Assembly (NCBI RefSeq): GCF_004217315.1
Contig: NZ_SGWR01000001.1
Coordinates: forward strand, 1,240,001-1,304,000
Length of the DNA: 64,000 nt
Source of the DNA: Corticibacter populi
GTDB taxonomy: Bacteria; Pseudomonadota; Gammaproteobacteria; Burkholderiales; Burkholderiaceae_C
Reading direction: 5' to 3'
Below are positions 1-64,000 of the stretch, piece after piece. The position numbers and the translations under genes were made by a program. Under the pieces are notes generated by a model, which was not told the origin of the DNA, did not search any database, and saw nothing but the letters and a program-made list of their open reading frames with translations. Within the stretch, counting starts at the first letter, position 1, and each line of letters starts with the position of its first letter.

Positions 1-73
1 AGGTTGCGCGTTTGGCGTTGGGCGTAGAGCAGCGGCTGTTCACGCCCAACGCCAAGCCCAAAACGCGCAACCT
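1..73. repeat. Strong inverted repeat upstream of nirB
   Basis: Bases 1-13 pair perfectly with 61-73, and 14-25 pair perfectly with 42-53, leaving a 7-base bulge (54-60) and a 16-base loop. This is a 25-bp stem ending only about 10 bases before the nirB ribosome binding site (aaagga near 83-88). It could be a dispersed palindromic repeat or a leader hairpin controlling nirB; there is no T-tract after it, so it is not an obvious intrinsic terminator. The window starts exactly at its 5' edge, so any upstream context is unseen. Confidence 0.6.
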
Positions 74-97
74 CCCACAAACAAAGGAGATCCCCCG

Positions 98-2674
98 ATG
101 ACTTCCCCCTCCCTCCTCTCACCCATCCACATCCTGGTGGTCGGCAACGGCATGGTCGGCCACTACTTCGTGCAGGAGATGGTGCGCCGCCACCCTGATC
201 TGCCGGCCGCAGGTTTGCGCATCACCGTACTGGGCGAAGAGCCGCGCCCGGCCTACGACCGCGTGCACCTCTCCAGCTTCTTCAGCGGCACCTCGGCCGA
301 TGAACTGTCGATGGTCGAGCCCGGCTTCTACGACCGGCCCGGCCTGACGCTGCGCCTGAACGCGCGCGTCGCCAAAATCGAGCGCCGCAGCCACACCGCC
401 ACGCTGACGGACGGCCAAGAACTCGCTTACGACAAACTGGTGCTGGCCACCGGTTCGGTGCCCTTCGTGCCCGGCGTGCCGGGCAAGGACCGCGCGAACT
501 GCTTCGTCTACCGCACCATCGAAGACCTCGAAGCCATGCAGGCCGCCGGCGCAAAATCGAAAAGCGGCGTGGTCGTCGGCGGTGGCCTGCTGGGGCTGGA
601 ATGCGCCAAGGCGCTGCGCGACATGGGGCTGCAGACGCATGTGGTCGAGTTCGCGCCGCGCCTGATGGCCGTGCAGGTCGACGAAGGCGGCGGCAAGGTG
701 CTGCGCAGCAAGATCGAAGACCTGGGCCTGCAGGTGCACACGCAGCGCAACACCGTCGAGATCACCGATGGCGCCACGGCGCGGCATCGCATGGTGTTTG
801 CCGACGACACCTGGCTGGAGACCGACATGATCGTCTTCTCCGCTGGCATCCGCCCGCGCGACGAGTTGGCGCGCGAAGCCGTGCTGGCGATCGGCCCGCG
901 CGGCGGCGTGGCGATCGACGACCACTGCCGCAGCAGCGATGCCGCCATCTACGCCATCGGCGAATGCGCGAGCTGGAACGAACAGGTGTTCGGCCTGGTC
1001 GCACCCGGCTACGACATGGCGCGCGTGGTCGCCGCGCACATCAGCGGCGAGGCAGAGGCCGCCTTCCACGGCGCCGACCTCTCCACCAAGCTCAAGCTGA
1101 TGGGCGTGGACGTGGCCAGCGTGGGTGACGCACACGGCAAGACGCCCGGCTGCCGCAGCTTTCACTACGCCGACGAACTGCGCCAGATCTACAAGAAGAT
1201 CGTCGTCAGCACTGATGGCAAGGCGTTGATCGGCGCCGTGCTGGTCGGCGATGCGCAGGAGTTCGGCACGCTGCAGCAAATGGCGCTGAACGCCATGGCA
1301 CTGCCGGCCGATCCCGAATTCCTGATCCTGCCCGCCAGCGACGGCCAGGCCAAGCCCGGCCTGGGCGTCGATGCGCTGCCAGAGGGCGCGGTGCTGTGCT
1401 CGTGCAACAACGTCACCAAGGGCCAGATCGCGCTGGCGGTCGAAGGCGGTGCCTGCAGCATCGGCGCGCTCAAGAGCTGCACCAAGGCCGGCACCACCTG
1501 CGGCGGCTGCGTGCCGCTGGTCACGCAGGTCATGAAGGCCGAAATGGCCAAGCGCGGCATGGCCGTCAACAACCATTTGTGCGAGCACTTCCCGTATTCG
1601 CGCCAGGAGCTGTTCCACCTCATCCGCGTCGGCGAAATCAAGACCTTCGACGACCTGCTGGCCAAGCACGGCCAAGGCCTGGGCTGCGACATCTGCAAGC
1701 CGACGGCCGCCAGCATCTTCGCCTCGTGCTGGAACGAGTTCGTGCTGAAGAAGGAACACGCCGGCCTGCAGGACAGCAACGACTACTTCCTCGGCAACAT
1801 CCAGAAGGACGGCAGCTACTCGGTGGTACCACGCATGCCCGGCGGCGAAGTCACGCCCGAGGGCCTGATCGCGGTCGGCCAGGTGGCCAAGAAATACGGC
1901 CTCTACACCAAGATCACCGGCGGCCAGCGCGTGGACATGTTTGGCGCCCGCGTCGAACAATTGCCGCTGATCTGGGAGGAGCTGATCGCCGCCGGCTTCG
2001 AATCCGGCCACGCCTACGGCAAGTCGCTGCGCACGGTGAAGAGCTGCGTCGGCTCGACCTGGTGCCGCTATGGCGTGGACGACAGCGTCGGCCTGGCCGT
2101 TGCATTGGAGAACCGCTACAAGGGCCTGCGCGCGCCGCACAAGATCAAGTTCGGCGTCTCCGGCTGCACGCGCGAGTGCGCCGAGGCACAGGGCAAGGAC
2201 GTCGGCATCATCGCCACCGAGCGCGGCTGGAACCTGTATGTGTGCGGCAACGGCGGCATGAAGCCGCGCCATGCCGAACTGCTCGCCAGCGATCTGAGCA
2301 AGGACGAACTCATCGCGCTGATCGACCGCTTCCTGATGTTCTACGTGCGCACCGCCGACCGCCTGCAGCGCACCAGCACCTGGCGCGACAACCTCGAAGG
2401 TGGGCTGGACTACCTCAAGGACGTGCTCTTGAACGACAGCCTGGGCCTGGGCGCCGAGCTGGAGGCGCAGATGCAGCACGTGGTCGATACCTACCAGGAC
2501 GAGTGGCAAACCGCCATCAGCAACCCGGATATCCGCAAGCGCTTTCGCACCTTCGTCAACAGCGATGCGCCGGACGAGCACATCCAGTTCGTGCCCGAGC
2601 GCAGCCAGATCCGCCCGGCCACGCCGCAGGAAAAGCATGCCGCAGCGCCCGCGCAGCCCGCGGTGGTGGAGTAA
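98..2674 (+). CDS. nirB: Assimilatory nitrite reductase [NAD(P)H], large subunit
   Basis: This 858-residue protein is the catalytic subunit of cytoplasmic siroheme nitrite reductase, which reduces nitrite to ammonium with six electrons from NAD(P)H. The N-terminal third is a pyridine-nucleotide/FAD oxidoreductase (GNGMVG near residue 17, second nucleotide fold GGGLLGLE near 160). A BFD-like [2Fe-2S] domain follows (CSCNNV near 435 and CTKAGTTCGGC near 466). The C-terminal half carries the siroheme/[4Fe-4S] cysteines in CVGSTWC near 650 and SGCTREC near 690. Length is typical for NirB (about 850). The ATG at 98 has a good aaagga ribosome binding site. nirD follows after 3 bases, so the two are one operon, and the nitrate reductase downstream completes the nitrate-to-ammonium pathway. 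Confidence 0.96.
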   Translation: MTSPSLLSPIHILVVGNGMVGHYFVQEMVRRHPDLPAAGLRITVLGEEPRPAYDRVHLSSFFSGTSADELSMVEPGFYDRPGLTLRLNARVAKIERRSHTATLTDGQELAYDKLVLATGSVPFVPGVPGKDRANCFVYRTIEDLEAMQAAGAKSKSGVVVGGGLLGLECAKALRDMGLQTHVVEFAPRLMAVQVDEGGGKVLRSKIEDLGLQVHTQRNTVEITDGATARHRMVFADDTWLETDMIVFSAGIRPRDELAREAVLAIGPRGGVAIDDHCRSSDAAIYAIGECASWNEQVFGLVAPGYDMARVVAAHISGEAEAAFHGADLSTKLKLMGVDVASVGDAHGKTPGCRSFHYADELRQIYKKIVVSTDGKALIGAVLVGDAQEFGTLQQMALNAMALPADPEFLILPASDGQAKPGLGVDALPEGAVLCSCNNVTKGQIALAVEGGACSIGALKSCTKAGTTCGGCVPLVTQVMKAEMAKRGMAVNNHLCEHFPYSRQELFHLIRVGEIKTFDDLLAKHGQGLGCDICKPTAASIFASCWNEFVLKKEHAGLQDSNDYFLGNIQKDGSYSVVPRMPGGEVTPEGLIAVGQVAKKYGLYTKITGGQRVDMFGARVEQLPLIWEELIAAGFESGHAYGKSLRTVKSCVGSTWCRYGVDDSVGLAVALENRYKGLRAPHKIKFGVSGCTRECAEAQGKDVGIIATERGWNLYVCGNGGMKPRHAELLASDLSKDELIALIDRFLMFYVRTADRLQRTSTWRDNLEGGLDYLKDVLLNDSLGLGAELEAQMQHVVDTYQDEWQTAISNPDIRKRFRTFVNSDAPDEHIQFVPERSQIRPATPQEKHAAAPAQPAVVE

Positions 2675-2677
2675 GCC

Positions 2678-3064
2678 ATGACCGCCATTGCCACTTCTGC
2701 CACTTCTGCCGTACCCGCCACCTTGGCCGCTCCGGCCCACGAAGCCACCTGGCAGCCGGTCTGCCCGCTGGCCGACATCTGGCCGAGCACCGGCGTCTGC
2801 GCGCTGGTGCAAGGCCGCCAGGTCGCCATCTTCCACCTGGCCGATGGGCGCCTGTTCGCCCTCGACAACCACGACCCCAAGAGCGACGCCAACGTGCTCT
2901 CGCGCGGCATCGTCGGCGACATCGCCGGCGAGCCGGTGGTGGCCTCGCCGATCTACAAGCAGCACTACCGGCTGCGCACCGGCGAGTGCGTGGAAGAGCC
3001 TGAAATCACACTGCGCACCTATGCTGTGGAGGTGCGCGATGGCATGGTGTGGGTGCAGGCATGA
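2678..3064 (+). CDS. nirD: Nitrite reductase [NAD(P)H], small subunit
   Basis: This 128-residue protein is the small subunit of the NirBD nitrite reductase. It has the Rieske-like beta fold of the NirD family (DGRLFALDNHDP near residue 60, SPIYKQHYRL near 95) but I see no CxH...CxxH iron-sulfur ligands, which is usual for NirD; its role is taken to be structural or modulatory for NirB. It begins 3 bases after the nirB stop and is surely cotranscribed with it. The first 25 residues are Ala/Thr/Pro-rich with a short repeat (ATSATSAVPAT), a non-conserved extension. An 0.8 kb repeat-rich gap follows. Confidence 0.93.
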   Translation: MTAIATSATSAVPATLAAPAHEATWQPVCPLADIWPSTGVCALVQGRQVAIFHLADGRLFALDNHDPKSDANVLSRGIVGDIAGEPVVASPIYKQHYRLRTGECVEEPEITLRTYAVEVRDGMVWVQA

Positions 3065-3112
3065 AGGCTGCCAATCGCCTCAATCCCGACACTCGCGGCT
3101 CAGCGCCACGAG

Positions 3113-3150
3113 CCCCTCTCCCCTCGTGGGAGAGGGGTTGGGGAGAGGGG
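3113..3150. repeat. Short GC-rich palindromic repeat
   Basis: CCCCTCTCCC, then ctcgt, then GGGAGAGGGG forms a perfect 10-bp stem, followed by a further ttggggagagggg tract. From memory, this kind of palindrome is dispersed between genes in many proteobacteria. It lies about 50 bases after nirD, where it may end or attenuate the nirBD transcript. Confidence 0.6.
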
Positions 3151-3218
3151 GCGCGCATCCGCCTGGATGCGCTTGCAGTAGCTGGTGTTGTGCAGCAAAC
3201 AGCCGCTTGCTGCTTACA

Positions 3219-3772
3219 CAGGGCAGAGGCCGGGATGTGCGCCCGGCGGCGCACCTACTTTCTTTGGTTCGCCAAAGAAAGTAGGCAAAGAAAACGACCC
3301 CTGCCTTGCGGTTTTTGCTTCGCAAAAATCCCTTGCGCTTCTCACACCGGGCGGGAGACCTCGGAAACTCGCTGCGCTGCGCTCCGCTCAGACAGCCGAG
3401 GTCTCTTTTTCCGCCCGGCGCTGCGATGCTCAGCCGCAAAAAGGGGGTGGGATACCCCAGGTAAAAAAAGCCAGCGACTCCGACTCCCCTACCAAGACTC
3501 GCTGCCGGTAACAAGTCATCAGTCTTGGTGCGCCGGTCTCCCAACCCCTTCTGCCGGGCTGAGCACCACAGGGCTTGGCGGAAAAAGAACCTTCGGCTGT
3601 CTGAGCGGAGCGCCAGCGCAGCGAGTTTCCGAAGGTTCCCGCCGAGTCCGAGGAGCACAAGGCATCCCGCGCAGCGGGACCCGGCAGCAGGGGTCGTTTT
3701 CTTTGGTTCCTTTCTTTGTCGACACAAAGAAAGGAACTGCGCCGCCGGGCGCACATCCCGGCCTCAGCCCTG
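3219..3772. repeat. 554-bp composite element: two diverged repeat copies facing each other
   Basis: The left arm (3219-3455) and right arm (3535-3772) are imperfect reverse complements. Shared blocks include the ends (cagggc...aggccgggatgtgcgcc on the left, its complement on the right), a stem containing cttt(c)tttg palindromes at about 3257-3292 and 3701-3735, a block ggaaactcgctgcgctg followed by gctccgctcagacagccga, and tttttccgcc. The 79-base centre (3456-3534) is unpaired. Within each arm smaller palindromes also occur (tttctttgg/ccaaagaaa). Apparent reading frames across it are not coding: they occur in all six frames and resemble no family. It looks like two head-to-head copies of a dispersed non-coding repeat inserted between nirD and the nitrate reductase gene. 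Confidence 0.75.
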
Positions 3773-3810
3773 TCCAGGCGACGAACGCCAATGACTGGCA
3801 ACCACGCGAA

Positions 3811-3848
3811 CGGCGGGTTACGCCTTCAGCTAACCCACCCTACGGCGG
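3811..3848. repeat. Short palindromic repeat (GGCGGGTTA/TAACCCACC type)
   Basis: GGCGGGTTA at about 3812-3820 and TAACCCACC at about 3831-3839 form a stem around cgccttcagc, followed by ctacggcggg. From memory, this GGGTTA...TAACCC motif is a common dispersed intergenic repeat in beta- and gammaproteobacteria. It sits directly upstream of the nitrate reductase start at 3873, so the promoter for that gene must be inside or between these repeats; I cannot identify one. Confidence 0.5.
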
Positions 3849-3872
3849 GACCAGAAAACACTGGATCCGCCC

Positions 3873-6800
3873 ATGACCGAAGTCCCATCCGTCTGCCCCT
3901 ACTGCGGCGTTGGCTGCGGCATGACCCTCCACGTCGATCAAGGCAAGGTGGTCAAGGTCTCCGGCCTCAAAACCCATCCAACCAATTTCGGACGCCTGTG
4001 CACCAAGGGCGCCACCAGCGCCCAGGCACTGCAAGGCTCCGGTCGCATGGAATCCGCGTTCTTGCGCACCGACCGGCAGCGCGAGCCGGTGCAGATCCAG
4101 ATGGACGAGGCCATCACCCAGACCGCCCGGCGCCTCAAGACCATCCTCGACGAACACGGCCCCGACGCCCTCTCCTTCTACGTCTCCGGCCAAATGTCGC
4201 TGGAAGCGCAATACCTCGCCAACAAGCTGGCCAAGGGCTACATCGGCACCAATCAGATCGAATCGAACTCGCGCCTGTGCATGGCCAGCGCCGGCAGCGG
4301 CTACAAGCTCTCGCTGGGCTCCGACGGCCCGCCGGGCTCCTACCAGGACTTCGATCAGGCCGATGTGTTCTTCGTGATCGGCGCCAACATGGCCGATTGC
4401 CATCCGATCCTGTTCCTGCGCATGATGGACCGGGTCAAGGCCGGCGCCAAGCTGATCGTGGTGGACCCGCGCCGCAACACCACGGCGGACAAGGCCCATC
4501 TGTTCCTGCAGATCCAACCGGGCACCGACCTCGCCCTGCTCAACGGCTTGCTGCACCTGCTGCATGCGGGCGGCCACACCGACGCCGAGTTCATCGACCA
4601 GTTCACCGAGGGTTGGGAAGCCATACCGGCCTTCCTGGCCGACTACACGCCCGACAAGGTAAGCGCCATCACCGGTATCCCAGAGGCGGACATTCGCCAG
4701 GCCGCCACCATGATCGGCGAGGCCAAGGCCTGGATGAGCTGCTGGACCATGGGCCTGAACCAAAGCACCCACGGCACCTGGCACACCAACGCCCTCTGCA
4801 ACTTACACCTGGCCACCGGCGCGATCTGCCAACCCGGCAGCGGCCCGTTCTCGCTGACGGGCCAGCCCAACGCCATGGGCGGGCGCGAGATGGGCTACAT
4901 GGGGCCGGGCCTGCCGGGCCAGCGCGCGGTGCTGGTCGAAGAAGACCGCCACTTCGTCGAAGACGCCTGGGGCGTGCCGCGCGGCACCCTGCACACGCGC
5001 CTGGTCGGCGGCACCGTGGCGCTGTTCGAGCGCATGGCCGCCGGCGACATCAAGGCCTGCTGGATCATCTGCACCAACCCGGTGGCCTCGGTGGCCAACC
5101 GCCAGAACGTCATCGCCGGCCTGCGGCAGGCCGAAATGGTCATCACGCAGGACGCCTTTCTCGACACCGAAACCAACCGTTACGCCGACATACTGCTGCC
5201 CGGTGCCTTGTGGGCCGAAGCCGAAGGCGTGATGATCAACTCCGAGCGCAACCTCACGTTGATGCAAAAGGCCGTCGACCCGCCCGGCCAGGCACTGCCG
5301 GACTGGCAGATCATCGCCCGCGTGGCCTGTGAGATGGGCTATGCCGAGGCCTTCAGCTACGCCAGCGCCGAGGAGGTGTTCGAGGAAATCAAGCGCTTCT
5401 GGAACCCGAAGACCGGCTATGACATCCGCGGCGCCAGCTACAGCCGCCTGCGCGCAACCCCGCTGCAGTGGCCCTGCCCGCCCGATGATGCCGAAGACCG
5501 CCACCCGATCCGCTACCTCAACGATGGCGTCAGCCAGACGCTGAAGACCCAGGACGACGGCACGCCACCACGCATCGCCTTCGCCACGCCCAGCGGCAAG
5601 GGCGTGTTCTTCGCCCGCCCGCACGGTGAGCCGGCCGAGATGCCGGATGCCGACTTTCCCTTCGTGCTCAACACCGGCCGCCTGCAGCACCAATGGCACA
5701 CGCTGACCAAGACCGGCAAGATCCCGGCGCTGAACAAGCTCAACCCCGGCCCCTTCGTGGAAATCCACCCCGAAGACGCGGCGGCGCTGGGCATCCGGGA
5801 CAAGGATCGCGTGGAAATCCGCTCCCGGCGCGGCCGCGCCGTACTGCCCGCCGTAGTGATCGACCGGGTGCGCGCCGGCAACTGCTTCGCGCCCTTTCAC
5901 TGGAACGACGCGTACGGGGAGCATCTGGCCATCAATGCCGTCACCAGCGACGCCATCGATCCGCTGTCGCAGCAACCGGAATTCAAGTTCAGCGCCGTTG
6001 CGCTGTGCCGCCTCGCACCGGAGCCCTCGCTCACGCCCGACACACCTGACGCCCAGACCGCCCCGGCGGTGGGCGACGCCGTTGCGATGGACACCATGCC
6101 GTGCGCCGTCACAACCGCGGCGAACATCCACTCGAGGGAGCACCACACCATGCCCATCCATGCACTGGCCCGATTGCTGGGCATCGAGACCTCCCCCATG
6201 CCTGCTCTGGAGCCCCACGAGCAACTGTATCTGCAAGGTTTTCTCACCGGCCTGCACAGCGAGGAAGCCCGCAAGCTGGGCGGTGTGCCCACCTTGCCGG
6301 CCACCGCGCCACTGTCGCCCGCCAAGCGGGCACTGGTCGATGGCATGCTGGCAGGCCTGTTCTCGCGCACCTGGCTGCCATCCGGTGCGGCAATGACGTG
6401 TGATACGGCGCAGGACGGCGCGCTCGCAGCCGCGCTGCCCGCCACGGCGAGCCCGGCCGAGGTGCCCACAGTGACCGTGCTATGGGCGTCACAGACCGGC
6501 AATGCCGAAGACTTTGCCGCCCGTTGCGCCGCGCGCCTGCGGGAGCAGGGCTGCAAGGTCACGCTGACGGGCATGGGCGCCTGCAAACTGGGAGACATTC
6601 CCGCGCAAGGGCCTCTGCTGCTGATCACCAGCACCTTCGGCGACGGTGATCCCCCCGACAACGGCACCACGTTCTGGCAAGCGCTGCAAAGCGATGCGGC
6701 GACGCGCCTCAAGGACGCCAGTTTCTCGGTGCTGGCCTTCGGCGACTCCAGCTATGACCAGTTCTGCGGCTTCGGGCGCCAACTCGACGCACGCCTGGAG

Positions 6801-8120
6801 GCACTGGGCGCGCGCCGCCTCGCGCCCCGCATCGACTGCGAACCCGACTACCAGGATACGGCCGAGGGCTGGCTCACGGCGGTCTGCCAGGCGCTGGCCG
6901 CCCAGGCTCAGCCAACCGCTGCGGCTCAACCGGTGTTGGGGAGCCAGGGCGACAGCGCCCCCCTCTCGGCGAGCGCCAAGCCGCAGGATGAAAAATCCAT
7001 GGCCTTCAGCAAGCAACAGCCCCTGCGCACCCGGCTGCTGGTGAACCGGCTGCTCAATACCGAAAGCACCGGCAAGGAAACCCGCCAGTTCGCCTTCGAC
7101 CTGAAAGAATCCGGCCTGCACTACGAGGCCGGCGATGCGCTGGGCGTGTGGCCCACCAACTGCCCCGAGTTGGTGGCCGACATGTTGACGGCCTTGCAGC
7201 TGCCGGCGTCGGCGCCCGTATCGGTTCAGGGCGTGGGCGAGCTGCCGATCGCCGAAGCATTGCGGTGCCACCATGACATCGCGAAGATCACCAGCGACAT
7301 CCTCGGCTTCATCGGTCAACGCTCCGGTAGCCAGATGCTGGCCGACCTGCTCAAACCCGAGCACGCCCAAGACCTCAAGCAATGGCTGTGGGGCCGCCAG
7401 ATCATCGACCTGCTGGAGGAATTCCCGATCCAGGTCAACGCGCAAGAATGGCTCACCGCGCTCAAGCGCCTGCAGCCGCGCCTGTATTCCATCTCCTCCA
7501 GCCCCAAGGCGCAGGAGGGTGAAGTCCACCTCACCGTCTCCACCGTACGCTATGCCCACCATGGCAAAGCCCGGCGGGGCGTGTGCTCGACCTTCCTGGC
7601 CGATCGCGCGGACGGGATCGACGTGCCCATCTTCGTGCAGAAATCGGCGCACTTCCGCCCGCCCGCTGACGGTGACACCCCCATGATCATGGTCGGCCCC
7701 GGCACCGGCATCGCACCGTTCCGCGCCTTTCTGCACGAGCGCCAGGCCATCGGCGCCACCGGCCGCAACTGGCTGTTCTTCGGCGAGCAGCACGCCGCCA
7801 CCGATTTCTACTACCGCGACGAGATCGAAGGCATGCTCAAGGGTGGCACGCTGCACCGCCTCGACACCGCGTTCTCGCGCGACCAGCAGGACAAGCTCTA
7901 CGTGCAGCACCGCATGCGCGAACAGGGCCGGCCGCTGTGGGAGTGGCTGCAGCAAGGCGCCCACTTCTATGTCTGCGGCGACGCCAGCCGCATGGCCAAG
8001 GACGTGCATCAGGCGCTCGTCGAGATCGCCTGCCAGCATGGCGGCCTGGCACCCCAAGACGCCGAAGCCTATGTGACACGCATGGCGCAGGAACGGCGCT
8101 ATGTCAGGGACGTGTACTAG
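3873..8120 (+). CDS. nasA: Nitrate reductase fused to CysJ-like NADPH flavoprotein reductase
   Basis: This 1415-residue fusion should reduce nitrate to nitrite in the cytoplasm using NADPH. Residues 1-715 are a NasA/NarB-type molybdopterin oxidoreductase: CPYCGVGCG near 8-16 and LCTKGA near 48 bind [4Fe-4S], and the molybdopterin dinucleotide-binding domain lies near 600-710. Residues 715-760 are an Ala/Pro/Thr-rich linker. Residues 760-1415 resemble sulfite reductase alpha subunit CysJ: flavodoxin (WASQTGNAEDF near 868, FGDSSYD near 955), FAD domain (RLYSISSS near 1203), NADPH domain (GPGTGIAPFRAF near 1273) and the C-terminal YVRDVY. The inferred path is NADPH-FAD-FMN-[4Fe-4S]-Mo. A plausible ribosome binding site and in-frame ATG lie inside the gene at 6134-6152. 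The stop codon lies in the terminal repeat of the next element. Family assignments are secure; cofactor use is inferred. Confidence 0.92.
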   Translation: MTEVPSVCPYCGVGCGMTLHVDQGKVVKVSGLKTHPTNFGRLCTKGATSAQALQGSGRMESAFLRTDRQREPVQIQMDEAITQTARRLKTILDEHGPDALSFYVSGQMSLEAQYLANKLAKGYIGTNQIESNSRLCMASAGSGYKLSLGSDGPPGSYQDFDQADVFFVIGANMADCHPILFLRMMDRVKAGAKLIVVDPRRNTTADKAHLFLQIQPGTDLALLNGLLHLLHAGGHTDAEFIDQFTEGWEAIPAFLADYTPDKVSAITGIPEADIRQAATMIGEAKAWMSCWTMGLNQSTHGTWHTNALCNLHLATGAICQPGSGPFSLTGQPNAMGGREMGYMGPGLPGQRAVLVEEDRHFVEDAWGVPRGTLHTRLVGGTVALFERMAAGDIKACWIICTNPVASVANRQNVIAGLRQAEMVITQDAFLDTETNRYADILLPGALWAEAEGVMINSERNLTLMQKAVDPPGQALPDWQIIARVACEMGYAEAFSYASAEEVFEEIKRFWNPKTGYDIRGASYSRLRATPLQWPCPPDDAEDRHPIRYLNDGVSQTLKTQDDGTPPRIAFATPSGKGVFFARPHGEPAEMPDADFPFVLNTGRLQHQWHTLTKTGKIPALNKLNPGPFVEIHPEDAAALGIRDKDRVEIRSRRGRAVLPAVVIDRVRAGNCFAPFHWNDAYGEHLAINAVTSDAIDPLSQQPEFKFSAVALCRLAPEPSLTPDTPDAQTAPAVGDAVAMDTMPCAVTTAANIHSREHHTMPIHALARLLGIETSPMPALEPHEQLYLQGFLTGLHSEEARKLGGVPTLPATAPLSPAKRALVDGMLAGLFSRTWLPSGAAMTCDTAQDGALAAALPATASPAEVPTVTVLWASQTGNAEDFAARCAARLREQGCKVTLTGMGACKLGDIPAQGPLLLITSTFGDGDPPDNGTTFWQALQSDAATRLKDASFSVLAFGDSSYDQFCGFGRQLDARLEALGARRLAPRIDCEPDYQDTAEGWLTAVCQALAAQAQPTAAAQPVLGSQGDSAPLSASAKPQDEKSMAFSKQQPLRTRLLVNRLLNTESTGKETRQFAFDLKESGLHYEAGDALGVWPTNCPELVADMLTALQLPASAPVSVQGVGELPIAEALRCHHDIAKITSDILGFIGQRSGSQMLADLLKPEHAQDLKQWLWGRQIIDLLEEFPIQVNAQEWLTALKRLQPRLYSISSSPKAQEGEVHLTVSTVRYAHHGKARRGVCSTFLADRADGIDVPIFVQKSAHFRPPADGDTPMIMVGPGTGIAPFRAFLHERQAIGATGRNWLFFGEQHAATDFYYRDEIEGMLKGGTLHRLDTAFSRDQQDKLYVQHRMREQGRPLWEWLQQGAHFYVCGDASRMAKDVHQALVEIACQHGGLAPQDAEAYVTRMAQERRYVRDVY
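6134..6152 (+). promoter_or_regulatory. Internal ribosome binding site and ATG inside the nitrate reductase fusion
   Basis: GAGGGAG at 6134-6140 lies 9 bases before an in-frame ATG at 6150. This falls exactly at the linker/reductase boundary (codon 760). Translation from here would give a free-standing 656-residue CysJ-like reductase, close to the normal length of such proteins. It may be a relic of two formerly separate genes or a functioning second start. Confidence 0.45.
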
Positions 8121-8281
8121 TGTCTCGTCACCCATCAAATGCCGGTCTGTGCTTGCCCTCGAATCACATCGCCGCGTTGCAGTCCTTGCCCAGACGGCCA
8201 GTCTGGGCTGCGGCCTGCGCCTTGCGCTGCGATCCGATGGCCGCGCACAGCCTGCGACATCGGATGCGTGACGCGACACTA
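8118..8281. repeat. MITE-like repeat with 14-bp terminal inverted repeats
   Basis: The ends tagtgtctcgtcac (8118-8131) and gtgacgcgacacta (8268-8281) are inverted repeats with one mismatch. Inside, 29 bases at 8184-8212 are identical to 44207-44235 and contain the palindrome cccagac-ggcca-gtctggg. The element has no coding capacity. Its first three bases are the TAG stop codon of the nitrate reductase fusion, so the insertion set, or coincides with, the end of that protein. Confidence 0.65.
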
Positions 8282-8840
8282 GGACGTTTGAGGCGTGTTC
8301 AAACACGATCGAAGAAGGTCACGCTGGATGGTGTCGACAACCTCTGGAGTGCGTCATCAAACCACCGCCATCGCGCAAGCCCCCTCCGGCGGCGCATCGT
8401 CTGCTTGCTTTTTGCGGTCAACCGTCCAACTGCTGACCACAAGAAACGGGCTGATGGATGGCCCGATCCGAACAGCGCACGGCACAGGCCAAACGACCAA
8501 GAACAGGGGAATCCCGCCCATGCCGGGAAGAACTTGTTCAAAGGCGTGCCATCGCCGGGAAGCGGGGAACAGTGCTCGGATTCGCCGCAGTTCCTGCAAT
8601 CCTTATGAAAACGGGTAATCTGCTTATTCACTGAACACAAAAAATCCATTCAAAATCAAATGGCTATAAAAATCCCGCACATCATAAGCTAATGCCATAA
8701 ATATCGTTGTCCACCGTCATCGATGGTTCTCTAATTCAGCGACCGGCCGGCCGGCCGCGCCTGTGCGGCTGGCCACCCGATCCCTGAAGCCCGCCCAGCG
8801 CTCCAGCCCCCGGCTGCCGCGCCTTCGCACAGAAACCATC
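8282..8840. other. Non-coding region upstream of the sulfonate operon
   Basis: About 560 bases with no convincing gene. The stretch 8600-8710 is clearly AT-richer than its surroundings and is the likely promoter region for the msuE operon; TATAAA at 8665-8670 is a weak -10 candidate. I looked for a sigma-54 promoter (GG-N10-GC), expected if the operon's own sigma-54 activator controls it, and found no site with correct spacing. A GGCCGGCCGGCC run lies near 8744-8756. Confidence 0.4.
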
Positions 8841-9443
8841 ATGAGCCGCACACTGAAAACCGTCATCGTCAATGGCAGCCTGAGCCGCCCATCCCGCACG
8901 CGGGTTCTGCTCGACACGCTGCAGGAACAACTGGCCGAGGCCGTCGCACTGGACATTGAATGGGTCGAGCTGGTCGACCTGATCCCGCACATCGGCACCA
9001 CGCTCTACAAGAGTGCACTGCCCGATGAGGCCCGTCGGGCCATCGACGCCATCGAGAGCGCGGACTTCCTGATCGTGGGCACGCCGGTGTTCCGCGGCAG
9101 CCTGCCAGGCCTGCTCAAGCACCTGTTCGACCTGGTCGAACTGCAAGCGCTCGACGGCAAGCCGGTGCTGCTCGCTGCCACCGGCGGCAGCGCCCGTCAT
9201 TCGCTGGTGATCGACCACCAGTTGCGGCCGCTGTTCGGCTTCTTCCAGGCCCTGACGCTGCCGATCGGCGTCTATGGCACGCCCGAGGACATTCAGGATG
9301 GCCAGGTCTCCAGCGAGGCGCTGCGCCAGCGCATCGCCCTGACAGTGCAGCTGGCAGCCCCCGTGCTGCACGGGGTGCAGCAGCGCCTGACGGCCGCCGC
9401 GCCCCAGCGGCCCCACGTCGCGCTGGAGGTGCAGGCCGCATGA
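8841..9443 (+). CDS. msuE: NAD(P)H-dependent FMN reductase of sulfonate utilisation
   Basis: This 200-residue flavodoxin-fold protein most likely supplies FMNH2 to the downstream monooxygenases (SsuE/MsuE family). Family signs are VIVNGSLSRPSRT at the N terminus (phosphate-binding loop), VGTPVFRGSLPGLLKHLFDL near residue 80 and LLAATGGSARHS near 115. I chose ATG 8841 because homologous residues begin right there (MSRTLKTVIVNGS); an in-frame GTG-type start at 8763 would add 26 basic, non-conserved residues. Its last 4 bases overlap the next gene, starting a chain of translationally coupled genes to 13936. MsuE and SsuE cannot be told apart by eye. Confidence 0.88.
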   Translation: MSRTLKTVIVNGSLSRPSRTRVLLDTLQEQLAEAVALDIEWVELVDLIPHIGTTLYKSALPDEARRAIDAIESADFLIVGTPVFRGSLPGLLKHLFDLVELQALDGKPVLLAATGGSARHSLVIDHQLRPLFGFFQALTLPIGVYGTPEDIQDGQVSSEALRQRIALTVQLAAPVLHGVQQRLTAAAPQRPHVALEVQAA

Positions 9444-10687
9444 GCGTCGCGCCAGACCAGCTCCTCACCGCACTGCGGCCAGGCAGCACCGCGGCGGCGC
9501 CTGCGGCATCCGCACACGCCATCGCCGCGGGGAATCCCGCCGACGTGGCCCGGCAGCTGGCCCGCCAGTTCGCTGCCACGGCCCCCGCTCGCGATGCCGC
9601 CGGCGGCACGCCGAAGGCCGAGCGCGATGCGCTGCGCGCCAGCGGCCTGCTGGCGCTGAGCATTCCGACCGAATATGGCGGCCTTGGCGCGAACTGGGTC
9701 GACACCCTCGATGCCGTGCGCACCCTGGCCACGGCGGACAGCTCGCTCGCCCATGTTTTCGGCTTCCAGCACCTGCACCTGGCCACCGTGCAACTCTTTG
9801 GCCAGCCGGCGCAGTGGCGGCCCTGGCTGGTGCAGACCGCCCGCAACCACTGGTTCTGGGGCAACACCCTCAATCCGCTCGACACCCGCACGGTGGCCAC
9901 GCGGCAGGACGGCTATTGGGAATTCTCGGGCAAGAAGAGCTTCACCTCCGGTGCGCTCGATTCGCAGATGCTGGTGGCCTCGGCCATCGACGCACAAAGC
10001 GGCAAGCTGCTGATCGCGGTGATCCCGACCGAACGCGCCGGCATCACACTGCAGCACGACTGGAACAACATCGGCCAGCGCCAGACCGACAGCGGATCGG
10101 CATTGTTCGAGCGCGTGCGGGTGGAGCAGGCCGAGTTGCTGCTCGATCCCGGTCCGCTCTCGACTCCCTATGCCAGCCTGCGCCCGCTGCTGGCGCAACT
10201 GATCTTCGCACACCTGTTCCTCGGCATTGCCCAGGGGGCGCTGGCCGAGGCGCGCCAGTACACGCTGCACGAGGCCAAACCCTGGTTCCGCTCCGAAGCC
10301 GAGGCGGCCAGCAAGGACGTGCACGTACTGGTGCACTACGGTGAATTCTGGACTGCGCTCGAAGGCGCGCGGCTGCTGACCCGGCAGGCCGCCCAGGTTT
10401 TCGAGCAGGCCTGGCAAAAAGGCCCGGCACTCACCACCGAGGAGCGCGGCGAAGTGGCCGTGGCGGTGACGGTGGCCAAGATCGCCACCTCCAAGGTCGG
10501 CCTGGACCTGACCAGCCGGATCTTCGAAGTCACCGGCGCACGCGCCACGCATGCGGCGCTGCGGCTGGACCGCTTCTGGCGCAACCTGCGCACACAGACC
10601 CTGCACGATCCACTGCACTACAAGCTGCAGGAGCTCGGCGACTGGGCCCTCAATGGCGACTACCCCGCGCCCAGCTTCTACTCGTGA
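9440..10687 (+). CDS. Acyl-CoA dehydrogenase-like flavin monooxygenase of sulfur acquisition
   Basis: This 415-residue protein has the acyl-CoA dehydrogenase fold (IPTEYGGLGANWVDTL near residue 75, FSGKKSFTSGALDSQM near 165) but belongs to the branch related to DszC and the SfnB/SfnC sulfur-acquisition proteins, which use reduced flavin to oxygenate organosulfur substrates rather than dehydrogenate acyl-CoA. That assignment rests on context: an FMN reductase upstream and SsuD downstream, both joined by 4-base overlaps. The C-terminal domain contains RIFEVTGARATHAA typical of the fold. Substrate is unknown; a sulfone or sulfonate intermediate is plausible. No signal peptide, so cytoplasmic. 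Confidence 0.8.
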   Translation: MSVAPDQLLTALRPGSTAAAPAASAHAIAAGNPADVARQLARQFAATAPARDAAGGTPKAERDALRASGLLALSIPTEYGGLGANWVDTLDAVRTLATADSSLAHVFGFQHLHLATVQLFGQPAQWRPWLVQTARNHWFWGNTLNPLDTRTVATRQDGYWEFSGKKSFTSGALDSQMLVASAIDAQSGKLLIAVIPTERAGITLQHDWNNIGQRQTDSGSALFERVRVEQAELLLDPGPLSTPYASLRPLLAQLIFAHLFLGIAQGALAEARQYTLHEAKPWFRSEAEAASKDVHVLVHYGEFWTALEGARLLTRQAAQVFEQAWQKGPALTTEERGEVAVAVTVAKIATSKVGLDLTSRIFEVTGARATHAALRLDRFWRNLRTQTLHDPLHYKLQELGDWALNGDYPAPSFYS

Positions 10688-11922
10688 GGCACGCCGCACA
10701 CGCAACCGCCATGGCCACCTCCCTGCCCACCTGGCCGCTGCCGGCCCCCGCCTCTGCACCCGCGACCACGCCTGAGGCCAGCGCGCCGACCGATGCCGCC
10801 GTGCTGCCCGAATGGATCTTCGAGGACCCTGCCTCCCAGGCCCTGCTCAAGACCCTGCAGCAGATCGCCCCAAGCGATGCCGGCGTGCTGATCCAGGGCG
10901 AGAGCGGCGCCGACAAGGAACAGGTGGCGCGCCACCTGCACGCGCTCAGTCCGCGCCGCAACGGCCCGTTCGTCACCGTCAACTGCGGCGCGCTCTCCGA
11001 AGGCCTCATCAACGCCGAACTGTTCGGCCACGAAAGCGGCGCTTTCACCGGCGCCTTCGGCAACCTGCCCGGCCGCTTCGAGGACGCCCACCTGGGCACA
11101 CTGCTGCTTGACGAGATCGACGACCTGCCGCTGCACATGCAAAGCAAGCTCCTGCGCGTGCTGCAGGACAAAAGCGTCACGCGCCTGGGCGCGAGCCGCC
11201 GCACCCCGGTGGACGTGCGCGTACTGGCCTCCAGCAGCCGGCCGCTGGAGCAAAGCGTGGCGGCGCGGCGCTTCCGCGAGGACCTGTATTACCTGCTGGG
11301 CGTGGTCACGCTCGATGTGCTGCCGCTGCGCCAGCGCCCGGGCGACATCCTGCCACTGGCGCGGCACTTCATCGCCACCTACTGCCAGCGCCTGCACTAT
11401 GCGCCGCTGGAACTGAGCGCCGCCGCCGAGCAAAAACTGCTGGCGCACAACTGGCCCGGCAACAGCCGTGAGCTGGAAAACGTCATCCACCGCACGCTGC
11501 TGCTGACCCAGGGGCTGCGCATCGGCGCCGACGACCTGAGCATTCCCGCCACCGACGAGGCGCCCGTGACCCCGTCATCCGCCGACGAGAGCCAAGGGCA
11601 GCAAGCCGCCGTCAGCCACCTGGCGCTGGACGATGCGCTCGAGAGCCTGTGCGACCTGCATGCCGAAGGGCTGGAGCAACTCGTGCAGAACGCGCTGCTG
11701 CGCAAGGTCTGGCAGCGCAACCGCTTCAACCAGGTGCACACCGCGCGACAGCTGGGCATCAGCCGCAGCGTGGTGCGGGCGCGCCTGAACCGCCTGGGCC
11801 TGCTGGGCAACGGTTCCCCCGGCGCCCAGGACAACGTCCATGACAGCGCCAGCGTCGGCGACGTTGCCGATGCGGATTCCGGCGCATCCCTCTCCCTTCC
11901 TTCACAGGACGACCAACCATGA
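10684..11922 (+). CDS. sfnR: Sigma-54-dependent transcriptional activator (SfnR-like)
   Basis: This 412-residue protein is an AAA+ enhancer-binding protein without an N-terminal sensory domain, as in SfnR of dimethylsulfone/sulfonate regulation. It carries ESGAFTGAF near residue 118 (sigma-54 contact loop), Walker [11 protein letters not shown] near 141, the arginine-finger region [10 protein letters not shown] near 198 and a Fis-type helix-turn-helix near 345-380. Walker A is GESGADKE instead of the usual GESGTGKE, so the glycine before the catalytic lysine is Asp. I chose GTG 10684 because it overlaps the upstream stop by 4 bases, like the other joints in this operon; ATG 10711 is the alternative. 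It is embedded inside the operon it probably controls. Confidence 0.82.
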
Positions 11923-13079
11923 GCCACCACCACCCCACCCCCGAGATCTTCTGGTTTCTGCCCACCTCTGGCGACACCCGCTACCTGGGCCAGTCCGACT
12001 TTGGCCGCGCGCCCACCAACGAGTACCTGCGCAGCATCGCCACCACGAGTGAAAACCTGGGCTATGACGGCCTGCTGATCCCCACCGGCAGTTCCTGCCT
12101 GGACCCGTGGGTGGTGGCCTCCAGCCTGGTGCCCGTGACCAGCCGCATCAAGCTGCTGGTGGCCCTGCGCACCTCGCTGGGTGCGCCGGTCTCGAGCGCA
12201 CGCCAGGCCGCCTCGCTGGACCAGGCCCTGGGCGGGCGACTGCTGCTCAATGTGGTGCCCGGCGGCGACGCGACCGAACTGGCGGCCGACGGCATCTTCC
12301 TCGACCACGACGAGCGCTACGAGTATGCCGATGAGTTCCTCACCATCTGGCGCCGCTTGCTCGCGGGCGAGACGGTCAACTTCAAGGGCAAGCATTTCCA
12401 TGTCGAGAACGGCCGGAACTTCTTCCCGCCCGTGCATAAGCCTTACCCGCCGCTGTATTTCGGCGGCTCCTCCGACGCCGCCCACGAACTGGCAGCCAAG
12501 CAGGTCGATGCCTACCTGACCTGGGGCGAGCCGCCCGCCGCGGTGGCCGAGAAGTTTGCCGACATCCGTCGCCGCGCCGAAAAACACGGCCGCCAGCTCA
12601 AGCTGGGCGTGCGCCTGCACGTCATCGTGCGCGAGACCAACGAGGAGGCCTGGACCGATGCCGAACGCCTCATCAGCAAACTCACCGACGAGGACATCGC
12701 CAAGGCCCAGCAGAACTACGCCCGGATGGATTCGGTCGGCCAGGCCCGCATGGCGGCGCTGCATGGCGGCCGCCGCGACCGGCTGGAAGTCTCGCCCAAC
12801 CTGTGGGCCGGCGTCGGCCTGGTGCGCGGCGGCGCCGGCACCGCGCTGGTGGGCGATGCCGCCACCGTGGCCGAGCGCCTGCGCGAATACCAGGACGCCG
12901 GTGCCGACAGCTTCGTGCTCTCGGGCTACCCGCACCTGGAAGAATCGATCCGCTTTGCCGAGCTGGTGTTTCCGCTGCTGGGCAAGAAGGCCGTCACCGT
13001 GGCCGACCGCGCCCAGACCGGTGGCGCCTTCGACGTGCGCGGTGTGCAGGCCGAGCAACTGCAGGAGGCGGCATCATGA
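11919..13079 (+). CDS. ssuD: FMNH2-dependent alkanesulfonate monooxygenase
   Basis: This 386-residue luciferase-like monooxygenase cleaves alkanesulfonates to an aldehyde and sulfite, releasing sulfur for assimilation. From memory it is strongly collinear with E. coli Ssu[15 protein letters not shown] at the N terminus, [15 protein letters not shown] near 50, [17 protein letters not shown] near 180, [13 protein letters not shown] near 230 and [19 protein letters not shown] near 297, including the active-site Cys of TGSSC and the Arg/His of RLHVIV. Start overlaps the upstream stop (ATGA). It needs FMNH2, presumably from the msuE product. No ssuABC transporter is visible in the window. Confidence 0.93.
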
Positions 13080-13936
13080 GCGAGCAGCGCGTCATCGACC
13101 TGCGCTGCCGCCCGGCCTTCCTGCACGATTTCTTCGGCGCCACGCCGGGATCGCCCGAGTACGCCACGGCGCGCTGGCTGAACCGCCGGGTGGGCACGCG
13201 CGGCAGCGACACGCATTTCGAGAAATCGCTCACCCAGGAAGGCTTCCTCGATGAAGTTCGCAGCGCCGGCCTGAGCAAGGCCGTGGTGGTCGGCCGCCAC
13301 ACCCCCTCGCAGCACCTGCCGATCGACACCATCCACCAGATCATTGACGGCCATGACGAGCTGATCGGCATCGCCGGCGTCGACCCGGTGCTGCAGGGCG
13401 AGCTGGTGGCGCTCGCCGAGATCGAGCGCGCCATCAAGACCCTGGGCTTTGCCGGCGTGGACATCGAGCCGGGCTTTGGCGAGCCGGCGCGCCACCCGGA
13501 CGACCGGGCTTACTGGCCGGTCTATGAACTGGCGCGCGACCTGGGCGTGCCGGTGTTCCTGATGAGCGGACCAACCACGCCCGACCCGCGCTTCAACGAC
13601 CCGGCCGGCCTCGCGAAAGTGGCACAAGCCTTTCCCGATCTGCCGCTGGTGATCTACCACGGCTGGTGGCCCAACGTACAGCAAGCCATCGGCCTGGCGT
13701 TCCGCTACGAGAACGTGCACCTGGTGCCGGACATGTACCTCTTCCAGCCCGGCAGCGAAGCCTACGTGCAGGCGGCCAACCAGTTCCTCGCCGACCAGCT
13801 GCTGTTCGGCTCGTCATACACCTTCCGGCCGATCCGCCAGAGCATCGACGACTTCCTGCAACTGGGCTTCGAGGAGGCTATTCTGGACAAGCTCCTCTAC
13901 GGCAACGCCGCCCGGCTCTTCAAGCTGCCGGATTGA
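13076..13936 (+). CDS. Amidohydrolase-fold protein lacking metal ligands
   Basis: This 286-residue protein resembles the amidohydrolase_2 (COG2159) TIM-barrel family in layout: a beta-1 segment [29 protein letters not shown] near 128, a beta-5-like [10 protein letters not shown] near 195, [11 protein letters not shown] near 242 and the C-terminal NAARLF found in the family. The usual beta-1 HxH metal ligands are replaced by RCR, and the beta-8 Asp of FGSD is Ser, so a conventional metal-dependent hydrolysis is doubtful. It overlaps ssuD by 4 bases (ATGA) and is the last gene of the sulfonate operon. It may act on an aldehyde or carboxylate product of desulfonation, or be a noncatalytic relative; function unknown. 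Confidence 0.7.
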
Positions 13937-14030
13937 GAACTGCCTGCCGGGCGTCGCGCGGCTTCACCTGATTGGTGCAAAACTGGTCCAGCTCTTGCTT
14001 GCTGGATGGCATTTGCTTCGCACCATCTTC

Positions 14031-14861
14031 GTGACCGCCCCCCCTGTTCCCGCCCCGCAAAGCTGGCGCGCCGAGCTGCAACTGCAGTTCGAGGCGCAAG
14101 CCGGGCGCACCGTACTCGCCAGCAAACGCCACCATGGCCCCATGTTGGTGCAACGACCATTCCATCCGGAAGGCGCGCCCTGCCATACCTACCTGCTGCA
14201 TCCGCCCGGCGGCGTGGTCGGCGGCGACAGCCTGGCGCTGGACGTGCAGTTGGCCCCCGGAGCCCACGCGCTGCTGACCATGCCGGGTGCCACCAAGTTC
14301 TACCGCAGCGCTGACGCCACGTCCTTGCTGCACCAGCACTTTGCGCTGGCAGCCGGCAGCACGCTCGAATGGCTGCCGCAGGACAATATTTTCTTTCCCG
14401 GCGCCAAGGCCCGGCTCGACACCCGCTTCGACATGGCCGATGGTGCACGCCTGCTGGCCTGGGAGGGCCTGTGCCTGGGCCGGCCGGTGATGGGCGAGGC
14501 GTTCTCCAGCGGCCAGCTGGGCACCCGGCTGCAGGTGTGGCGCAACGGCCGGCCCCTGCTCCATGAGCGCCTGCGCATCAAGGATGGGGCGCTGGCCAAG
14601 CTGGGCGGGCATCCGCTGCTGGCCACGCTGGTGGCCGCGCCAGCCAGCGCCATGCACCTGGAACTGGCGCGGGATGTGCTTGCCAGTGGCCTGCCAGGCC
14701 ATGCCCCGGCGGGAGCAACGCTGCTGGACGAGGTGCTGGTGGTGCGCCTGCTGCACCACGATAACATCGCCCTGCAGGCCGTGCTGCAGCAGCTCTGGAT
14801 GGCGCTGCGCCCGGCTCTGCTGGGCCTGGCGCCCTGCCCGCCGCGCATCTGGGCCACCTGA
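14031..14861 (+). CDS. ureD: Urease accessory protein UreD (UreH)
   Basis: This protein of about 276 residues is the UreD scaffold that binds apo-urease and, with UreF and UreG, delivers nickel. Signature segments are HHGPMLVQRPFHPEG near residue 36, CHTYLLHPPGGVVGGDSL near 54, TMPGATKFYRS near 84 and EWLPQDNIFFPGA near 112. The start is uncertain: GTG 14031 gives MTAPPVPAPQSWRAEL, a normal family N terminus, while an upstream TTG at 13995 would add 12 residues; neither has a clear ribosome binding site. It is the first gene of the urease operon, 94 bases after the sulfonate operon, and 72 bases before ureA. Confidence 0.92.
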   Translation: MTAPPVPAPQSWRAELQLQFEAQAGRTVLASKRHHGPMLVQRPFHPEGAPCHTYLLHPPGGVVGGDSLALDVQLAPGAHALLTMPGATKFYRSADATSLLHQHFALAAGSTLEWLPQDNIFFPGAKARLDTRFDMADGARLLAWEGLCLGRPVMGEAFSSGQLGTRLQVWRNGRPLLHERLRIKDGALAKLGGHPLLATLVAAPASAMHLELARDVLASGLPGHAPAGATLLDEVLVVRLLHHDNIALQAVLQQLWMALRPALLGLAPCPPRIWAT

Positions 14862-14933
14862 ACCACCAGTACGACCAGAGTCCCCAGCACCTCCGCAACA
14901 GAACACCGCAAACCAAGCAAAGGATGACGAGCC

Positions 14934-15236
14934 ATGGAGCTGACGCCCCGAGAGAAAGACAAACTGATGCTGTTCACCGCCGCGTTGCTGGCCGAGCGGC
15001 GCCTGGCGCGCGGGCTGCGCCTGAACTACCCGGAAGCGGTGGCGTTGATCTCCGCCAGCATTCTTGAAGGCGCGCGCGACGGCCGCAGCGTGGCCGAGCT
15101 GATGGAAGCAGGCCGTCACGTGCTCACGCGCGAACAGGTCATGGAAGGTGTTCCCGAGATGATTGCCGACGTGCAGGTCGAGGCCACCTTCCCGGATGGC
15201 ACCAAATTGGTGACAGTTCACAACCCCATCATCTGA
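14934..15236 (+). CDS. ureA: Urease gamma subunit
   Basis: This 100-residue protein is the smallest structural subunit of urease, which hydrolyses urea to ammonia and carbamate in the cytoplasm. It is full length and collinear with the family: [21 protein letters not shown] at the start, [12 protein letters not shown] near 35, [37 protein letters not shown] at the end (cited here only as recognisable blocks [10 protein letters not shown] and [12 protein letters not shown]). Separate ureA and ureB genes are the normal arrangement in betaproteobacteria. Confidence 0.96.
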
Positions 15237-15285
15237 CTGCACCACTATCGTGCATCCATTGCATCCACTCCCAGGAGCCACTGCC

Positions 15286-15617
15286 ATGATTCCAGGCGAA
15301 ATCCAGGTTCAGCCGGGCGACATCGTCCTCAATGAAGGGCGCGAGACCCTCACTCTCACCGTGGCCAACCACGGCGACCGACCCGTGCAGGTCGGCTCGC
15401 ACTACCATTTCTACGAGGTCAACCCGGCTCTGAAGTTCGAACGCGAGCTCGCCCGCGGTTTCCGGCTCGACATTGCCGCCGGCACCGCCGTGCGCTTCGA
15501 GCCGGGCCAGGCCCGCCAGGTCACGCTGGTGGCACTGGCCGGTGATCGCAAGGTCTATGGTTTTCGCGGCGAAGTGATGGGTGCATTGGACACGGCAAGC
15601 AACAAGGAGGACCAGGC

Positions 15618-15621
<4 letters not shown>
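15286..15621 (+). CDS. ureB: Urease beta subunit
   Basis: This 111-residue protein is the urease beta subunit. It begins [20 protein letters not shown], the canonical N terminus, which is why ATG 15286 (with a ccagga ribosome binding site) is preferred to an upstream GTG at 15250 that would add 12 residues. Other family blocks are [14 protein letters not shown] near 37 and [17 protein letters not shown] near 70, and [10 protein letters not shown] near 92. The stop overlaps the ureC start by 4 bases, so translation of the two structural subunits is coupled. Confidence 0.95.
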
Positions 15622-17333
<1,712 letters not shown>

Positions 17334-17352
17334 CAATCCGATCGAGCCATTT

Positions 17353-17931
17353 ATGAGCCAAAGTGATTCCTTAAGTGATTCCTTGCCTGTTTTCACCAAA
17401 CGCCTGCGCATTGCCAAGGCTGCTGCCCACGCCTTGAAAGCCACGGCCACGGCATCGCTGCCGCTGGAGATGCGCATCAAAAGCCGTGCGCGCATTGCGC
17501 TCGATGGCGGCGGCGAAGCGGGCTTTACCCTCAATCGGGGTGAAATTCTGCGCGATGGTGATTTCATCGCCACCGATGACAGCCGCCAGATTCTGCGCAT
17601 CGTTGCCGCACCGGAAGCTGTCTCCACCGTGCGCTGTGCCGATGCGCTGCTGCTGACTCGCTGCGCCTACCACCTGGGCAACCGCCACGTCCCGCTGCAA
17701 ATCGGCGAGGGCTTTGTGCGCTACCAGCACGACCATGTGCTCGACGACATGGTGCGCCAGATGGGGCTGGAAGTCGTGGCCGAAGAAGCACCATTCGAAC
17801 CCGAAGCCGGTGCCTACCAGTCTTCGCCCCACAGCCATGGACCTGGCCATGGGCACGGGCATTCGGACACCCACGACCACGGTCACGGCCATGAGCACGG
17901 CCATGGGCACGGCGAGTGCCATCATCATTGA
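17353..17931 (+). CDS. ureE: Urease accessory protein UreE (nickel metallochaperone)
   Basis: This 192-residue nickel chaperone hands Ni to the UreG/UreF/UreD complex. The N-terminal domain (residues 35-75) and the metal-binding C-terminal domain ([18 protein letters not shown] near 100, [15 protein letters not shown] near 122) are both present. The last 35 residues are extremely His-rich ([20 protein letters not shown] and on to a final HHH), a nickel-storage tail found in some but not all UreE proteins. The N terminus contains a small duplicated SDSLSDSL segment. It lies 19 bases after ureC. Confidence 0.95.
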
Positions 17932-17982
17932 CATCGCAACACCCGACACCCATTGAATCCACGCCACCCGGAGTCTTTTCCC

Positions 17983-18543
17983 ATGAAACGCCTTGCCCAA
18001 CTGCTCGTCCCCGCCACGCTGGCCCTGCTTGCCGCCCCCGTATTGGCCCACAGCGGCCATGACCACCACCACGCCCTGCAGGACGGCCTGCTGCACCCCG
18101 CCACCGGGCTGGACCACCTGCTGATGCTGCTGGGCACCGGCATCCTCGCGGCCCTCAGCGGCCGGCGCCTCGCGCTGCCGCTGGCCACCCTCGCCGCCAT
18201 GCTGGTCGGTGCCATCGCCGGCCGCCAACTGGGCGCCTTCATCGGCATGGAAACCCTCATTGCCGGCTCGCTCGTGGTCGCCGGCATTGCCCTGCTGCTG
18301 CCGCGCCGCCAAAGCGTGCTCGCCGCCTTGATGCCGCTGCTGGCGCTGGCGCACGGCTGGGCCCATGGCGTCGAGGCCGCGCCTGCCGGCTTCTGGCCAT
18401 TCACCCTCGGTTTCGTCGCCGCCAGTGCCGCGCTGCTGGCGGCCGGCTATGGCGCCGGCCTGCTGCTGCGCCGCCACCAGCGCGTGCGCCAGTTCGCCGG
18501 CGGCGGCCTGCTCGCCTTCGCCGCGGCCGCGCTGGCCGGATGA
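17983..18543 (+). CDS. ureJ: HupE/UreJ family membrane protein, probable nickel permease
   Basis: This protein of about 186 residues is a HupE/UreJ-type secondary transporter thought to bring in nickel for urease (or hydrogenase). It has a signal-like first helix (MKRLAQLLVPATLALLAAPV, ending VLAHSGHDHHH), the family motif HPATGLDHLLMLLGTG near residue 40 and about six further hydrophobic segments. The ATG at 17983 has a good cccggag ribosome binding site; an upstream in-frame TTG at 17953 is less likely. It sits between ureE and ureF, 30 bases before ureF, strongly suggesting a nickel role for this operon rather than a hydrogenase role. Confidence 0.88.
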   Translation: MKRLAQLLVPATLALLAAPVLAHSGHDHHHALQDGLLHPATGLDHLLMLLGTGILAALSGRRLALPLATLAAMLVGAIAGRQLGAFIGMETLIAGSLVVAGIALLLPRRQSVLAALMPLLALAHGWAHGVEAAPAGFWPFTLGFVAASAALLAAGYGAGLLLRRHQRVRQFAGGGLLAFAAAALAG

Positions 18544-18573
18544 ACGCCCTTCGGTCCCTTTCGTCCCGATACG

Positions 18574-19251
18574 ATGACAGTCCCGTCCCTGCACCAATTG
18601 CGCATGCTGCAACTGGCCAGCGCCACGCTGCCGGTGGGTGGCTTCACCTATTCGCAGGGCTTGGAGTGGGCCGTCGAAGCCGGCTGGGTCGATGATGAAG
18701 CCAGCTTCCGGCAGTGGCAGTACGAGCAGATCCACGAAACCCTCGCGCACCTGGACTGGCCGGTGCTGCAGCGCCTGTACCAGGCCTGCGCAACCGGTGC
18801 CGCCGAGGACTTTGCGCGCTGGGGCGAATTCCTGCTGGCCAATCGCGAGACGCAGGAGCTGCGCACCGAGGAACGCCAGCGTGGCGCCGCCTTGGCCCGC
18901 ATGCTGGACGGCTGGCAGCTGTGCCAGGCGCCGGCCTGGCGTAGCGCCGCCGCGCTCACGCAGGCCAGCGGCATGGCCTGGCTGGGCTGGCACTGGCAGA
19001 TGCCGCCGCGCGAACTGGCGCTGGCCTATGGCTTTGGCTGGCTAGAAGGCGCCGTGATGGCCGGCGTCAAGCTCGTGCCCTTCGGCCAGCAGGCCGCCCA
19101 GACCCTGCTGGCCGAGCTCAGCGCCACCCTTGCCGAGGCGCTGGAAGCCGCGCTCGCGCTGGGTGACGACGAACTCGGTGGCGGCCTGCCGCTGGTGGCC
19201 ATCGCCTCGGCACGGCACGAAACCCAGTACACGCGGCTGTTCCGCTCCTGA
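18574..19251 (+). CDS. ureF: Urease accessory protein UreF
   Basis: This 225-residue all-helical protein is the UreF component of the urease activation complex and regulates the GTPase UreG. Family blocks are QLASATLPVGGFTYSQGLEW near residues 10-30, EWAVEAGWVDDEASF, and near the C terminus VKLVPFGQQAAQTLLAEL followed by PLVAIASARHETQYTRLFRS, typical of the UreF end. Length matches the family. It is 30 bases after ureJ and 51 bases before ureG. Confidence 0.95.
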   Translation: MTVPSLHQLRMLQLASATLPVGGFTYSQGLEWAVEAGWVDDEASFRQWQYEQIHETLAHLDWPVLQRLYQACATGAAEDFARWGEFLLANRETQELRTEERQRGAALARMLDGWQLCQAPAWRSAAALTQASGMAWLGWHWQMPPRELALAYGFGWLEGAVMAGVKLVPFGQQAAQTLLAELSATLAEALEAALALGDDELGGGLPLVAIASARHETQYTRLFRS

Positions 19252-19302
19252 ACGCCGCCCTCCCTATCAACGGCTTCCAAGAACGCTGAAAGAAAGCACA
19301 CC

Positions 19303-19926
<624 letters not shown>

Positions 19927-20038
19927 AAGCCTGAAACCGAGCGGGGCCACAAGCGCCCCAAGGTCCCGGTGAACACACGGACACTGCCTGCATCCCGAGC
20001 CGAACAAACCCGCATCATCAGGCCTGTGCCGGCGCTCC

Positions 20039-20791
20039 TCATGGCCCGTCGTTTCTCGGATGCGGCGCCAGGTTGCTCAGGGCCTCTTTGTCGAGAATGC
20101 GCAGATTACCCTTGCAGTGGGTGATGTATCCCTTGCTACGCCATTTGGCCAGAATGCGGCTGAAGGTTTCCGCACGAATGCCCAGCTTGACGGCAATTTG
20201 CGTGCGCGAGAGCGGCAGGCGCAAGCGCTGTGGCGTCTGCCACTGCGCGTGCTGAAGAATGTAGTCAGCCACGCGCTCTTCGGCAGAACTGGACGTCAGC
20301 CAGTCGATCTGATTGGCTTGGTGGGCCACCAGGCGTGAGGCGTGCTCCAGCATCCGGTAGCACACCTGGCTATTGCCGGCGCACAAGCTGCGCATCGCCT
20401 CGCCTTCCACCAACACGCCCATTCCGTCGGTGGCGGCCCGCACTTCCATCAGGTGACGGCCATTGGGGGTGAACAAGGCCAACAGCGAAACCATATTGCC
20501 CTGATGGGCTTGGCTGAAAACTTTTTCCTCCCCATCGTCGGTCAGACGGACGCGGTTGACCACTCCGGAGCCGATCAGCAGGATATCGTCGACCTGCTGA
20601 CCATTGGAAAAAATCGCCTGTCCTTGATGAAAATCAATGACTTGACAGTGTGCAGCCAAAGCGTCCAGCTCTTGTGCCGAAGCACCGGCCAGCCATGGAT
20701 GCGTACGTAGAAGCGCCAATGCTCGCAAATGGGAATTGGAAGCAGTGACAAATGTCATTTGATATTGAGTCTTATTTTTAAAGAATGACAT
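20039..20791 (-). CDS. Crp/Fnr family transcriptional regulator
   Basis: This 250-residue protein has an N-terminal cyclic-nucleotide-binding-like domain (QGQAIFSNGQQVDDILLIGS near residue 55, EEKVFSQAHQGNMVSLLALF near 88) and a C-terminal winged helix of the Crp type (RLPLSRTQIAVKLGIRAETF near 190, then SRILAKWRSKGYI). It lacks the N-terminal cysteine cluster of oxygen-sensing FNR, so its signal is unknown. The listed ATG (20791) has no clear ribosome binding site; an in-frame ATG at 20758 (MTFVTASNS) is an alternative and would free an inverted repeat as an operator. It is divergent from the iron-chelate operon (142-base gap) and convergent with urease; regulating the former is a reasonable guess. 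Confidence 0.85.
   Translation of the reverse strand: MSFFKNKTQYQMTFVTASNSHLRALALLRTHPWLAGASAQELDALAAHCQVIDFHQGQAIFSNGQQVDDILLIGSGVVNRVRLTDDGEEKVFSQAHQGNMVSLLALFTPNGRHLMEVRAATDGMGVLVEGEAMRSLCAGNSQVCYRMLEHASRLVAHQANQIDWLTSSSAEERVADYILQHAQWQTPQRLRLPLSRTQIAVKLGIRAETFSRILAKWRSKGYITHCKGNLRILDKEALSNLAPHPRNDGP
20751..20791. promoter_or_regulatory. AT-rich control region with inverted repeat and weak Fur-box-like site
   Basis: AATGTCATT at 20751-20759 and AATGACATT at 20784-20792 are exact inverted repeats around an AT-rich core, overlapping the 5' end of the Crp/Fnr gene. Within the core, TGATATTGAGTCTTA (about 20760-20774) matches roughly 10 of 14 positions of the TGATAATnATTATCA Fur consensus. 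Fur control of the adjacent TonB operon would be expected, but the match is weak. Confidence 0.3.
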
Positions 20792-20932
20792 TCTAGCGTC
20801 GCATCAGAAAGCCAGGCACCGGTGCGAGGTAGAGCCCGGTTTTCCCTGGCAAGGCTGCCGCTGGCGGCAGCGCATGCCGACGCTCATGGCCTTCCGTTTG
20901 TTTTGCTGGACTGTTTTTCTTCTCACCACACC

Positions 20933-23134
20933 ATGCCACCGTTGTTCCGCCACACCCTCATCGCCTTCACCACAGCCAGCATTTGGCCTGCCGTACAGGC
21001 GCAAACGTCCCTTCCCGCTGCGGCCTCCGGCCATGCGGCCATCGAGTTGCCCGAAATCGTGGTGACGGCACAGGAGCCCGGTGCCACCGACGATGTGCCG
21101 GGCTATGTGGCCAGGAAAAGCACCGCCGGCTCCAAGACCGATGCATCGCTGCTGGAGATTCCGCAAACCATCAATGTCATCACCGCGCAGGAAATCGCCG
21201 AACGCGGCAATGCCCGCCTGTCGGAGACCTTGCGCTACACGCCCGGCGTGGTGACCGAAGTGCAAACCAGCAGCAGCTACTTCGACCGGCTGCGCATCCG
21301 TGGCTTCTACAGCATCAACAACATCTACCTGAACAACATGCAGATGAGCGGCACCGGCACACTGGCGGTGGCTCAGGTCGATCCCACGCACCTCTCGCGC
21401 GTTGAAGTCATCAAGGGCCCCGCCTCGGCGCTTTACGGACAGACCGGTACCGGCGGCCTGGTGGACATGCAGCTCAAGCGCCCGCAGGCAGAGGCGCCGC
21501 ACCGCATTGGCCTGGGACTGGGCAACAAGGGACAGCGGGAGCTGAACCTTGACTGGGGCGGGCAACTGGCGGGGCAGGACACACTGCTGTTCCGGGTGAC
21601 CGGCGTGGCGCGGCGCTCCGAGATGGATGCCGCATCCGTGACTCCCAAGCGCTATTCGGTGGTGCCCTCCGTGCTGTGGGCACCCAATGGCGTCACGAAG
21701 GTGTATAGCTACGTCGGCCTGCAGCGGGACGAGGGTGGCAGCTCCGCATCCTACCTGCCATTGGTCGGCACCCTCAAGCCATCGCCATGGGGCTACCTCT
21801 CGCGCGACTTCCAGGCCGGGGATCCCTCGGTCAATGACTTCACGCGCCGCCAGGCATTCGCCGGCACGGAGCTCACCCACGACCTGAACGATCAACTGCA
21901 GTACCAAGGCAACTTCCGCTACGCCTGGGTCGATGCGGACGTCGATTTCCTCTCCCCCGGCGCTTTCACGGGCGCCAGTCAAACGGTTTCCAGAACGTTC
22001 TATCAGCAAGCGGCGACGTCGCGCGCGGCCAGCGCCGACAACCATCTGCGCTACCGCTTTGGCACTGGTCTCGTCCGCCATGAAGTGGTGGCGGGCCTCG
22101 ATTGGCGCCGCTTCAGTTCGGACAACCAGACCTCCACCGCCGCCACCAGTCCTGTCTTCAATCTGTTCGCCCCGACCTACGGCAAGCTGACGCTGGGCAC
22201 GCTGGCATTGCGCACCAACAGCAGCAGTACGCTGACACAAACCGGCATTTATGTGCAGGACCAGGCCAGCATAGGCCCGTGGCGTATCATGGCAGGCCTG
22301 CGGCGCGACTGGTCGCGCTCAAGCACCGACAACCTGGTCACCGGGGCCAGCACCACCCAGAAAGACATCGCCACCTCGGGACGCGTTGGCCTGACCTACC
22401 TGATGGATGGCGGCGTGGCCCCGTACGTGAGCTACTCGCGCTCGTTCGAGCCGGCCTCTGGCACGGACTACTTCGGCACGGCATTCAAACCCACGGTGGG
22501 CACACAATGGGAAGTGGGCGTGAAGTACGCCCCCACGCAGTGGCGCGGCTTCCTGACGGCGTCGGTGTATGACCTCAAACGCAGCAACGTCAGCACCTCG
22601 GACCTGGATCACACCTGCGATGCGGCACCCCAACTGGCCGACTGCGGCAGCTATTCGGTCCAGTCCGGGGAGGTCAGCGTCAAGGGCCTGGAGCTCGAAG
22701 GCAAGGTCGACCTGAACAGGAACTGGTCCGCCACGGCCGGGTATGCCTGGATGAAGGCGCGCTACAGCCGGGACAACGCCGGTCTGCAGGGCAAAACACC
22801 CAGCAACACCCCCAGCCAGATGGCATCGCTCTGGTTGAGCCACCGCTGGAACAGTGGCGCACTGGCCGGGCTTTCTGCCTCTGCCGGTGTGCGCCGGGTG
22901 GGCGCCATGTGGGCAGAGGACGCCAACACCAACCGCATTCCGGCCTATGCCCTGTGGGATGCCATGTTCTCCTACGACCTGGGCGCCGCCTCATCCTCCA
23001 TGCGGGGCTGGAATGTGCGCCTCAACATCAGCAACCTTGCCGACAAGCAGGCCGTTGGCGGCTGCTGGAGCGCCAATTACTGCGATTATGTCCAGGGCCG
23101 CCGCGTCAGCGCGAGCGTGAACATGGAGTTCTGA
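20933..23134 (+). CDS. TonB-dependent siderophore receptor
   Basis: This 733-residue outer-membrane receptor imports an iron chelate using TonB energy. A signal peptide (MPPLFRHTLIAFTTASIWPA, cleaved after VQA) is followed by a TonB-box-like ELPEIVVTA near residue 43, the plug domain (SLLEIPQTINVITAQEI near 75, LSETLRYTPGVVTE near 98, RIRGFYSINNIYLNN near 120, VEVIKGPASALYGQTGTGG near 158) and a beta barrel ending in the aromatic-last strand (VSASVNMEF). I chose ATG 20933 because the signal peptide starts there. An extracellular-type loop carries a Cys pair (DHTCDAAPQLADCG near 560). It overlaps the ABC ATPase gene by one base. The ligand cannot be read from sequence; the plug resembles hydroxamate/catecholate siderophore receptors. 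Confidence 0.9.
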   Translation: MPPLFRHTLIAFTTASIWPAVQAQTSLPAAASGHAAIELPEIVVTAQEPGATDDVPGYVARKSTAGSKTDASLLEIPQTINVITAQEIAERGNARLSETLRYTPGVVTEVQTSSSYFDRLRIRGFYSINNIYLNNMQMSGTGTLAVAQVDPTHLSRVEVIKGPASALYGQTGTGGLVDMQLKRPQAEAPHRIGLGLGNKGQRELNLDWGGQLAGQDTLLFRVTGVARRSEMDAASVTPKRYSVVPSVLWAPNGVTKVYSYVGLQRDEGGSSASYLPLVGTLKPSPWGYLSRDFQAGDPSVNDFTRRQAFAGTELTHDLNDQLQYQGNFRYAWVDADVDFLSPGAFTGASQTVSRTFYQQAATSRAASADNHLRYRFGTGLVRHEVVAGLDWRRFSSDNQTSTAATSPVFNLFAPTYGKLTLGTLALRTNSSSTLTQTGIYVQDQASIGPWRIMAGLRRDWSRSSTDNLVTGASTTQKDIATSGRVGLTYLMDGGVAPYVSYSRSFEPASGTDYFGTAFKPTVGTQWEVGVKYAPTQWRGFLTASVYDLKRSNVSTSDLDHTCDAAPQLADCGSYSVQSGEVSVKGLELEGKVDLNRNWSATAGYAWMKARYSRDNAGLQGKTPSNTPSQMASLWLSHRWNSGALAGLSASAGVRRVGAMWAEDANTNRIPAYALWDAMFSYDLGAASSSMRGWNVRLNISNLADKQAVGGCWSANYCDYVQGRRVSASVNMEF

Positions 23135-23988
23135 TGCCGGCCCACTCGCCCCTGCCCGAGCGCGGGACCGCCGCCGCCGCACTCGAAGTCCAGGACCTGC
23201 ACGTCGCCTACCACCATCGCCTCGTGCTGGAGCGGCTGCATGCCCGGATTCCAGCCGGGCAGATCACGGTGCTGATCGGGCCGAATGGCTCGGGCAAATC
23301 CACGTTGCTCAAAGCGCTGGCGCGCCTGTTGCCATCGGTCAGCGGGCAGATTCTGCTCGAAGGCCAAAGACTGGATGCCTTCTCGCGCAAGGCCCTGGCG
23401 CGCCAGCTCTCGCTGCTGCCGCAGGGGGCTGTCGTGCCCGAAGGCGCCACCGTCGCGGAACTGGTCGCCCATGGCCGCTTTCCGCACCGCCGCCTGCTGC
23501 GCAAACCCAGCCCGGCAGACCAGGCTGCCATCGCGCAGGCCATTGCCGTCACCGGCCTGCAAGACTGGCGCGACACGCCCGTGGAAGAGCTCTCGGGCGG
23601 CCAGCGCCAGCGCGTCTGGGTGGCCATGACGGTGGCGCAGGACAGCCCGGTCATGCTGCTGGACGAACCCACGACCTACCTCGACATCAACTACCAGATG
23701 GAGCTGCTGGCACTGCTGCAGCAACTCAATCGCCAGTGGCAGAGAACCCTGGTGCTGGTCCTGCACGACATCAATCTGGCCGCACGCGTCGCCGACCACA
23801 TGATCGCCCTCAAGGACGGCGCCATCGTCGCGCAAGGAGCGCCCGAACACGTGGTGACCGCGCCCATGCTGCGGCAGATCTTCGGCATCGAAGCCCAGCT
23901 GTTCACCGATCCCGGCACCGGCAAACCGTGGTTCATCCCCTGCGCCAGCACGCCGCAGCCCGGCACCACCGCCAGCCCACAGGCCTGA
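23134..23988 (+). CDS. Iron-siderophore ABC transporter, ATP-binding protein (FecE/FhuC type)
   Basis: This 284-residue ATPase powers inner-membrane uptake of an iron chelate. Walker A is GPNGSGKSTLLKAL near residue 50, the Q-loop follows at SLLPQGAVVPEG near 95, the signature is LSGGQRQRVW near 153 and Walker B LLDEPTTYLDINYQ near 173, with the FhuC/FecE-type YLDI and HDINLAARVADH (switch His) near 208. The start ATG shares its A with the TGA stop of the receptor gene, so translation is coupled. It is followed one base after its stop by the binding-protein gene. Confidence 0.93.
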   Translation: MPAHSPLPERGTAAAALEVQDLHVAYHHRLVLERLHARIPAGQITVLIGPNGSGKSTLLKALARLLPSVSGQILLEGQRLDAFSRKALARQLSLLPQGAVVPEGATVAELVAHGRFPHRRLLRKPSPADQAAIAQAIAVTGLQDWRDTPVEELSGGQRQRVWVAMTVAQDSPVMLLDEPTTYLDINYQMELLALLQQLNRQWQRTLVLVLHDINLAARVADHMIALKDGAIVAQGAPEHVVTAPMLRQIFGIEAQLFTDPGTGKPWFIPCASTPQPGTTASPQA

Positions 23989-23989
23989 C

Positions 23990-24952
23990 ATGCTCAACAC
24001 CCCCCACACCCGCCGGCGCATCCAGGCCGCGACGCTGTGCTGGCTTGGCACGCTGACGCTGCGCCTGGCCGTTGCGCAATCGCCCATCTGCCAGGACGAC
24101 GCATTCGGGCGAACCTGCCTGGCCGCCCCGGCGCAGCGCGTGGCCGCGCTGGAAAACCGGCACATCGAGAACCTGCTGGCCGTCGGCCTGCAGCCCATTG
24201 CCGTCAGCGGCAAGGCCGCCTACGCCCGGGCCTACGCCGCCATCTCGCCCACGCTGGGGGCCGAGGTAGTGGATCTCGGCCTGGCCGCCAACCCGAACCT
24301 GGAGCGCATGCTGACCCTGCAGCCCGATCTGATCGTCGGCAACGCCCGCACCGTGCAGAAGTATCACGCCGTGCTGCGCACGATCGCACCGGTGCTGGCC
24401 TTCGAGGTCTACCCCGCCGAAGGCGGCTCCCAGTTCGACAACATGGTGGACATGTTCAAGGCGGATGCGCTGGCGGTGGGCCGCCTGCCACAGGCGCTGG
24501 CATTCATGGCGCGTCTGGAAGCGCAGCTGCAGGACGCACGCCAGGCACTGGCCCAGGCAGGCTGGGGCGGGCAGACCGTGGTGCTGGCCAACATCAATGC
24601 CGGCATTACCGGCGCCGATGTCATGCTGTTCAACAGCAACTCCACGCCAGCCGAGCTGCTGCGCCGCATGGGCCTGCAGTATGGCTATGACGATGCGCGC
24701 CACCGCCAGAAGGCCTTCAACGTCACCACGGTCGAAGCCCTGGTGCCGCTGCAGCATGTGCATCTGCTGTACATGCCATTCAATGCCGCGGGGGTGGACA
24801 AGCTGATGCAGTCCTCCGTGTGGCGCAGGCTCGACTTCGTCGAGCAGAGCCATGTGCATGCCCTGCCCTACCGGCAGATGTATGCAGGACCGATGACGGC
24901 GCAGGCGTTCATTGAAGACGTGCTGGCGGTATTGCTGCGGGAGCCACGATGA
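23990..24952 (+). CDS. Iron-siderophore ABC transporter, periplasmic binding protein
   Basis: This 320-residue protein is a helical-backbone metal-chelate binding protein (FecB/FhuD, peripla_BP_2 family). An N-terminal signal region (RRRIQAATLCWLGTLTLRLAVA) is followed by PAQRVAALENRHIENLLAVG near residue 40, the typical first strand and helix, then LTLQPDLIVGNAR near 108 and TIAPVLAFEVYP near 130. There is no lipobox immediately after the hydrophobic stretch, so it is probably a soluble periplasmic protein. The stop overlaps the start of the permease by 4 bases. Confidence 0.9.
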   Translation: MLNTPHTRRRIQAATLCWLGTLTLRLAVAQSPICQDDAFGRTCLAAPAQRVAALENRHIENLLAVGLQPIAVSGKAAYARAYAAISPTLGAEVVDLGLAANPNLERMLTLQPDLIVGNARTVQKYHAVLRTIAPVLAFEVYPAEGGSQFDNMVDMFKADALAVGRLPQALAFMARLEAQLQDARQALAQAGWGGQTVVLANINAGITGADVMLFNSNSTPAELLRRMGLQYGYDDARHRQKAFNVTTVEALVPLQHVHLLYMPFNAAGVDKLMQSSVWRRLDFVEQSHVHALPYRQMYAGPMTAQAFIEDVLAVLLREPR

Positions 24953-27069
24953 ACATGGCACCCCACCTTGCCGGCGGCAATGGCAATGGAAACGGCCGTG
25001 GCGCCGCCGCGAGCCACGACACGGCTGCGTCGAACGCTGCAACACGGCATGAATGGCTGGTCGTGGGCGCCTGCGCGATCGCGCTGGTGCTGGTGGCGCT
25101 GCTCAACCTCATGCAGGGCGAAGCGCCCATTGCCCTGCCACGCCTGCTCTCGGCGCTGTGGCAGGGCAGCTCCGAGCCGGTAGTGCGCGAAGTGCTGCTG
25201 CAGTTCCGTCTGCCCAGAGTCGCCGCGGGCCTGCTGAGCGCCAGCGCGCTGGCCATCTGCGGCGCGCTGCTGCAGACCATGCTGCGCAACCCCATGCTGT
25301 CGCCCAGCATCCTCGGCATCAGCGCGGGCAGCCACCTCACGGTCGTGATCGCGACCTTGCTGGCACCCGCCGCACTGCACCATTGGCCGGTGCCCATCAC
25401 CATGGCAGGCGGCCTGCTGGCGGTGGCCATGGTCTACGCCCTTGCGGGGGCGCACCGCGCCACGCCCTTGCGGGTTGTGCTGGCGGGCCTGATCGTCTCG
25501 ATGAGCCTGGGCTCGTTCGCGGCGATGCTGCAGATCCTGTATGAAAACGAAACCCGCTATGTGCTCAGCTGGGGCGCCGGCATGCTGCGACAGAACAACT
25601 GGCAGGCCATCCAGCAAACGGCGCTGCCGATGGTTGCGGCCATGGCCGTCACCATGGCGCTGGCACGGCAGTACGACATTGCCCGCATGGGGCGGGACAT
25701 GGCGCAGGCACTCGGGCAGCATGTCGTGGCGGTGACGGTGACATCGCTGATCATGGTGCTGGTGCTGACGGGATCCGCCGTCGCCATCACCGGCCCGATC
25801 GGCTTCATTGGCCTGATCGCGCCGCACCTGGCCCGCCTGCTCGGGGTGCGCCGCCATATCGCGCTGTTGCCCGCCAGCGCCATGATCGGCGCCGCGCTGC
25901 TGCTGGGCGCCGACAGCCTGACCTATCTTTTTGGCAACGTCACCGCAGCGCCACCAGTCGGTGCCGTCACGGCCATCCTCGGTGCGCCATGCCTGCTGTG
26001 GTTGATACTGAATAGCCGCGCAGGCCGCGGCATGGCTGCCGCCGGGGCCACACCATTTGGCATGCGCCGGGCCGTGCAGATCCCTTTGCCGGCGCTCTTG
26101 TCGGTCCTGGGCCTGGCCTTGCTGCTGGCCATGCTGGCGTCGCTGCGGCTCGATGGCAACGGCCAGCGCCTGGACTTTGACGCGCTGTGGCGGGCATTCG
26201 CCGGCACCGGCGACTGGCTGCAGCAGCACATCGTCTGGCAACTGCGCATGCCGCGCTTGTTGCTGGCAGCCACCGCCGGCGCCAGCCTCGCCATCGCAGG
26301 CCTGCTGATGCAGGCCGCCGTGCGCAACCCTCTGGCCGATACCTCGCTGCTGGGAATCAATGCCGGTGCCTCGGCGGGGGTGCTGACAATGCTGGTGCTG
26401 TGGCCCACGGTGCGGTCGGCCGGCCTGATCATGGGCGCCAGCCTCGCCGGGGCATGGCTGGTCACCGCCATCGTCTTCGTACTGGCGGCACGGCGCCGGT
26501 TTGCACCCACGACCCTGATCCTCATTGGTGTGGCGGTCTCGGCCATGGCCTCCGCCTGGGTGCAGACACTGGTTCTGCACAACCGGTTCACCGACTCTCC
26601 CCTGGTATGGCTGGTTGGCGGCCTGTATGCGCGCGACTGGCAATCCGTATGGCTGCTGGCACCGGCGCTGCTCGCAATCGGCCTGGCGGCGTGGCTGCTC
26701 GGCCCCGCGCTCGACACCCTGGCGCTGGGCGACCATGGCGCCCAGGGCGTCGGGCTGGCCGTGGTGCCGACGCGCTCTGCCGCCGTGGCGCTGAGCGCCA
26801 TCCTCGCGGCTTTGTGCGTGGCGCAAACCGGGCCCATCGGCTACGTCGGATTGCTGGCTCCGCACATGGCGCGGCTGCTGGTGGGCCAGGCCACCCGCGC
26901 ACTGGTTCCCACCGCCGCACTTCTGGGGGCCTTGCTGCTGGTGCTTGCGGACTGGCTGGCGCGCTTGATGGCGCAGCCTGCCGAGCTGCCCGCCGGTGCC
27001 ATCGTCGCGCTGGTGGGAACGCCCTACCTGATCTTCCTCATCTACAAAAGCCAGAAAACCACGGTATGA
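24949..27069 (+). CDS. Iron-siderophore ABC transporter, double-length permease (FhuB type)
   Basis: This 706-residue membrane protein contains two FecCD/BtuC-type permease domains in one chain, as in FhuB. Each half has about ten hydrophobic segments. Parallel motifs mark the duplication: RLPRVAAGLLSASALAICGA near 87 matches RMPRLLLAATAGASLAIAGL near 432; NPMLSPSILGISAGSHL near 115 matches NPLADTSLLGINAGASAG near 460; and GPIGFIGLIAPHLARLLG near 283 matches GPIGYVGLLAPHMARLLVG near 625 (ATPase-coupling helices). Because it is a fused dimer, one gene supplies the whole channel, consistent with only one permease gene here. It overlaps both neighbours by 4 bases. Confidence 0.93.
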   Translation: MNMAPHLAGGNGNGNGRGAAASHDTAASNAATRHEWLVVGACAIALVLVALLNLMQGEAPIALPRLLSALWQGSSEPVVREVLLQFRLPRVAAGLLSASALAICGALLQTMLRNPMLSPSILGISAGSHLTVVIATLLAPAALHHWPVPITMAGGLLAVAMVYALAGAHRATPLRVVLAGLIVSMSLGSFAAMLQILYENETRYVLSWGAGMLRQNNWQAIQQTALPMVAAMAVTMALARQYDIARMGRDMAQALGQHVVAVTVTSLIMVLVLTGSAVAITGPIGFIGLIAPHLARLLGVRRHIALLPASAMIGAALLLGADSLTYLFGNVTAAPPVGAVTAILGAPCLLWLILNSRAGRGMAAAGATPFGMRRAVQIPLPALLSVLGLALLLAMLASLRLDGNGQRLDFDALWRAFAGTGDWLQQHIVWQLRMPRLLLAATAGASLAIAGLLMQAAVRNPLADTSLLGINAGASAGVLTMLVLWPTVRSAGLIMGASLAGAWLVTAIVFVLAARRRFAPTTLILIGVAVSAMASAWVQTLVLHNRFTDSPLVWLVGGLYARDWQSVWLLAPALLAIGLAAWLLGPALDTLALGDHGAQGVGLAVVPTRSAAVALSAILAALCVAQTGPIGYVGLLAPHMARLLVGQATRALVPTAALLGALLLVLADWLARLMAQPAELPAGAIVALVGTPYLIFLIYKSQKTTV

Positions 27070-28406
27070 AACCACCCCGCAGACTCCATTTCAACTCCTG
27101 CATTGACTGGCTGGAGCAAGCCTGGCGCGAGCCCTGCGACCAGCCTCCGCTGCTGTTCGACCTCAGCCAGCTGACCGAACGCGCACGCCTGGCAGAACGC
27201 GGCTGCATGAATGCGCTGTTCATGGCCGACTTCTACACCTACCGCGCGGGCTTCTCGCTGGAGCCGCTGACGCTGCTCAGCGCGCTGGCTTCCGTCACCC
27301 GCCATATCGGCGTGATTGGCTCGGTCTCGACCACCTACAACCAGCCCTACGATCTGGCCCGCCTGTTCGCCTCCCTCGACCACCTGAGCGCAGGCCGTGC
27401 CGGCTGGAACATGGTGACCACCGCAGTCGGCTCGGTGGCCGCCAACTACAGCGAGCACCAGCATCTCGAGCATGATCTGCGTTATGAACGCGCCCACGAG
27501 GTCATCGAGGTCGTCACCCGGCTGTGGGACAGCTGGGACGACGATGCGCTGTGCACCGCGCAGGACCGCGCGGCAACGGGTGCGGGTGGCGGGTGGCTCG
27601 ATCCGGACAAGATCCACCCGATCGATTACCACGGGCATTGGTTCGATGTGCCAGGCCCGCTGAATCTGCCCCGCCCGCCCCAGGGCCACCCGGTACGCAT
27701 GCAGGCAGGCTCGTCACATGCCGGGCGGGATTTCGGAGCGCGCTGGGCCGAGGTGATTTTCACGGCGCAGCCACTGCTGCCCATCGCCCGGGATTTCTAC
27801 GCCGACGTCAAGCAGCGTGCCGCCCGCTTCGGCCGTGACCCTGAAGGAATTCGCATCTTGCCAGGCCTGATGCCGATCATTGCGCCCACGCGTGCGCAAG
27901 CCGAGGACATGGCCGCCGCCCGTGCCCTGCGACGCGGCCGGGGCGAGGCCCGCCTGCGCGAATTCGTGGGGGTGGACCTGAGCGTGCTGCCACCCGACGA
28001 GCCCATCCCCCTGGCACTGCTGCCCGAGGCCGGCACCACCAATGGCATGCGAGGCCGCTCCGACCTGATGCTGGACATCGTGCGGCGCTACCGCCTCACC
28101 CCCCGCCAACTGCAGGCACAGGAGGCTCACCACGGCTTCGTCGGCACCCCCGAGGAAGTCACCGACCTGATCCATGAATGGTTCGAGGCCCGCGCCTGCG
28201 ACGGCTTCACCATGATGTGGCCGTCCATCGAGTCCAACCAGCTGTTCGTGGAGCAGGTCGTGCCCGCGCTGCAGCGCCGTGGCATCCACCGCAAAGCCTA
28301 CGATGCCAGCACGCTGCGCGGCCACTTCGACCTGCCACGTCCCCTCCCTCGGCGCGACCATGCCAACGCCGCCGTCCTTCCCATCACTCCGTTCGCCAAA
28401 GCCTGA
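27066..28406 (+). CDS. NtaA/SnaA/DszA-family FMNH2-dependent monooxygenase (first copy)
   Basis: This 446-residue luciferase-like protein belongs to the nitrilotriacetate monooxygenase group. Blocks shared from memory with NtaA are LEPLTLLSALASVTRHIG near residue 60, TYNQPYDLARLFASLDHLS near 82, GRAGWNMVTTA near 105, LWDSWDDDAL near 148, FDVPGPLNLPRPPQGHPV near 193, MQAGSSHAGRDF near 213 and VVPALQRRGI near the C terminus. Such enzymes use reduced flavin to attack chelators or organosulfur and acyl substrates. Its ATG overlaps the permease stop (ATGA), so it is translationally coupled to the iron-chelate importer. A role in breaking down or releasing metal from the imported ligand is an inference; no flavin reductase is in this operon. 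Confidence 0.85.
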   Translation: MKPPRRLHFNSCIDWLEQAWREPCDQPPLLFDLSQLTERARLAERGCMNALFMADFYTYRAGFSLEPLTLLSALASVTRHIGVIGSVSTTYNQPYDLARLFASLDHLSAGRAGWNMVTTAVGSVAANYSEHQHLEHDLRYERAHEVIEVVTRLWDSWDDDALCTAQDRAATGAGGGWLDPDKIHPIDYHGHWFDVPGPLNLPRPPQGHPVRMQAGSSHAGRDFGARWAEVIFTAQPLLPIARDFYADVKQRAARFGRDPEGIRILPGLMPIIAPTRAQAEDMAAARALRRGRGEARLREFVGVDLSVLPPDEPIPLALLPEAGTTNGMRGRSDLMLDIVRRYRLTPRQLQAQEAHHGFVGTPEEVTDLIHEWFEARACDGFTMMWPSIESNQLFVEQVVPALQRRGIHRKAYDASTLRGHFDLPRPLPRRDHANAAVLPITPFAKA

Positions 28407-28416
28407 AAGCACACCG

Positions 28417-29583
28417 ATGAAACAGCTGCACTTGAACCTGGTGTGGGGCGATGCCGGCATGGGGGCCTGGCAGGCCCCCACCGCTATTTCCAGCTACACC
28501 AACGGCCCGGCGGCGTGGCGCGAACTCGCGCAAACTGCCGAGCACGCATGCCTGGATGCCATTCTTTGCACCGACCGCAACCACCTGGCCGCCACACGCA
28601 CAGGTTCGGCGCTGTTCGGTCTCGAACCCTTCACCACCTGCGCGGTCCTGGCCGCGCACACCAACCGCATCGGCTTGATTGCCACCGCAGCCACCCCGAC
28701 CGCGCAGCCCTACAACATCGCCCGTCGCCTGGCTTCGCTGGACCACATCAGCCAGGGCCGCGCCGGCTGGGACATCCGAGCGGCACTGCCAGCGGAGACC
28801 CTCGCGCAATATGGCAAGACAGTGGATCCGCAAACCTGCTGCGATCCCGCCCGCACACTCGAATTCGTGCAAGTCACCCGCCAGTTGTGGGACAGCTGGG
28901 GTGATCACGCCTTGCAATGCGACGGCACTGGACAAGCTGCGGTGGACGGCTCCCAGAACCATGCCATCGAACACCAAGGCCGGTGGTTTTCGGTGCAGGG
29001 CCCGCTGGATGTGCCACGCCCGCCGCAAGGCCAGCCGCTGCTCAGCCATGCGGTGCGGACCGCGCAGGACGAAACCCTCGCGGCCAGCCACGCCGATCTG
29101 GTGTTCGTGCGCCCAAACGATCCCGCACAGGCCGCCGTTTTTCGCCGGAAAATGCGCGCGCGCTGCGCAGCGGCAGGACGCACACCGGATTCGATTCGGG
29201 TCATGGGCGCGTTGCGATTCGTGCTGGCCTCCAGCGACGCAGCGGCAGCGGAACGCGCCAACGCACTGGCACCCTATGCCGCAGCAGCACGGCGCCCAAG
29301 CGACGCGCCGTCTGCAGATTCTCCCCTGACGTATGTGGGCACGCCCACAGGGCTCGCCGCACGCATGCAAACATGGCTGGAAGCAGAAGCGGTCGATGGC
29401 TTCAATCTGATTTGCCCATGGCTGCCCGGCGGCCTGGAACAGTTCGCCCACGAGGTCATTCCGCTGCTCCAGCAACGCGGCATCTTCCGTACGCATTACG
29501 CCAACGCCACCCTGCGCAGCCACTTCGGCCTGCCAACCCGCAGGTACGCGGCGCTACCATCGATGGCGTCGTCGACGCCGTAG
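28417..29583 (+). CDS. NtaA/SnaA/DszA-family FMNH2-dependent monooxygenase (second copy)
   Basis: This 388-residue protein is a diverged paralogue of the gene just upstream: FGLEPFTTCAVLAAHTNRIG near residue 68, PYNIARRLASLDHISQGRAG near 100, RQLWDSWGDHALQ near 155, FSVQGPLDVPRPPQGQPL near 190 and VIPLLQQRGIFRTHYA near 348. It is shorter, with a reduced middle region and LSHAVRTAQDE replacing the QAGSSxxG phosphate-binding motif, so it may have lost or changed flavin binding. It begins 10 bases after the first copy and looks cotranscribed with it. Whether the pair forms a heterodimer, as luciferase does, cannot be told. Confidence 0.8.
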   Translation: MKQLHLNLVWGDAGMGAWQAPTAISSYTNGPAAWRELAQTAEHACLDAILCTDRNHLAATRTGSALFGLEPFTTCAVLAAHTNRIGLIATAATPTAQPYNIARRLASLDHISQGRAGWDIRAALPAETLAQYGKTVDPQTCCDPARTLEFVQVTRQLWDSWGDHALQCDGTGQAAVDGSQNHAIEHQGRWFSVQGPLDVPRPPQGQPLLSHAVRTAQDETLAASHADLVFVRPNDPAQAAVFRRKMRARCAAAGRTPDSIRVMGALRFVLASSDAAAAERANALAPYAAAARRPSDAPSADSPLTYVGTPTGLAARMQTWLEAEAVDGFNLICPWLPGGLEQFAHEVIPLLQQRGIFRTHYANATLRSHFGLPTRRYAALPSMASSTP

Positions 29584-29681
29584 CGCATCAACACGCGCGG
29601 GAAAACCAAGATGGCTGTTTGGCCACCGCCGGGAGATGCACTGCGCGCGCAATATGCCAGCAGCTGAACACCCGCGCCGAT

Positions 29682-30185
29682 TCATGCCTGCAGTTGCGCC
29701 AGAAGCGCATCCACCGCCTCGTCAATCAGCTCGAACGCCCGCACGAAATCGGCCGGCCCCCCGTACCACGGGTCTGGCACATCCTGGCCCCGCGGCTGGC
29801 CCGGCAGCCAATCCAGCATCAGTCCCACCTCGCCAAGCGACCGGCCCGGAAACCGGCGCCCGGCCTGCTCCCGCAGTCGCGCCATGCTGGCGCAATGCAC
29901 CCGGGTCATGCCGATCAAATGGTCGAAGGCCAGAAAATCCGCCGTCTTGATCTGGCGTGCCCGATGCGCCAGCGGCGCATGGCCACGCCGCACCAGCTCC
30001 CGTGCGCTGCGTGCATCCATCGGACGCCCGGCCTCCTCATCGGAAATGCCGGCACTGTCCACCAGCAGCCACAAACCCATGGCCTGCGCCTTCTGCTGCA
30101 GCAGCGCATGGGCGGTTGGAGAGCGGCAGATGTTGCCAGTACACACAAACAGGATGCGTGAGGCAGGCTGCCGAGACTGGATCAT
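29682..30185 (-). CDS. Low-molecular-weight protein-tyrosine phosphatase
   Basis: This 167-residue phosphatase has the family active site CTGNICRSP (C-x5-R) near residue 15 and the general-acid loop DPWYGG near 138. The ATG at 30185 was chosen because the fold starts there (ILFVCTGN); the frame is open further upstream but that overlaps the neighbouring gene. In bacteria such enzymes act on tyrosine kinases of polysaccharide export or on arginine/tyrosine phosphoproteins; no kinase gene is next to it. It lies 11 bases downstream of the zinc-ribbon nuclease-like gene on the same strand and is probably cotranscribed. Confidence 0.9.
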   Translation of the reverse strand: MIQSRQPASRILFVCTGNICRSPTAHALLQQKAQAMGLWLLVDSAGISDEEAGRPMDARSARELVRRGHAPLAHRARQIKTADFLAFDHLIGMTRVHCASMARLREQAGRRFPGRSLGEVGLMLDWLPGQPRGQDVPDPWYGGPADFVRAFELIDEAVDALLAQLQA

Positions 30186-30196
30186 GCCTGGCGACT

Positions 30197-31198
30197 TCAC
30201 TGCCTTTGCGCCAGACGCTGCAGGTAAGGCACCAACGTCTGCACATTTGTGAACGTCATGCCATACATGCTGCTCAGGCCCTGCGCCTGCGCAGCATCGA
30301 GTTGCGCAGCGCAAATGATGAATTGCTCAGCCGGCTGGCCAATGCGTTTTTGCAGCCGGCTGAGCTTGTCGATTTCGTGGCGAAACTCCCCTGTCTTGCA
30401 TTCGATGCTCACCAGACGCTCTCCCACCAGGGCCACCGCATCCAGTTCCTGCAGGTCTTCGTTGGGAAAGACCACTTTCACGCCCCTGGCACACGAGAAA
30501 GACTGCTGGCGGTTCTGGCCAAACACGTCCAGCAGAGCATCGATGGCAAACCATTCCAGCCAGGCGCCCATGAAAAACTGGCGTGCCGGCTGCGCCGGCT
30601 GCAGGCCCAGCCGAAGGATCTTTTCATTCTTCTGATAGAAATACTTGGCAAACAGGGCCCCGCCATACCAATTGCGGCACAAGCGGGTGATGGTGGCAGC
30701 ATCCTTTTGCGCCAATCGCGCCAGTTCGATGTTCAGGCCGGAATGGCTCTTGCGATAACTCCAACCAATGCGCCCGAGAACATCGGCAAGGAGCTCATAG
30801 TGCTCGCCAATCTGACGGGCTGCCTCGTCGAAATAGCCATCCATGTTGACGTTGTCGTAGGCGAATTTCGCCAGGATGTTCCGGGCATGAAACCACGACT
30901 GCAACGGCGCATGCTGCTCTTGCGTAGGTAGAAAGGCATTGTCCAACGCAACCGGTGCATCCCCTTTCGCGGAAGCAGCTGCCGCCGACACCTCGACTTC
31001 GCCTTCCTCCTCCTGCGCCACTTTCAGGGCCTTGATCTCCCGCAGCGCCAACGCATAGCGCTGCAGCAGCTTCTCAACAAAAAACACGGTGCCATACACC
31101 GTCACAGGCTTGGCGCAACGGCCGCAGAAGGCCTGCTGTCCTTCAACGGGGAGAACCTCGGCAATGAAGCCGCAACTATTGCAACGATAAATGGACAT
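30197..31198 (-). CDS. Zinc-ribbon protein with Card1/DUF1887-like PD-(D/E)xK nuclease domain
   Basis: This 333-residue protein is not one I can name. The N terminus is a zinc ribbon (CNSC at residues 7-10, CGRC at 25-28). A Glu/Ala-rich spacer follows near 60-80, then a helical region with an aromatic segment (NWYGGALFAKYFYQ near 177-190). The C-terminal third has a nuclease-type core: FMGAWLEWF near 209, ELDAVALVGERLVSIECKTG near 250-269 giving D-x(n)-E-x-K, then a strand-helix tail. That core resembles the nuclease half of Card1/Can2-type proteins, but no CARF domain is present and no CRISPR array is in the window. It may be a standalone defence or repair nuclease. Confidence 0.6.
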   Translation of the reverse strand: MSIYRCNSCGFIAEVLPVEGQQAFCGRCAKPVTVYGTVFFVEKLLQRYALALREIKALKVAQEEEGEVEVSAAAASAKGDAPVALDNAFLPTQEQHAPLQSWFHARNILAKFAYDNVNMDGYFDEAARQIGEHYELLADVLGRIGWSYRKSHSGLNIELARLAQKDAATITRLCRNWYGGALFAKYFYQKNEKILRLGLQPAQPARQFFMGAWLEWFAIDALLDVFGQNRQQSFSCARGVKVVFPNEDLQELDAVALVGERLVSIECKTGEFRHEIDKLSRLQKRIGQPAEQFIICAAQLDAAQAQGLSSMYGMTFTNVQTLVPYLQRLAQRQ

Positions 31199-31485
31199 GG
31201 CCTATCCGTCATGGAAGCGCGGCGACCTGGCCAGCCCCTCCGCTTCATTCAATCACGATCAATGGCAGCAAGAAACGCGGGCGCAACAAGCGGCATGCGC
31301 CGCACTGCCCATCATCCCCCCCGAGAACTTGTATCCGATTGTAGTGTCTCACCATCGATCCTCTTCACCACAGGTGCAATCATTTCGTGCGAACTCCTGC
31401 CGGCAGTCAAGACACGGCTCGGCAAGCGGGCACGAAGCGGCCACAGCATGACCACTCAACCTCCCACATGATAGGATGGCGCCGC

Positions 31486-31600
31486 GTGGCACGGGGTGCA
31501 CCGGCCTCTGCGCTGCCTGCAATGGCGGCACGGTCATGGCCTGCGCTGAGAACACACCCGTTGAACCTGATCTAATTCGCACTGGCGTAGGGATTGTCAC
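31486..31600 (+). promoter_or_regulatory. TPP riboswitch (THI-box)
   Basis: The conserved THI-box blocks occur in order: GGGGTGC (31493-31499), CTGAGA (31546-31551), TTGAACCTGATC (31561-31572) and GCGTAGGGA (31584-31592). A closing helix can form between gtggcac (31486-31492) and gtcac near 31596-31600. The aggga segment just before the thiM ATG (31602) would be the ribosome binding site, so ligand binding probably hides it and stops translation. A weak promoter, TGACCA (31449-31454) and TAGGAT (31472-31477) with 17-base spacing, would start the RNA at about 31484. Confidence 0.93.
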
Positions 31601-31601
31601 A

Positions 31602-32468
31602 ATGAGCGACACCATATCCTCCATTCCAACTGGCGTGGATTCATCGAATCCACCGGACTTTCCCGCCTTCACCGCCCGGACGCTGGCGCAATTGCGCCGC
31701 CAGACGCCGCTGGTGCAGGCCATCACCAACAGCGTCGTCACCAATTTCACCGCCAACGCCTTGCTGGCGCTGGGAACGGCGCCCGCCATGGTCGACATTC
31801 CCGCAGAGGCCGGGGTGTTCGCTCGGCTGGCCTCGGGCCTGCTGATCAATCTGGGCACCCCCACGCCATCTCAGGTCGAGGCCGCGCTCGAAGCCGCGGC
31901 AGCAGCCCATGAGACAGGCACGCCCTGGGTGCTCGACCCGGTGGCCGTGGGCGTGCTGCCCGTGCGCACCGCACTGGCACGGCAACTGCTGGCTTTCGAG
32001 CCCGCCGTGGTGCGTGGCAATGCCTCCGAAATCATCGCCGTGGCAGGCGGCGGAGGTGGCGGCCGCGGTGTCGATGCGACCGACAGCGTAGCCCAGGCCG
32101 AACAGACGGCGATTGCGCTGGCGCTGCGCACCGGCGGGGTGGTGGCCGTCTCCGGTCCGGTGGACTTCATCACCGATGGCCACACCCAGGTGCGCGTGGC
32201 CAATGGCACGCCACTGCTGACCCAGGTCACCGGTGGCGGCTGCGCGCTCGGGGGGGTGATGGCAGCCTGCGCCGCACTGGCGGCCACGCCCGCCGAACGG
32301 CTGGCCACCACGGTGGCGGCCGTGGCCATCTATACCATCGCAGCCGAGCGCGCCGCAGCCCAAGCCCGAGGGCCGGGCAGCTTTGCCGTGCGCTTCATCG
32401 ACGAACTGGCCTCCCTGTCCGCGCATGAGGTGCTGACGCAGGCTCGCATCGAGGTGGCCGCCACCTGA
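31602..32468 (+). CDS. thiM: Hydroxyethylthiazole kinase
   Basis: This 288-residue kinase phosphorylates 4-methyl-5-(2-hydroxyethyl)thiazole in thiamine salvage. Family motifs are [20 protein letters not shown] near residue 35, [17 protein letters not shown] near 76, WVLDPVAVG near 108, VVRGNASEI near 136 and the substrate-loop [10 protein letters not shown] near 208 with its Cys. The ATG at 31602 immediately follows the TPP riboswitch, and homology begins a little after it; an upstream in-frame start would lie inside the riboswitch and is rejected. A Gly-rich insert (GGGGGGRG near 148) is notable. First gene of thiM-thiE-thiD. Confidence 0.95.
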
Positions 32469-32628
32469 TGACCGTGCGGGGACGGCAACCAGCGCGGCAT
32501 CGCTTGTTGGCTTGTTCCACACCGGCCGGCCTGCCCATTCTGGTTCGCGGTTCGCCAGTTCCTCCATCCATCCATCTGCCATCGCGCCGGCCGCTTGCCG
32601 CTTGCCGGTGGCATTCCGGGCCCAGTCC

Positions 32629-33327
32629 ATGAACAAGCGCACATTCGATCTTTCCATCTATCTGGTCACCGATTCCGGCCAGTGCGAAAAGGCTGGCCGC
32701 AGCCTCGCACAAACCGTCCAGCAGGCCATAGCCGGTGGCGCAACCATCGTGCAGGTCCGCGAAAAGGACGCCTCGGCGCGCGATTTCCTCGCTGCCGTGC
32801 AAGCCGCTGCCGCCGTGGTGCCGCCCCATGTGACGCTGCTGGTCAATGACCGGGTGGACGTGTACCTGGCTGCCCGCGCCGCCGGGGCCAAGGTCGATGG
32901 CGTGCACATTGGTCAGTCCGAGCTGCCGGCGCAGCTGGTGCGCCAGCTGGTGGGGCCGGCCGCCATCATCGGCCAGAGCGCCGGCACGCCAGCCACGCTG
33001 GAGGCGGCCGGGCACTCCGGCGTGATCGACTACGTCGGCATTGGCCCGCTGCATGCGACCACCAGCAAAAAAAATGCGCCAGCGCCCATCGGCCTGGCTG
33101 CGCTGGCGCGGCTGCGCCGGCACACCCGCCTGCCGGCCGTGGCCATTGGCGGCGTCACGGCGGCCGATCTGGCCGGTCTGCGCGCTGCGGGCTTCGATGG
33201 CGCAGCCGTGGTCAGTGCCATCTGCGCCGCCGCAGATGCCAAGGCAGCAGCCCGGACGCTGGCCGAGGCCTGGCGTGCAGGCATCCCGGACGCCCCTGGC
33301 ACGTCCTTGGATACGCCCGCCCATTGA
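32629..33327 (+). CDS. thiE: Thiamine-phosphate synthase
   Basis: This 232-residue TIM-barrel enzyme joins HMP-pyrophosphate and HET-phosphate to make thiamine phosphate. Family blocks: IYLVTDSGQC near residue 9, ATIVQVREKDASARDFL near 37, LLVNDRVDVYLAARAAGAKV near 66-85, DGVHIGQSELP near 87, the loop GIGPLHATTSKKNAP near 135 and LPAVAIGGV near 166. ATG 32629 was chosen since conservation starts a few residues later; the open frame upstream encodes non-conserved sequence. It lies 160 bases after thiM, a gap with no gene, and its TGA overlaps a possible TTG start for thiD. Confidence 0.95.
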   Translation: MNKRTFDLSIYLVTDSGQCEKAGRSLAQTVQQAIAGGATIVQVREKDASARDFLAAVQAAAAVVPPHVTLLVNDRVDVYLAARAAGAKVDGVHIGQSELPAQLVRQLVGPAAIIGQSAGTPATLEAAGHSGVIDYVGIGPLHATTSKKNAPAPIGLAALARLRRHTRLPAVAIGGVTAADLAGLRAAGFDGAAVVSAICAAADAKAAARTLAEAWRAGIPDAPGTSLDTPAH

Positions 33328-33371
33328 GCCGAACCGCAATCCCCGTTCCGTTACTTGATGAGGCCCCTCCC

Positions 33372-34208
33372 ATGACACAGCCTGCAGCCATCCCCCGCGT
33401 GCTGAGCATCGCCGGCACCGACCCCACCGGCGGCGCCGGCATCCATGCCGACCTCAAGAGCATTGGCGCCAATGGGGGCTACAGCATGGCCGTGGTCACC
33501 GCGCTGGTGGCGCAGAACACCCAGGGGGTGCGCGCCATCCATATTCCGCCGTTGCCATTCCTGCGTGAACAGCTCGATGCCGTCAGCGATGACGTGCAGA
33601 TCGATGCCGTCAAGATCGGCATGCTGGGCAACACCGGCATCATCGAAGTGGTTTCCGACTGGCTGGCCGCACACCGCCCGCCCGTGGTGGTGCTGGATCC
33701 GGTGATGGTTGCCACCAGCGGCGACCGCCTGCTCGATGCCGCAGCCGAATCGGCCTTGCGCGCGCTGCTGCACACCGCCGACCTGATCACGCCCAACATG
33801 CCCGAGCTGGCGGTGCTGGCCAATGCCGCGGAAGCGGACAACTGGGCGGCGGTCCTGCAGCAGGCTCGGCAGGTGGCCGCACAGTACCAGGTGCATGTGC
33901 TGGCCAAGGGCGGCCACCTGCAGGGCGCGCATGCGCCCGATGCGCTGGTCACCCCGGCTGGTACCGTCACCGAATTTCCCGGCGAGCGCATCCACACCCG
34001 CAACACGCACGGCACCGGTTGCTCCTATTCCGCCGCGCTGGCCACGCTGCGCCCGCAACGCGCCGGCTGGGAGGACACCGTGCGCGAGGCCAAGAACTGG
34101 CTGACCGACAGCATCCGTCACGCTGATGCGCTGCACGTCGGCCATGGCAACGGCCCGATCAGCCATTTCGCCACGCTGTGGCGGATGCGCGACCAGCAGC
34201 ACCGCTGA
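33372..34208 (+). CDS. thiD: Hydroxymethylpyrimidine/phosphomethylpyrimidine kinase
   Basis: This 278-residue ribokinase-fold enzyme phosphorylates HMP twice. Motifs: SIAGTDPTGGAGIHADLKS near residue 12, VTALVAQNTQGV near 42, DAVKIGMLGN near 79, PVVVLDPVMVATSGDRLL near 103 and the anion hole NTHGTGCSYSAALA near 212. ATG 33372 has a gagg ribosome binding site; a TTG at 33324 overlapping the thiE stop would add 16 residues. Together with thiM and thiE it forms a salvage set; thiC, thiG and thiO are not in the window. Confidence 0.95.
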   Translation: MTQPAAIPRVLSIAGTDPTGGAGIHADLKSIGANGGYSMAVVTALVAQNTQGVRAIHIPPLPFLREQLDAVSDDVQIDAVKIGMLGNTGIIEVVSDWLAAHRPPVVVLDPVMVATSGDRLLDAAAESALRALLHTADLITPNMPELAVLANAAEADNWAAVLQQARQVAAQYQVHVLAKGGHLQGAHAPDALVTPAGTVTEFPGERIHTRNTHGTGCSYSAALATLRPQRAGWEDTVREAKNWLTDSIRHADALHVGHGNGPISHFATLWRMRDQQHR

Positions 34209-34350
34209 CCCCACTATTGGGCTGTCTTAGACGATTGCCGACGGGCCTGGACGGCCATTGGCGCCCTGCTTTTCATACGATAATCAACCGGGCAAGCCCG
34301 CGCCGCCTGACAGCTCCCTGCGCAGCGGCCATTCCGAACGCCTCGCCCGC

Positions 34351-37350
34351 ATGCCTCACTCCTCCCTCCCAGCCCTTCATGTGCGCCGCGGCTATTGGCT
34401 GGTGGCGGGCGTGCTGCTACTGGTGATATTGAGCGGCCTCTGGAACCTGCAGGTGCAGCGCCAGCGGGCTGCGGCACAGGCCTCGCAGCGCCAACTCGAG
34501 AGCCAGGCCTGGCAATTCACCACTGCGATGCAAAGCAGCGCGCAATCCTATGCGCGCTTTCTGCTGAACTTGCAGGCCAGCCTGCAGCCGGATGCGCAGG
34601 CGGACAACCAGTCGCTGATCGAGCAATGGTTCGATGCCATCCAGACCCCCGAGTTCGCGGGAGCCCACATCGTGCGCATGCTCTCGCCGGATGCCTCCAG
34701 CACGCAAGGGGGCGAAATCCTGGCACGGCTGGCGCAACCACGCAAAACAGCCGTGGTCGAGGCCGTCTTCAACCACGACAGCGGCCTGACGCTGGTGGCA
34801 TTGCCCGCCAGCACGCCGCAGCCCAAGCCTTCGTCCCGGAACCATCGCCCGCCAGCGACCCAAGGGCCGCTGATTGCGATGAATCTCGATTTCGACGACT
34901 GGGTTCGCGAGCTCCAGCGCATGGCCCCGATTCCCGGTCTGCAGGTCACCGCCCGTCCTGCCGCCGAGGCCATCCATGCCGCCACGCCACCGGCGCTCAG
35001 CCACGCCGGCGGCCACCTGCAGATGGTACTGCCGCTGCTGGGCCAGGCAGTGGTGCTCGACTTCCGTCCCCAAGCCATGGCATGGCCCGGCGATGCCGGC
35101 GCCGAGCTGCGTGAAAGCCTCGCCCCGATAGGTCCGCAGTTGCTCGCCGCCCTGGGCCTGCTGTTGCTGCTGGGGCTGCTCATTCACGAACGCAGATATG
35201 AATGGCTCCAGCTCGGCAAGATGCAGCACTACCGCATGCACGCCTACCAGGGCTGGCTGCGCTACCGGGCCTTCATCAACCAGCCCTTGCTGCCCATGGC
35301 CGAGACCGAACCCGGCGCCGGGCGTTTCATGCACAGCACACAGCGCTTCTCGCAATTGCTGGGTTACAGCCAGGAGGCGCTGCGGGCGCTGACGCTCAAG
35401 GACGTCATCCACACCGACGACCTGCCGGCGGTGCTGCACACGCCACCGGGCAGCCCGGATGGGACGCAGTTCAACCTTTTGCGCACGCAGAACGTGCGCC
35501 TGCTGCACAGCCTGGGGCATTACGTCTGGGTCGATCTGCTGCGCATCGAGAACTGGCCGTCGAATGCTGGCGACAGCCAGGCTTACGAGCCCGGCGAGCT
35601 GCTGATCGCCGTCGACCTCAGCCCCGCCAAGAAGCTCGAGGCCGAGCTCAAGCGCCGCATCGAGAAAAACCAGCTCGTCTTCCAGCAGTTGCCGGTGGGC
35701 CTGTGCATTCTCGACAACCAATGGCGCATCAGCTTCATGAACCCACAGTTCGTGGCCTTTTCGAAGCTCGGGCCGCAGGGCCTGGGCTCGTTCGACGAGT
35801 GGTGGGAAAAGGCCATCTGCAACCCGCGCTACCGGGACAACATGCACCGGCGCTGGCACGAGCTCTCGGCAAGCGCGCTGACCAGCAACGGCCTGATCGC
35901 GCCGATGGAGATCAGCCTGCAGAGCGAACCCGGCACGCTGGTGCGCACCGTCGAATTGGCCGGCATCATGCTCGACGATCAGGTCGTGCTGACGCTGGTC
36001 GACCTCACGCCCCACAAGCAGGCCGAGGAAGAAATCCGCATGCTGGCCTTCTACGATGGCCTCACCGGCCTGCCCAACCGCCGCCTGCTGCTCGACCGCC
36101 TGCAGCAGGCCTTGCTGACCAGCAGCCAGCACCAGTGGCATGGCGCCCTGCTGCTGCTCGACCTGGACAAGTTCAAGACCCTCAACGAGGCGCACGGCCA
36201 CAGCAGCGGCGACGCCATCCTGCGCGAGGTCGCCAACCGCCTGCACGCACTGATTCCGCGCGACCAGACCACTGCCCGCACGGGGGCCGACGAATTCATC
36301 ATCCTGCTCAGCGCCCTGGCGTCCACCGAAGACGAGGCGGTGCGCCTGTGCAAGGATCTGGGGCACCGCATCATCGCCAGCCTGCAGGAGCCGCAGGTCA
36401 TCGACGGGCACACGCTGCATATCGATGCCTGCATCGGTATCACCGTGTTCCATAGCCTGCAGGTCGGCTCCGAGGAGCTGATGCGCCGCGCCGACATGGC
36501 CCTGCACCAGGCCAAGCAGACCGGCCCCGGCAAGCTGCGCTTCTTCGATCCGGCCATGCAGGCGAACGCCAGCGCCCGCGCCGCGCTGGAAGAGGACATC
36601 CGCGCCGGCATGGCGCTGGACCAGTTCATGCTGTTCTTCCAGCCGCAGGTCTGCGATGGCCGCATCACCGGCGCCGAAGTGCTGCTGCGCTGGCGCCATG
36701 GCGACGATGGCTTCGTCTCGCCCGATCAGTTCATCTCCACCGCCGAGCAGAGCAACCTGATCCTGCCGCTGGGCAACTGGGTGCTGCACCAGGCCTGCAA
36801 GCAACTGGCCATATGGGCACAGCACGAAGACACCGCCACGCTGAGCCTTTCGGTCAACGTCAGCCCGCGCCAGTTCAAGCAGGACAATTTCGTGCAGCAG
36901 GTCCTCACGGCGCTGGCCAGCACCGGCGCGCCGGCGCAGCGCCTGAAGCTGGAGCTGACCGAGAGTGTCCTGCTCGAAAACGTCGACCAGGCCATCATGC
37001 GCATGTCGCAGCTCAAGGAATATGGTGTCGGCTTCTCGCTGGACGACTTCGGCACCGGCTATTCGTCGCTGAGCTACCTGCAACGCCTGCCGCTGTGCCA
37101 GCTCAAGATCGACCGCAGCTTCGTGCGCGACCTCAGCAGCAACCCCAATGACGCCAGCATCGTGCGCACCATCGTCGGCCTGGGCCTCTCGCTCGGCCTG
37201 GAAGTGGTGGCCGAGGGCGTCGAGACCGCCCTGCAGGTGGACTACCTGCGCCAATGCGGCTGCCACATCTGGCAGGGCTACTTCATCGGCAAGCCGCAGC
37301 CGCTCGGCGAGTTCGAGCAAATGCTCCGCAACAAGCACCGCGCCATGTGA
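34351..37350 (+). CDS. Membrane GGDEF-EAL protein with PAS-like region
   Basis: This protein of about 999 residues is a cyclic-di-GMP signalling protein. Two membrane helices (residues 15-32 and near 250-270) enclose a periplasmic sensor of about 220 residues. Cytoplasmic PAS-like segments follow (near 305-420 and 445-560). The GGDEF domain starts at FYDGLTGLPNRRLLLDRL near 567, but its signature reads RTGADEF near 645 instead of RxGGDEF, so cyclase activity is doubtful and it may act as a regulatory domain. The EAL domain has EVLLRW near 775, NVSPRQF near 835, LELTES near 868, DDFGTGYSS near 895 and KIDRSFV near 917, so phosphodiesterase activity is likely. The start is uncertain: ATG 34351 gives a short cytoplasmic tail; TTG 34258 is the alternative. 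Confidence 0.9.
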   Translation: MPHSSLPALHVRRGYWLVAGVLLLVILSGLWNLQVQRQRAAAQASQRQLESQAWQFTTAMQSSAQSYARFLLNLQASLQPDAQADNQSLIEQWFDAIQTPEFAGAHIVRMLSPDASSTQGGEILARLAQPRKTAVVEAVFNHDSGLTLVALPASTPQPKPSSRNHRPPATQGPLIAMNLDFDDWVRELQRMAPIPGLQVTARPAAEAIHAATPPALSHAGGHLQMVLPLLGQAVVLDFRPQAMAWPGDAGAELRESLAPIGPQLLAALGLLLLLGLLIHERRYEWLQLGKMQHYRMHAYQGWLRYRAFINQPLLPMAETEPGAGRFMHSTQRFSQLLGYSQEALRALTLKDVIHTDDLPAVLHTPPGSPDGTQFNLLRTQNVRLLHSLGHYVWVDLLRIENWPSNAGDSQAYEPGELLIAVDLSPAKKLEAELKRRIEKNQLVFQQLPVGLCILDNQWRISFMNPQFVAFSKLGPQGLGSFDEWWEKAICNPRYRDNMHRRWHELSASALTSNGLIAPMEISLQSEPGTLVRTVELAGIMLDDQVVLTLVDLTPHKQAEEEIRMLAFYDGLTGLPNRRLLLDRLQQALLTSSQHQWHGALLLLDLDKFKTLNEAHGHSSGDAILREVANRLHALIPRDQTTARTGADEFIILLSALASTEDEAVRLCKDLGHRIIASLQEPQVIDGHTLHIDACIGITVFHSLQVGSEELMRRADMALHQAKQTGPGKLRFFDPAMQANASARAALEEDIRAGMALDQFMLFFQPQVCDGRITGAEVLLRWRHGDDGFVSPDQFISTAEQSNLILPLGNWVLHQACKQLAIWAQHEDTATLSLSVNVSPRQFKQDNFVQQVLTALASTGAPAQRLKLELTESVLLENVDQAIMRMSQLKEYGVGFSLDDFGTGYSSLSYLQRLPLCQLKIDRSFVRDLSSNPNDASIVRTIVGLGLSLGLEVVAEGVETALQVDYLRQCGCHIWQGYFIGKPQPLGEFEQMLRNKHRAM

Positions 37351-37400
37351 CGAAGGCCCGGGTCGCTCACCGGGTGCCCGGCGCTGTCACCTTCACACGC

Positions 37401-37432
37401 AAAAAGAGACCTCCATGCGGAGGCCTCTTTTT
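37401..37432. terminator. Bidirectional intrinsic terminator
   Basis: AAAAAGAGaCCTCC, loop atgc, GGAGGcCTCTTTTT makes a 13-bp stem flanked by an A-tract and a T-tract, so it works in both directions. It lies 50 bases after the GGDEF-EAL gene (plus strand) and 68 bases after the end of the convergent thiolase gene (minus strand). Confidence 0.92.
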
Positions 37433-37499
37433 GTATCGGCGATATGAATGAATCAGCGGTATGACGGGCAGCAGTCCCTGCCTGCCAGTCATCACACCG

Positions 37500-38675
37500 T
37501 CACAGTACCTCGAACACGCCCGCGGCGCCCATGCCGCCGCCAATGCACATGGTCACCAGCACCCGCTTGGCGCCGCGGCGCTTGCCCTCGATCAGCGCGT
37601 GACCGGTCAGGCGCTGACCCGAGACGCCATAGGGATGGCCCACCGCAATGGCTCCGCCATTGACGTTGAGCTTCTCGGGCGGAATGCCCAGGCGGTCGCG
37701 GCAGTAGATCACCTGCACGGCAAAGGCCTCGTTGAGTTCCCAGAGGTCGATGTCATCCACGCTCAGCCCGAGCTTCTTGAGCACCTTCGGCACCGCGAAC
37801 ACCGGGCCGATGCCCATCTCGTCAGGCTCGCAGCCGGCCACCGCAAAGCCGAGGAAGCGGCCGAGCGGCTGCAGGTTGTGGCGCTGCGCATAGTCCTCGG
37901 CCACCAGCACGCAGGCACCAGCGCCGTCGGAGAACTGACTGGCATTGCCGGCCGCCACCGTGCCGCCAGGCAGTGCCGGCTTGATGTTGCGGATGGCATC
38001 GACAGTGGTGCCGGGGCGGATGCCCTCGTCCTGCGAGACGGTGACCTTCTTGGTGCGCATGCCAGTGGTGGTGTCGGCCACGCCGGCGATCACCGAAATC
38101 GGCGCGATCTCTTCATTGAAGAGGCCGGCTTCCAGCGCAGCAGCGGCCTTTTGCTGGCTGCCTGCACCGTACTCGTCCATTTGCTCGCGGCTGATGTGGT
38201 AGCGCTTGGCCACCTGCTCGGCCGTCTGCAGCATGGACCAGTAGATTTCCGGCTTGATCTTCAGCAGTTCCGGGTCGGTGAGCATGTGCTGGTTCATCAC
38301 CGGCGCCACGCAGGAGATGCTCTCGACGCCGCCGGCCACGTACACATCGCCCTCGCCGGCGATGATGCGCTGCGCGGCCATCGCAATGGTCTGCAGGCCC
38401 GAAGAACAGAAGCGGTTGACCGTGGCGCCCGAGACGGTGATGGGCAGGCCCGCCAGCAGCGCGATCTGGCGCGCGATGTTGGCGCCGGTGGCCCCTTCGG
38501 GCGTGGCACAGCCCATCAGCACGTCCTCGATGTCGGCGGCCTCGATGCCGGCACGTTCGACGGCGTGCCGCACGGCATGCGCGCCCAGCGTGGCGCCATG
38601 GGTGAGGTTGAATGAACCCTTGAAGCTCTTGGCCAGCGGGGTGCGCGCGGTGGAAACAATCACTGCAGATGTCAT
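37500..38675 (-). CDS. Acetyl-CoA C-acyltransferase (thiolase)
   Basis: This 391-residue thiolase cleaves 3-ketoacyl-CoA, the last step of beta-oxidation. The nucleophilic cysteine is in [12 protein letters not shown] near residue 88, with [13 protein letters not shown] near 108, [15 protein letters not shown] near 243, the His of [17 protein letters not shown] near 340 and the second Cys in [14 protein letters not shown] near 377. The ATG at 38675 gives a family-like N terminus ([20 protein letters not shown]); 13 upstream residues are probably untranslated. It follows the FadB-like gene by 70 bases on the same strand, so the two form a fatty-acid oxidation operon (fadA-like). Confidence 0.93.
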
Positions 38676-38745
38676 GGAATATCCTTTTTCCGGCTTGCGG
38701 GCATGGTCTGCCATGCCCTGCGCCCAGTGCTTGAATGGGGTTGAA

Positions 38746-40845
38746 TTACTTGAACTGCTTGCCTTCGGCCACCAGACGGGCCAGCAGCGGCGCGGGTTGC
38801 CAGAAATCGACGTCGTCGTGCGGGTTGCGGGCGAAGCGCTTCATGGCCTCGACCACGTTGAACAGGCCGAACTCGTTGGCATAGTTCATCGGGCCACCGC
38901 GCCAGAACGGAAAGCCATAGCCATAGAGGTAGACGATGTCCACATCGCTGGCGCGCTGCGCAAAGCCTTCCTCCAGGATGTGCGCGGCCTCGTTGACCAG
39001 CGAGAACACCAGACGCTGGACGATCTCGTCGTCGCTGATCTTGCGCGGCGTGATGCCCTCGTCCTTGCGGTACTGCTCGATCATCTCCAGCACTTCCTGA
39101 TTGACGATCGGATCGCGCTTGCCCGGCGCATAGTCGTACCAGCCGGCGCCGGTCTTCTGGCCAAAGCGCCCTTTCTCGCAGAGCAGGTCGGCGGTCCTGC
39201 TGTAGCGCAGCCCGGGCTTCTCGACGGCGCGGCGCTTGCGGATCGCCCAGCCGATGTCGTTGCCCGCCAGGTCGCCCATGCGGAACGGCCCCATCGCAAA
39301 GCCGAATTTCTCAATGGCCTTGTCCACCTGTTGCGGCGTGGCGCCTTCATCGATCAGGAAGCCGGCCTGGCGGCTGTACTGCTCGATCATGCGGTTGCCG
39401 ATGAAGCCGTCGGTCACGCCGGCCACCACCGCCACCTTCTTGATCTTCTTGGCCAGGGCCATCACCGTGGCCAGCACGTCATTGGCGGTTTTCTCACCGC
39501 GCACCACTTCCAGCAGCTTCATCACATTGGCGGGGCTGAAGAAGTGCAGGCCCACCACGTCCTGCGGACGTTGGGTGAATGAGGCGATCTTGTTGAGATC
39601 CAGCGTGGACGTGTTGGAAGCCAGGATGGCGCCGGGCTTGATGACTTCATCGAGCTTCTTGAACACCTGCTCCTTGACGCCGATCTCCTCGAACACGGCT
39701 TCGATCACCAGATCGACGTCCTTCAGATCGGCATAGTCCAGCGTGGTGGACAGCAGCGCGATGGTCTTCTCGTATTTGTCCTGCTTCAGCTTGCCCTTCT
39801 TGATGCGGTCTTCATAGTTCTTGCGGATGACGCCGACGCCACGATCCAGGGCCTCCTGCCTGGTCTCCAGAATCGTCACCGGAATGCCGGCGTTGAGGAA
39901 GTTCATCGCAATGCCGCCACCCATGGTGCCAGCGCCGATCACGCCGACCCGCCCGATCTTGCGCTGCGGCGTATCGGCCGGCACGTCGTCGATCTTGGAT
40001 GCGGCGCGCTCGGCAAAGAAGAGGTGGCGCAGCGCCCGCGACTCGGGCGTCCACATCAGGTTCAGGAACAGCTCGCGCTCCTTGGCCAGGCCTTCGTCGA
40101 AGCGCAGCCTGGTGGCCGCCTCGACGGCTTCGAGGCATTTGAGTGGGGCCGGCAAGTGCTTGACCATCGCCCCCACCGTGTTGCGGGCAAACTGGAAGAA
40201 GGCCTCGCCCTGCGGGTGCCTGGCCGGCAGATCGCGCACCTTGGGCAGCGGCCGCACATCGTCCACCGAGCGGGCGAAGGCCACGGCGGCCTCGACCACC
40301 CGGCCCGGCTCGTCGACCACTTCGTCAAAAAGCTTCTGTCCGGGCAGACTCGCCAGCACTTCTGCGGGTACCGTCTCACCGCTGACGATCATGTTCAGGG
40401 CCGCCTCCACGCCAATCACACGCGGCAGGCGCTGCGTGCCACCGGCACCAGGCAGCAGGCCGAGCTTGACCTCCGGCAGCGCCACCTTGGTGCCGGCAGC
40501 CACCACGCGGTAGTGGCAGGCCAGCGCCAGTTCCAGACCGCCGCCCATGACAATGCTGTGGATCGCGGCCACCACCGGCTTGTCGGCGTTCTCGATCACG
40601 GAGATCACACCATGCAAGTTGGGCTCGCGAAAGGCGCTGTCCTTGCCGAACTCGTTGATGTCGGCACCGCCGCTGAATGCCTTGCCCGCGCCGGTGATGA
40701 CGATGGCCTTGACCGACGCGTCAGCGGTGGCCTGGTCGATGCCATCGGCAATGGCCTTGCGGGTCGAATACCCCAGGCCATTGACCGGCGGATTGTTCAG
40801 CGTGATGATGGCCACCTCATCATGCACCTTGTATTCAGCCGTCAT
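38746..40845 (-). CDS. Bifunctional enoyl-CoA hydratase / 3-hydroxyacyl-CoA dehydrogenase
   Basis: This 699-residue multifunctional protein performs the hydration and dehydrogenation steps of fatty-acid beta-oxidation (FadB/FadJ family, PA-type length of about 700). The N-terminal crotonase domain shows [19 protein letters not shown] near residue 50, [15 protein letters not shown] near 100 and [20 protein letters not shown] near 125 with its Glu. The dehydrogenase half begins [19 protein letters not shown] near 297 (NAD fold) and continues with [16 protein letters not shown] near 400, [18 protein letters not shown] near 425 and [10 protein letters not shown] near 470. It is the first gene of the operon with the thiolase, and a TetR-type palindrome lies 27 bases upstream of its start. 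Confidence 0.95.
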
Positions 40846-40871
40846 GAAGTCTCCTTGAATGGTTGAAGATC

Positions 40872-40895
40872 AAAATAGAACGATCGTGCTATTTT
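40872..40895. promoter_or_regulatory. TetR-type operator palindrome
   Basis: aaaatagaACGATCGTgctatttt is a 24-base near-perfect palindrome centred at 40883.5 (only one pair of positions differs). The core GAACGATCGT-type dyad resembles operators of TetR-family fatty-acid regulators of betaproteobacteria. It lies 27 bases upstream of the FadB-like start and 136 bases upstream of the divergent metallopeptidase-like gene, where it would repress the beta-oxidation promoter until acyl-CoA binds the regulator. The regulator gene is not in the window. Confidence 0.65.
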
Positions 40896-41031
40896 CCGAC
40901 AGAATTCTAATGTGTAAAGGCTTTGATCCGCAGTCCCGCTAGGGACAAACCCCTGCGGGCACGCCGCTTGCGTGCCCGCAGGGACATCCAAGGCAGCACC
41001 GATCCAAGGCATTCACTCCCCCTACGCATCC

Positions 41032-42156
41032 ATGAAAACCTTCCAATGCACCCACTGCGCCAGCCTGGTCTTCTTTGACAACAGCGTCTGCATGCAATGC
41101 GGCCACGCGCTCGGCTTCGATCCCAACACCCTGGGTATGCTGGCCATCGCTCCCGCCCAGGACAGCGGCGCGCCGGCCAGCGATGCCGGTACGCCACCGC
41201 TGTGGCAACTGGTACCCCAACCCGGCGAGATCATCCCGGCCACACGCTACCGCCAATGCCGCAACCAGATCGACCACCAGGCCTGCAACTTCCTGCTCGA
41301 TGCCGGTGACCCCGAGGCCTATTGCGTCTCCTGCCGGCAGACGCGCACCATTCCCAACCTCTCCGTCCCGGGCAACCTGCAGCACTGGACCACCATCGAG
41401 AATGCCAAGCGGCGCCTTTACTACACCTTGGCCAAACTGGGGCTGGAGGGCCGCCCGGTCACGCCGGTCTACGAATTCCTGGAGGACGTGCCGGGCGAGG
41501 ACCCGGTGATGACCGGCCATGCCAATGGCCTCATCACCATCAACATCGCCGAGGCCGACGACGCCGAACGCACGCGCCGGCGCATTGCCCTGCATGAGCC
41601 CTACCGCACGTTGCTGGGCCATTTGCGCCACGAAGTCGGCCACTTCTATTGGGACCAGTTCTTCCAGAACAATGAAGCGGAACTCGCCGCGTTCCGCCAG
41701 ATGTTCGGCGACGAACGCGAAGACTATGGCCAGGCGCTGGAGCGCCACTACCAGAACCCCAAGCCCGACTGGCAGACCGCCTATGTGAGCAGCTACGCCA
41801 CCTCGCACCCCTGGGAGGACTGGGCCGAAACCTGGGCGCACTACCTCCACCTGATCGACCTGCAGGAAACCGCTGCCGGCTACCGGATGGGCTTCGTACT
41901 CCATGGCGCGCAGGGCCAGACGCAGGAGCAGGCCATCGACCCATTCGATTTCATCGCGCAGGGCCCACAGGCCGGCATGCCGCAGGACATCACGCTGCTG
42001 CTCAACCAGAGCATGGGCGTGTCACTGGTGCTCAATAGCCTCAATCGCAGCCTGGGCCAGAACGACGCCTACCCGTTTGCGTTGTCCACCCCCGTGCTGC
42101 AAAAGCTGGAATTCGTGCACAACGTGGTGCGACGCTACGTCCACGGTGCCCACTAA
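41032..42156 (+). CDS. Putative zinc-dependent metallopeptidase with N-terminal zinc ribbons
   Basis: This 374-residue protein resembles the putative zinc-binding metallopeptidase family (Peptidase_Mx type). A first zinc ribbon is CTHC near residue 5 with CMQC near 20; further cysteines occur in QCRNQ near 78, QACNF near 86 and YCVSC near 100. The gluzincin motif HEVGHFYWDQ near 202 supplies two His ligands and the catalytic Glu, and SHPWEDWAETWAHYLHL near 260 probably gives the third ligand. There is no signal peptide. ATG 41032 fits because the zinc ribbon starts directly there. Substrate is unknown. The stop codon abuts a MITE-like repeat. Confidence 0.75.
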   Translation: MKTFQCTHCASLVFFDNSVCMQCGHALGFDPNTLGMLAIAPAQDSGAPASDAGTPPLWQLVPQPGEIIPATRYRQCRNQIDHQACNFLLDAGDPEAYCVSCRQTRTIPNLSVPGNLQHWTTIENAKRRLYYTLAKLGLEGRPVTPVYEFLEDVPGEDPVMTGHANGLITINIAEADDAERTRRRIALHEPYRTLLGHLRHEVGHFYWDQFFQNNEAELAAFRQMFGDEREDYGQALERHYQNPKPDWQTAYVSSYATSHPWEDWAETWAHYLHLIDLQETAAGYRMGFVLHGAQGQTQEQAIDPFDFIAQGPQAGMPQDITLLLNQSMGVSLVLNSLNRSLGQNDAYPFALSTPVLQKLEFVHNVVRRYVHGAH

Positions 42157-42339
42157 GAACCTGTCCAAAGTCTTTGCATGAGAGCCGTTGTGGTTGAAAG
42201 GTTGTGGCTGCAAGGCGCAAAACGCAGCCGGGCTGGTGGCCCGGCGAGGCTTTGCAACGCCGCAGACGCAGCATTTCAGCCGCAACCCACAGGGCATGGC
42301 GTTGCCATGCGGATCCATGCAGAGACTTTGAACAGGTTC
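42157..42339. repeat. 183-bp MITE-like repeat with 21-bp terminal inverted repeats
   Basis: gaacctgtccaaagtctttgc (42157-42177) and the complement of 42319-42339 match at 19 of 21 positions. The interior contains ggctggtggcccggcgaggctttgcaacgccgcag, related to ggccggtggcccggcgagga in the element at 44034-44300 (44111-44130), so the two are relatives. It starts on the base after the metallopeptidase-like gene's stop codon and carries no gene. Confidence 0.65.
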
Positions 42340-42342
42340 TAA

Positions 42343-42384
42343 GAACCTGTTCACGATCGTTTCGTGGGCCACGTTGCCCCGGCA
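42343..42384. repeat. Partial copy of the 44034-44300 repeat
   Basis: These 42 bases match 44034-44075 at about 37 positions (gaacctgt..acgat..ttTc.tgggccacgttgccccggca). It abuts the preceding element through gaacaggttc-taa-gaacctgttc and ends 16 bases before the coaD stop codon, so only the left end of the element is present. Confidence 0.6.
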
Positions 42385-42399
42385 GCGCCGGGCATCGGC

Positions 42400-42903
42400 C
42401 TACCCGGCCGCATGCCGCTCCCGCACCCGCGCCAACAGGCGCTCATGCACCACTGGCGCGACGAACTGCGCCACGGCCCCGCCGAGCGAGGCGATCTCGC
42501 GCACATAGGTGCTGCTGATGAACTGGTAGCGGGCGTCGGGCGTCATGAAGACCGTCTCGACATCCGGCATCAGGCTGCGGTTCATGCCGGCGAGCTGCAC
42601 TTCGTAATCGAAGTCGCTGGTGCCACGCACGCCGCGTACCATCACCTGCGCACCGTGTGCCACGACGAAGTCCCGCATCAGCGCCGAGAAGCTGTGCACG
42701 GTGACGTTGGGCACATCGGAGAACACCTGGCGCACCATCTCCATGCGCTCGTCCAGCGTGAACAGAGTCTTCTTGTGGTGGCCCGCCGCCACAGCCACGA
42801 CGAGTTGCCCGAAAAGACCAGCGGCACGACGGATCATGTCCTCATGACCCAGGGTGATGGGATCGAAGGTGCCTGGAAAGACCGCAAGAACGGAACGGGA
42901 CAT
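42400..42903 (-). CDS. coaD: Phosphopantetheine adenylyltransferase
   Basis: This 167-residue enzyme transfers AMP to 4'-phosphopantetheine, the fourth step of coenzyme A synthesis. It has the nucleotidyltransferase fold: AVFPGTFDPITLGHEDMIRR near residue 7 with the T-x-G-H motif, VAAGHHKKTLFTLDERMEM near 38, VRGVRGTSDFDYEVQLAGMN near 88-107 and ISSTYVREIASLGG near 128 (ISST-x-x-RE). Length is typical. A strong aggagg ribosome binding site precedes the ATG at 42903. folA lies 50 bases upstream on the same strand. Confidence 0.97.
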   Translation of the reverse strand: MSRSVLAVFPGTFDPITLGHEDMIRRAAGLFGQLVVAVAAGHHKKTLFTLDERMEMVRQVFSDVPNVTVHSFSALMRDFVVAHGAQVMVRGVRGTSDFDYEVQLAGMNRSLMPDVETVFMTPDARYQFISSTYVREIASLGGAVAQFVAPVVHERLLARVRERHAAG

Positions 42904-42953
42904 CGACGAGCCTCCTGAGAACGGCTTATGAATCAGTGAGTGTGACCGGGGCC

Positions 42954-43490
42954 TCAGCGGCGCCGGTAGTGCACAAAGGCAAACGGCACCGCCGCCACGC
43001 CATCGGCCAGCGGCGCGGCATGCGCCTCGCGCGCGACTTCGACAAAAGCCGTGCGGTCCCAGTCCGGAAAGCGCGTGTCACCCTCGACCTCCGCGCCGAT
43101 CTCGGTGAGGAACAGATCCGTCGCCAGCGGCAAGGCGGCGCGGTAGACCTGGCTGCCGCCGATCACGAAAACCATGTCGGCCGCCATCGCCCCGTTCTCC
43201 GCAAACGGCAGACACAGCGCCTCGTCAAGGCCGCGCACCAGATGCACCCCTTCGGGCAGCGCCAGTGCCTGCGAGCTGATGACCACGTGCTCACGGCGCG
43301 GCAACGGCCTGGGAAAGGACTCCCAGGTACGGCGCCCCATGATGATGCGGTGTCCGCTGGTGCGGGCCTTGAAGTACTGCAGATCCTGCGGCAGGTGCCA
43401 GGGCAGACCGCCGTCGCGGCCAATCGTGCCATTGGCGGCAACCGCGGCAATCAGCGCCAGGCGTGGAAGGGAAGGGTTTTCTGAATTCAT
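42954..43490 (-). CDS. folA: Dihydrofolate reductase
   Basis: This 178-residue enzyme reduces dihydrofolate to tetrahydrofolate with NADPH. Family motifs: LIAAVAANGTIGRDGGLPWH near residue 12, the catalytic acidic residue in LPQDLQYFK near 34, GHRIIMGRRTWESFPRPLP near 46 and FVIGGSQVYRAALPLATDL near 110, followed by LFLTEI and a C-terminal FAFVHYRRR. ATG 43490 starts the conserved region; the frame is open upstream but that sequence is not DHFR-like and runs into the divergent rhodanese promoter region. Confidence 0.95.
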   Translation of the reverse strand: MNSENPSLPRLALIAAVAANGTIGRDGGLPWHLPQDLQYFKARTSGHRIIMGRRTWESFPRPLPRREHVVISSQALALPEGVHLVRGLDEALCLPFAENGAMAADMVFVIGGSQVYRAALPLATDLFLTEIGAEVEGDTRFPDWDRTAFVEVAREAHAAPLADGVAAVPFAFVHYRRR

Positions 43491-43605
43491 GGACAATGGC
43501 ATCGGCAACGCAGCGCACCAACCGCGAGCATAGCGCAAACACACCCATTGCCGCGCCGTCGCCTTCGCCTGAAAAACCGCAGATCCGCAGACCACATAGC
43601 CGCTC

Positions 43606-43953
43606 ATGATCGAACAAATCGACCCGCAGAACTTTCGCCAGTGGATTCAGCAACAGCAGGCGGACGGTCAATCACCCCTGCTGATCGACGTGCGTGAACC
43701 CTGGGAGTGGGCCGTCGTCAGCCTGCCCGAGCAGACCGGCTGCGAACTGCAGCGGTTGTCCATGGGGCAAATTCCCGGCGAGCTCAACCTGCTCGATCCC
43801 GACCGCCCCACTGCCCTGCTGTGCCACCACGGCGTGCGCAGCCAGAACGTGGCCAACTTCCTGCACGCCAATGGCTTCACGGTGCTGGCCAATATCCGTG
43901 GCGGCATCGATGCCTGGGCCAGCCAGGTGGATCCCTCGCTACCGCACTATTGA
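43606..43953 (+). CDS. Rhodanese-like domain protein
   Basis: This 115-residue single-domain rhodanese probably carries sulfur as a cysteine persulfide or acts as a thiosulfate sulfurtransferase. The fold is marked by LLIDVREPWEWAVVSLP near residue 25, the active-site loop CHHGVRS near 73 with its Cys, and FTVLANIRGGIDAWA near 90. It is divergent from folA with a 115-base gap. Partner and substrate cannot be inferred from neighbours. Confidence 0.88.
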   Translation: MIEQIDPQNFRQWIQQQQADGQSPLLIDVREPWEWAVVSLPEQTGCELQRLSMGQIPGELNLLDPDRPTALLCHHGVRSQNVANFLHANGFTVLANIRGGIDAWASQVDPSLPHY

Positions 43954-44033
43954 AAGTGCCTGGAGCGCGGGGGATCACAGCAGGCCGCCCTCACTGCCTG
44001 CACACCGGCCAAACGCATTCCTGAACAGGTTCG

Positions 44034-44300
44034 GAACCTGTCTACGATTTTTTCATGGGCCACGTTGCCCCGGCAGGCGATGCGATGCAAGGCGCACACC
44101 GCAGTCGGGCCGGTGGCCCGGCGAGGATTTGCCACACCGCAGCGCGCGCCTGCCGGGACAACCCGAAGGGCAGGAGGTCAAAAACGCACCGGGCGGCGTT
44201 GCCCGCCTTGCCCAGACGGCCAGTCTGGGCTGCGACGGGCGTCTTGCCCACTGCATTTTTGACTTCCTGCGTGACCCATGAAAAGATCGCAGACAGGTTC
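44034..44300. repeat. 267-bp MITE-like repeat with 28-bp terminal inverted repeats
   Basis: The left end (44034-44061) and the complement of the right end (44273-44300) agree at 25 of 28 positions. Inside, 44207-44235 is identical to 8184-8212 and contains cccagac-ggcca-gtctggg. The left 42 bases recur at 42343-42384 and the first 26 are close to 49397-49422. It has no coding capacity. Between the rhodanese gene and this element (43954-44033) I see nothing beyond a gaacaggttc half-end. Confidence 0.75.
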
Positions 44301-44307
44301 TTATAAT
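44278..44307 (+). promoter_or_regulatory. Candidate sigma-70 promoter for cfa
   Basis: A perfect TATAAT at 44302-44307 is preceded, with an 18-base spacer, by ATGAAA at 44278-44283 (four of six against TTGACA). The -35 lies inside the terminal repeat of the element ending at 44300, so the insertion may have created or replaced the cfa promoter. The predicted start is near 44314, giving a 170-base leader. Confidence 0.55.
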
Positions 44308-44310
44308 GCC

Positions 44311-44346
44311 TCTGGATGCACTTGCGCATTGTGCAAGTGCATTCCA
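44311..44346 (+). other. Stem-loop at the predicted 5' end of the cfa transcript
   Basis: TGCACTTGC (44318-44326), loop, GCAAGTGCA (44333-44341) forms a perfect stem that extends outward to tctgga/tccaga with one bulged base. With the promoter at 44278-44307 this hairpin would be at the extreme 5' end of the mRNA, where it could protect it or serve as a regulatory target. It has no T-tract. The rest of the leader (44347-44483) holds nothing I recognise. Confidence 0.5.
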
Positions 44347-44483
44347 GACGGACCACCCCGTTCTTGCTCTTGCCCAGGATTGTTGCCAGCATGGTCTGAA
44401 CACCCGCTTCTGGATGCGCAAACCATGCATTACGGCAGCAGACCTGCCGACTGCACGGAAACCTGTTCTCGAGGAGTTGCGCC

Positions 44484-45746
44484 ATGCTGGACCAAGCCAT
44501 CGAAGCCAAGCTGCGGAAACTGCCGGTCAGCGTCGCCATCACCCTGCCGGGTGGTCGACGCATCGGCCCCGAGCCAGCCCAGGTGAGCTTGCGCATTCAC
44601 GAGCAACACACCCTTGCGCAGCTGGCTATCGGCCAGGTTGGCGCCGTAGGCGAGGCCATCGTGCAGGGCCAGGCAGACCTCGATGGTTCGATGCGCGACG
44701 TGATGGCCGCCGTCACCGGTCTGCTGCCGCAAGTGCCGGTGCAATCGCACAGCGCCTTCTGGACGCGTGGCTGGCGTCTGATCCTCTCGGCCATGCGGCA
44801 CACGCGCAGCCGCGATGCCGAGCAGGTCCAGTTCCATTACGACGTTGGCGACGAGTTCTACGCACTCTGGCTCGATCCGCGCCGGGTCTACTCCTGCGCA
44901 TATTTCCGTACGCCCGAAGCTTCGCTGGGCCAGGCGCAGGAAGACAAGCTCGACCTGATCTGCCGCAAGCTGATGCTCCGGCCGGGCGAGCGCTTTCTCG
45001 ACATCGGTGCCGGCTGGGGCGGCCTGCTGCTGTGGGCCGCGGAGCATTACGGCGTCGATGCCACCGGCATCACCCTCTCGCACAACCAGCACCAGTACGT
45101 CAACCAGCTGATCGAGCAAAAAGGCCTGACCGGGCGCGTGCGCATGCAACTGTGCGACTACCGCGACCTTGGCACCGACCAACCGTTCGACAAGATCGCC
45201 TCGGTGGGCATGTTCGAGCATGTTGGCCGCGCCAACATGGGCACATATTTCGGCCACCTTTACCAGTTGCTCCAGCCCGGTGGCCTGCTGCTCAACCACG
45301 GCATCACCGCCGGCGGCCTCAACAACACCCAACTGGGCGCCGGCCTGGGCGATTTCATCGACAAGTTCATCTTTCCCGGCGGTGAGTTGATCCACATCAG
45401 CAGCGCCATCCGCTCGCTCTGCGACGCAGGCCTCGAAATGCTCGATACCGAAAACCTGCGCCCGCACTATGCCCGCACACTCTGGGACTGGTCCGACAGC
45501 CTCGAGAGCCAGCTCGATGCCGCCAAGGCCGTGCTGGTGACGCAAAGCGGCAACGAGAATCGGGCCGAAACCATTCTGCGCGCCTATCGGCTCTACCTCT
45601 CGGGCTGCGCGCTGGCTTTCGAGCAGCGCTGGGTGGCGCTGCACCAGATCCTCGCCAGCCGCCCCGACAATGACATGAACAGCGGCAGCATGCGTGGGGC
45701 ACAAACGGTCTATCCATTCCAGCGCGACTACATGTACGCGCGGTGA
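44484..45746 (+). CDS. cfa: Cyclopropane-fatty-acyl-phospholipid synthase
   Basis: This 420-residue SAM-dependent enzyme adds a methylene bridge to unsaturated acyl chains of membrane phospholipids. The C-terminal methyltransferase domain shows QFHYDVGDEFYALWLDPRRV near residue 117, the SAM motif FLDIGAGWGGLLLWAAEHYG near 172, GITLSHNQHQYVNQ near 195, ASVGMFEHVG near 242 and PGGLLLNHGI near 268. The N-terminal lipid-binding domain (residues 1-110) is present. Length suits the family. ATG 44484 has a weak gag ribosome binding site (gaggag near 44471). A 170-base leader with a hairpin lies upstream. Confidence 0.93.
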   Translation: MLDQAIEAKLRKLPVSVAITLPGGRRIGPEPAQVSLRIHEQHTLAQLAIGQVGAVGEAIVQGQADLDGSMRDVMAAVTGLLPQVPVQSHSAFWTRGWRLILSAMRHTRSRDAEQVQFHYDVGDEFYALWLDPRRVYSCAYFRTPEASLGQAQEDKLDLICRKLMLRPGERFLDIGAGWGGLLLWAAEHYGVDATGITLSHNQHQYVNQLIEQKGLTGRVRMQLCDYRDLGTDQPFDKIASVGMFEHVGRANMGTYFGHLYQLLQPGGLLLNHGITAGGLNNTQLGAGLGDFIDKFIFPGGELIHISSAIRSLCDAGLEMLDTENLRPHYARTLWDWSDSLESQLDAAKAVLVTQSGNENRAETILRAYRLYLSGCALAFEQRWVALHQILASRPDNDMNSGSMRGAQTVYPFQRDYMYAR

Positions 45747-45747
45747 G

Positions 45748-45780
45748 CACGGCATACGAGGGCATACCGTATGCGCCGTG
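45748..45780 (+). other. Stem-loop just after the cfa stop codon
   Basis: cacggcatac (45748-45757) pairs with gtatgcgccgtg (45769-45780) with a 2-base bulge. It begins one base after the cfa TGA. There is no T-tract, so termination is uncertain; mRNA 3'-end protection is as likely. Confidence 0.4.
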
Positions 45781-45946
45781 TGCCACCTGCGCAACACATG
45801 CACTGCCGATCTCCACTTCCGTTTCCATTTCCGTTTCCCAAACGATGGGCAAGCCATCGCATTTCAAGATGGATAGGCACGGTCATTGCGGTTAATCTAC
45901 GCATTCATTCGCACGACGCGATGGCGATGCACCACAAGACCCCACC

Positions 45947-46948
45947 ATGCACGACTCCGCCCCGTTTTCCCGGCACCTGAGCCTGACGACGCTGCAGCTT
46001 TTCGTGGCTGTCTGCGAGACCGGCAGCATCGGTCAGGCCGCCGAGCGCGAATTCATCGCCGCCTCGGCAGTGAGCAAGCGCCTCTCGGATCTGGAGACGG
46101 ATGTCGGCGTGCCCCTGCTGGAGCGCCACAGCCGTGGCGTCAAGCCCACGGCCGCCGGAGAGAACCTGCTGCAACACGCGCGCGGCATCCTGTTCGACGT
46201 GCAGCGTCTGCAGACCGACCTGCTGGAATACGCCGAAGGCGTGCGCGGCCACGTTCGCATCTTCGCCAACCTCTCGGCGATCGTGCAGTTCCTGCCGGAG
46301 GATCTGGGCAGCTTCGCCAGCGCCCAGCCCGGCATCAAGATTGATCTGCAGGAGCGCATGAGCAGCGAGACGCTGGCCGCCATCCAGGAAGGCGCCGTCG
46401 AACTGGGCATCTGCTACACCCCCGGTGCCACGCCCACCATGCTGCAGGCCAAGCCCTACCACCAGGACCGGCTCGTGCTGGTGATGCCGCATGAGCACGC
46501 GCTGGCCCGCCAGGCGCACCCCGAAGGCATCCACTTTGCCCAGGCACTCGATTGCGACTTCGTCGGCCTGCACAGCGCCAGCAGCATCGGCCTGCTGATG
46601 CGCCAGGCCGCCGCGGCCGCCGGCCGCAGCCTGCGCCAGCGCATCCAGGTCACCGGGCTGGACACCATGTGCCGCATGATCGACAACGGCCTGGGCATCG
46701 GCATCATGCCCGATCGCGCCTTTGCACTGATGCACCCGCTGGGCCGGCTGCAGGCATTGCCGCTGGCCGATGCCTGGGCCTGGCGCCAGTCGTGGATCGT
46801 GGCCCGCGATTTCGACGCCCTGCCCGGCTCGGCCCGGCTGCTGGTCGAGCACCTGGAAGCGCGCGCCAGGGCCCAGGCCGTGCAGACGCGCCTGCAGGCA
46901 CTGGCGGCCAGCCCGGCAGCACCGCCCCCCGCTCCATGGCCGGCCTAG
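45947..46948 (+). CDS. LysR-family transcriptional regulator
   Basis: This 333-residue protein is a typical LysR regulator. The winged helix-turn-helix is at residues 8-66 ([53 protein letters not shown]), followed by a linker helix and a substrate-binding domain ([12 protein letters not shown] near 98, [19 protein letters not shown] near 150). It is located between cfa and leuC and transcribed in the same direction as leuC, 58 bases before it; control of leuCD is possible but LysR proteins usually regulate divergent genes, so the target is unknown. The last 25 residues are Ala/Pro-rich and non-conserved. Confidence 0.88.
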
Positions 46949-47006
46949 AATGCCTGCCAGTTCCGCCCCCGATCGACGACCACAAAACCACAGAGCCACA
47001 AACCCC

Positions 47007-48458
47007 ATGAGCAAGACCCTCTACGACAAGATCTTCGACGAGCACGTCATCCACACCGAGGAAGACGGCACCGCCATCCTCTATATCGATCGCCACCTGG
47101 TGCACGAGGTCACCAGCCCGCAGGCTTTCGAAGGCCTGCGCGAAGCGGGCCGCAAGGTCTGGCGCATCAGCTCCATCGTCGCCACCGCCGACCACAACAC
47201 CCCCACCACCGGCTGGGAGCGCGGCTATGACGGCATCGCCGATCCGATCAGCAAGGAGCAGATCGTCACGCTCAACCACAACATCAACGAGTTCGGCGCC
47301 GCGGCCTTCTTCCCGTTCATGAGCCGCCGTCAGGGCATCGTGCACGTCATCGGACCGGAGAATGGCGCGACGCTGCCGGGCATGACGGTGGTCTGCGGCG
47401 ACAGCCACACGTCCACGCACGGCGCCTTCGGTGCGCTCGCGCACGGTATCGGCACCAGCGAAGTCGAGCACGTCATGGCCACCCAGACGCTGCTGGCCAA
47501 GAAGGCCAAGAACATGCTGATCAAGGTCGAGGGCCAGGTGGCGCCCGGCATCACCGCCAAGGACATCGTGCTGGCCATCATCGGCCGGATCGGTACCGCT
47601 GGCGGCACCGGCTACACCATCGAGTTCGCCGGCTCGGCCATCCGCGCGCTGAGCGTGGAAGGCCGCATGACAGCCTGCAACATGGCCATCGAGGCCGGTG
47701 CGCGCGCCGGCCTGGTGGCCGTCGACGACAAAACCATCGAGTACCTCAAGGGGCGCCCGCTGGCACCCGGCTTCGACGCCAAGACCGGCCAGTTCGTCGG
47801 CGGCCCCGAGTGGGACCAGGCCGCGGCCTACTGGCGCACCCTGCACTCCGACCCCGACGCGGTGTTCGACAAGGTCGTCGAGCTCGACGCCGCGCAGATC
47901 GTGCCACAGGTCACCTGGGGCACCTCACCGGAGATGGTGCTGGGCGTCGATTCCCGCGTGCCCGATCCGGACAAGGAAAAGGATGCCGTCAAGCGCAACG
48001 CGATGGAACGTGCGCTGACCTACATGAACCTGGAGCCAGGCAAACCGCTCTCGGACATCGTGATCGACAAGGTCTTCATCGGCAGTTGCACCAACAGCCG
48101 CATCGAGGACATGCGCGAGGCCGCCGCAGTGGTCAGGAGGCTCGGCCAGAAGGTTGCCAAGAACGTCAAGCTGGCCATGGTCGTGCCCGGCTCCGGGCTG
48201 GTCCGCGAGCAGGCCGAGCGCGAGGGCCTGGACAAGATATTCACCGCCGCCGGTTTCGAGTGGCGCGAGCCCGGCTGCTCGATGTGCCTGGCCATGAACG
48301 CCGACCGGCTCGACCCCGGCGAGCGCTGCGCCTCCACCAGCAACCGCAACTTCGAAGGCCGCCAGGGCGCCGGCGGGCGTACCCATCTGGTCAGCCCGGC
48401 GATGGCTGCTGCCGCCGCCATCCACGGTCACTTCGTCGACATTCGCCGTTTCGCCTGA
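47007..48458 (+). CDS. leuC: 3-Isopropylmalate dehydratase, large subunit
   Basis: This 483-residue aconitase-family protein isomerises 2- to 3-isopropylmalate in leucine synthesis. The [4Fe-4S] cysteines are in [13 protein letters not shown] near residue 355 and GCSMCLAMN near 424; other motifs are [19 protein letters not shown] near 27, [20 protein letters not shown] near 135 and [18 protein letters not shown] near the end. It is slightly longer than the usual 465-475 because of an insert near 250-285 ([18 protein letters not shown] region). ATG 47007 matches the usual [15 protein letters not shown] start. leuD follows with a small lipoprotein gene between. Confidence 0.96.
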
Positions 48459-48501
48459 AACCCGAGCCCCTGAAACCCGGAAATTGGAAGGGAACGCCCC
48501 C

Positions 48502-48633
48502 ATGCGCAAGACCGTTCTTCACCTGCTGGCAGGCCTGACGGCCCTGCTCGCGCTCACCGCCTGCAACACCGTGCAAGGTGTGGGCCAGGACATCCAGGCC
48601 GGGGGCCGGGCCATCGAGCGCGCCGCCCGCTGA
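48502..48633 (+). CDS. Entericidin A/B-like small lipoprotein
   Basis: This 43-residue protein starts [20 protein letters not shown], then C, with a lipobox (LTAC) at residue 21, giving a mature lipoprotein of about 23 residues ([20 protein letters not shown]). The [14 protein letters not shown] region matches the entericidin family, whose E. coli members EcnA/EcnB act as an antidote/toxin pair of bacteriolytic lipoproteins. It lies 43 bases after leuC and 95 bases before leuD on the same strand, with a gaaggga ribosome binding site near 48488. Placement between leuC and leuD recurs in Burkholderiales, as I remember; it is probably cotranscribed. Function here is unknown. Confidence 0.85.
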
Positions 48634-48728
48634 GCGCCGTCGCTGGCTCCGCATCCGGTCTCAACCGCTGCGGCACGGCCCCAGACGCCGCCGCACCCCC
48701 ATCCAGAAACCAACGAAACAACGACCCC

Positions 48729-49397
48729 ATGGACAAATTCACCATCCACAAAGGCCTGGTGGCCCCGCTCGACCGCGAGAACGTCGATACCGATGCCATC
48801 ATTCCCAAGCAGTTCCTCAAGTCCATCAAGAAGACCGGCTTTGGCGTCAACCTGTTCGACGAATGGCGCTACCTCGATCATGGCGAACCTGGCCAGGACC
48901 CGGCCAGCCGCAAACCCAACCCCGAATTCGTGCTCAACCAGCCCCGCTACCGGGGCGCCTCGATCCTGCTGACGCGCCAGAACTTCGGCTGCGGCTCCTC
49001 GCGCGAGCATGCGCCCTGGGCACTGGTGCAGTACGGCTTTCGCGCCATCATCGCGCCCAGCTATGCCGACATCTTCTTCAACAACAGTTTCAAGAACGGC
49101 CTGGTGCCCATCGTCCAGCCCGAGGCGGTGGTCAGCCAGCTGTTTGACGAGGTCAACGCCTTCCCCGGCTACGAACTGACGATCGACCTGGAGCGGCAGG
49201 TCATCGTGCGGCCACGGGGCGAGGAACTGCCGTTCGACATCGTGCCATTCCGAAAGTACTGCCTGCTCAACGGCTTTGACGACATCGGCCTGACCCTGCG
49301 CCATGCCGACAAGATCCGCGCCTTCGAGGCCGAGCGGCTGGCGAGCAAGCCCTGGCTGGCCCATACCATGGGCGTGGACAAAGTGCCGCAGGCCTGA
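48729..49397 (+). CDS. leuD: 3-Isopropylmalate dehydratase, small subunit
   Basis: This 222-residue protein is the swivelling-domain subunit that completes isopropylmalate isomerase with LeuC. Motifs: [20 protein letters not shown] near residue 18, [13 protein letters not shown] near 38, the substrate-loop [15 protein letters not shown] near 85, [17 protein letters not shown] near 103 and [20 protein letters not shown] near 165-185. Length is slightly above the usual 200-215. The stop codon's last base begins a dispersed repeat end. leuB and leuA are not in the window. Confidence 0.96.
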
Positions 49398-49422
49398 GAG
49401 CCTGTTCACGATCTTTTCGTGG
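49397..49422. repeat. Solo end of the GAACCTGTTCACGATC repeat family
   Basis: gagcctgttcacgatcttttcgtggg matches the left end of the repeats at 42343 (two or three differences) and 44034. It begins at the last base of the leuD stop codon. No right end is nearby, so it is a remnant. Confidence 0.5.
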
Positions 49423-49500
49423 GCAACCCGACCTGGCACATGGACGCGCAGACAGACAACAGGCCGCAGCCTGCGCGCCCGTCACAAAATCTCGCTGGTT

Positions 49501-49532
49501 TTGACAAGACGCGTAAAAGCCTGTGCTAGAAT
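49501..49532 (+). promoter_or_regulatory. Candidate sigma-70 promoter for the tRNA-Arg pair
   Basis: A perfect TTGACA (49501-49506) and an extended -10 TGCTAGAAT (49524-49532) precede the first tRNA gene by 11 bases. The spacer is 20 bases, longer than ideal, but the extended -10 may compensate. Confidence 0.5.
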
Positions 49533-49543
49533 TCGATGCTTCA

Positions 49544-49621
49544 GCGGCTGTAGCTCAGTTGGATTAGAGTACTTGGCTACGAACCAAGGGGTCGTGGGTT
49601 CGAATCCTGCCAGCCGCACCA
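49544..49621 (+). tRNA. tRNA-Arg (anticodon ACG), first copy
   Basis: A complete cloverleaf can be drawn: acceptor GCGGCTG/CAGCCGC, D arm GCTC...GAGT, anticodon arm CTTGG-CTACGAA-CCAAG with anticodon ACG, T arm GTGGG-TTCGAAT-CCTGC (one non-pair), and an encoded ACCA 3' end. ACG (A34 read as inosine) decodes CGU/CGC/CGA arginine codons. Confidence 0.96.
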
Positions 49622-49700
49622 TTTTCGAAAAGTCTGCTTTTTTGCACATCGCTTCCAAGCAGGCTTTTTTGATTGTTAATTGCTTGTTTTTCACCGTTTT

Positions 49701-49778
49701 GCGGCTGTAGCTCAGTTGGATTAGAGTACTTGGCTACGAACCAAGGGGTCGTGGGTTCGAATCCTGCCAGCCGCACCA
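49701..49778 (+). tRNA. tRNA-Arg (anticodon ACG), second copy
   Basis: All 78 bases are identical to the copy at 49544-49621, including the encoded CCA. The 79-base spacer contains T-rich runs (tctgctttttt, gcaggctttttt) that may help processing. The two genes are most simply cotranscribed and end at the terminator at 49786-49816. Confidence 0.96.
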
Positions 49779-49785
49779 TCAGGGA

Positions 49786-49816
49786 AAGCCCGCTTGCCAT
49801 GCAAGCGGGCTTTTTT
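49786..49816 (+). terminator. Intrinsic terminator of the tRNA-Arg operon
   Basis: aagcccgcttgc, loop cat, gcaagcgggctt followed by tttt is a perfect 12-bp stem with a T-tract, 8 bases after the second tRNA. It is also placed to stop the convergent minus-strand oxidoreductase gene ending at 49847. Confidence 0.93.
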
Positions 49817-49846
49817 CATGGTCTGCACCGGGGCGGCGCAGGCGGC

Positions 49847-50458
49847 TCAGTACCCGACCGTGAAACGCTGGCGCACATGGCGCGGATGCTCGACTTCGTC
49901 GACCAGTGCCACTGCGTAATCCTCGAAGGAAATGCGGCTGCCCTGCTCGCCCACCAGCAGCGCATCGCCGCCCAAACGGAACTTGCCGGTGCGCTCGCCC
50001 GGCACGAATTCGGCCGAGGGCGAAAGAAAGGTCCAGTCCAGTTCCTTTTCCCCGCGCAGCGCATCCAGGAATGCCGCACCACCCGTGGCTTCCGCACGAT
50101 ACGCGGCAGGGAAGTCCGGCTGATCGATCAGGCGCTGGCCCGGCGCAACCTCCAGGCTGCCGGCACCACCCACCACCAGATAACGCTTAACACCCGCTGC
50201 CCGCACGGCATCGATCAGGGTCCTGGGATCGGTATCGGCAAAGCGCACCGCACTGATCACGACGTCATGGCCCTTGAGCAGTTCGGCAAGCCCCTGCGGA
50301 TCGCCCACATCGCCCTTCTCGGCGGTCACGCTGGGCAGTTGCGCAATCTTTTCAGGGTGGCGAGCGATGGCGGTGACACTGTGGCCGCGCTCGGCCAGTT
50401 CCTTGAGGATGCGCGAGCCAACCGCGCCGGAAGCGCCGATCAATGCGATACGAGACAT
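49847..50458 (-). CDS. NAD(P)-binding oxidoreductase (NmrA/YwnB-like)
   Basis: This 203-residue protein is an atypical short-chain-dehydrogenase-fold protein. The Rossmann motif is RIALIGASGAVGSRILKELA near residue 3, with VTAIARHPEKI near 27, GHDVVISAVRF near 62 and RYLVVGGAGSLEVAPG near 90. It lacks a clear YxxxK pair, as in NmrA/YwnB/YesF-like NAD(P)H-binding proteins, so it may be a redox sensor or a reductase with unknown substrate. The ATG at 50458 starts the nucleotide fold. It is divergent from an HxlR regulator, a common pairing in which the regulator controls the oxidoreductase. Confidence 0.85.
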   Translation of the reverse strand: MSRIALIGASGAVGSRILKELAERGHSVTAIARHPEKIAQLPSVTAEKGDVGDPQGLAELLKGHDVVISAVRFADTDPRTLIDAVRAAGVKRYLVVGGAGSLEVAPGQRLIDQPDFPAAYRAEATGGAAFLDALRGEKELDWTFLSPSAEFVPGERTGKFRLGGDALLVGEQGSRISFEDYAVALVDEVEHPRHVRQRFTVGY

Positions 50459-50562
50459 ATGGATTTCCCTTTCTCTCCGGTTCGGAGACATGGTCACAAA
50501 AATGGACTTTTGAGGATCGTGATGCTACAGTGCCCCGCGTTCGACCACAAGAGGTCACGGCA

Positions 50563-51039
50563 ATGCGACCTGGTCACCCCGCGGTGACCATTGCGGCCTC
50601 CCACCCTCCACCCTGCGCAGCCCCCGACACCATGACCGCACCACAGATGCCCCCGGAACCGCCGCCAGCCATGCCGGGCGATGCCGGTACCAGCCCCTTC
50701 GACCACCCCTGCCCGATCCGCGACGTGCTCAACCGCATCGGCGACCAGTGGAGCCTCTTGATCCTGCAGGCGCTGACGCAGGGCACGCTGCGCTTCAATG
50801 CCCTCCACCGCGAACTCGGCGACATCTCGCGACAGATGCTCTCGCGCACGCTCAAGAAACTCGAGGCCGACGGCTTCGTGCAGCGCACGCTTTATCCAGA
50901 AGTGCCGCCGCGCGTGGAATACACGCTGACGGCGCTGGGCCACTCGTTTCTCCCGCCACTGCAGGCGCTGGTCGAATGGGCCGACGCCCACCACCTAGAA
51001 ATCTGCCAGTCCCGCCGCCGCATGGCCACACCGGCCTGA
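50563..51039 (+). CDS. HxlR-family transcriptional regulator
   Basis: This protein of about 158 residues carries the HxlR winged helix: CPIRDVLNRIGDQWSLLILQ near residue 48, LRFNALHRELGDISRQMLSR near 74, TLKKLEADGFVQRTLYPEVP near 96 and VEYTLTALGHSFLPPLQAL near 118. HxlR proteins often sense thiol or aldehyde/quinone stress through a conserved cysteine; here CPI near 48 is the candidate. ATG 50563 is chosen for its aagagg ribosome binding site (50549-50554); an internal ATG at 50632 gives a shorter protein without the Pro-rich leader. It is divergent from the NAD(P)-binding oxidoreductase, with a 104-base shared control region. Confidence 0.85.
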   Translation: MRPGHPAVTIAASHPPPCAAPDTMTAPQMPPEPPPAMPGDAGTSPFDHPCPIRDVLNRIGDQWSLLILQALTQGTLRFNALHRELGDISRQMLSRTLKKLEADGFVQRTLYPEVPPRVEYTLTALGHSFLPPLQALVEWADAHHLEICQSRRRMATPA

Positions 51040-51094
51040 ACACCATCCAGGAAGAACACCCAGAACCTGTCAAAGCATGGCAGAATTGCCCACT

Positions 51095-51119
51095 AAGGCA
51101 TTATTTTTGAATGCCTTTT
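51095..51119 (+). terminator. Probable intrinsic terminator after the HxlR gene
   Basis: AAGGCATT (51095-51102), loop atttttg, AATGCCTT (51110-51117) followed by tt is an 8-bp stem with a short T-run. It is 55 bases after the HxlR stop and 38 bases before greB. A gaacctgtcaaagcatggc fragment at about 51064 looks like a decayed end of the MITE-like family. Confidence 0.5.
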
Positions 51120-51156
51120 CAGATTCAAATCCTGTACCCCCCGGCTGCCACGCACC

Positions 51157-51711
<555 letters not shown>

Positions 51712-52895
51712 AAGCCAGCCCATGAGCCACCTGCGAGGCCAGCGCCCAATCAACATGCTCGCGCACCAGCTCGGGCGTGTGTGGCGCGGCGCGCCAGCGC
51801 TCGAGCATGGCACGCACTTGCGCAGCCAGTGCCGCGGACAGGTGCCCGCCATGCAAGGCATTGCCGCTGGCCACGGCCAGGTTGCGCTGCCAGCGCAGAT
51901 AGCCGATGCGGCGCATCGGGCTGCCCTCGGTGCGCTGCAGGAAATCGGCCTCGCTCCAGCCCAGCAGTTCCAGCAGTGCCGGAGACTGCAGCGCGGGCCG
52001 TGCGGCAAAGTCGGCCACCGTGCTCGGCTGCGCGAACTTGTTCCAGGGGCAGACCAGCTGGCAATCGTCACAGCCGTAGATGCGGTTGCCCATCAATGGC
52101 CGCAGCGCCAGCGGGATGCTGCCCGGATGCTCGATGGTCAGATACGAGATGCACAGCCGCGCATCGACGCGCCCGGACGCCACGATGGCGCCCGTCGGGC
52201 AGGCTGCGATGCAGGCGCGGCAGCCACCGCAGTGGCTGCTGGTGGGCTCGGTGGGCGGCAGCGCCATGTCGAGGAAGATCTCGCCGAGAAAGAACATCGA
52301 GCCGCCTTCGCGCGAGAGCAGCAGGGTGTGCTTGCCGCGCCAGCCCAGGCCGCTGCGCCTGGCCAGTTCCGCTTCGAGCACCGGCGCGGAATCGGTGAAC
52401 ACGCGATGGCCCAGCGGCCCCACGGCCGCCTGGATGCGCTCAGCCAGTCGCTGCAGGCGCGTGCGCAGCACCTTGTGGTAGTCCCGTCCACGGGCATACA
52501 TCGACACCACGGCCCGCTCGGGCACCCCGAGCTGCGCCAGCTCGGTGCCCTGCCAATCCGTTGGCGTGCCCGGCGGCAGGTAGTCCATGCGCGCGGTGAC
52601 GATGCTCAGCGTGCCGGGCACCAGTTCGGCGGGCCGGGCGCGCTTGAGGCCATGGCGCTGCATGTATTCCATCTCGCCATGGAAACCTTTTTCCAGCCAG
52701 GCCATCAATCCGGCTTCGGCATCGGACAAGTCGATGCCGGCCACGCCGATCTGAGAGAATCCCAGCTCCCGCGCCCATTGCCCGATTTGCGTCACCAATG
52801 CCGTTTCTGTCGTTTCTGCAGCCATGTCTGGCCGCATTGTAGGTGGCTCACCATGCCCCCTGCGTCCGCCTGCCCACCCACCGCTCCCGCTTCCC

Positions 52896-53429
52896 ATGCA
52901 CCTCATGCCCTTGCCGACCGGCCCTGCCGATGATGGCGGCCCCTGGCTGCCGCTGGCCGATGAGGCCGACACCGAACGCCTGGCCCAGGCCTTTTCCGCC
53001 CAGGCCGGGACCGGTTTGCTCGACCATGCCGTACTGTTCCTGCAGGGCACGCTGGGCGCCGGCAAGACCACCTTCGTGCGGCACCTTCTGCGCGCCCTGG
53101 GTGTTGCCGGCCGCATCAAGAGCCCGACCTACGCCTTGCTGGAGAGCTACGCGCTCGATCGGGCACCGCACACCGTCTACCACTTCGATCTGTACCGCCT
53201 GGAGGCTCCGCAGGAATGGCTCGACGCCGGCCTGCAGGACACCGTCTGCGGCCCGGGCCTGAAGTTGATCGAATGGCCCCAACAGGCCGGCAACCTGCTG
53301 GGACAGCCCGATCTGGAACTGCAGCTCCAGACCCTGCCCGGCCACGAACAGGCCCGGCAGGCACGACTGCAGGCGCACACGGCCACCGGCCGGGCGCTGT
53401 TTGAAAACGCAATGAAATTCCGCCCATGA
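52896..53429 (+). CDS. tsaE: tRNA threonylcarbamoyladenosine biosynthesis ATPase TsaE
   Basis: This protein of about 177 residues is the P-loop ATPase that drives the TsaBD complex making the t6A modification of tRNA. Walker A is GTLGAGKTTFVRHLLRALG near residue 49, with IKSPTYALLESYAL near 71, VYHFDLYRLEAPQEWLDAGL near 91 and LKLIEWPQQAGNLL near 122, all typical. ATG 52896 or 52905 are both possible starts; the open frame to 52824 overlaps the queG start and is unlikely. It overlaps amiC by 4 bases, the usual tsaE-amiC arrangement. Confidence 0.93.
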   Translation: MHLMPLPTGPADDGGPWLPLADEADTERLAQAFSAQAGTGLLDHAVLFLQGTLGAGKTTFVRHLLRALGVAGRIKSPTYALLESYALDRAPHTVYHFDLYRLEAPQEWLDAGLQDTVCGPGLKLIEWPQQAGNLLGQPDLELQLQTLPGHEQARQARLQAHTATGRALFENAMKFRP

Positions 53430-55012
53430 CGACATCCCGAAAGCCGGATTGCATGCCCGCGGCCCAGCGCCCAGGGAACACCAGCCTCACCTGCGCCGAG
53501 CCGACCCCGTCCGGCGGCGCCCTCGGCCGCCGCCAGTGGCTGCAGGCCGGCACGCTGCTGTGCCTGCTGGGCGTGCAGCACATCGTGCGCGCACAGCCCG
53601 ACCAGCGCCACCAGCCGCAAAGCGCCAGCAAGGGCGGCAAGAACGGCATCGTGGCCGTGCGCATCTGGCCCGCACCGGACTACTCGCGCGTGACCATCGA
53701 ATCCGACGAGGAGCTGGAGTACACGCAGGATTTCGTCCAGAACCCGCCAAGGCTGTTCGTCGACATCAAGAATCTGCGCCTGGGCAACGAGCTGCGCAAC
53801 GTGGTGACCAAGGTGCAGCCGGACGATCCGAACATCGAGGCCATCCGCATCGCGCAAAATTCGCCCACTGTCGTGCGCATGGTGCTCGACCTCAAGCAGA
53901 TGGTGCGCCCGGAGGTCTTCACCCTCAAGCCGGTGGCGCCCTACCGCTACCGGCTGGTGTTCGACCTGTACCCGGCGCTGCCGGTCGATCCGATGGCCCA
54001 GCTCATCGCCGAACGCCTGCAGCGCGTCGAACAGGCCCCGCCCGAGGTGCCTGCGGCACCGGTACCGCCGCCAGCCTCGGCTGCACCCGTCCCGGCGGCG
54101 CCAGCACTTCCGCCCCCACCGGCGGCAGCGTCACCGGACCCGCTGGATCACTGGATCTCGCAGAATGGTAGCCGGCCGGTGCCAGCGCCGCCGCCTCCCG
54201 CGCCCCGGCCAGCACCGGCGCCTGCGCCGATACCGACGCCAGCCCCTGCCCCGGCGCCTTCCGCGCCGGTGGCCACCGCGCGCCAGACCGACCGCATCAT
54301 CATCGTCGCACTCGATCCCGGCCACGGCGGCGAGGACCCGGGCGCCATCGGCCCGGCCGGCACCCATGAGAAGAACGTGGTGCTGGCTATTGCGCTGGCA
54401 CTGCGCGAGCGCATCAACCGTTCGCGCGTCAACGGTGTGCCGATGCAGGCCTTTCTGACCCGCGACCGCGACTTCTTCGTGCCGCTCGACATCCGTGTGC
54501 AGAAATCGCGCCGCGTCGAGGCTGACATTTTCATCAGCATCCATGCCGATGCCGCCCTCAACCGCAGCGCGCGCGGCGCCAGCGTCTATGCGCTGAGCCA
54601 GCGCGGCGCCTCCAGCACGCTGGCGCGCTGGCTGGCCGACAAGGAAAACCGCGCCGACCTGGTGGGCGGCATGAACGTCAAGAGCAACGACCGTCATGTG
54701 CACGAGGCACTGGTGGACATGAGCACCACCGCCCAGGTGCGCGACAGCTTGCAGCTGGCGCAGTTCATCATTGACGAGATGGCCAAGATCACGCGCATGC
54801 ACAAGCGCGCCGTGGAGCAGGCCAACTTCGCGGTGCTGCGGTCACCGGACACGCCGCGCGTGCTGGTGGAGACAGCTTTCCTGAGCAACCCGGAGGAGGA
54901 ACGCCTGCTGCGCTCGCAGGCGCACCAGCAACGCGTCGCCGATGCGATCCTGGCGGGCATCATCAAGTACTTCCAGGCGCACCCGCCGCAGCCGCGCGTG
55001 CGGCGGCTGTGA
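53426..55012 (+). CDS. amiC: N-acetylmuramoyl-L-alanine amidase AmiC
   Basis: This 528-residue periplasmic zinc amidase cuts septal peptidoglycan during daughter-cell separation. The N terminus carries a twin-arginine-type signal (GRRQWLQAGTLLCLLGVQ near residue 33), as in Tat-exported AmiC. An AMIN domain spans about 70-180 (VAVRIWPAPDYSRVTIESDE near 72), followed by a long Pro/Ala linker (about 195-285). The Amidase_3 domain has VALDPGHGGEDPGAIGPAGT near 292 (zinc His), HEKNVVLAIALALRE near 312 (Glu), DIFISIHADAALN near 368 and VLVETAFLSNPEEE near 473 (catalytic Glu). Length and order suit the family; the linker is unusually long and proline-rich. Confidence 0.94.
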   Translation: MTTSRKPDCMPAAQRPGNTSLTCAEPTPSGGALGRRQWLQAGTLLCLLGVQHIVRAQPDQRHQPQSASKGGKNGIVAVRIWPAPDYSRVTIESDEELEYTQDFVQNPPRLFVDIKNLRLGNELRNVVTKVQPDDPNIEAIRIAQNSPTVVRMVLDLKQMVRPEVFTLKPVAPYRYRLVFDLYPALPVDPMAQLIAERLQRVEQAPPEVPAAPVPPPASAAPVPAAPALPPPPAAASPDPLDHWISQNGSRPVPAPPPPAPRPAPAPAPIPTPAPAPAPSAPVATARQTDRIIIVALDPGHGGEDPGAIGPAGTHEKNVVLAIALALRERINRSRVNGVPMQAFLTRDRDFFVPLDIRVQKSRRVEADIFISIHADAALNRSARGASVYALSQRGASSTLARWLADKENRADLVGGMNVKSNDRHVHEALVDMSTTAQVRDSLQLAQFIIDEMAKITRMHKRAVEQANFAVLRSPDTPRVLVETAFLSNPEEERLLRSQAHQQRVADAILAGIIKYFQAHPPQPRVRRL

Positions 55013-55106
55013 GCGCCGGTTCACGATCATCTCCCGGACGGGTCCTGAAGGCCGCCATGGCAAGGCGCGCGCCGCAACCGCTGGCGGCGCCCGGCCCTTT
55101 TTCCGC

Positions 55107-55835
55107 TCACTCGCCCAGGTAGGCGGCGCGCACCTTCGGATCGTGCAGCAGCTGCTGCGAGGGCCCTTCGAGGATCAGCTCGCCCGACTCCATCACATAG
55201 CCGCGCTGGCTCAGCTCCAGCGCCAGGCGCGCGTTCTGCTCGATCAGCAGGATGGTCACGCCCTCGCGGGCAATCTCCCGCACCACCTCGAAGATGCGCT
55301 CGACCATGATGGGCGCCAGCCCCATGGTCGGTTCGTCGAGCAGCAGCAGCTTCGGGCGCGAGAGCACGGCGCGGCCCATGGCCAGCATCTGCTGCTCGCC
55401 GCCAGAGAGGGTGCCGGCAGTCTGGCGGCGGCGCTCGGCCAGACGCGGGAACTGGACATAGACCCGTTCGAGATCCTGCGCGATGGCCGCCCGGTCATGC
55501 CGGCTGTATGCGCCCATCTGCAGGTTCTCCTCGATGCTCAGTTGCGGGAAGATGCCACGCCCCTCAGGCACCATCACCAGGCCCTGCCGCACCAGGCTGT
55601 GCACGGGCTGGCCCGCCAGGTTCGCCCCCAGGTAGCGGATCTGGCCGCCGGCCAGCGGCACCAGGCCACAGATGGCACGCAGCGTGGTGCTCTTGCCGGC
55701 ACCGTTGGCACCGATCAGCGCCACCAGCTCACCCTGGTCGACGTGCAGGTTCAGATGCCGCACGGCACGGATGCCGCCATAGGAGACATCGAGGTCGCTC
55801 AGCTCCAGCATTCGGGTTGTCTTCGTCTCGCTCAT
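55107..55835 (-). CDS. livF: Branched-chain amino acid ABC transporter, ATP-binding protein LivF
   Basis: This 242-residue ATPase is one of two that power branched-chain amino acid uptake. Walker A is GANGAGKSTTLRAICGL near residue 43, the Q-loop region VMVPEGRGIFPQLSIEENL near 90, the signature LSGGEQQMLAMGRAV near 140 and Walker B LLLLDEPTMGLAP near 160, with the switch His region replaced by the LivF-type IEQNAR near 197. It overlaps livG by 4 bases and is the last gene of the operon. Between it and convergent amiC (55013-55106) is a GC-rich stretch ending ggcccttttt that may terminate amiC. Confidence 0.93.
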   Translation of the reverse strand: MSETKTTRMLELSDLDVSYGGIRAVRHLNLHVDQGELVALIGANGAGKSTTLRAICGLVPLAGGQIRYLGANLAGQPVHSLVRQGLVMVPEGRGIFPQLSIEENLQMGAYSRHDRAAIAQDLERVYVQFPRLAERRRQTAGTLSGGEQQMLAMGRAVLSRPKLLLLDEPTMGLAPIMVERIFEVVREIAREGVTILLIEQNARLALELSQRGYVMESGELILEGPSQQLLHDPKVRAAYLGE

Positions 55836-56719
55836 GCCTTGCCGTCCTCCGGTGTTGGTGGCTGCTGCGCTGCCTCCTGCAGCGCCAAATCCTCGGCCGC
55901 GCCCTTGCCCAGATAGGCCTCGATGACGCGCGGGTCGCGCTGCACCTGCTGCGGCTCGCCATAGGCGAGCACCTGGCCGTATTCGAGCACCAGCACGCGG
56001 TCGCACATGTTCATCACCAGCTTCATGTCGTGCTCGATCAGCAGCACGGTGATGCCATCGGCCCGGATCTTCTCGATCAGCGCGCGCAGCACCACGGTCT
56101 CCGACGGGTTCATGCCGGCGGCCGGCTCGTCGAGCGCCAGCAGCAGCGGCCCGGTAGCCAGCGCCCGGGCGATCTCCAGCCGCCGCTGGTCGCCATAGGG
56201 CAGCGAGGCGGCCACTTCATTGGCGCGGTGCGCAATGCCGACGTAGTCGAGCAGTTGCAGCGCACGCGCCTGGATGCGCGCCTCCTCCTCGCGCGTGGCG
56301 CGGTTGCGCAGCACCGCGCCGAGAACCCCTGCATGGGTGCGCAGGTGCTGCCCGATCATCACGTTCTCCAGCGCGCTGAGGCTGGCGAACAGCCGGATGT
56401 TCTGGAAGGTGCGCGCCAATCCGTGCTGGGCGATCTGGTGCGGCTTCAGGCGCGTGAGCTCCTCGCCCCGGAACAGGCAACTGCCGGCATCGGGCACATA
56501 CAGCGCCGTCATCACGTTGAAGAGCGTCGTCTTGCCCGCGCCGTTGGGGCCGATCAGGCCGAAGATCTCGCCCTGGCCGATCGTGAAGCTCACGTCCTTG
56601 AGCGCCTGCAGGCCACCAAAGCGCTTGGAGAGGCCCTTGGCCACCAGCAGCGGCTCGCCGGCAATGGCGGCTGTGGGTGCCGTGGCGGGGGCAGCGGAAG
56701 TGTTGCGGTTCTCGCTCAT
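55832..56719 (-). CDS. livG: Branched-chain amino acid ABC transporter, ATP-binding protein LivG
   Basis: This 295-residue ATPase is the LivG subunit. Walker A is GPNGAGKTTLFNVMTALY near residue 52, the LivG-type QNIRLFASLSALENVMIG near 105, the signature region SLPYGDQRRLEIARALA near 165, Walker B LLLALDEPAAGMNP near 185 and switch LLIEHDMKLVMNMCDR near 220. There are extra residues at both ends (an Ala-rich first 20 and a C-terminal EAAQQPPTPEDGKA tail). ATG 56719 lies 2 bases after the livM stop. It overlaps livF by 4 bases. Confidence 0.93.
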   Translation of the reverse strand: MSENRNTSAAPATAPTAAIAGEPLLVAKGLSKRFGGLQALKDVSFTIGQGEIFGLIGPNGAGKTTLFNVMTALYVPDAGSCLFRGEELTRLKPHQIAQHGLARTFQNIRLFASLSALENVMIGQHLRTHAGVLGAVLRNRATREEEARIQARALQLLDYVGIAHRANEVAASLPYGDQRRLEIARALATGPLLLALDEPAAGMNPSETVVLRALIEKIRADGITVLLIEHDMKLVMNMCDRVLVLEYGQVLAYGEPQQVQRDPRVIEAYLGKGAAEDLALQEAAQQPPTPEDGKA

Positions 56720-56721
56720 GG

Positions 56722-57831
56722 TCACGCGCCCTCCTTGCTGGCGTGCAGTTCGCGCTTGCGCACCGCCGAAGGCCACAAGCCCTCGGGCCGGAAGATCATC
56801 ACCAGCACCAGCGCAAAGCCGAAGAGCAGCATGCGGATGGCGTCCGGGTCGACCAGCACCTCGCCGAACACGCTCTGCTGCAGCGGCACCACCACCGCGC
56901 GCAGGAACTCGGGGAACACCGCCAGCAGCAATGCGCCGATGATCACGCCGGGCACATGGCCCATGCCGCCGAGCACCACCATGCAGAGAATCGAAATCGA
57001 TTCGCCCAGGCCAAAGCTCTCGGGGCTGATGAAGCCCTGCATCGACGCGAACAGGCTGCCGGCCACGCCGCCGAAGCTCGCGCCCATCGCAAAGGCCAGC
57101 AGCTTCATGTTGCGGGTGTTGATCCCCATGGCCTTGGCGGCCACCTCGTCCTCGCGCACCGCCTCCCAGGCACGACCGATGCGCGAATTCTGCAGGCGCA
57201 CGCAGATGAAGACGATCAGCAGCACCAGTGCCATCAGCAGGTAGTAGTACTTCTCGGGGCCGGTGATGCGAAAGCCCAGGATGGTCTCGGCCCGTCCGAA
57301 GGCGAAGTCCCCCACCCGGAAGGTGTCGATACGGTTGATGCCCTGCGGCCCGTTGGTGATGTTGACCGGCGCATCCAGGTTGTTCATGAAGATGCGGATG
57401 ATCTCGCCAAAGCCCAGCGTGACGATGGCCAGGTAGTCGCCGCGCAGCCGCAGCACCGGAAAGCCCAGCATCATCCCTGCCAGCGCCGCGAGCAAGATGC
57501 CCAGTGGCAACACCACCCAGAAGGGCAGATGCAGGCCGAAATGGGGCGAGGCCAGCATGGCCCAGACATAGGCGCCCACCGCGTAGAAGGCGATGTAGCC
57601 CAGATCCAGCAGGCCGGCGAAGCCCACCACGATGTTCAAGCCCAGCGCCAGCATCACATAGAGCAGCGCGAAGTTGAAGATGCGGATCCAGCCCTGCCCG
57701 CCCAACTGGCCGATGACGAAGGGCAGCACCAGCAGCACCGCACCGATCAGGAACGAAGCCGCCCAGACCTTGGCCGGGATGGCCTGCCGCACCGCGCCGC
57801 TGGCCTGCAATGGTTTCGGATGTTGGCTCAT
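56722..57831 (-). CDS. livM: Branched-chain amino acid ABC transporter, permease LivM
   Basis: This 369-residue inner-membrane permease has about nine to ten hydrophobic helices. Family markers are LGLNIVVGFAGLLDLGYIAF near residue 62, LRLRGDYLAIVTLGFGEIIR near 127 (ATPase-coupling EAA-like region), SRIGRAWEAVREDEVAAKAM near 215 and MGASFGGVAGSLFA near 252. It overlaps livH by 4 bases. The cytoplasmic end (SAVRKRELHASKEGA) is short and basic. Confidence 0.92.
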   Translation of the reverse strand: MSQHPKPLQASGAVRQAIPAKVWAASFLIGAVLLVLPFVIGQLGGQGWIRIFNFALLYVMLALGLNIVVGFAGLLDLGYIAFYAVGAYVWAMLASPHFGLHLPFWVVLPLGILLAALAGMMLGFPVLRLRGDYLAIVTLGFGEIIRIFMNNLDAPVNITNGPQGINRIDTFRVGDFAFGRAETILGFRITGPEKYYYLLMALVLLIVFICVRLQNSRIGRAWEAVREDEVAAKAMGINTRNMKLLAFAMGASFGGVAGSLFASMQGFISPESFGLGESISILCMVVLGGMGHVPGVIIGALLLAVFPEFLRAVVVPLQQSVFGEVLVDPDAIRMLLFGFALVLVMIFRPEGLWPSAVRKRELHASKEGA

Positions 57832-58757
57832 GCGCGGTCTCCCGAACGCTCACCCAGCAGGCCGGATGGGCGGAAAATCAATACCACGATCAGCACGATG
57901 AAGCTGAACACGTCCTGGTAGTGGCTGCCGAACACGCCACCGGTGAGGTCGCCGACGTAACCCGCGCCCAGCGCCTCGATCAGGCCCAGCAGCAAACCGC
58001 CCAGCATGGCGCCGCCAAGGTTGCCGATGCCGCCGAGCACCGCCGCCGTGAAGGCCTTGAGGCCCAGCATGAAGCCCATGGTGTATTGCGCCACGCCGTA
58101 GTAGGAGGCGATCATGACGCCGGCGACCGCCGCCAGTGCCGAGCCGATCAGGAAGGCCGCCGAGATCACGGTATTGATGTTCACCCCCATCAATCCGGCC
58201 ACCTCGCGGTTCTGGGCGGTGGCGCGCATGGCCGTGCCCAGACGTGTGCGGTGCACCACCAGCAGCAGGCAGGCCATGATGGCCGCCGCGCTCAGCACGA
58301 TGACGACCTGCAACGAACTGATGCGCGCGCCGCCCACGTTGTAGAGCACCGGCTCGATGACGTGCGGGAAGTTCAGGTAGTTGCGGCCCCAGAACATCAT
58401 GGCCAGGTTCTGCAGGATGATGGAGACGCCGATGGCGGTGATCAGCGCCGCCAGGCGGGGCGCGCGGCGCAGCGGACGGTAGGCGAAGCGCTCGGCCGTC
58501 CAGCCGATGCCCATGCAGACGGGGATGGCCGCCGCCAGCGCCAGCGCGATGGCCAGGCCTGCGGGCATGGCCGCGCCACCGCCCACCAGCGCCAGCACCA
58601 CGCTGGTGGCGACCATGGCGCCGACCATCACCACATCGCCATGCGCGAAGTTGATGAGGCCGATGATGCCGTACACCATGGTGTAGCCCAGGGCCACCAG
58701 CGCATAGACGCTGCCCACCGTGAGGCCGTTGATGATTTGTTGCAGGAAGATGTCCAT
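57828..58757 (-). CDS. livH: Branched-chain amino acid ABC transporter, permease LivH
   Basis: This 309-residue permease partners LivM. It starts MDIFLQQIINGLTVGSVYAL, a standard LivH N terminus, followed by GYTMVYGIIGLINFAHGDVV near 25, ITAIGVSIILQNLAMMFWG near 105, GTAMRATAQNREVAGLMGVN near 172 and FMLGLKAFTAAVLGGIGNL near 232. Eight or so hydrophobic helices are visible. It is the first of the four membrane-complex genes and lies 161 bases after livK, a gap with a strong hairpin. Confidence 0.92.
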   Translation of the reverse strand: MDIFLQQIINGLTVGSVYALVALGYTMVYGIIGLINFAHGDVVMVGAMVATSVVLALVGGGAAMPAGLAIALALAAAIPVCMGIGWTAERFAYRPLRRAPRLAALITAIGVSIILQNLAMMFWGRNYLNFPHVIEPVLYNVGGARISSLQVVIVLSAAAIMACLLLVVHRTRLGTAMRATAQNREVAGLMGVNINTVISAAFLIGSALAAVAGVMIASYYGVAQYTMGFMLGLKAFTAAVLGGIGNLGGAMLGGLLLGLIEALGAGYVGDLTGGVFGSHYQDVFSFIVLIVVLIFRPSGLLGERSGDRA

Positions 58758-58773
58758 GGCATTGCGAGTGTGG

Positions 58774-58795
58774 GGCGGCGCAACGGGGCGCCGCC
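58774..58795 (-). terminator. Hairpin between livK and livH (probable attenuating stem)
   Basis: ggcggcgc (58774-58781) pairs perfectly with gcgccgcc (58788-58795) around a 6-base loop. There is no T-tract on the minus strand. It lies between livK and livH on the shared transcript, where such stems commonly stabilise the binding-protein mRNA or partly stop transcription so that livK is made in excess. Confidence 0.4.
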
Positions 58796-58918
58796 GGTCG
58801 GTCGGGCACCGCCGCCATGGGGACGGTGCAGCAAGGGTCCAGTGCCGCCGCGCATCGGCGCGTCAGGTGGCACGGGCGCCGGGGCCCGGCCCGGCGGCCT
58901 GATTGGGCCTGATCGGCC

Positions 58919-60076
58919 TTACTGGGCCGAATCGACGATGGTCTTGACCTGCTCCCACTGGCCGTTCTTGACCTCGTAGATGGTCACCGCCACTTCGTTG
59001 AGGTCGCCCTTGTCGTCATAGGCTATGTTCTCGCTGGTGGCGCCGCTGCGCGTGAGGCCGGCAAGCTTGGCCAGGTACTTCTCGGGCTTGGACGAGCCCG
59101 CTTCCTGCATCGCGGCAATCATGTTCCATGCGCCGTCATACGCATAGGGGGCGTAGACACCAGGCTTGCTCTTGAAGCGCGCCTCGTAGGCGGCGGCGAA
59201 CTTCTCGCCCTGCGCCATGGTCTCCAGCGGCACACCGGCCAGAGAGGCGTAGGTGCCGTTGGCGGCATCGCCAGCCAGGCGCAGGAAGGTGTCGCTGCGG
59301 GTCATCTCGCCCGAGACCAGTGGCACTTCGAGGCCCAGCGTGCGCATCTGGCGGCGCATCGGCCCGGACTGCGCATCCAGCCCGCCGAAGAACACCGCAT
59401 CGGCGCCCTTTGACTTGATGCTGGTGAGAATGGCGGTGAAATCGTTGGCCTTGTCGGTGGTGTATTCACGCGCGACGATGCTGCCGCCGGCCTTCTGCAC
59501 GGCCTTGGCAACCTGGTCGGTAAGGCCCTGGCCATAGGCGGTGCGGTCGTCGATCAGCGCGACCTTCTTGGCGCCCAGGTCCTGGACGATGAAGAGCCCG
59601 ACGGCCGCGCCCTGCTGGGTGTCGCTGGTCATCATGCGAAAGGTGGTGTCATAGCCCTGCAGCGTGTACTCGGGCGAGGTGGCCATGGCGATCTGCGGCA
59701 GGCCGGCGTCGTTGTAAACGCGCGAAGCCGGGATGGTGGTGCCGGAATTGAAGTGACCGAGCACGCCGTTGACGTCCTCATCGACGATTTGCTGCGCCAC
59801 CTGCACGGCGGTGCGCGGATCGGCCTGGTCGTCCTTGGAGACCAGCACGAAGCGGGCCTTGTCGCCATCGAGGGTAAGGCCCTGGGCATTGGCTTCCTCG
59901 ATGGCCAGCGTCAGGCCGTTGCGCATGTCTTCACCGTAGTGCGACTGCGGACCGGTCAAGGGCGCGGCAAAACCGAAGCGCACCACGGTTTCGGCGTGCG
60001 CGGCGCCCATGCTGCCGAATGCGCACGCCAGTGCCGCGGCGGTGGCCAACCGTTGGAATGTCTTTGCTGTTGTCAT
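58919..60076 (-). CDS. livK: Branched-chain amino acid ABC transporter, periplasmic binding protein
   Basis: This 385-residue protein is a type I periplasmic binding protein (LivJ/LivK family). The signal peptide is FQRLATAAALACAFGSMGAA followed by HA|ET near residue 26-28, then VVRFGFAAPLTGPQSHYGED, the family N terminus, NGVLGHFNSGTTIPASRVYN near 105, KKVALIDDRTAYGQGLTDQV near 165 and YAPYAYDGAWNMIAAMQEAG near 305. ATG 60076 has an aaggag ribosome binding site 10 bases upstream. It heads the liv operon. The 164-base gap to putA contains no other gene. Confidence 0.92.
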   Translation of the reverse strand: MTTAKTFQRLATAAALACAFGSMGAAHAETVVRFGFAAPLTGPQSHYGEDMRNGLTLAIEEANAQGLTLDGDKARFVLVSKDDQADPRTAVQVAQQIVDEDVNGVLGHFNSGTTIPASRVYNDAGLPQIAMATSPEYTLQGYDTTFRMMTSDTQQGAAVGLFIVQDLGAKKVALIDDRTAYGQGLTDQVAKAVQKAGGSIVAREYTTDKANDFTAILTSIKSKGADAVFFGGLDAQSGPMRRQMRTLGLEVPLVSGEMTRSDTFLRLAGDAANGTYASLAGVPLETMAQGEKFAAAYEARFKSKPGVYAPYAYDGAWNMIAAMQEAGSSKPEKYLAKLAGLTRSGATSENIAYDDKGDLNEVAVTIYEVKNGQWEQVKTIVDSAQ

Positions 60077-60240
60077 GGTCTGTCGCTCCTTGCTTGCGGG
60101 AATGGAAAGGGTTTGCGCGGCATGTGCCGGCAATGGCTTTGAAAGTGGCCGGAATTGTCCTGCAAAATGCGGCGCAGCCCCGGAACACGGTGGAAATGGA
60201 AACGCCCTGATGGCGCCAGCGAACAGTTCGTCAGAATGCA

Positions 60241-63200
60241 TCAGCCCACCATCATGAGGCTGGCATTGCCGCCTGCTGCGGCGGTGTTGACGCTGGTGGC
60301 GACCTCGCGCAGCAGGCGCTCATGGCGGTAGGGACGGCCCTGGCGGATTTCCTCGTGCGTGAGGCCCTGCACGCCCAGCAGCGCGCCTTCGCGGCGGGCC
60401 GCCAGTTGCTGCTGCAGCGCCAGCAGGGCGTCGGCATCACCTTCGAACAGCACCGCCTGCACGTCGTCCTGCATGGTCTCGTCTACCCCACCAGCAGCAG
60501 CGGCCGGCGCGTTCGTCAGCAGGCCATCGACCGGCCGCCAGTCCAGGCGTTCAGGCAGTGCGGCGTCCTGCACGGCTGCCTCCTGCGCCAAACGCCGGTT
60601 TTCCGGCGTATCGGCCAGCACCATGCGATTGCCGCCGAGCGCACAGGTCTGCCACTGCCGCAGCAGGCCTTCCACGCTTTGCGGCAGGCACCAGATGCGG
60701 CCGCGCGGCAGCAGCGCGTAGCTGTTGAGCTCGCCGGTCGGGCCATCGAGCACCAGGCTGGCACCAGCGGCCACCCGCAACACGCCATCCGCATCTGCGC
60801 GGCTGGGAGCCGGCAGTTGCGCGAGCGCCGGCGCGTCGGCCAGCAGCCGGTGCAGGTACAGCGGCCCGCCCGCCTTGGGGCCGGTGCCCGAGAGGCCCTC
60901 ACCACCAAAGGGCTGCACGCCGACGACGGCACCGACGATGTTGCGATTGACGTAATGGTTGCCGGCCTGAATGCGGCCCGTGAGATGCGCCACGGTTTCA
61001 TCGAGGCGCGTATGCACGCCAAAGGTCAACCCATAGCCCAGCGCATTGATCGCATCGACCAGTGCGTCGATGCCGCTGCGCCGGTAGCGCAGCACGTGCA
61101 GCACCGGGCCGAACACTTCGCGCGTGACGTCCTCGACGCGCGCCACCTCGATCAGCGTGGGCGCCACGAAGATGCCCTGGCGGCAGGCCGGCTCCAGCGT
61201 CAGGCGCTGCACGCGATGGCCGGCTGCGCGCATCTGTTCCACGTAGGCCTCGATGCCGGCCTGCGCCTGCGCATCGATGACCGGGCCGACATCGGTGGCG
61301 AGCTGGTCGGGGTTGCCCACGCGCAACTGCCGCATCGCACCTTCGAGCATGCCCAGCAGACGGTCGGCGCAATCATCCTGCACGCACAGCAGGCGCAACG
61401 CCGAGCAGCGCTGGCCGGCCGAGTCGAAGGCGGAACTGAGCACATCGGCCACCACCTGTTCAGCCAGCGCCGAGGAGTCGACGATCATCGCGTTGATGCC
61501 GCCCGTCTCGGCGATCAGCGGAATCGGCTTGCCGGCATCGTCCAGGCGCGCCGCCAGCGTGCGGTTGATCAGCCGCGCCACTTCGGTCGAGCCGGTGAAC
61601 ACCACGCCCTTGACCGCCGGGTCGGCCACCAGCGCCGCGCCCACGGTCTCGCCGGCACCAGGCAGCAGCTGCAGCACGCCGGCCGGAATGCCTGCCTGGT
61701 GCAGCAGCGCCACGGCCTGCGCGGCGATCAGGTTGGTCTGTTCGGCCGGCTTGGCAATCACCGCATTGCCGGCCGCCAGCGCCGCCGCGACCTGACCGGT
61801 GAAGATGGCCAGCGGGAAATTCCACGGACTGATGCAGGCCACCAGGCCGAGCGGGCGGTGGCTGTCATTGGCCAGCGTGGCGCGCGCCTGCTGCGCGTAG
61901 TAGCGCAGGAAGTCGATGGCCTCGCGCACTTCGGCAATCGCGTTGGCATAGGTCTTGCCCGCCTCGCGCACCAGCAGGCCCATGAGCGGCTGCATCTGGT
62001 CCTGCAGCAGTTGCGCCGCACGCAGCAACGCCTCGGCACGCTCGGCCACTGGCGTGGCCTGCCAGATCGGCGCGGCGCGCCCGGCCTCGGCGATGGCCTG
62101 GCGCAACTGGCCCTCATCGGCCAGGCAGACCTGGCCGATGACGTCGTAGCGGTCGGCCGGGTTGCGCACCTCCTGCCATGTGAGCGGCGCGGCGGACGAT
62201 GCCTGGCCCGGCACGGTCGGCTGCGCCGTCCAGCGCACATCCACGCTGCCCAGCAGCGCCGCCGACAGCGAGGCCAGGCGCTGCTCGTTGCTCAGGTCCA
62301 GCCCGGCCGAATTGAGTCGCCCCTGCGCTTCATACAGGGCGCGCGGCAATGGAATGCGGTCGTGCGGGCGACCCAGCGGCTGCAGCGCCAGCGCCACCTC
62401 CACCGGGTCGGCCACCAGCCGTTCGATGGGCATCGAGGCATCGCCGATCTGGTGCACGAAGGAGGTATTGGCGCCGTTCTCCAGCAGGCGCCGCACCAGG
62501 TAGGCCAGCAAGGTCTCGTGGCTGCCCACCGGTGCGTAGATGCGGCACGGACGCCCCAGCCGGCCCTCGGCCACCGGGCCGACCACCGCGTCGTAAAGCG
62601 GCTCCCCCATGCCGTGCAGGCACTGGAATTCATACTGGCCGGCGTAGTAGTTCTGCCCGGCCATCTGGTAGATGCTCGCGAGCGTCTGCGCATTGTGGGT
62701 GGCGAACTGCGGGAACACCGCATCGGGCACCGCCAGCAGCTTGCGCGCGCAGGCCAGGTAGGACACGTCGGTGTGCACCTTGCGGGTATGGACCGGATAG
62801 CCTTCCAGACCGTCGATCTGCGCACGCTTGATCTCGCTGTCCCAGTAGGCGCCCTTGACCAGCCGCACCATCAGGCGGTGGCGGCTGCGACGCGCGAGAT
62901 CGATGATCCAGTCCAGCACGAAGGGCGCGCGCTTCTGGTAGGCCTGCACCACGAAGCCGATGCCGTTCCAACCCGCCAGCGCCGGCTCCAGGCACAGGTG
63001 TTCGAGCAGGTCCAGCGACAGCTCCAGCCGGTCAGCCTCCTCGGCATCGATGTTCAGGCCGATGTCGTATTGCCGCGCCAGCTGCGCCAACGCCAGCAGG
63101 CGCGGATACAACTCGGCCATCACGCGCTCGCGCTGGGCACGCGCATAGCGCGCATGCAGTGCCGAGAGCTTGATCGAGATGCCCGGCCCTTCGTAGATGC

Positions 63201-64000
63201 CGCGCCCCTGCGACGCCTTGCCGATGGCATGGATGGCCTGCTCGTAGGCCTGCATGTAGCGCAGCGCATCTTCCTCGGTGGTGGCGGCCTCGCCGAGCAT
63301 GTCGTAGGAATAGCGAAAGCCCTTTTCCTCGAGCTTGCGGCTGTTGGCCAGCGCCGCCGCAATGGTCTGGCCGGTGACGAACTGCTCGCCCATCATGCGC
63401 ATGGCCGTGTTCACGCCCTGGCGGATCAGCGGTTCACCGCCGCGCGCGATCAGCCGCGTGAGCGCCGCGCCCAGCGTCTTCTCGCTGTGCACCGCCACCA
63501 GCTTGCCGGTGAGCATCAGGCCCCAGGTGGCGGCGTTGACGAACATCGAAGGCGAATCCGCATGGGCGCGCCAGTCGCCCCTGCTGACCTTGTCGCGGAT
63601 CAGCGCGTCGCGCGTGGCGCGGTCGGGAATGCGCAGCAGCGCCTCGGCCAGGCACATCAGGGCCACCCCTTCCTGGCTGGAGAGCGAGTATTCCTGCACC
63701 AGCGCCTCGACGCCACCGCTCTTCTTCTGCCGCCGCTCGCGCAGCGCCTCGACCAGCCGGCTCGCCAACACCTTGACGGCCTCGGGCTGCGGATTGCGCG
63801 CCAGGCCCACCAGCATCGGCAGGCATTCGGTCTCGGGCCGCCGATAGGCCGCAGTGATGGCCGCACGCAGTACCGACTGGGGCTGCACTTCCTGCGCAAA
63901 GGCATAGAACGGGGCACTGCTTTCCACCAGCGCCGCGCCGCCGCCATCCTCCGTCGCGGCCAACGCGCCGCCCCAATGGCCCAGGTCGGCCGGCAGCAGG
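60241..64000 (-). CDS. putA: Proline dehydrogenase / glutamate-semialdehyde dehydrogenase (partial, 5' end outside)
   Basis: This gene runs off the right edge; about 1250 codons are visible, in frame up to base 64000. PutA oxidises proline to glutamate in two steps at the membrane. The FAD proline dehydrogenase part shows GISIKLSALHARYARAQ, INIDAEEADRLELSLDLLE-type sequence and LVKGAYWDSEIKRAQ; the aldehyde dehydrogenase part shows ISPWNFPLAIFTGQVAAALA, LIAETGGINAMIVDSSAL, the catalytic Cys in FDSAGQRCSALRLL and VQPFGGEGLSGTGPKAGG; the end NTAAAGGNASLMMVG is the usual PutA C terminus. Compared from memory with E. coli PutA (1320 residues), only about 60-90 N-terminal residues are missing, so whether it has the DNA-binding ribbon-helix-helix domain of trifunctional PutA cannot be seen. 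Confidence 0.95.
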   Translation of the reverse strand, partial: LLPADLGHWGGALAATEDGGGAALVESSAPFYAFAQEVQPQSVLRAAITAAYRRPETECLPMLVGLARNPQPEAVKVLASRLVEALRERRQKKSGGVEALVQEYSLSSQEGVALMCLAEALLRIPDRATRDALIRDKVSRGDWRAHADSPSMFVNAATWGLMLTGKLVAVHSEKTLGAALTRLIARGGEPLIRQGVNTAMRMMGEQFVTGQTIAAALANSRKLEEKGFRYSYDMLGEAATTEEDALRYMQAYEQAIHAIGKASQGRGIYEGPGISIKLSALHARYARAQRERVMAELYPRLLALAQLARQYDIGLNIDAEEADRLELSLDLLEHLCLEPALAGWNGIGFVVQAYQKRAPFVLDWIIDLARRSRHRLMVRLVKGAYWDSEIKRAQIDGLEGYPVHTRKVHTDVSYLACARKLLAVPDAVFPQFATHNAQTLASIYQMAGQNYYAGQYEFQCLHGMGEPLYDAVVGPVAEGRLGRPCRIYAPVGSHETLLAYLVRRLLENGANTSFVHQIGDASMPIERLVADPVEVALALQPLGRPHDRIPLPRALYEAQGRLNSAGLDLSNEQRLASLSAALLGSVDVRWTAQPTVPGQASSAAPLTWQEVRNPADRYDVIGQVCLADEGQLRQAIAEAGRAAPIWQATPVAERAEALLRAAQLLQDQMQPLMGLLVREAGKTYANAIAEVREAIDFLRYYAQQARATLANDSHRPLGLVACISPWNFPLAIFTGQVAAALAAGNAVIAKPAEQTNLIAAQAVALLHQAGIPAGVLQLLPGAGETVGAALVADPAVKGVVFTGSTEVARLINRTLAARLDDAGKPIPLIAETGGINAMIVDSSALAEQVVADVLSSAFDSAGQRCSALRLLCVQDDCADRLLGMLEGAMRQLRVGNPDQLATDVGPVIDAQAQAGIEAYVEQMRAAGHRVQRLTLEPACRQGIFVAPTLIEVARVEDVTREVFGPVLHVLRYRRSGIDALVDAINALGYGLTFGVHTRLDETVAHLTGRIQAGNHYVNRNIVGAVVGVQPFGGEGLSGTGPKAGGPLYLHRLLADAPALAQLPAPSRADADGVLRVAAGASLVLDGPTGELNSYALLPRGRIWCLPQSVEGLLRQWQTCALGGNRMVLADTPENRRLAQEAAVQDAALPERLDWRPVDGLLTNAPAAAAGGVDETMQDDVQAVLFEGDADALLALQQQLAARREGALLGVQGLTHEEIRQGRPYRHERLLREVATSVNTAAAGGNASLMMVG

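Follow-up and report, generated by a model that had tools for sequence, protein, structure and literature searches.

An operon in Corticibacter populi joins a siderophore-type importer to two Bac_luciferase proteins, LLM1 and LLM2, and we give about an even chance to the reading that it imports a xenosiderophore and oxidizes this ligand with an LLM1-LLM2 enzyme of its own. The window, that is, the whole stretch of DNA that was analyzed, comprises 64,000 nucleotides, and at positions 20933-29583 of its + strand six genes are packed into one tight unit, in the order FoxA/FhuA-type receptor, ATPase, binding protein, fused FhuB-type permease, LLM1, and LLM2 (Table 1). All six ORFs are intact, and each starts with ATG. 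The receptor and ATPase genes overlap by 1 base, a 1-base gap separates the ATPase and binding protein genes, the binding protein and permease genes overlap by 4 bases, and the LLM1 start codon runs into the permease stop codon in a further 4-base overlap (ATGA); LLM2 follows LLM1 after a gap of 10 bases. This confirmed the gene coupling claimed in a preliminary description of the DNA, and the names assigned by Pfam and NCBIfam agree with it: TonB receptor plus plug, ABC ATPase, Peripla_BP_2, double FecCD permease, and two Bac_luciferase proteins.

Table 1. Features of the operon and of the region upstream.
Feature	Coordinates	Strand	Length (aa)	Basis
Divergent CRP/FNR-type regulator, sharing a common promoter region with the operon	20039..20791	-		Profiles
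Promoter-like site TTGATA-16-AAGAAT, over the Fur-box-like 19-mer	20759..20786	+		Consensus matches alone
TonB-dependent siderophore receptor, FoxA/FhuA/FetA group	20933..23134	+	733	Profile and PDB sequence matches
ABC ATPase, FecE/FhuC type	23134..23988	+	284	Profiles
Peripla_BP_2 binding protein, FhuD/Fe-citrate-binding YfmC type	23990..24952	+	320	Profiles
Fused double FecCD permease, FhuB type	24949..27069	+	706	Profiles
LLM1, NtaA/DmoA-family FMN monooxygenase, FMN site and lid present	27066..28406	+	446	Profile, alignment
LLM2, NtaA/DmoA-family homologue, without the usual FMN contacts and lid	28417..29583	+	388	Profile, alignment

The first four genes have the makeup of a ferric-siderophore importer, with a plug and barrel receptor, an ATPase, a Peripla_BP_2 protein, and a FecCD permease in one operon, and the two FecCD stretches within the 706-residue permease give it the fused double form seen in FhuABCD. 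The receptor scored 342 bits against TIGR01783 (cut-off 223.5). Its best PDB sequence matches were chains labelled FoxA or CntO, which we take to be one protein (E about 3e-125), and further matches were the enantio-pyochelin receptor (4e-109) and then FhuA (6e-95). For the ATPase the top NCBIfam model was FecE, with FhuC third. The receptor, binding protein, and fused permease scored best with FhuABCD/FoxA models, and since the top scores of receptor and permease were against hydroxamate-siderophore models, this kinship suggests that the imported ligand is hydroxamate-like. The operon nevertheless differs from FhuABCD/FoxA in that its proteins stay below the equivalog cut-offs (receptor 450 versus 803 bits for the curated FhuA model, permease 591 versus 899 for FhuB, and binding protein 85 versus 252 for FhuD; the receptor is below every such cut-off), in adding two LLM genes, and in having a permease at most about 38% identical to any found elsewhere among the matches listed. 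No siderophore synthesis gene was identified among the operon genes and the annotated flanking genes, which cover part of the window. GC content showed no clear step across the window, and a recent foreign island was rejected on that ground. Nitrate genes with which the window begins reach at most 79% identity among listed records of Burkholderia and Paraburkholderia, and urease was no more informative about the source.

Upstream of the operon, a Fur-box-like 19-mer (20761-20779) matches the consensus GATAATGATAATCATTATC at 13 of 19 positions, a score that composition shuffles of 20725-20932 reached 31 times in 2000. The site is modest, which counts against the preferred reading given below, under which the operon may be iron-regulated. 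The divergent CRP/FNR-type regulator may be tied to the operon.

LLM1 scored 435 bits against TIGR03860 (cut-off 279.7). We aligned the LLM frames with 66 others, kept from 74 candidates after dropping 6 duplicates and 2 frames cut by locus ends (one with both motifs intact, the other with the WN-VT motif and ending before the rest). LLM1 retained 45 of the 47 columns that are at least 90% conserved in these 66 rows, and at all six positions matching the FMN contacts of BdsA it carried the commonest or second-commonest residue. By profile and alignment, LLM1 is an NtaA-type monooxygenase with its FMN site kept, and it resembles NtaA, EmoA, DszA/BdsA, and YtnJ, the TIGR03860 enzymes, in score, FMN motifs, and lid; the present locus differs from them in its coupling to a siderophore-type importer and in its second member, which is without FMN contacts and lid.

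That second member, LLM2, also exceeded the TIGR03860 cut-off (317 bits) and retained 36 of the 47 conserved columns. Its losses fell in 10 of 11 flavin-site columns versus 1 of 36 others (Fisher 2e-8, the flavin-site columns having been picked after the alignment had been seen), and the WN-VT strand, RY motif, QAGxS loop, and lid insertion were all altered or missing. Single mutants of the BdsA FMN contacts are nearly inactive, according to excerpts of that study (PMC5819316). At the matching positions, in a register fixed by motif, LLM2 has a different residue in six of six, and three of these (R, Y, and V) are near-invariant across the other 66 rows. Against the reading of a lost site, two of the six positions are variable in the family as well, and the alanine that LLM2 carries at the S139 position also occurs in 5 of the 66 other rows. 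The lid region of LLM2 is 19 residues long; elsewhere it spans 62-104 residues, apart from a single row, truncated by the end of its locus, that has 39. LLM2 therefore has neither the FMN-contact residues nor the lid of a working enzyme. A decaying gene is a less likely account of these changes, given the open frame, ordinary codon use (resembling that of the remaining genes, r 0.87), and losses nearly confined to flavin site and lid; third-position GC (0.75 versus 0.82-0.86) is a little low, which speaks on the other side.

LLM1 and LLM2 are 30% identical and are not sisters in the tree, in which supports near both are weak; a recent tandem duplicate is therefore unlikely in look, and we rejected an origin of LLM2 by tandem duplication of LLM1. 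A closer model is the LLM heterodimer NtfO1-NtfO2, in which NtfO1 is without a lid and of whose homologues NgnO1 and NgnO2 neither acts alone, as described in excerpts of the source (PMC8027225). As in that system and StmO1-StmO2 (PDB 7E36), the genes are paired, one member is without a lid, and the other is of NtaA type with one, and LLM2 would by this analogy be a non-catalytic partner of LLM1. The excerpts also bring out differences: NtfO1-NtfO2 serves antibiotic biosynthesis, and NtfO2 is without a side loop that LLM1, on our reading of the alignment, appears to keep. The preliminary description had called the two proteins twins, a term that suits neither their identity nor the loss of flavin site and lid from LLM2. 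Its altered flavin-phosphate loop in the second copy was right and even understated, and its suggestion of a degenerate copy fitting a heterodimer gains support from the lost flavin site and lid, with the heterodimer itself putative, by analogy. An LLM that shed just these two elements would cleanly illustrate how an enzyme becomes a subunit.

We looked for the arrangement in genome sets that contain the window's own genome. None of the other genomes searched contained the exact operon, with its fused permease and LLM pair. At E <= 1e-115, LLM1 matched nothing beyond its own genome among 399 genomes of the order, and it had no match in viral contigs. For LLM2, matches at E <= 1e-40 came from the own genome and from 5 of the 59 others, at most 40% identical and with no orthologue among them; GTDB contigs gave a single Microvirga locus (32%). 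The permease was found in the own genome alone among 399 of the family (E <= 1e-80), in 2 of 59 other genomes (both 35%), and across the phylum in the own genome and 36 others of 398 (at most 38% identical); an LLM was present in none of the 20 permease neighborhoods opened, 2 of them cut by contig ends, of 37 in other genomes. The receptor had matches in 8 of 9 other genomes of the genus (best 38%), and no plasmid matched LLM1, LLM2, permease, receptor, or binding protein at 60% identity or more. Since these searches turned up no orthologous copy of the complete operon, conservation cannot support the importer-LLM link. Nor does an adjacency survey alone prove much: of the 75 LLMs encoded by 13 relatives, 2 had a FecCD gene at a distance of 5 kb or less (0.57 expected, P 0.11); in a class-wide sample, the LLM family was present in 5 of 185 genomes, the own included, too few to use.

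For a separate clade of NtaA-type enzymes (tree support 1.0), 16 neighborhoods were opened; the enzyme adjoins a FecCD importer in 15 of them and a TonB receptor in 14. Its hosts include Shinella, Sinorhizobium, Pannonibacter, Rhizobium, Paracoccus, and Roseibium/Labrenzia, and in Shinella the ATPase and NtaA-type enzyme frames overlap by 4 bases. These loci share with ours the FecCD importer, the NtaA-type enzyme, and mostly the TonB receptor, and differ in having split permeases, a single LLM, and enzymes 33-36% identical to LLM1, whose grouping with the clade is insecure (support 0.46). An operon of Rhizobium sp. AB2/73 shares the order TonB receptor-ATPase-binding protein-FhuB and its overlaps (permease 34%, ATPase 41%); it differs in an unrelated receptor (20% over a short stretch), in having no LLM, and in adjoining IucA/IucC synthesis genes. 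The recurrence expected from the preliminary description thus held for receptor, FecCD importer, and NtaA-type enzyme together, and not for the exact arrangement. Its coupling of a siderophore-type importer to an NtaA-type monooxygenase is supported by the profiles, the overlapping permease and LLM1 frames, and this recurring arrangement.

Relatives of LLM1 leave room for another substrate. The LLM lies directly behind an ABC importer in four of six annotated neighborhoods, which fits enzymes that travel with the importer of their own substrate, and a siderophore system is named in none of the six. We note that the layout of these four importers reads as sulfonate-type, the annotation giving no substrate. 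Since the opened relatives adjoin importers not of siderophore type, the LLM pair could act on an unrelated organosulfur compound and sit downstream of a ferric-siderophore importer by position alone; an msuE/ssuD sulfur cluster in the window (8763-13079) and a relative (G003) in which an LLM and an SfnB-like flavoprotein adjoin a FecCD importer point the same way. We consider this unlikely, although it carries some weight, given the overlap of the LLM1 start codon with the permease stop codon and the second clade of NtaA-type enzymes beside siderophore importers. Sulfur would also enter if the ligand were a thiazoline-type siderophore, oxidized at or near its sulfur by LLM1/LLM2 in the manner of DszA. 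The enantio-pyochelin receptor, next PDB relative of the receptor after FoxA, and the possible sulfur-type kin of LLM1 suit this idea, which we hold quite unlikely because FoxA scored higher and FhuA nearly as high, and the permease is FhuB-like.

We see little prospect that LLM1 and LLM2 are tailoring enzymes for siderophore synthesis with the other genes elsewhere: 4 of the 16 neighborhoods opened for the related clade do have synthesis-type genes alongside (L109, L116, L118, and L130), whereas 9 of 14 checked neighborhoods show no synthesis gene, nor do the operon and annotated flanks here. FMNH2 can reduce ferric chelates, and with no other reductase in the operon LLM1 and its bound FMNH2 might free iron as a ferric reductase, making ligand oxygenation unnecessary. 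The chance of this seems slim, since the annotation of two Shinella loci places a siderophore-interacting protein next to the LLM, which would there be unneeded as a reductase. Uptake and breakdown of an aminopolycarboxylate of the NTA/EDTA type, one of the two ligands named in the preliminary description, would fit the family membership of LLM1, and the emoA/emoB EDTA operon of Chelativorans likewise unites importer and NtaA-type enzyme. In excerpts of the source (PMC7312458), however, that importer uses EppA, a binding protein of cluster C whose ligand is free EDTA, the enzyme is partnered by the flavin reductase EmoB, and no TonB receptor is mentioned. Here the importer is of FecCD/Peripla_BP_2 type with a siderophore receptor scoring, like the permease, with hydroxamate models, and the operon has no EmoB-like gene, so we regard this ligand as highly improbable. 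Of the earlier interpretation overall, the importer-enzyme coupling and the degenerate partner stood, and the exact arrangement elsewhere and the aminopolycarboxylate ligand did not.

Under the preferred reading of a xenosiderophore operon, the receptor, binding protein, ATPase, and fused permease would bring a ferric siderophore to the cytoplasm, where iron would be released next, probably via reduction. LLM1 would then hydroxylate the ligand, leading to cleavage that would prevent re-binding of iron and may yield carbon, nitrogen, or sulfur, and LLM2 would serve as a paired subunit no longer binding FMN. Excerpts of a recent paper (PMC11800396) list reduction, coordination change, proton-assisted dissociation, and esterases, which break some siderophores, as ways to free siderophore iron and do not mention ligand oxygenation; they describe desferrioxamine amidase/fungal degradation as acting on the iron-free form, which is why iron may leave before ligand oxidation. 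Among the matches listed from open-access literature, which is without most subscription journals and where absence is weak evidence, no such enzyme was tied to siderophore processing; two of these papers, consulted for a link between LLMs and siderophores, name one just in a table. More broadly, and with a likelihood that we put somewhat short of even, there may be an oxidative branch of siderophore use, in which importers of foreign siderophores have their own FMN monooxygenase destroying the ligand after uptake, apparently recruited repeatedly, out of distinct NtaA-type clades; here it would be a heterodimer that joins a catalytic LLM to one without a cofactor site. Such a branch, if real, would add an oxygen-dependent route by which a competitor's siderophore becomes a consumable, and because NtaA-type enzymes lie repeatedly within importer loci, the idea can be tested in several culturable bacteria. 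No flavin reductase lies within the operon, which counts against the preferred reading of a xenosiderophore operon, and FMNH2 for LLM1 would come from one encoded elsewhere; we note that msuE (8763-9443), in the sulfur cluster of the window, is one candidate.

The importer genes and the two luciferase-like monooxygenase genes (LLM1 and LLM2) all begin with ATG and are joined by junctions of -1, +1, -4, -4 and +10 bases. Their frames, these junctions and the Pfam and NCBIfam names confirm what the preliminary description had observed, namely a tight joining of an importer to two LLM genes; of its interpretation, that an imported chelate is broken down by these enzymes, the parts that stand are the coupling of a siderophore importer to an NtaA-type enzyme and the degenerate state of the second LLM. 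The siderophore importer itself is ordinary, and the unusual addition is the coupled NtaA-type enzyme with an apparently cofactor-less partner.

Features of the operon and its surroundings (positions in the window)
Feature	Position	Strand	Basis or remark
msuE-type FMN reductase	8763-9443	+	first gene of the next row
Overlapping cluster: msuE-type FMN reductase, DszC/SfnB-like flavoprotein, sigma-54 activator-type protein, alkanesulfonate monooxygenase	8763-13079	+	
Urease genes ureC, ureE, ureF	15618-19251	+	upstream of operon
CRP/FNR-type gene	20039-20791	-	divergent from promoter region of operon
Promoter-like site	20759-20786		
Fur-box-like 19-mer	20761-20779		overlaps promoter-like site
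Operon, six genes	20933-29583	+	
TonB-dependent siderophore receptor	first operon gene	+	Pfam, NCBIfam
ABC ATPase	second operon gene	+	Pfam, NCBIfam
Peripla_BP_2 binding protein	third operon gene	+	Pfam, NCBIfam
Fused FecCD permease, 706 residues	fourth operon gene	+	Pfam, NCBIfam
LLM1	27066-28406	+	TIGR03860, 435 bits (cut-off 279.7)
LLM2	28417-29583	+	TIGR03860, 317 bits (cut-off 279.7)
Weak Card1-like endonuclease domain match	30197-31198	-	PF09002, 25.9 bits; cut-off 26.4 just missed

In a PDB sequence search, the chains nearest to the receptor were labelled FoxA or CntO, which we take to be one protein, followed by an enantio-pyochelin receptor and then FhuA. The binding protein was nearest to the Fe-citrate-binding YfmC and also matched FhuD, and the top scores for the permease came from FhuB models. 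Since none of the FhuA, FhuB and FhuD models reached its curated cut-off with the operon proteins, a hydroxamate-like ligand class is a lead, not a result.

The two LLMs were compared in an alignment of 68 rows, made up of two PDB fragments and 66 frames, including LLM1 and LLM2, taken from the window and from the fetched loci; 8 of 74 candidate frames were left out, being duplicates or truncated at locus ends, and the set represents the loci at hand, not a random sample. Among 47 columns conserved at 90% or more when LLM1 and LLM2 are set aside (66 rows), LLM1 keeps 45 and LLM2 keeps 36. Ten of the 11 LLM2 losses fall in the WNxVT, RYxxA and QAGxS motifs, so that 10 of 11 flavin-motif columns are lost versus 1 of 36 elsewhere (Fisher 2e-8, with a grouping chosen post hoc that includes some columns without proven FMN contact). 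The available portion of the BdsA report (PMC5819316) has FMN held by V137, S139, H156, R159, Y160 and L230, where LLM2, by motif register, carries R, A, T, D, P and R. Of this set, V, R and Y are almost invariant among the other rows, residues differ at the H156 and L230 positions, and 5 of 66 rows have alanine at the S139 position. The lid insertion IS5 is a key part of the BdsA active pocket. The corresponding region of LLM2 spans 19 residues; all other rows have 62 to 104, apart from one with 39 that is truncated at a locus end. Judged by eye, LLM2 is alone among the 68 rows in missing the WN-VT strand together with the QAGxS loop. The LLM2 frame is clean and its codon use operon-like (r 0.87 versus 0.37 and 0.33 for the shifted frames), with GC3 slightly below that of the rest of the operon. 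These features are what one would expect of a subunit that has ceased to need flavin.

A precedent for a possible pairing of LLM2 with LLM1 is NtfO1-NtfO2 (PDB 7E36), in which, as far as the accessible part of PMC8027225 goes, NtfO1 is without the lid and NtfO2 has it; of their homologues NgnO1 and NgnO2, neither is active alone according to the same part (PMC8027225). Among the PDB matches to LLM1, the NtaA-type chain of 7E36 ranks directly behind three YtnJ entries. Elsewhere, three and four LLM genes lie within 20 kb in the relatives' genomes G003 and G025 (loci L110 and L115), and one LLM in L110 has a flavin strand with LN instead of WN and SS instead of T[ST].

The expected recurrence of the arrangement was borne out for the association of importer and enzyme, but the exact six-gene operon had no second copy in the genome and plasmid sets searched. 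When FecCD genes in 60 genomes were matched by position with TIGR03860 genes, two more adjacent pairs emerged, a statistically weak excess (2 of 75 LLMs versus 0.57 expected). One, in G003, runs LLM, SfnB-like flavoprotein, binding protein, two FecCD permeases and ATPase; in the other, G044, the LLM is flanked by entCBA-like genes and a FecCD importer. Relatives of the G044 enzyme with at least 45% identity numbered 19 among the best 40 of 1,069 matching plasmid records. A FecCD importer was near the enzyme in all ten of these that were opened and a TonB receptor in eight, the two others being uncertain because plasmid gene tables are incomplete; tblastn was used where annotation was lacking or gave a gene the wrong name, and several of the loci are near-copies of one another (Roseibium/Labrenzia; Shinella/Sinorhizobium). 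Across the phylum, 5 of 359 genomes held relatives at E <= 1e-85. Within about 9 kb, four of these have a FecCD importer and all five a TonB receptor. L145 is the one that gave no FecCD match; its receptor is 29% identical to the Shinella one. With G044 included, the importer is present in 15 of 16 neighbourhoods and the receptor in 14. Among the matches listed in the open-access literature, we found no report of this association.

Synthesis-type genes, sought in all loci of this clade other than L123 and L129, were near the enzyme in 4 of 16 (L109, L116, L118, L130). None were seen in four annotated loci (L119, L120, L124, L125), in L143-L147, for which the tblastn queries were entC, entB, SDR, AMP-ligase and NRPS, or in L117, where many genes are hypothetical. 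A gene in L117 (9861-11942) is labelled iron ABC transporter substrate-binding protein, yet is 79% identical to a Shinella TonB receptor. The G044 locus (L109), from the same order as the source, holds entC-, entB- and SDR-type genes, the LLM, FecCD permeases, binding proteins and a receptor within 16 kb. In the G003 locus (L108, 7076-14036), from the same genus as the source, the NtaA-type LLM and the SfnB-like flavoprotein overlap by 4 bases if the GTG start is right, and this organosulfur-type enzyme pair adjoins a metal-chelate (FecCD) importer.

LLM1 and the G044 clade were likely recruited separately, because they are only 33-36% identical and their joint node has a support of 0.46. Among the best 30 of 1,119 records matching LLM1, seven plasmid records were opened (44-46% identical; six annotated). 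In four (L128, L139, L141, L142) the LLM directly follows binding protein, permease and ATPase, which we read from the layout as sulfonate-type importers, the annotation naming no substrate. In L140 its neighbours include a methionine-type importer and an annotated "iron ABC transporter permease" that belongs to another size class, and in L138 it sits amid sugar importers and other LLMs. None of the six annotated neighbourhoods names a siderophore system, and tblastn gave no FecCD match in the unannotated L127. The neighbourhoods suggest that an NtaA-type enzyme accompanies the importer of its own substrate; because this appears to be so, we infer that the LLM1 substrate would be the cargo of the receptor and FhuB-type permease.

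Most likely, then, a foreign ferric siderophore would be imported, its iron removed by reduction, and the ligand hydroxylated and thereby broken by LLM1 paired with LLM2, using FMNH2 and oxygen. Oxidation after iron release is favoured because desferrioxamine degradation, by amidase and in fungi, attacks the iron-free form in the accessible part of PMC11800396, and because two Shinella loci have an annotated siderophore-interacting protein next to the NtaA-type enzyme. As a counterpoint, the same part describes esterases whose cleavage of the ligand sets the iron free (PMC11800396). The operon itself contains no reductase, and the msuE product is a candidate source of FMNH2 for LLM1.

Iron control of the operon is plausible from its promoter region. 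The Fur-box-like 19-mer matches a Fur-box consensus at 13 of 19 positions, the joint best score in the 64 kb window, and shuffling the region 2000 times reached this score on 31 occasions. Seven other receptor/FecCD neighbourhoods in this genome were scored likewise: the top Fur-like site reached 14 in three of them and 13 in one, and stayed below 13 in the remaining three.
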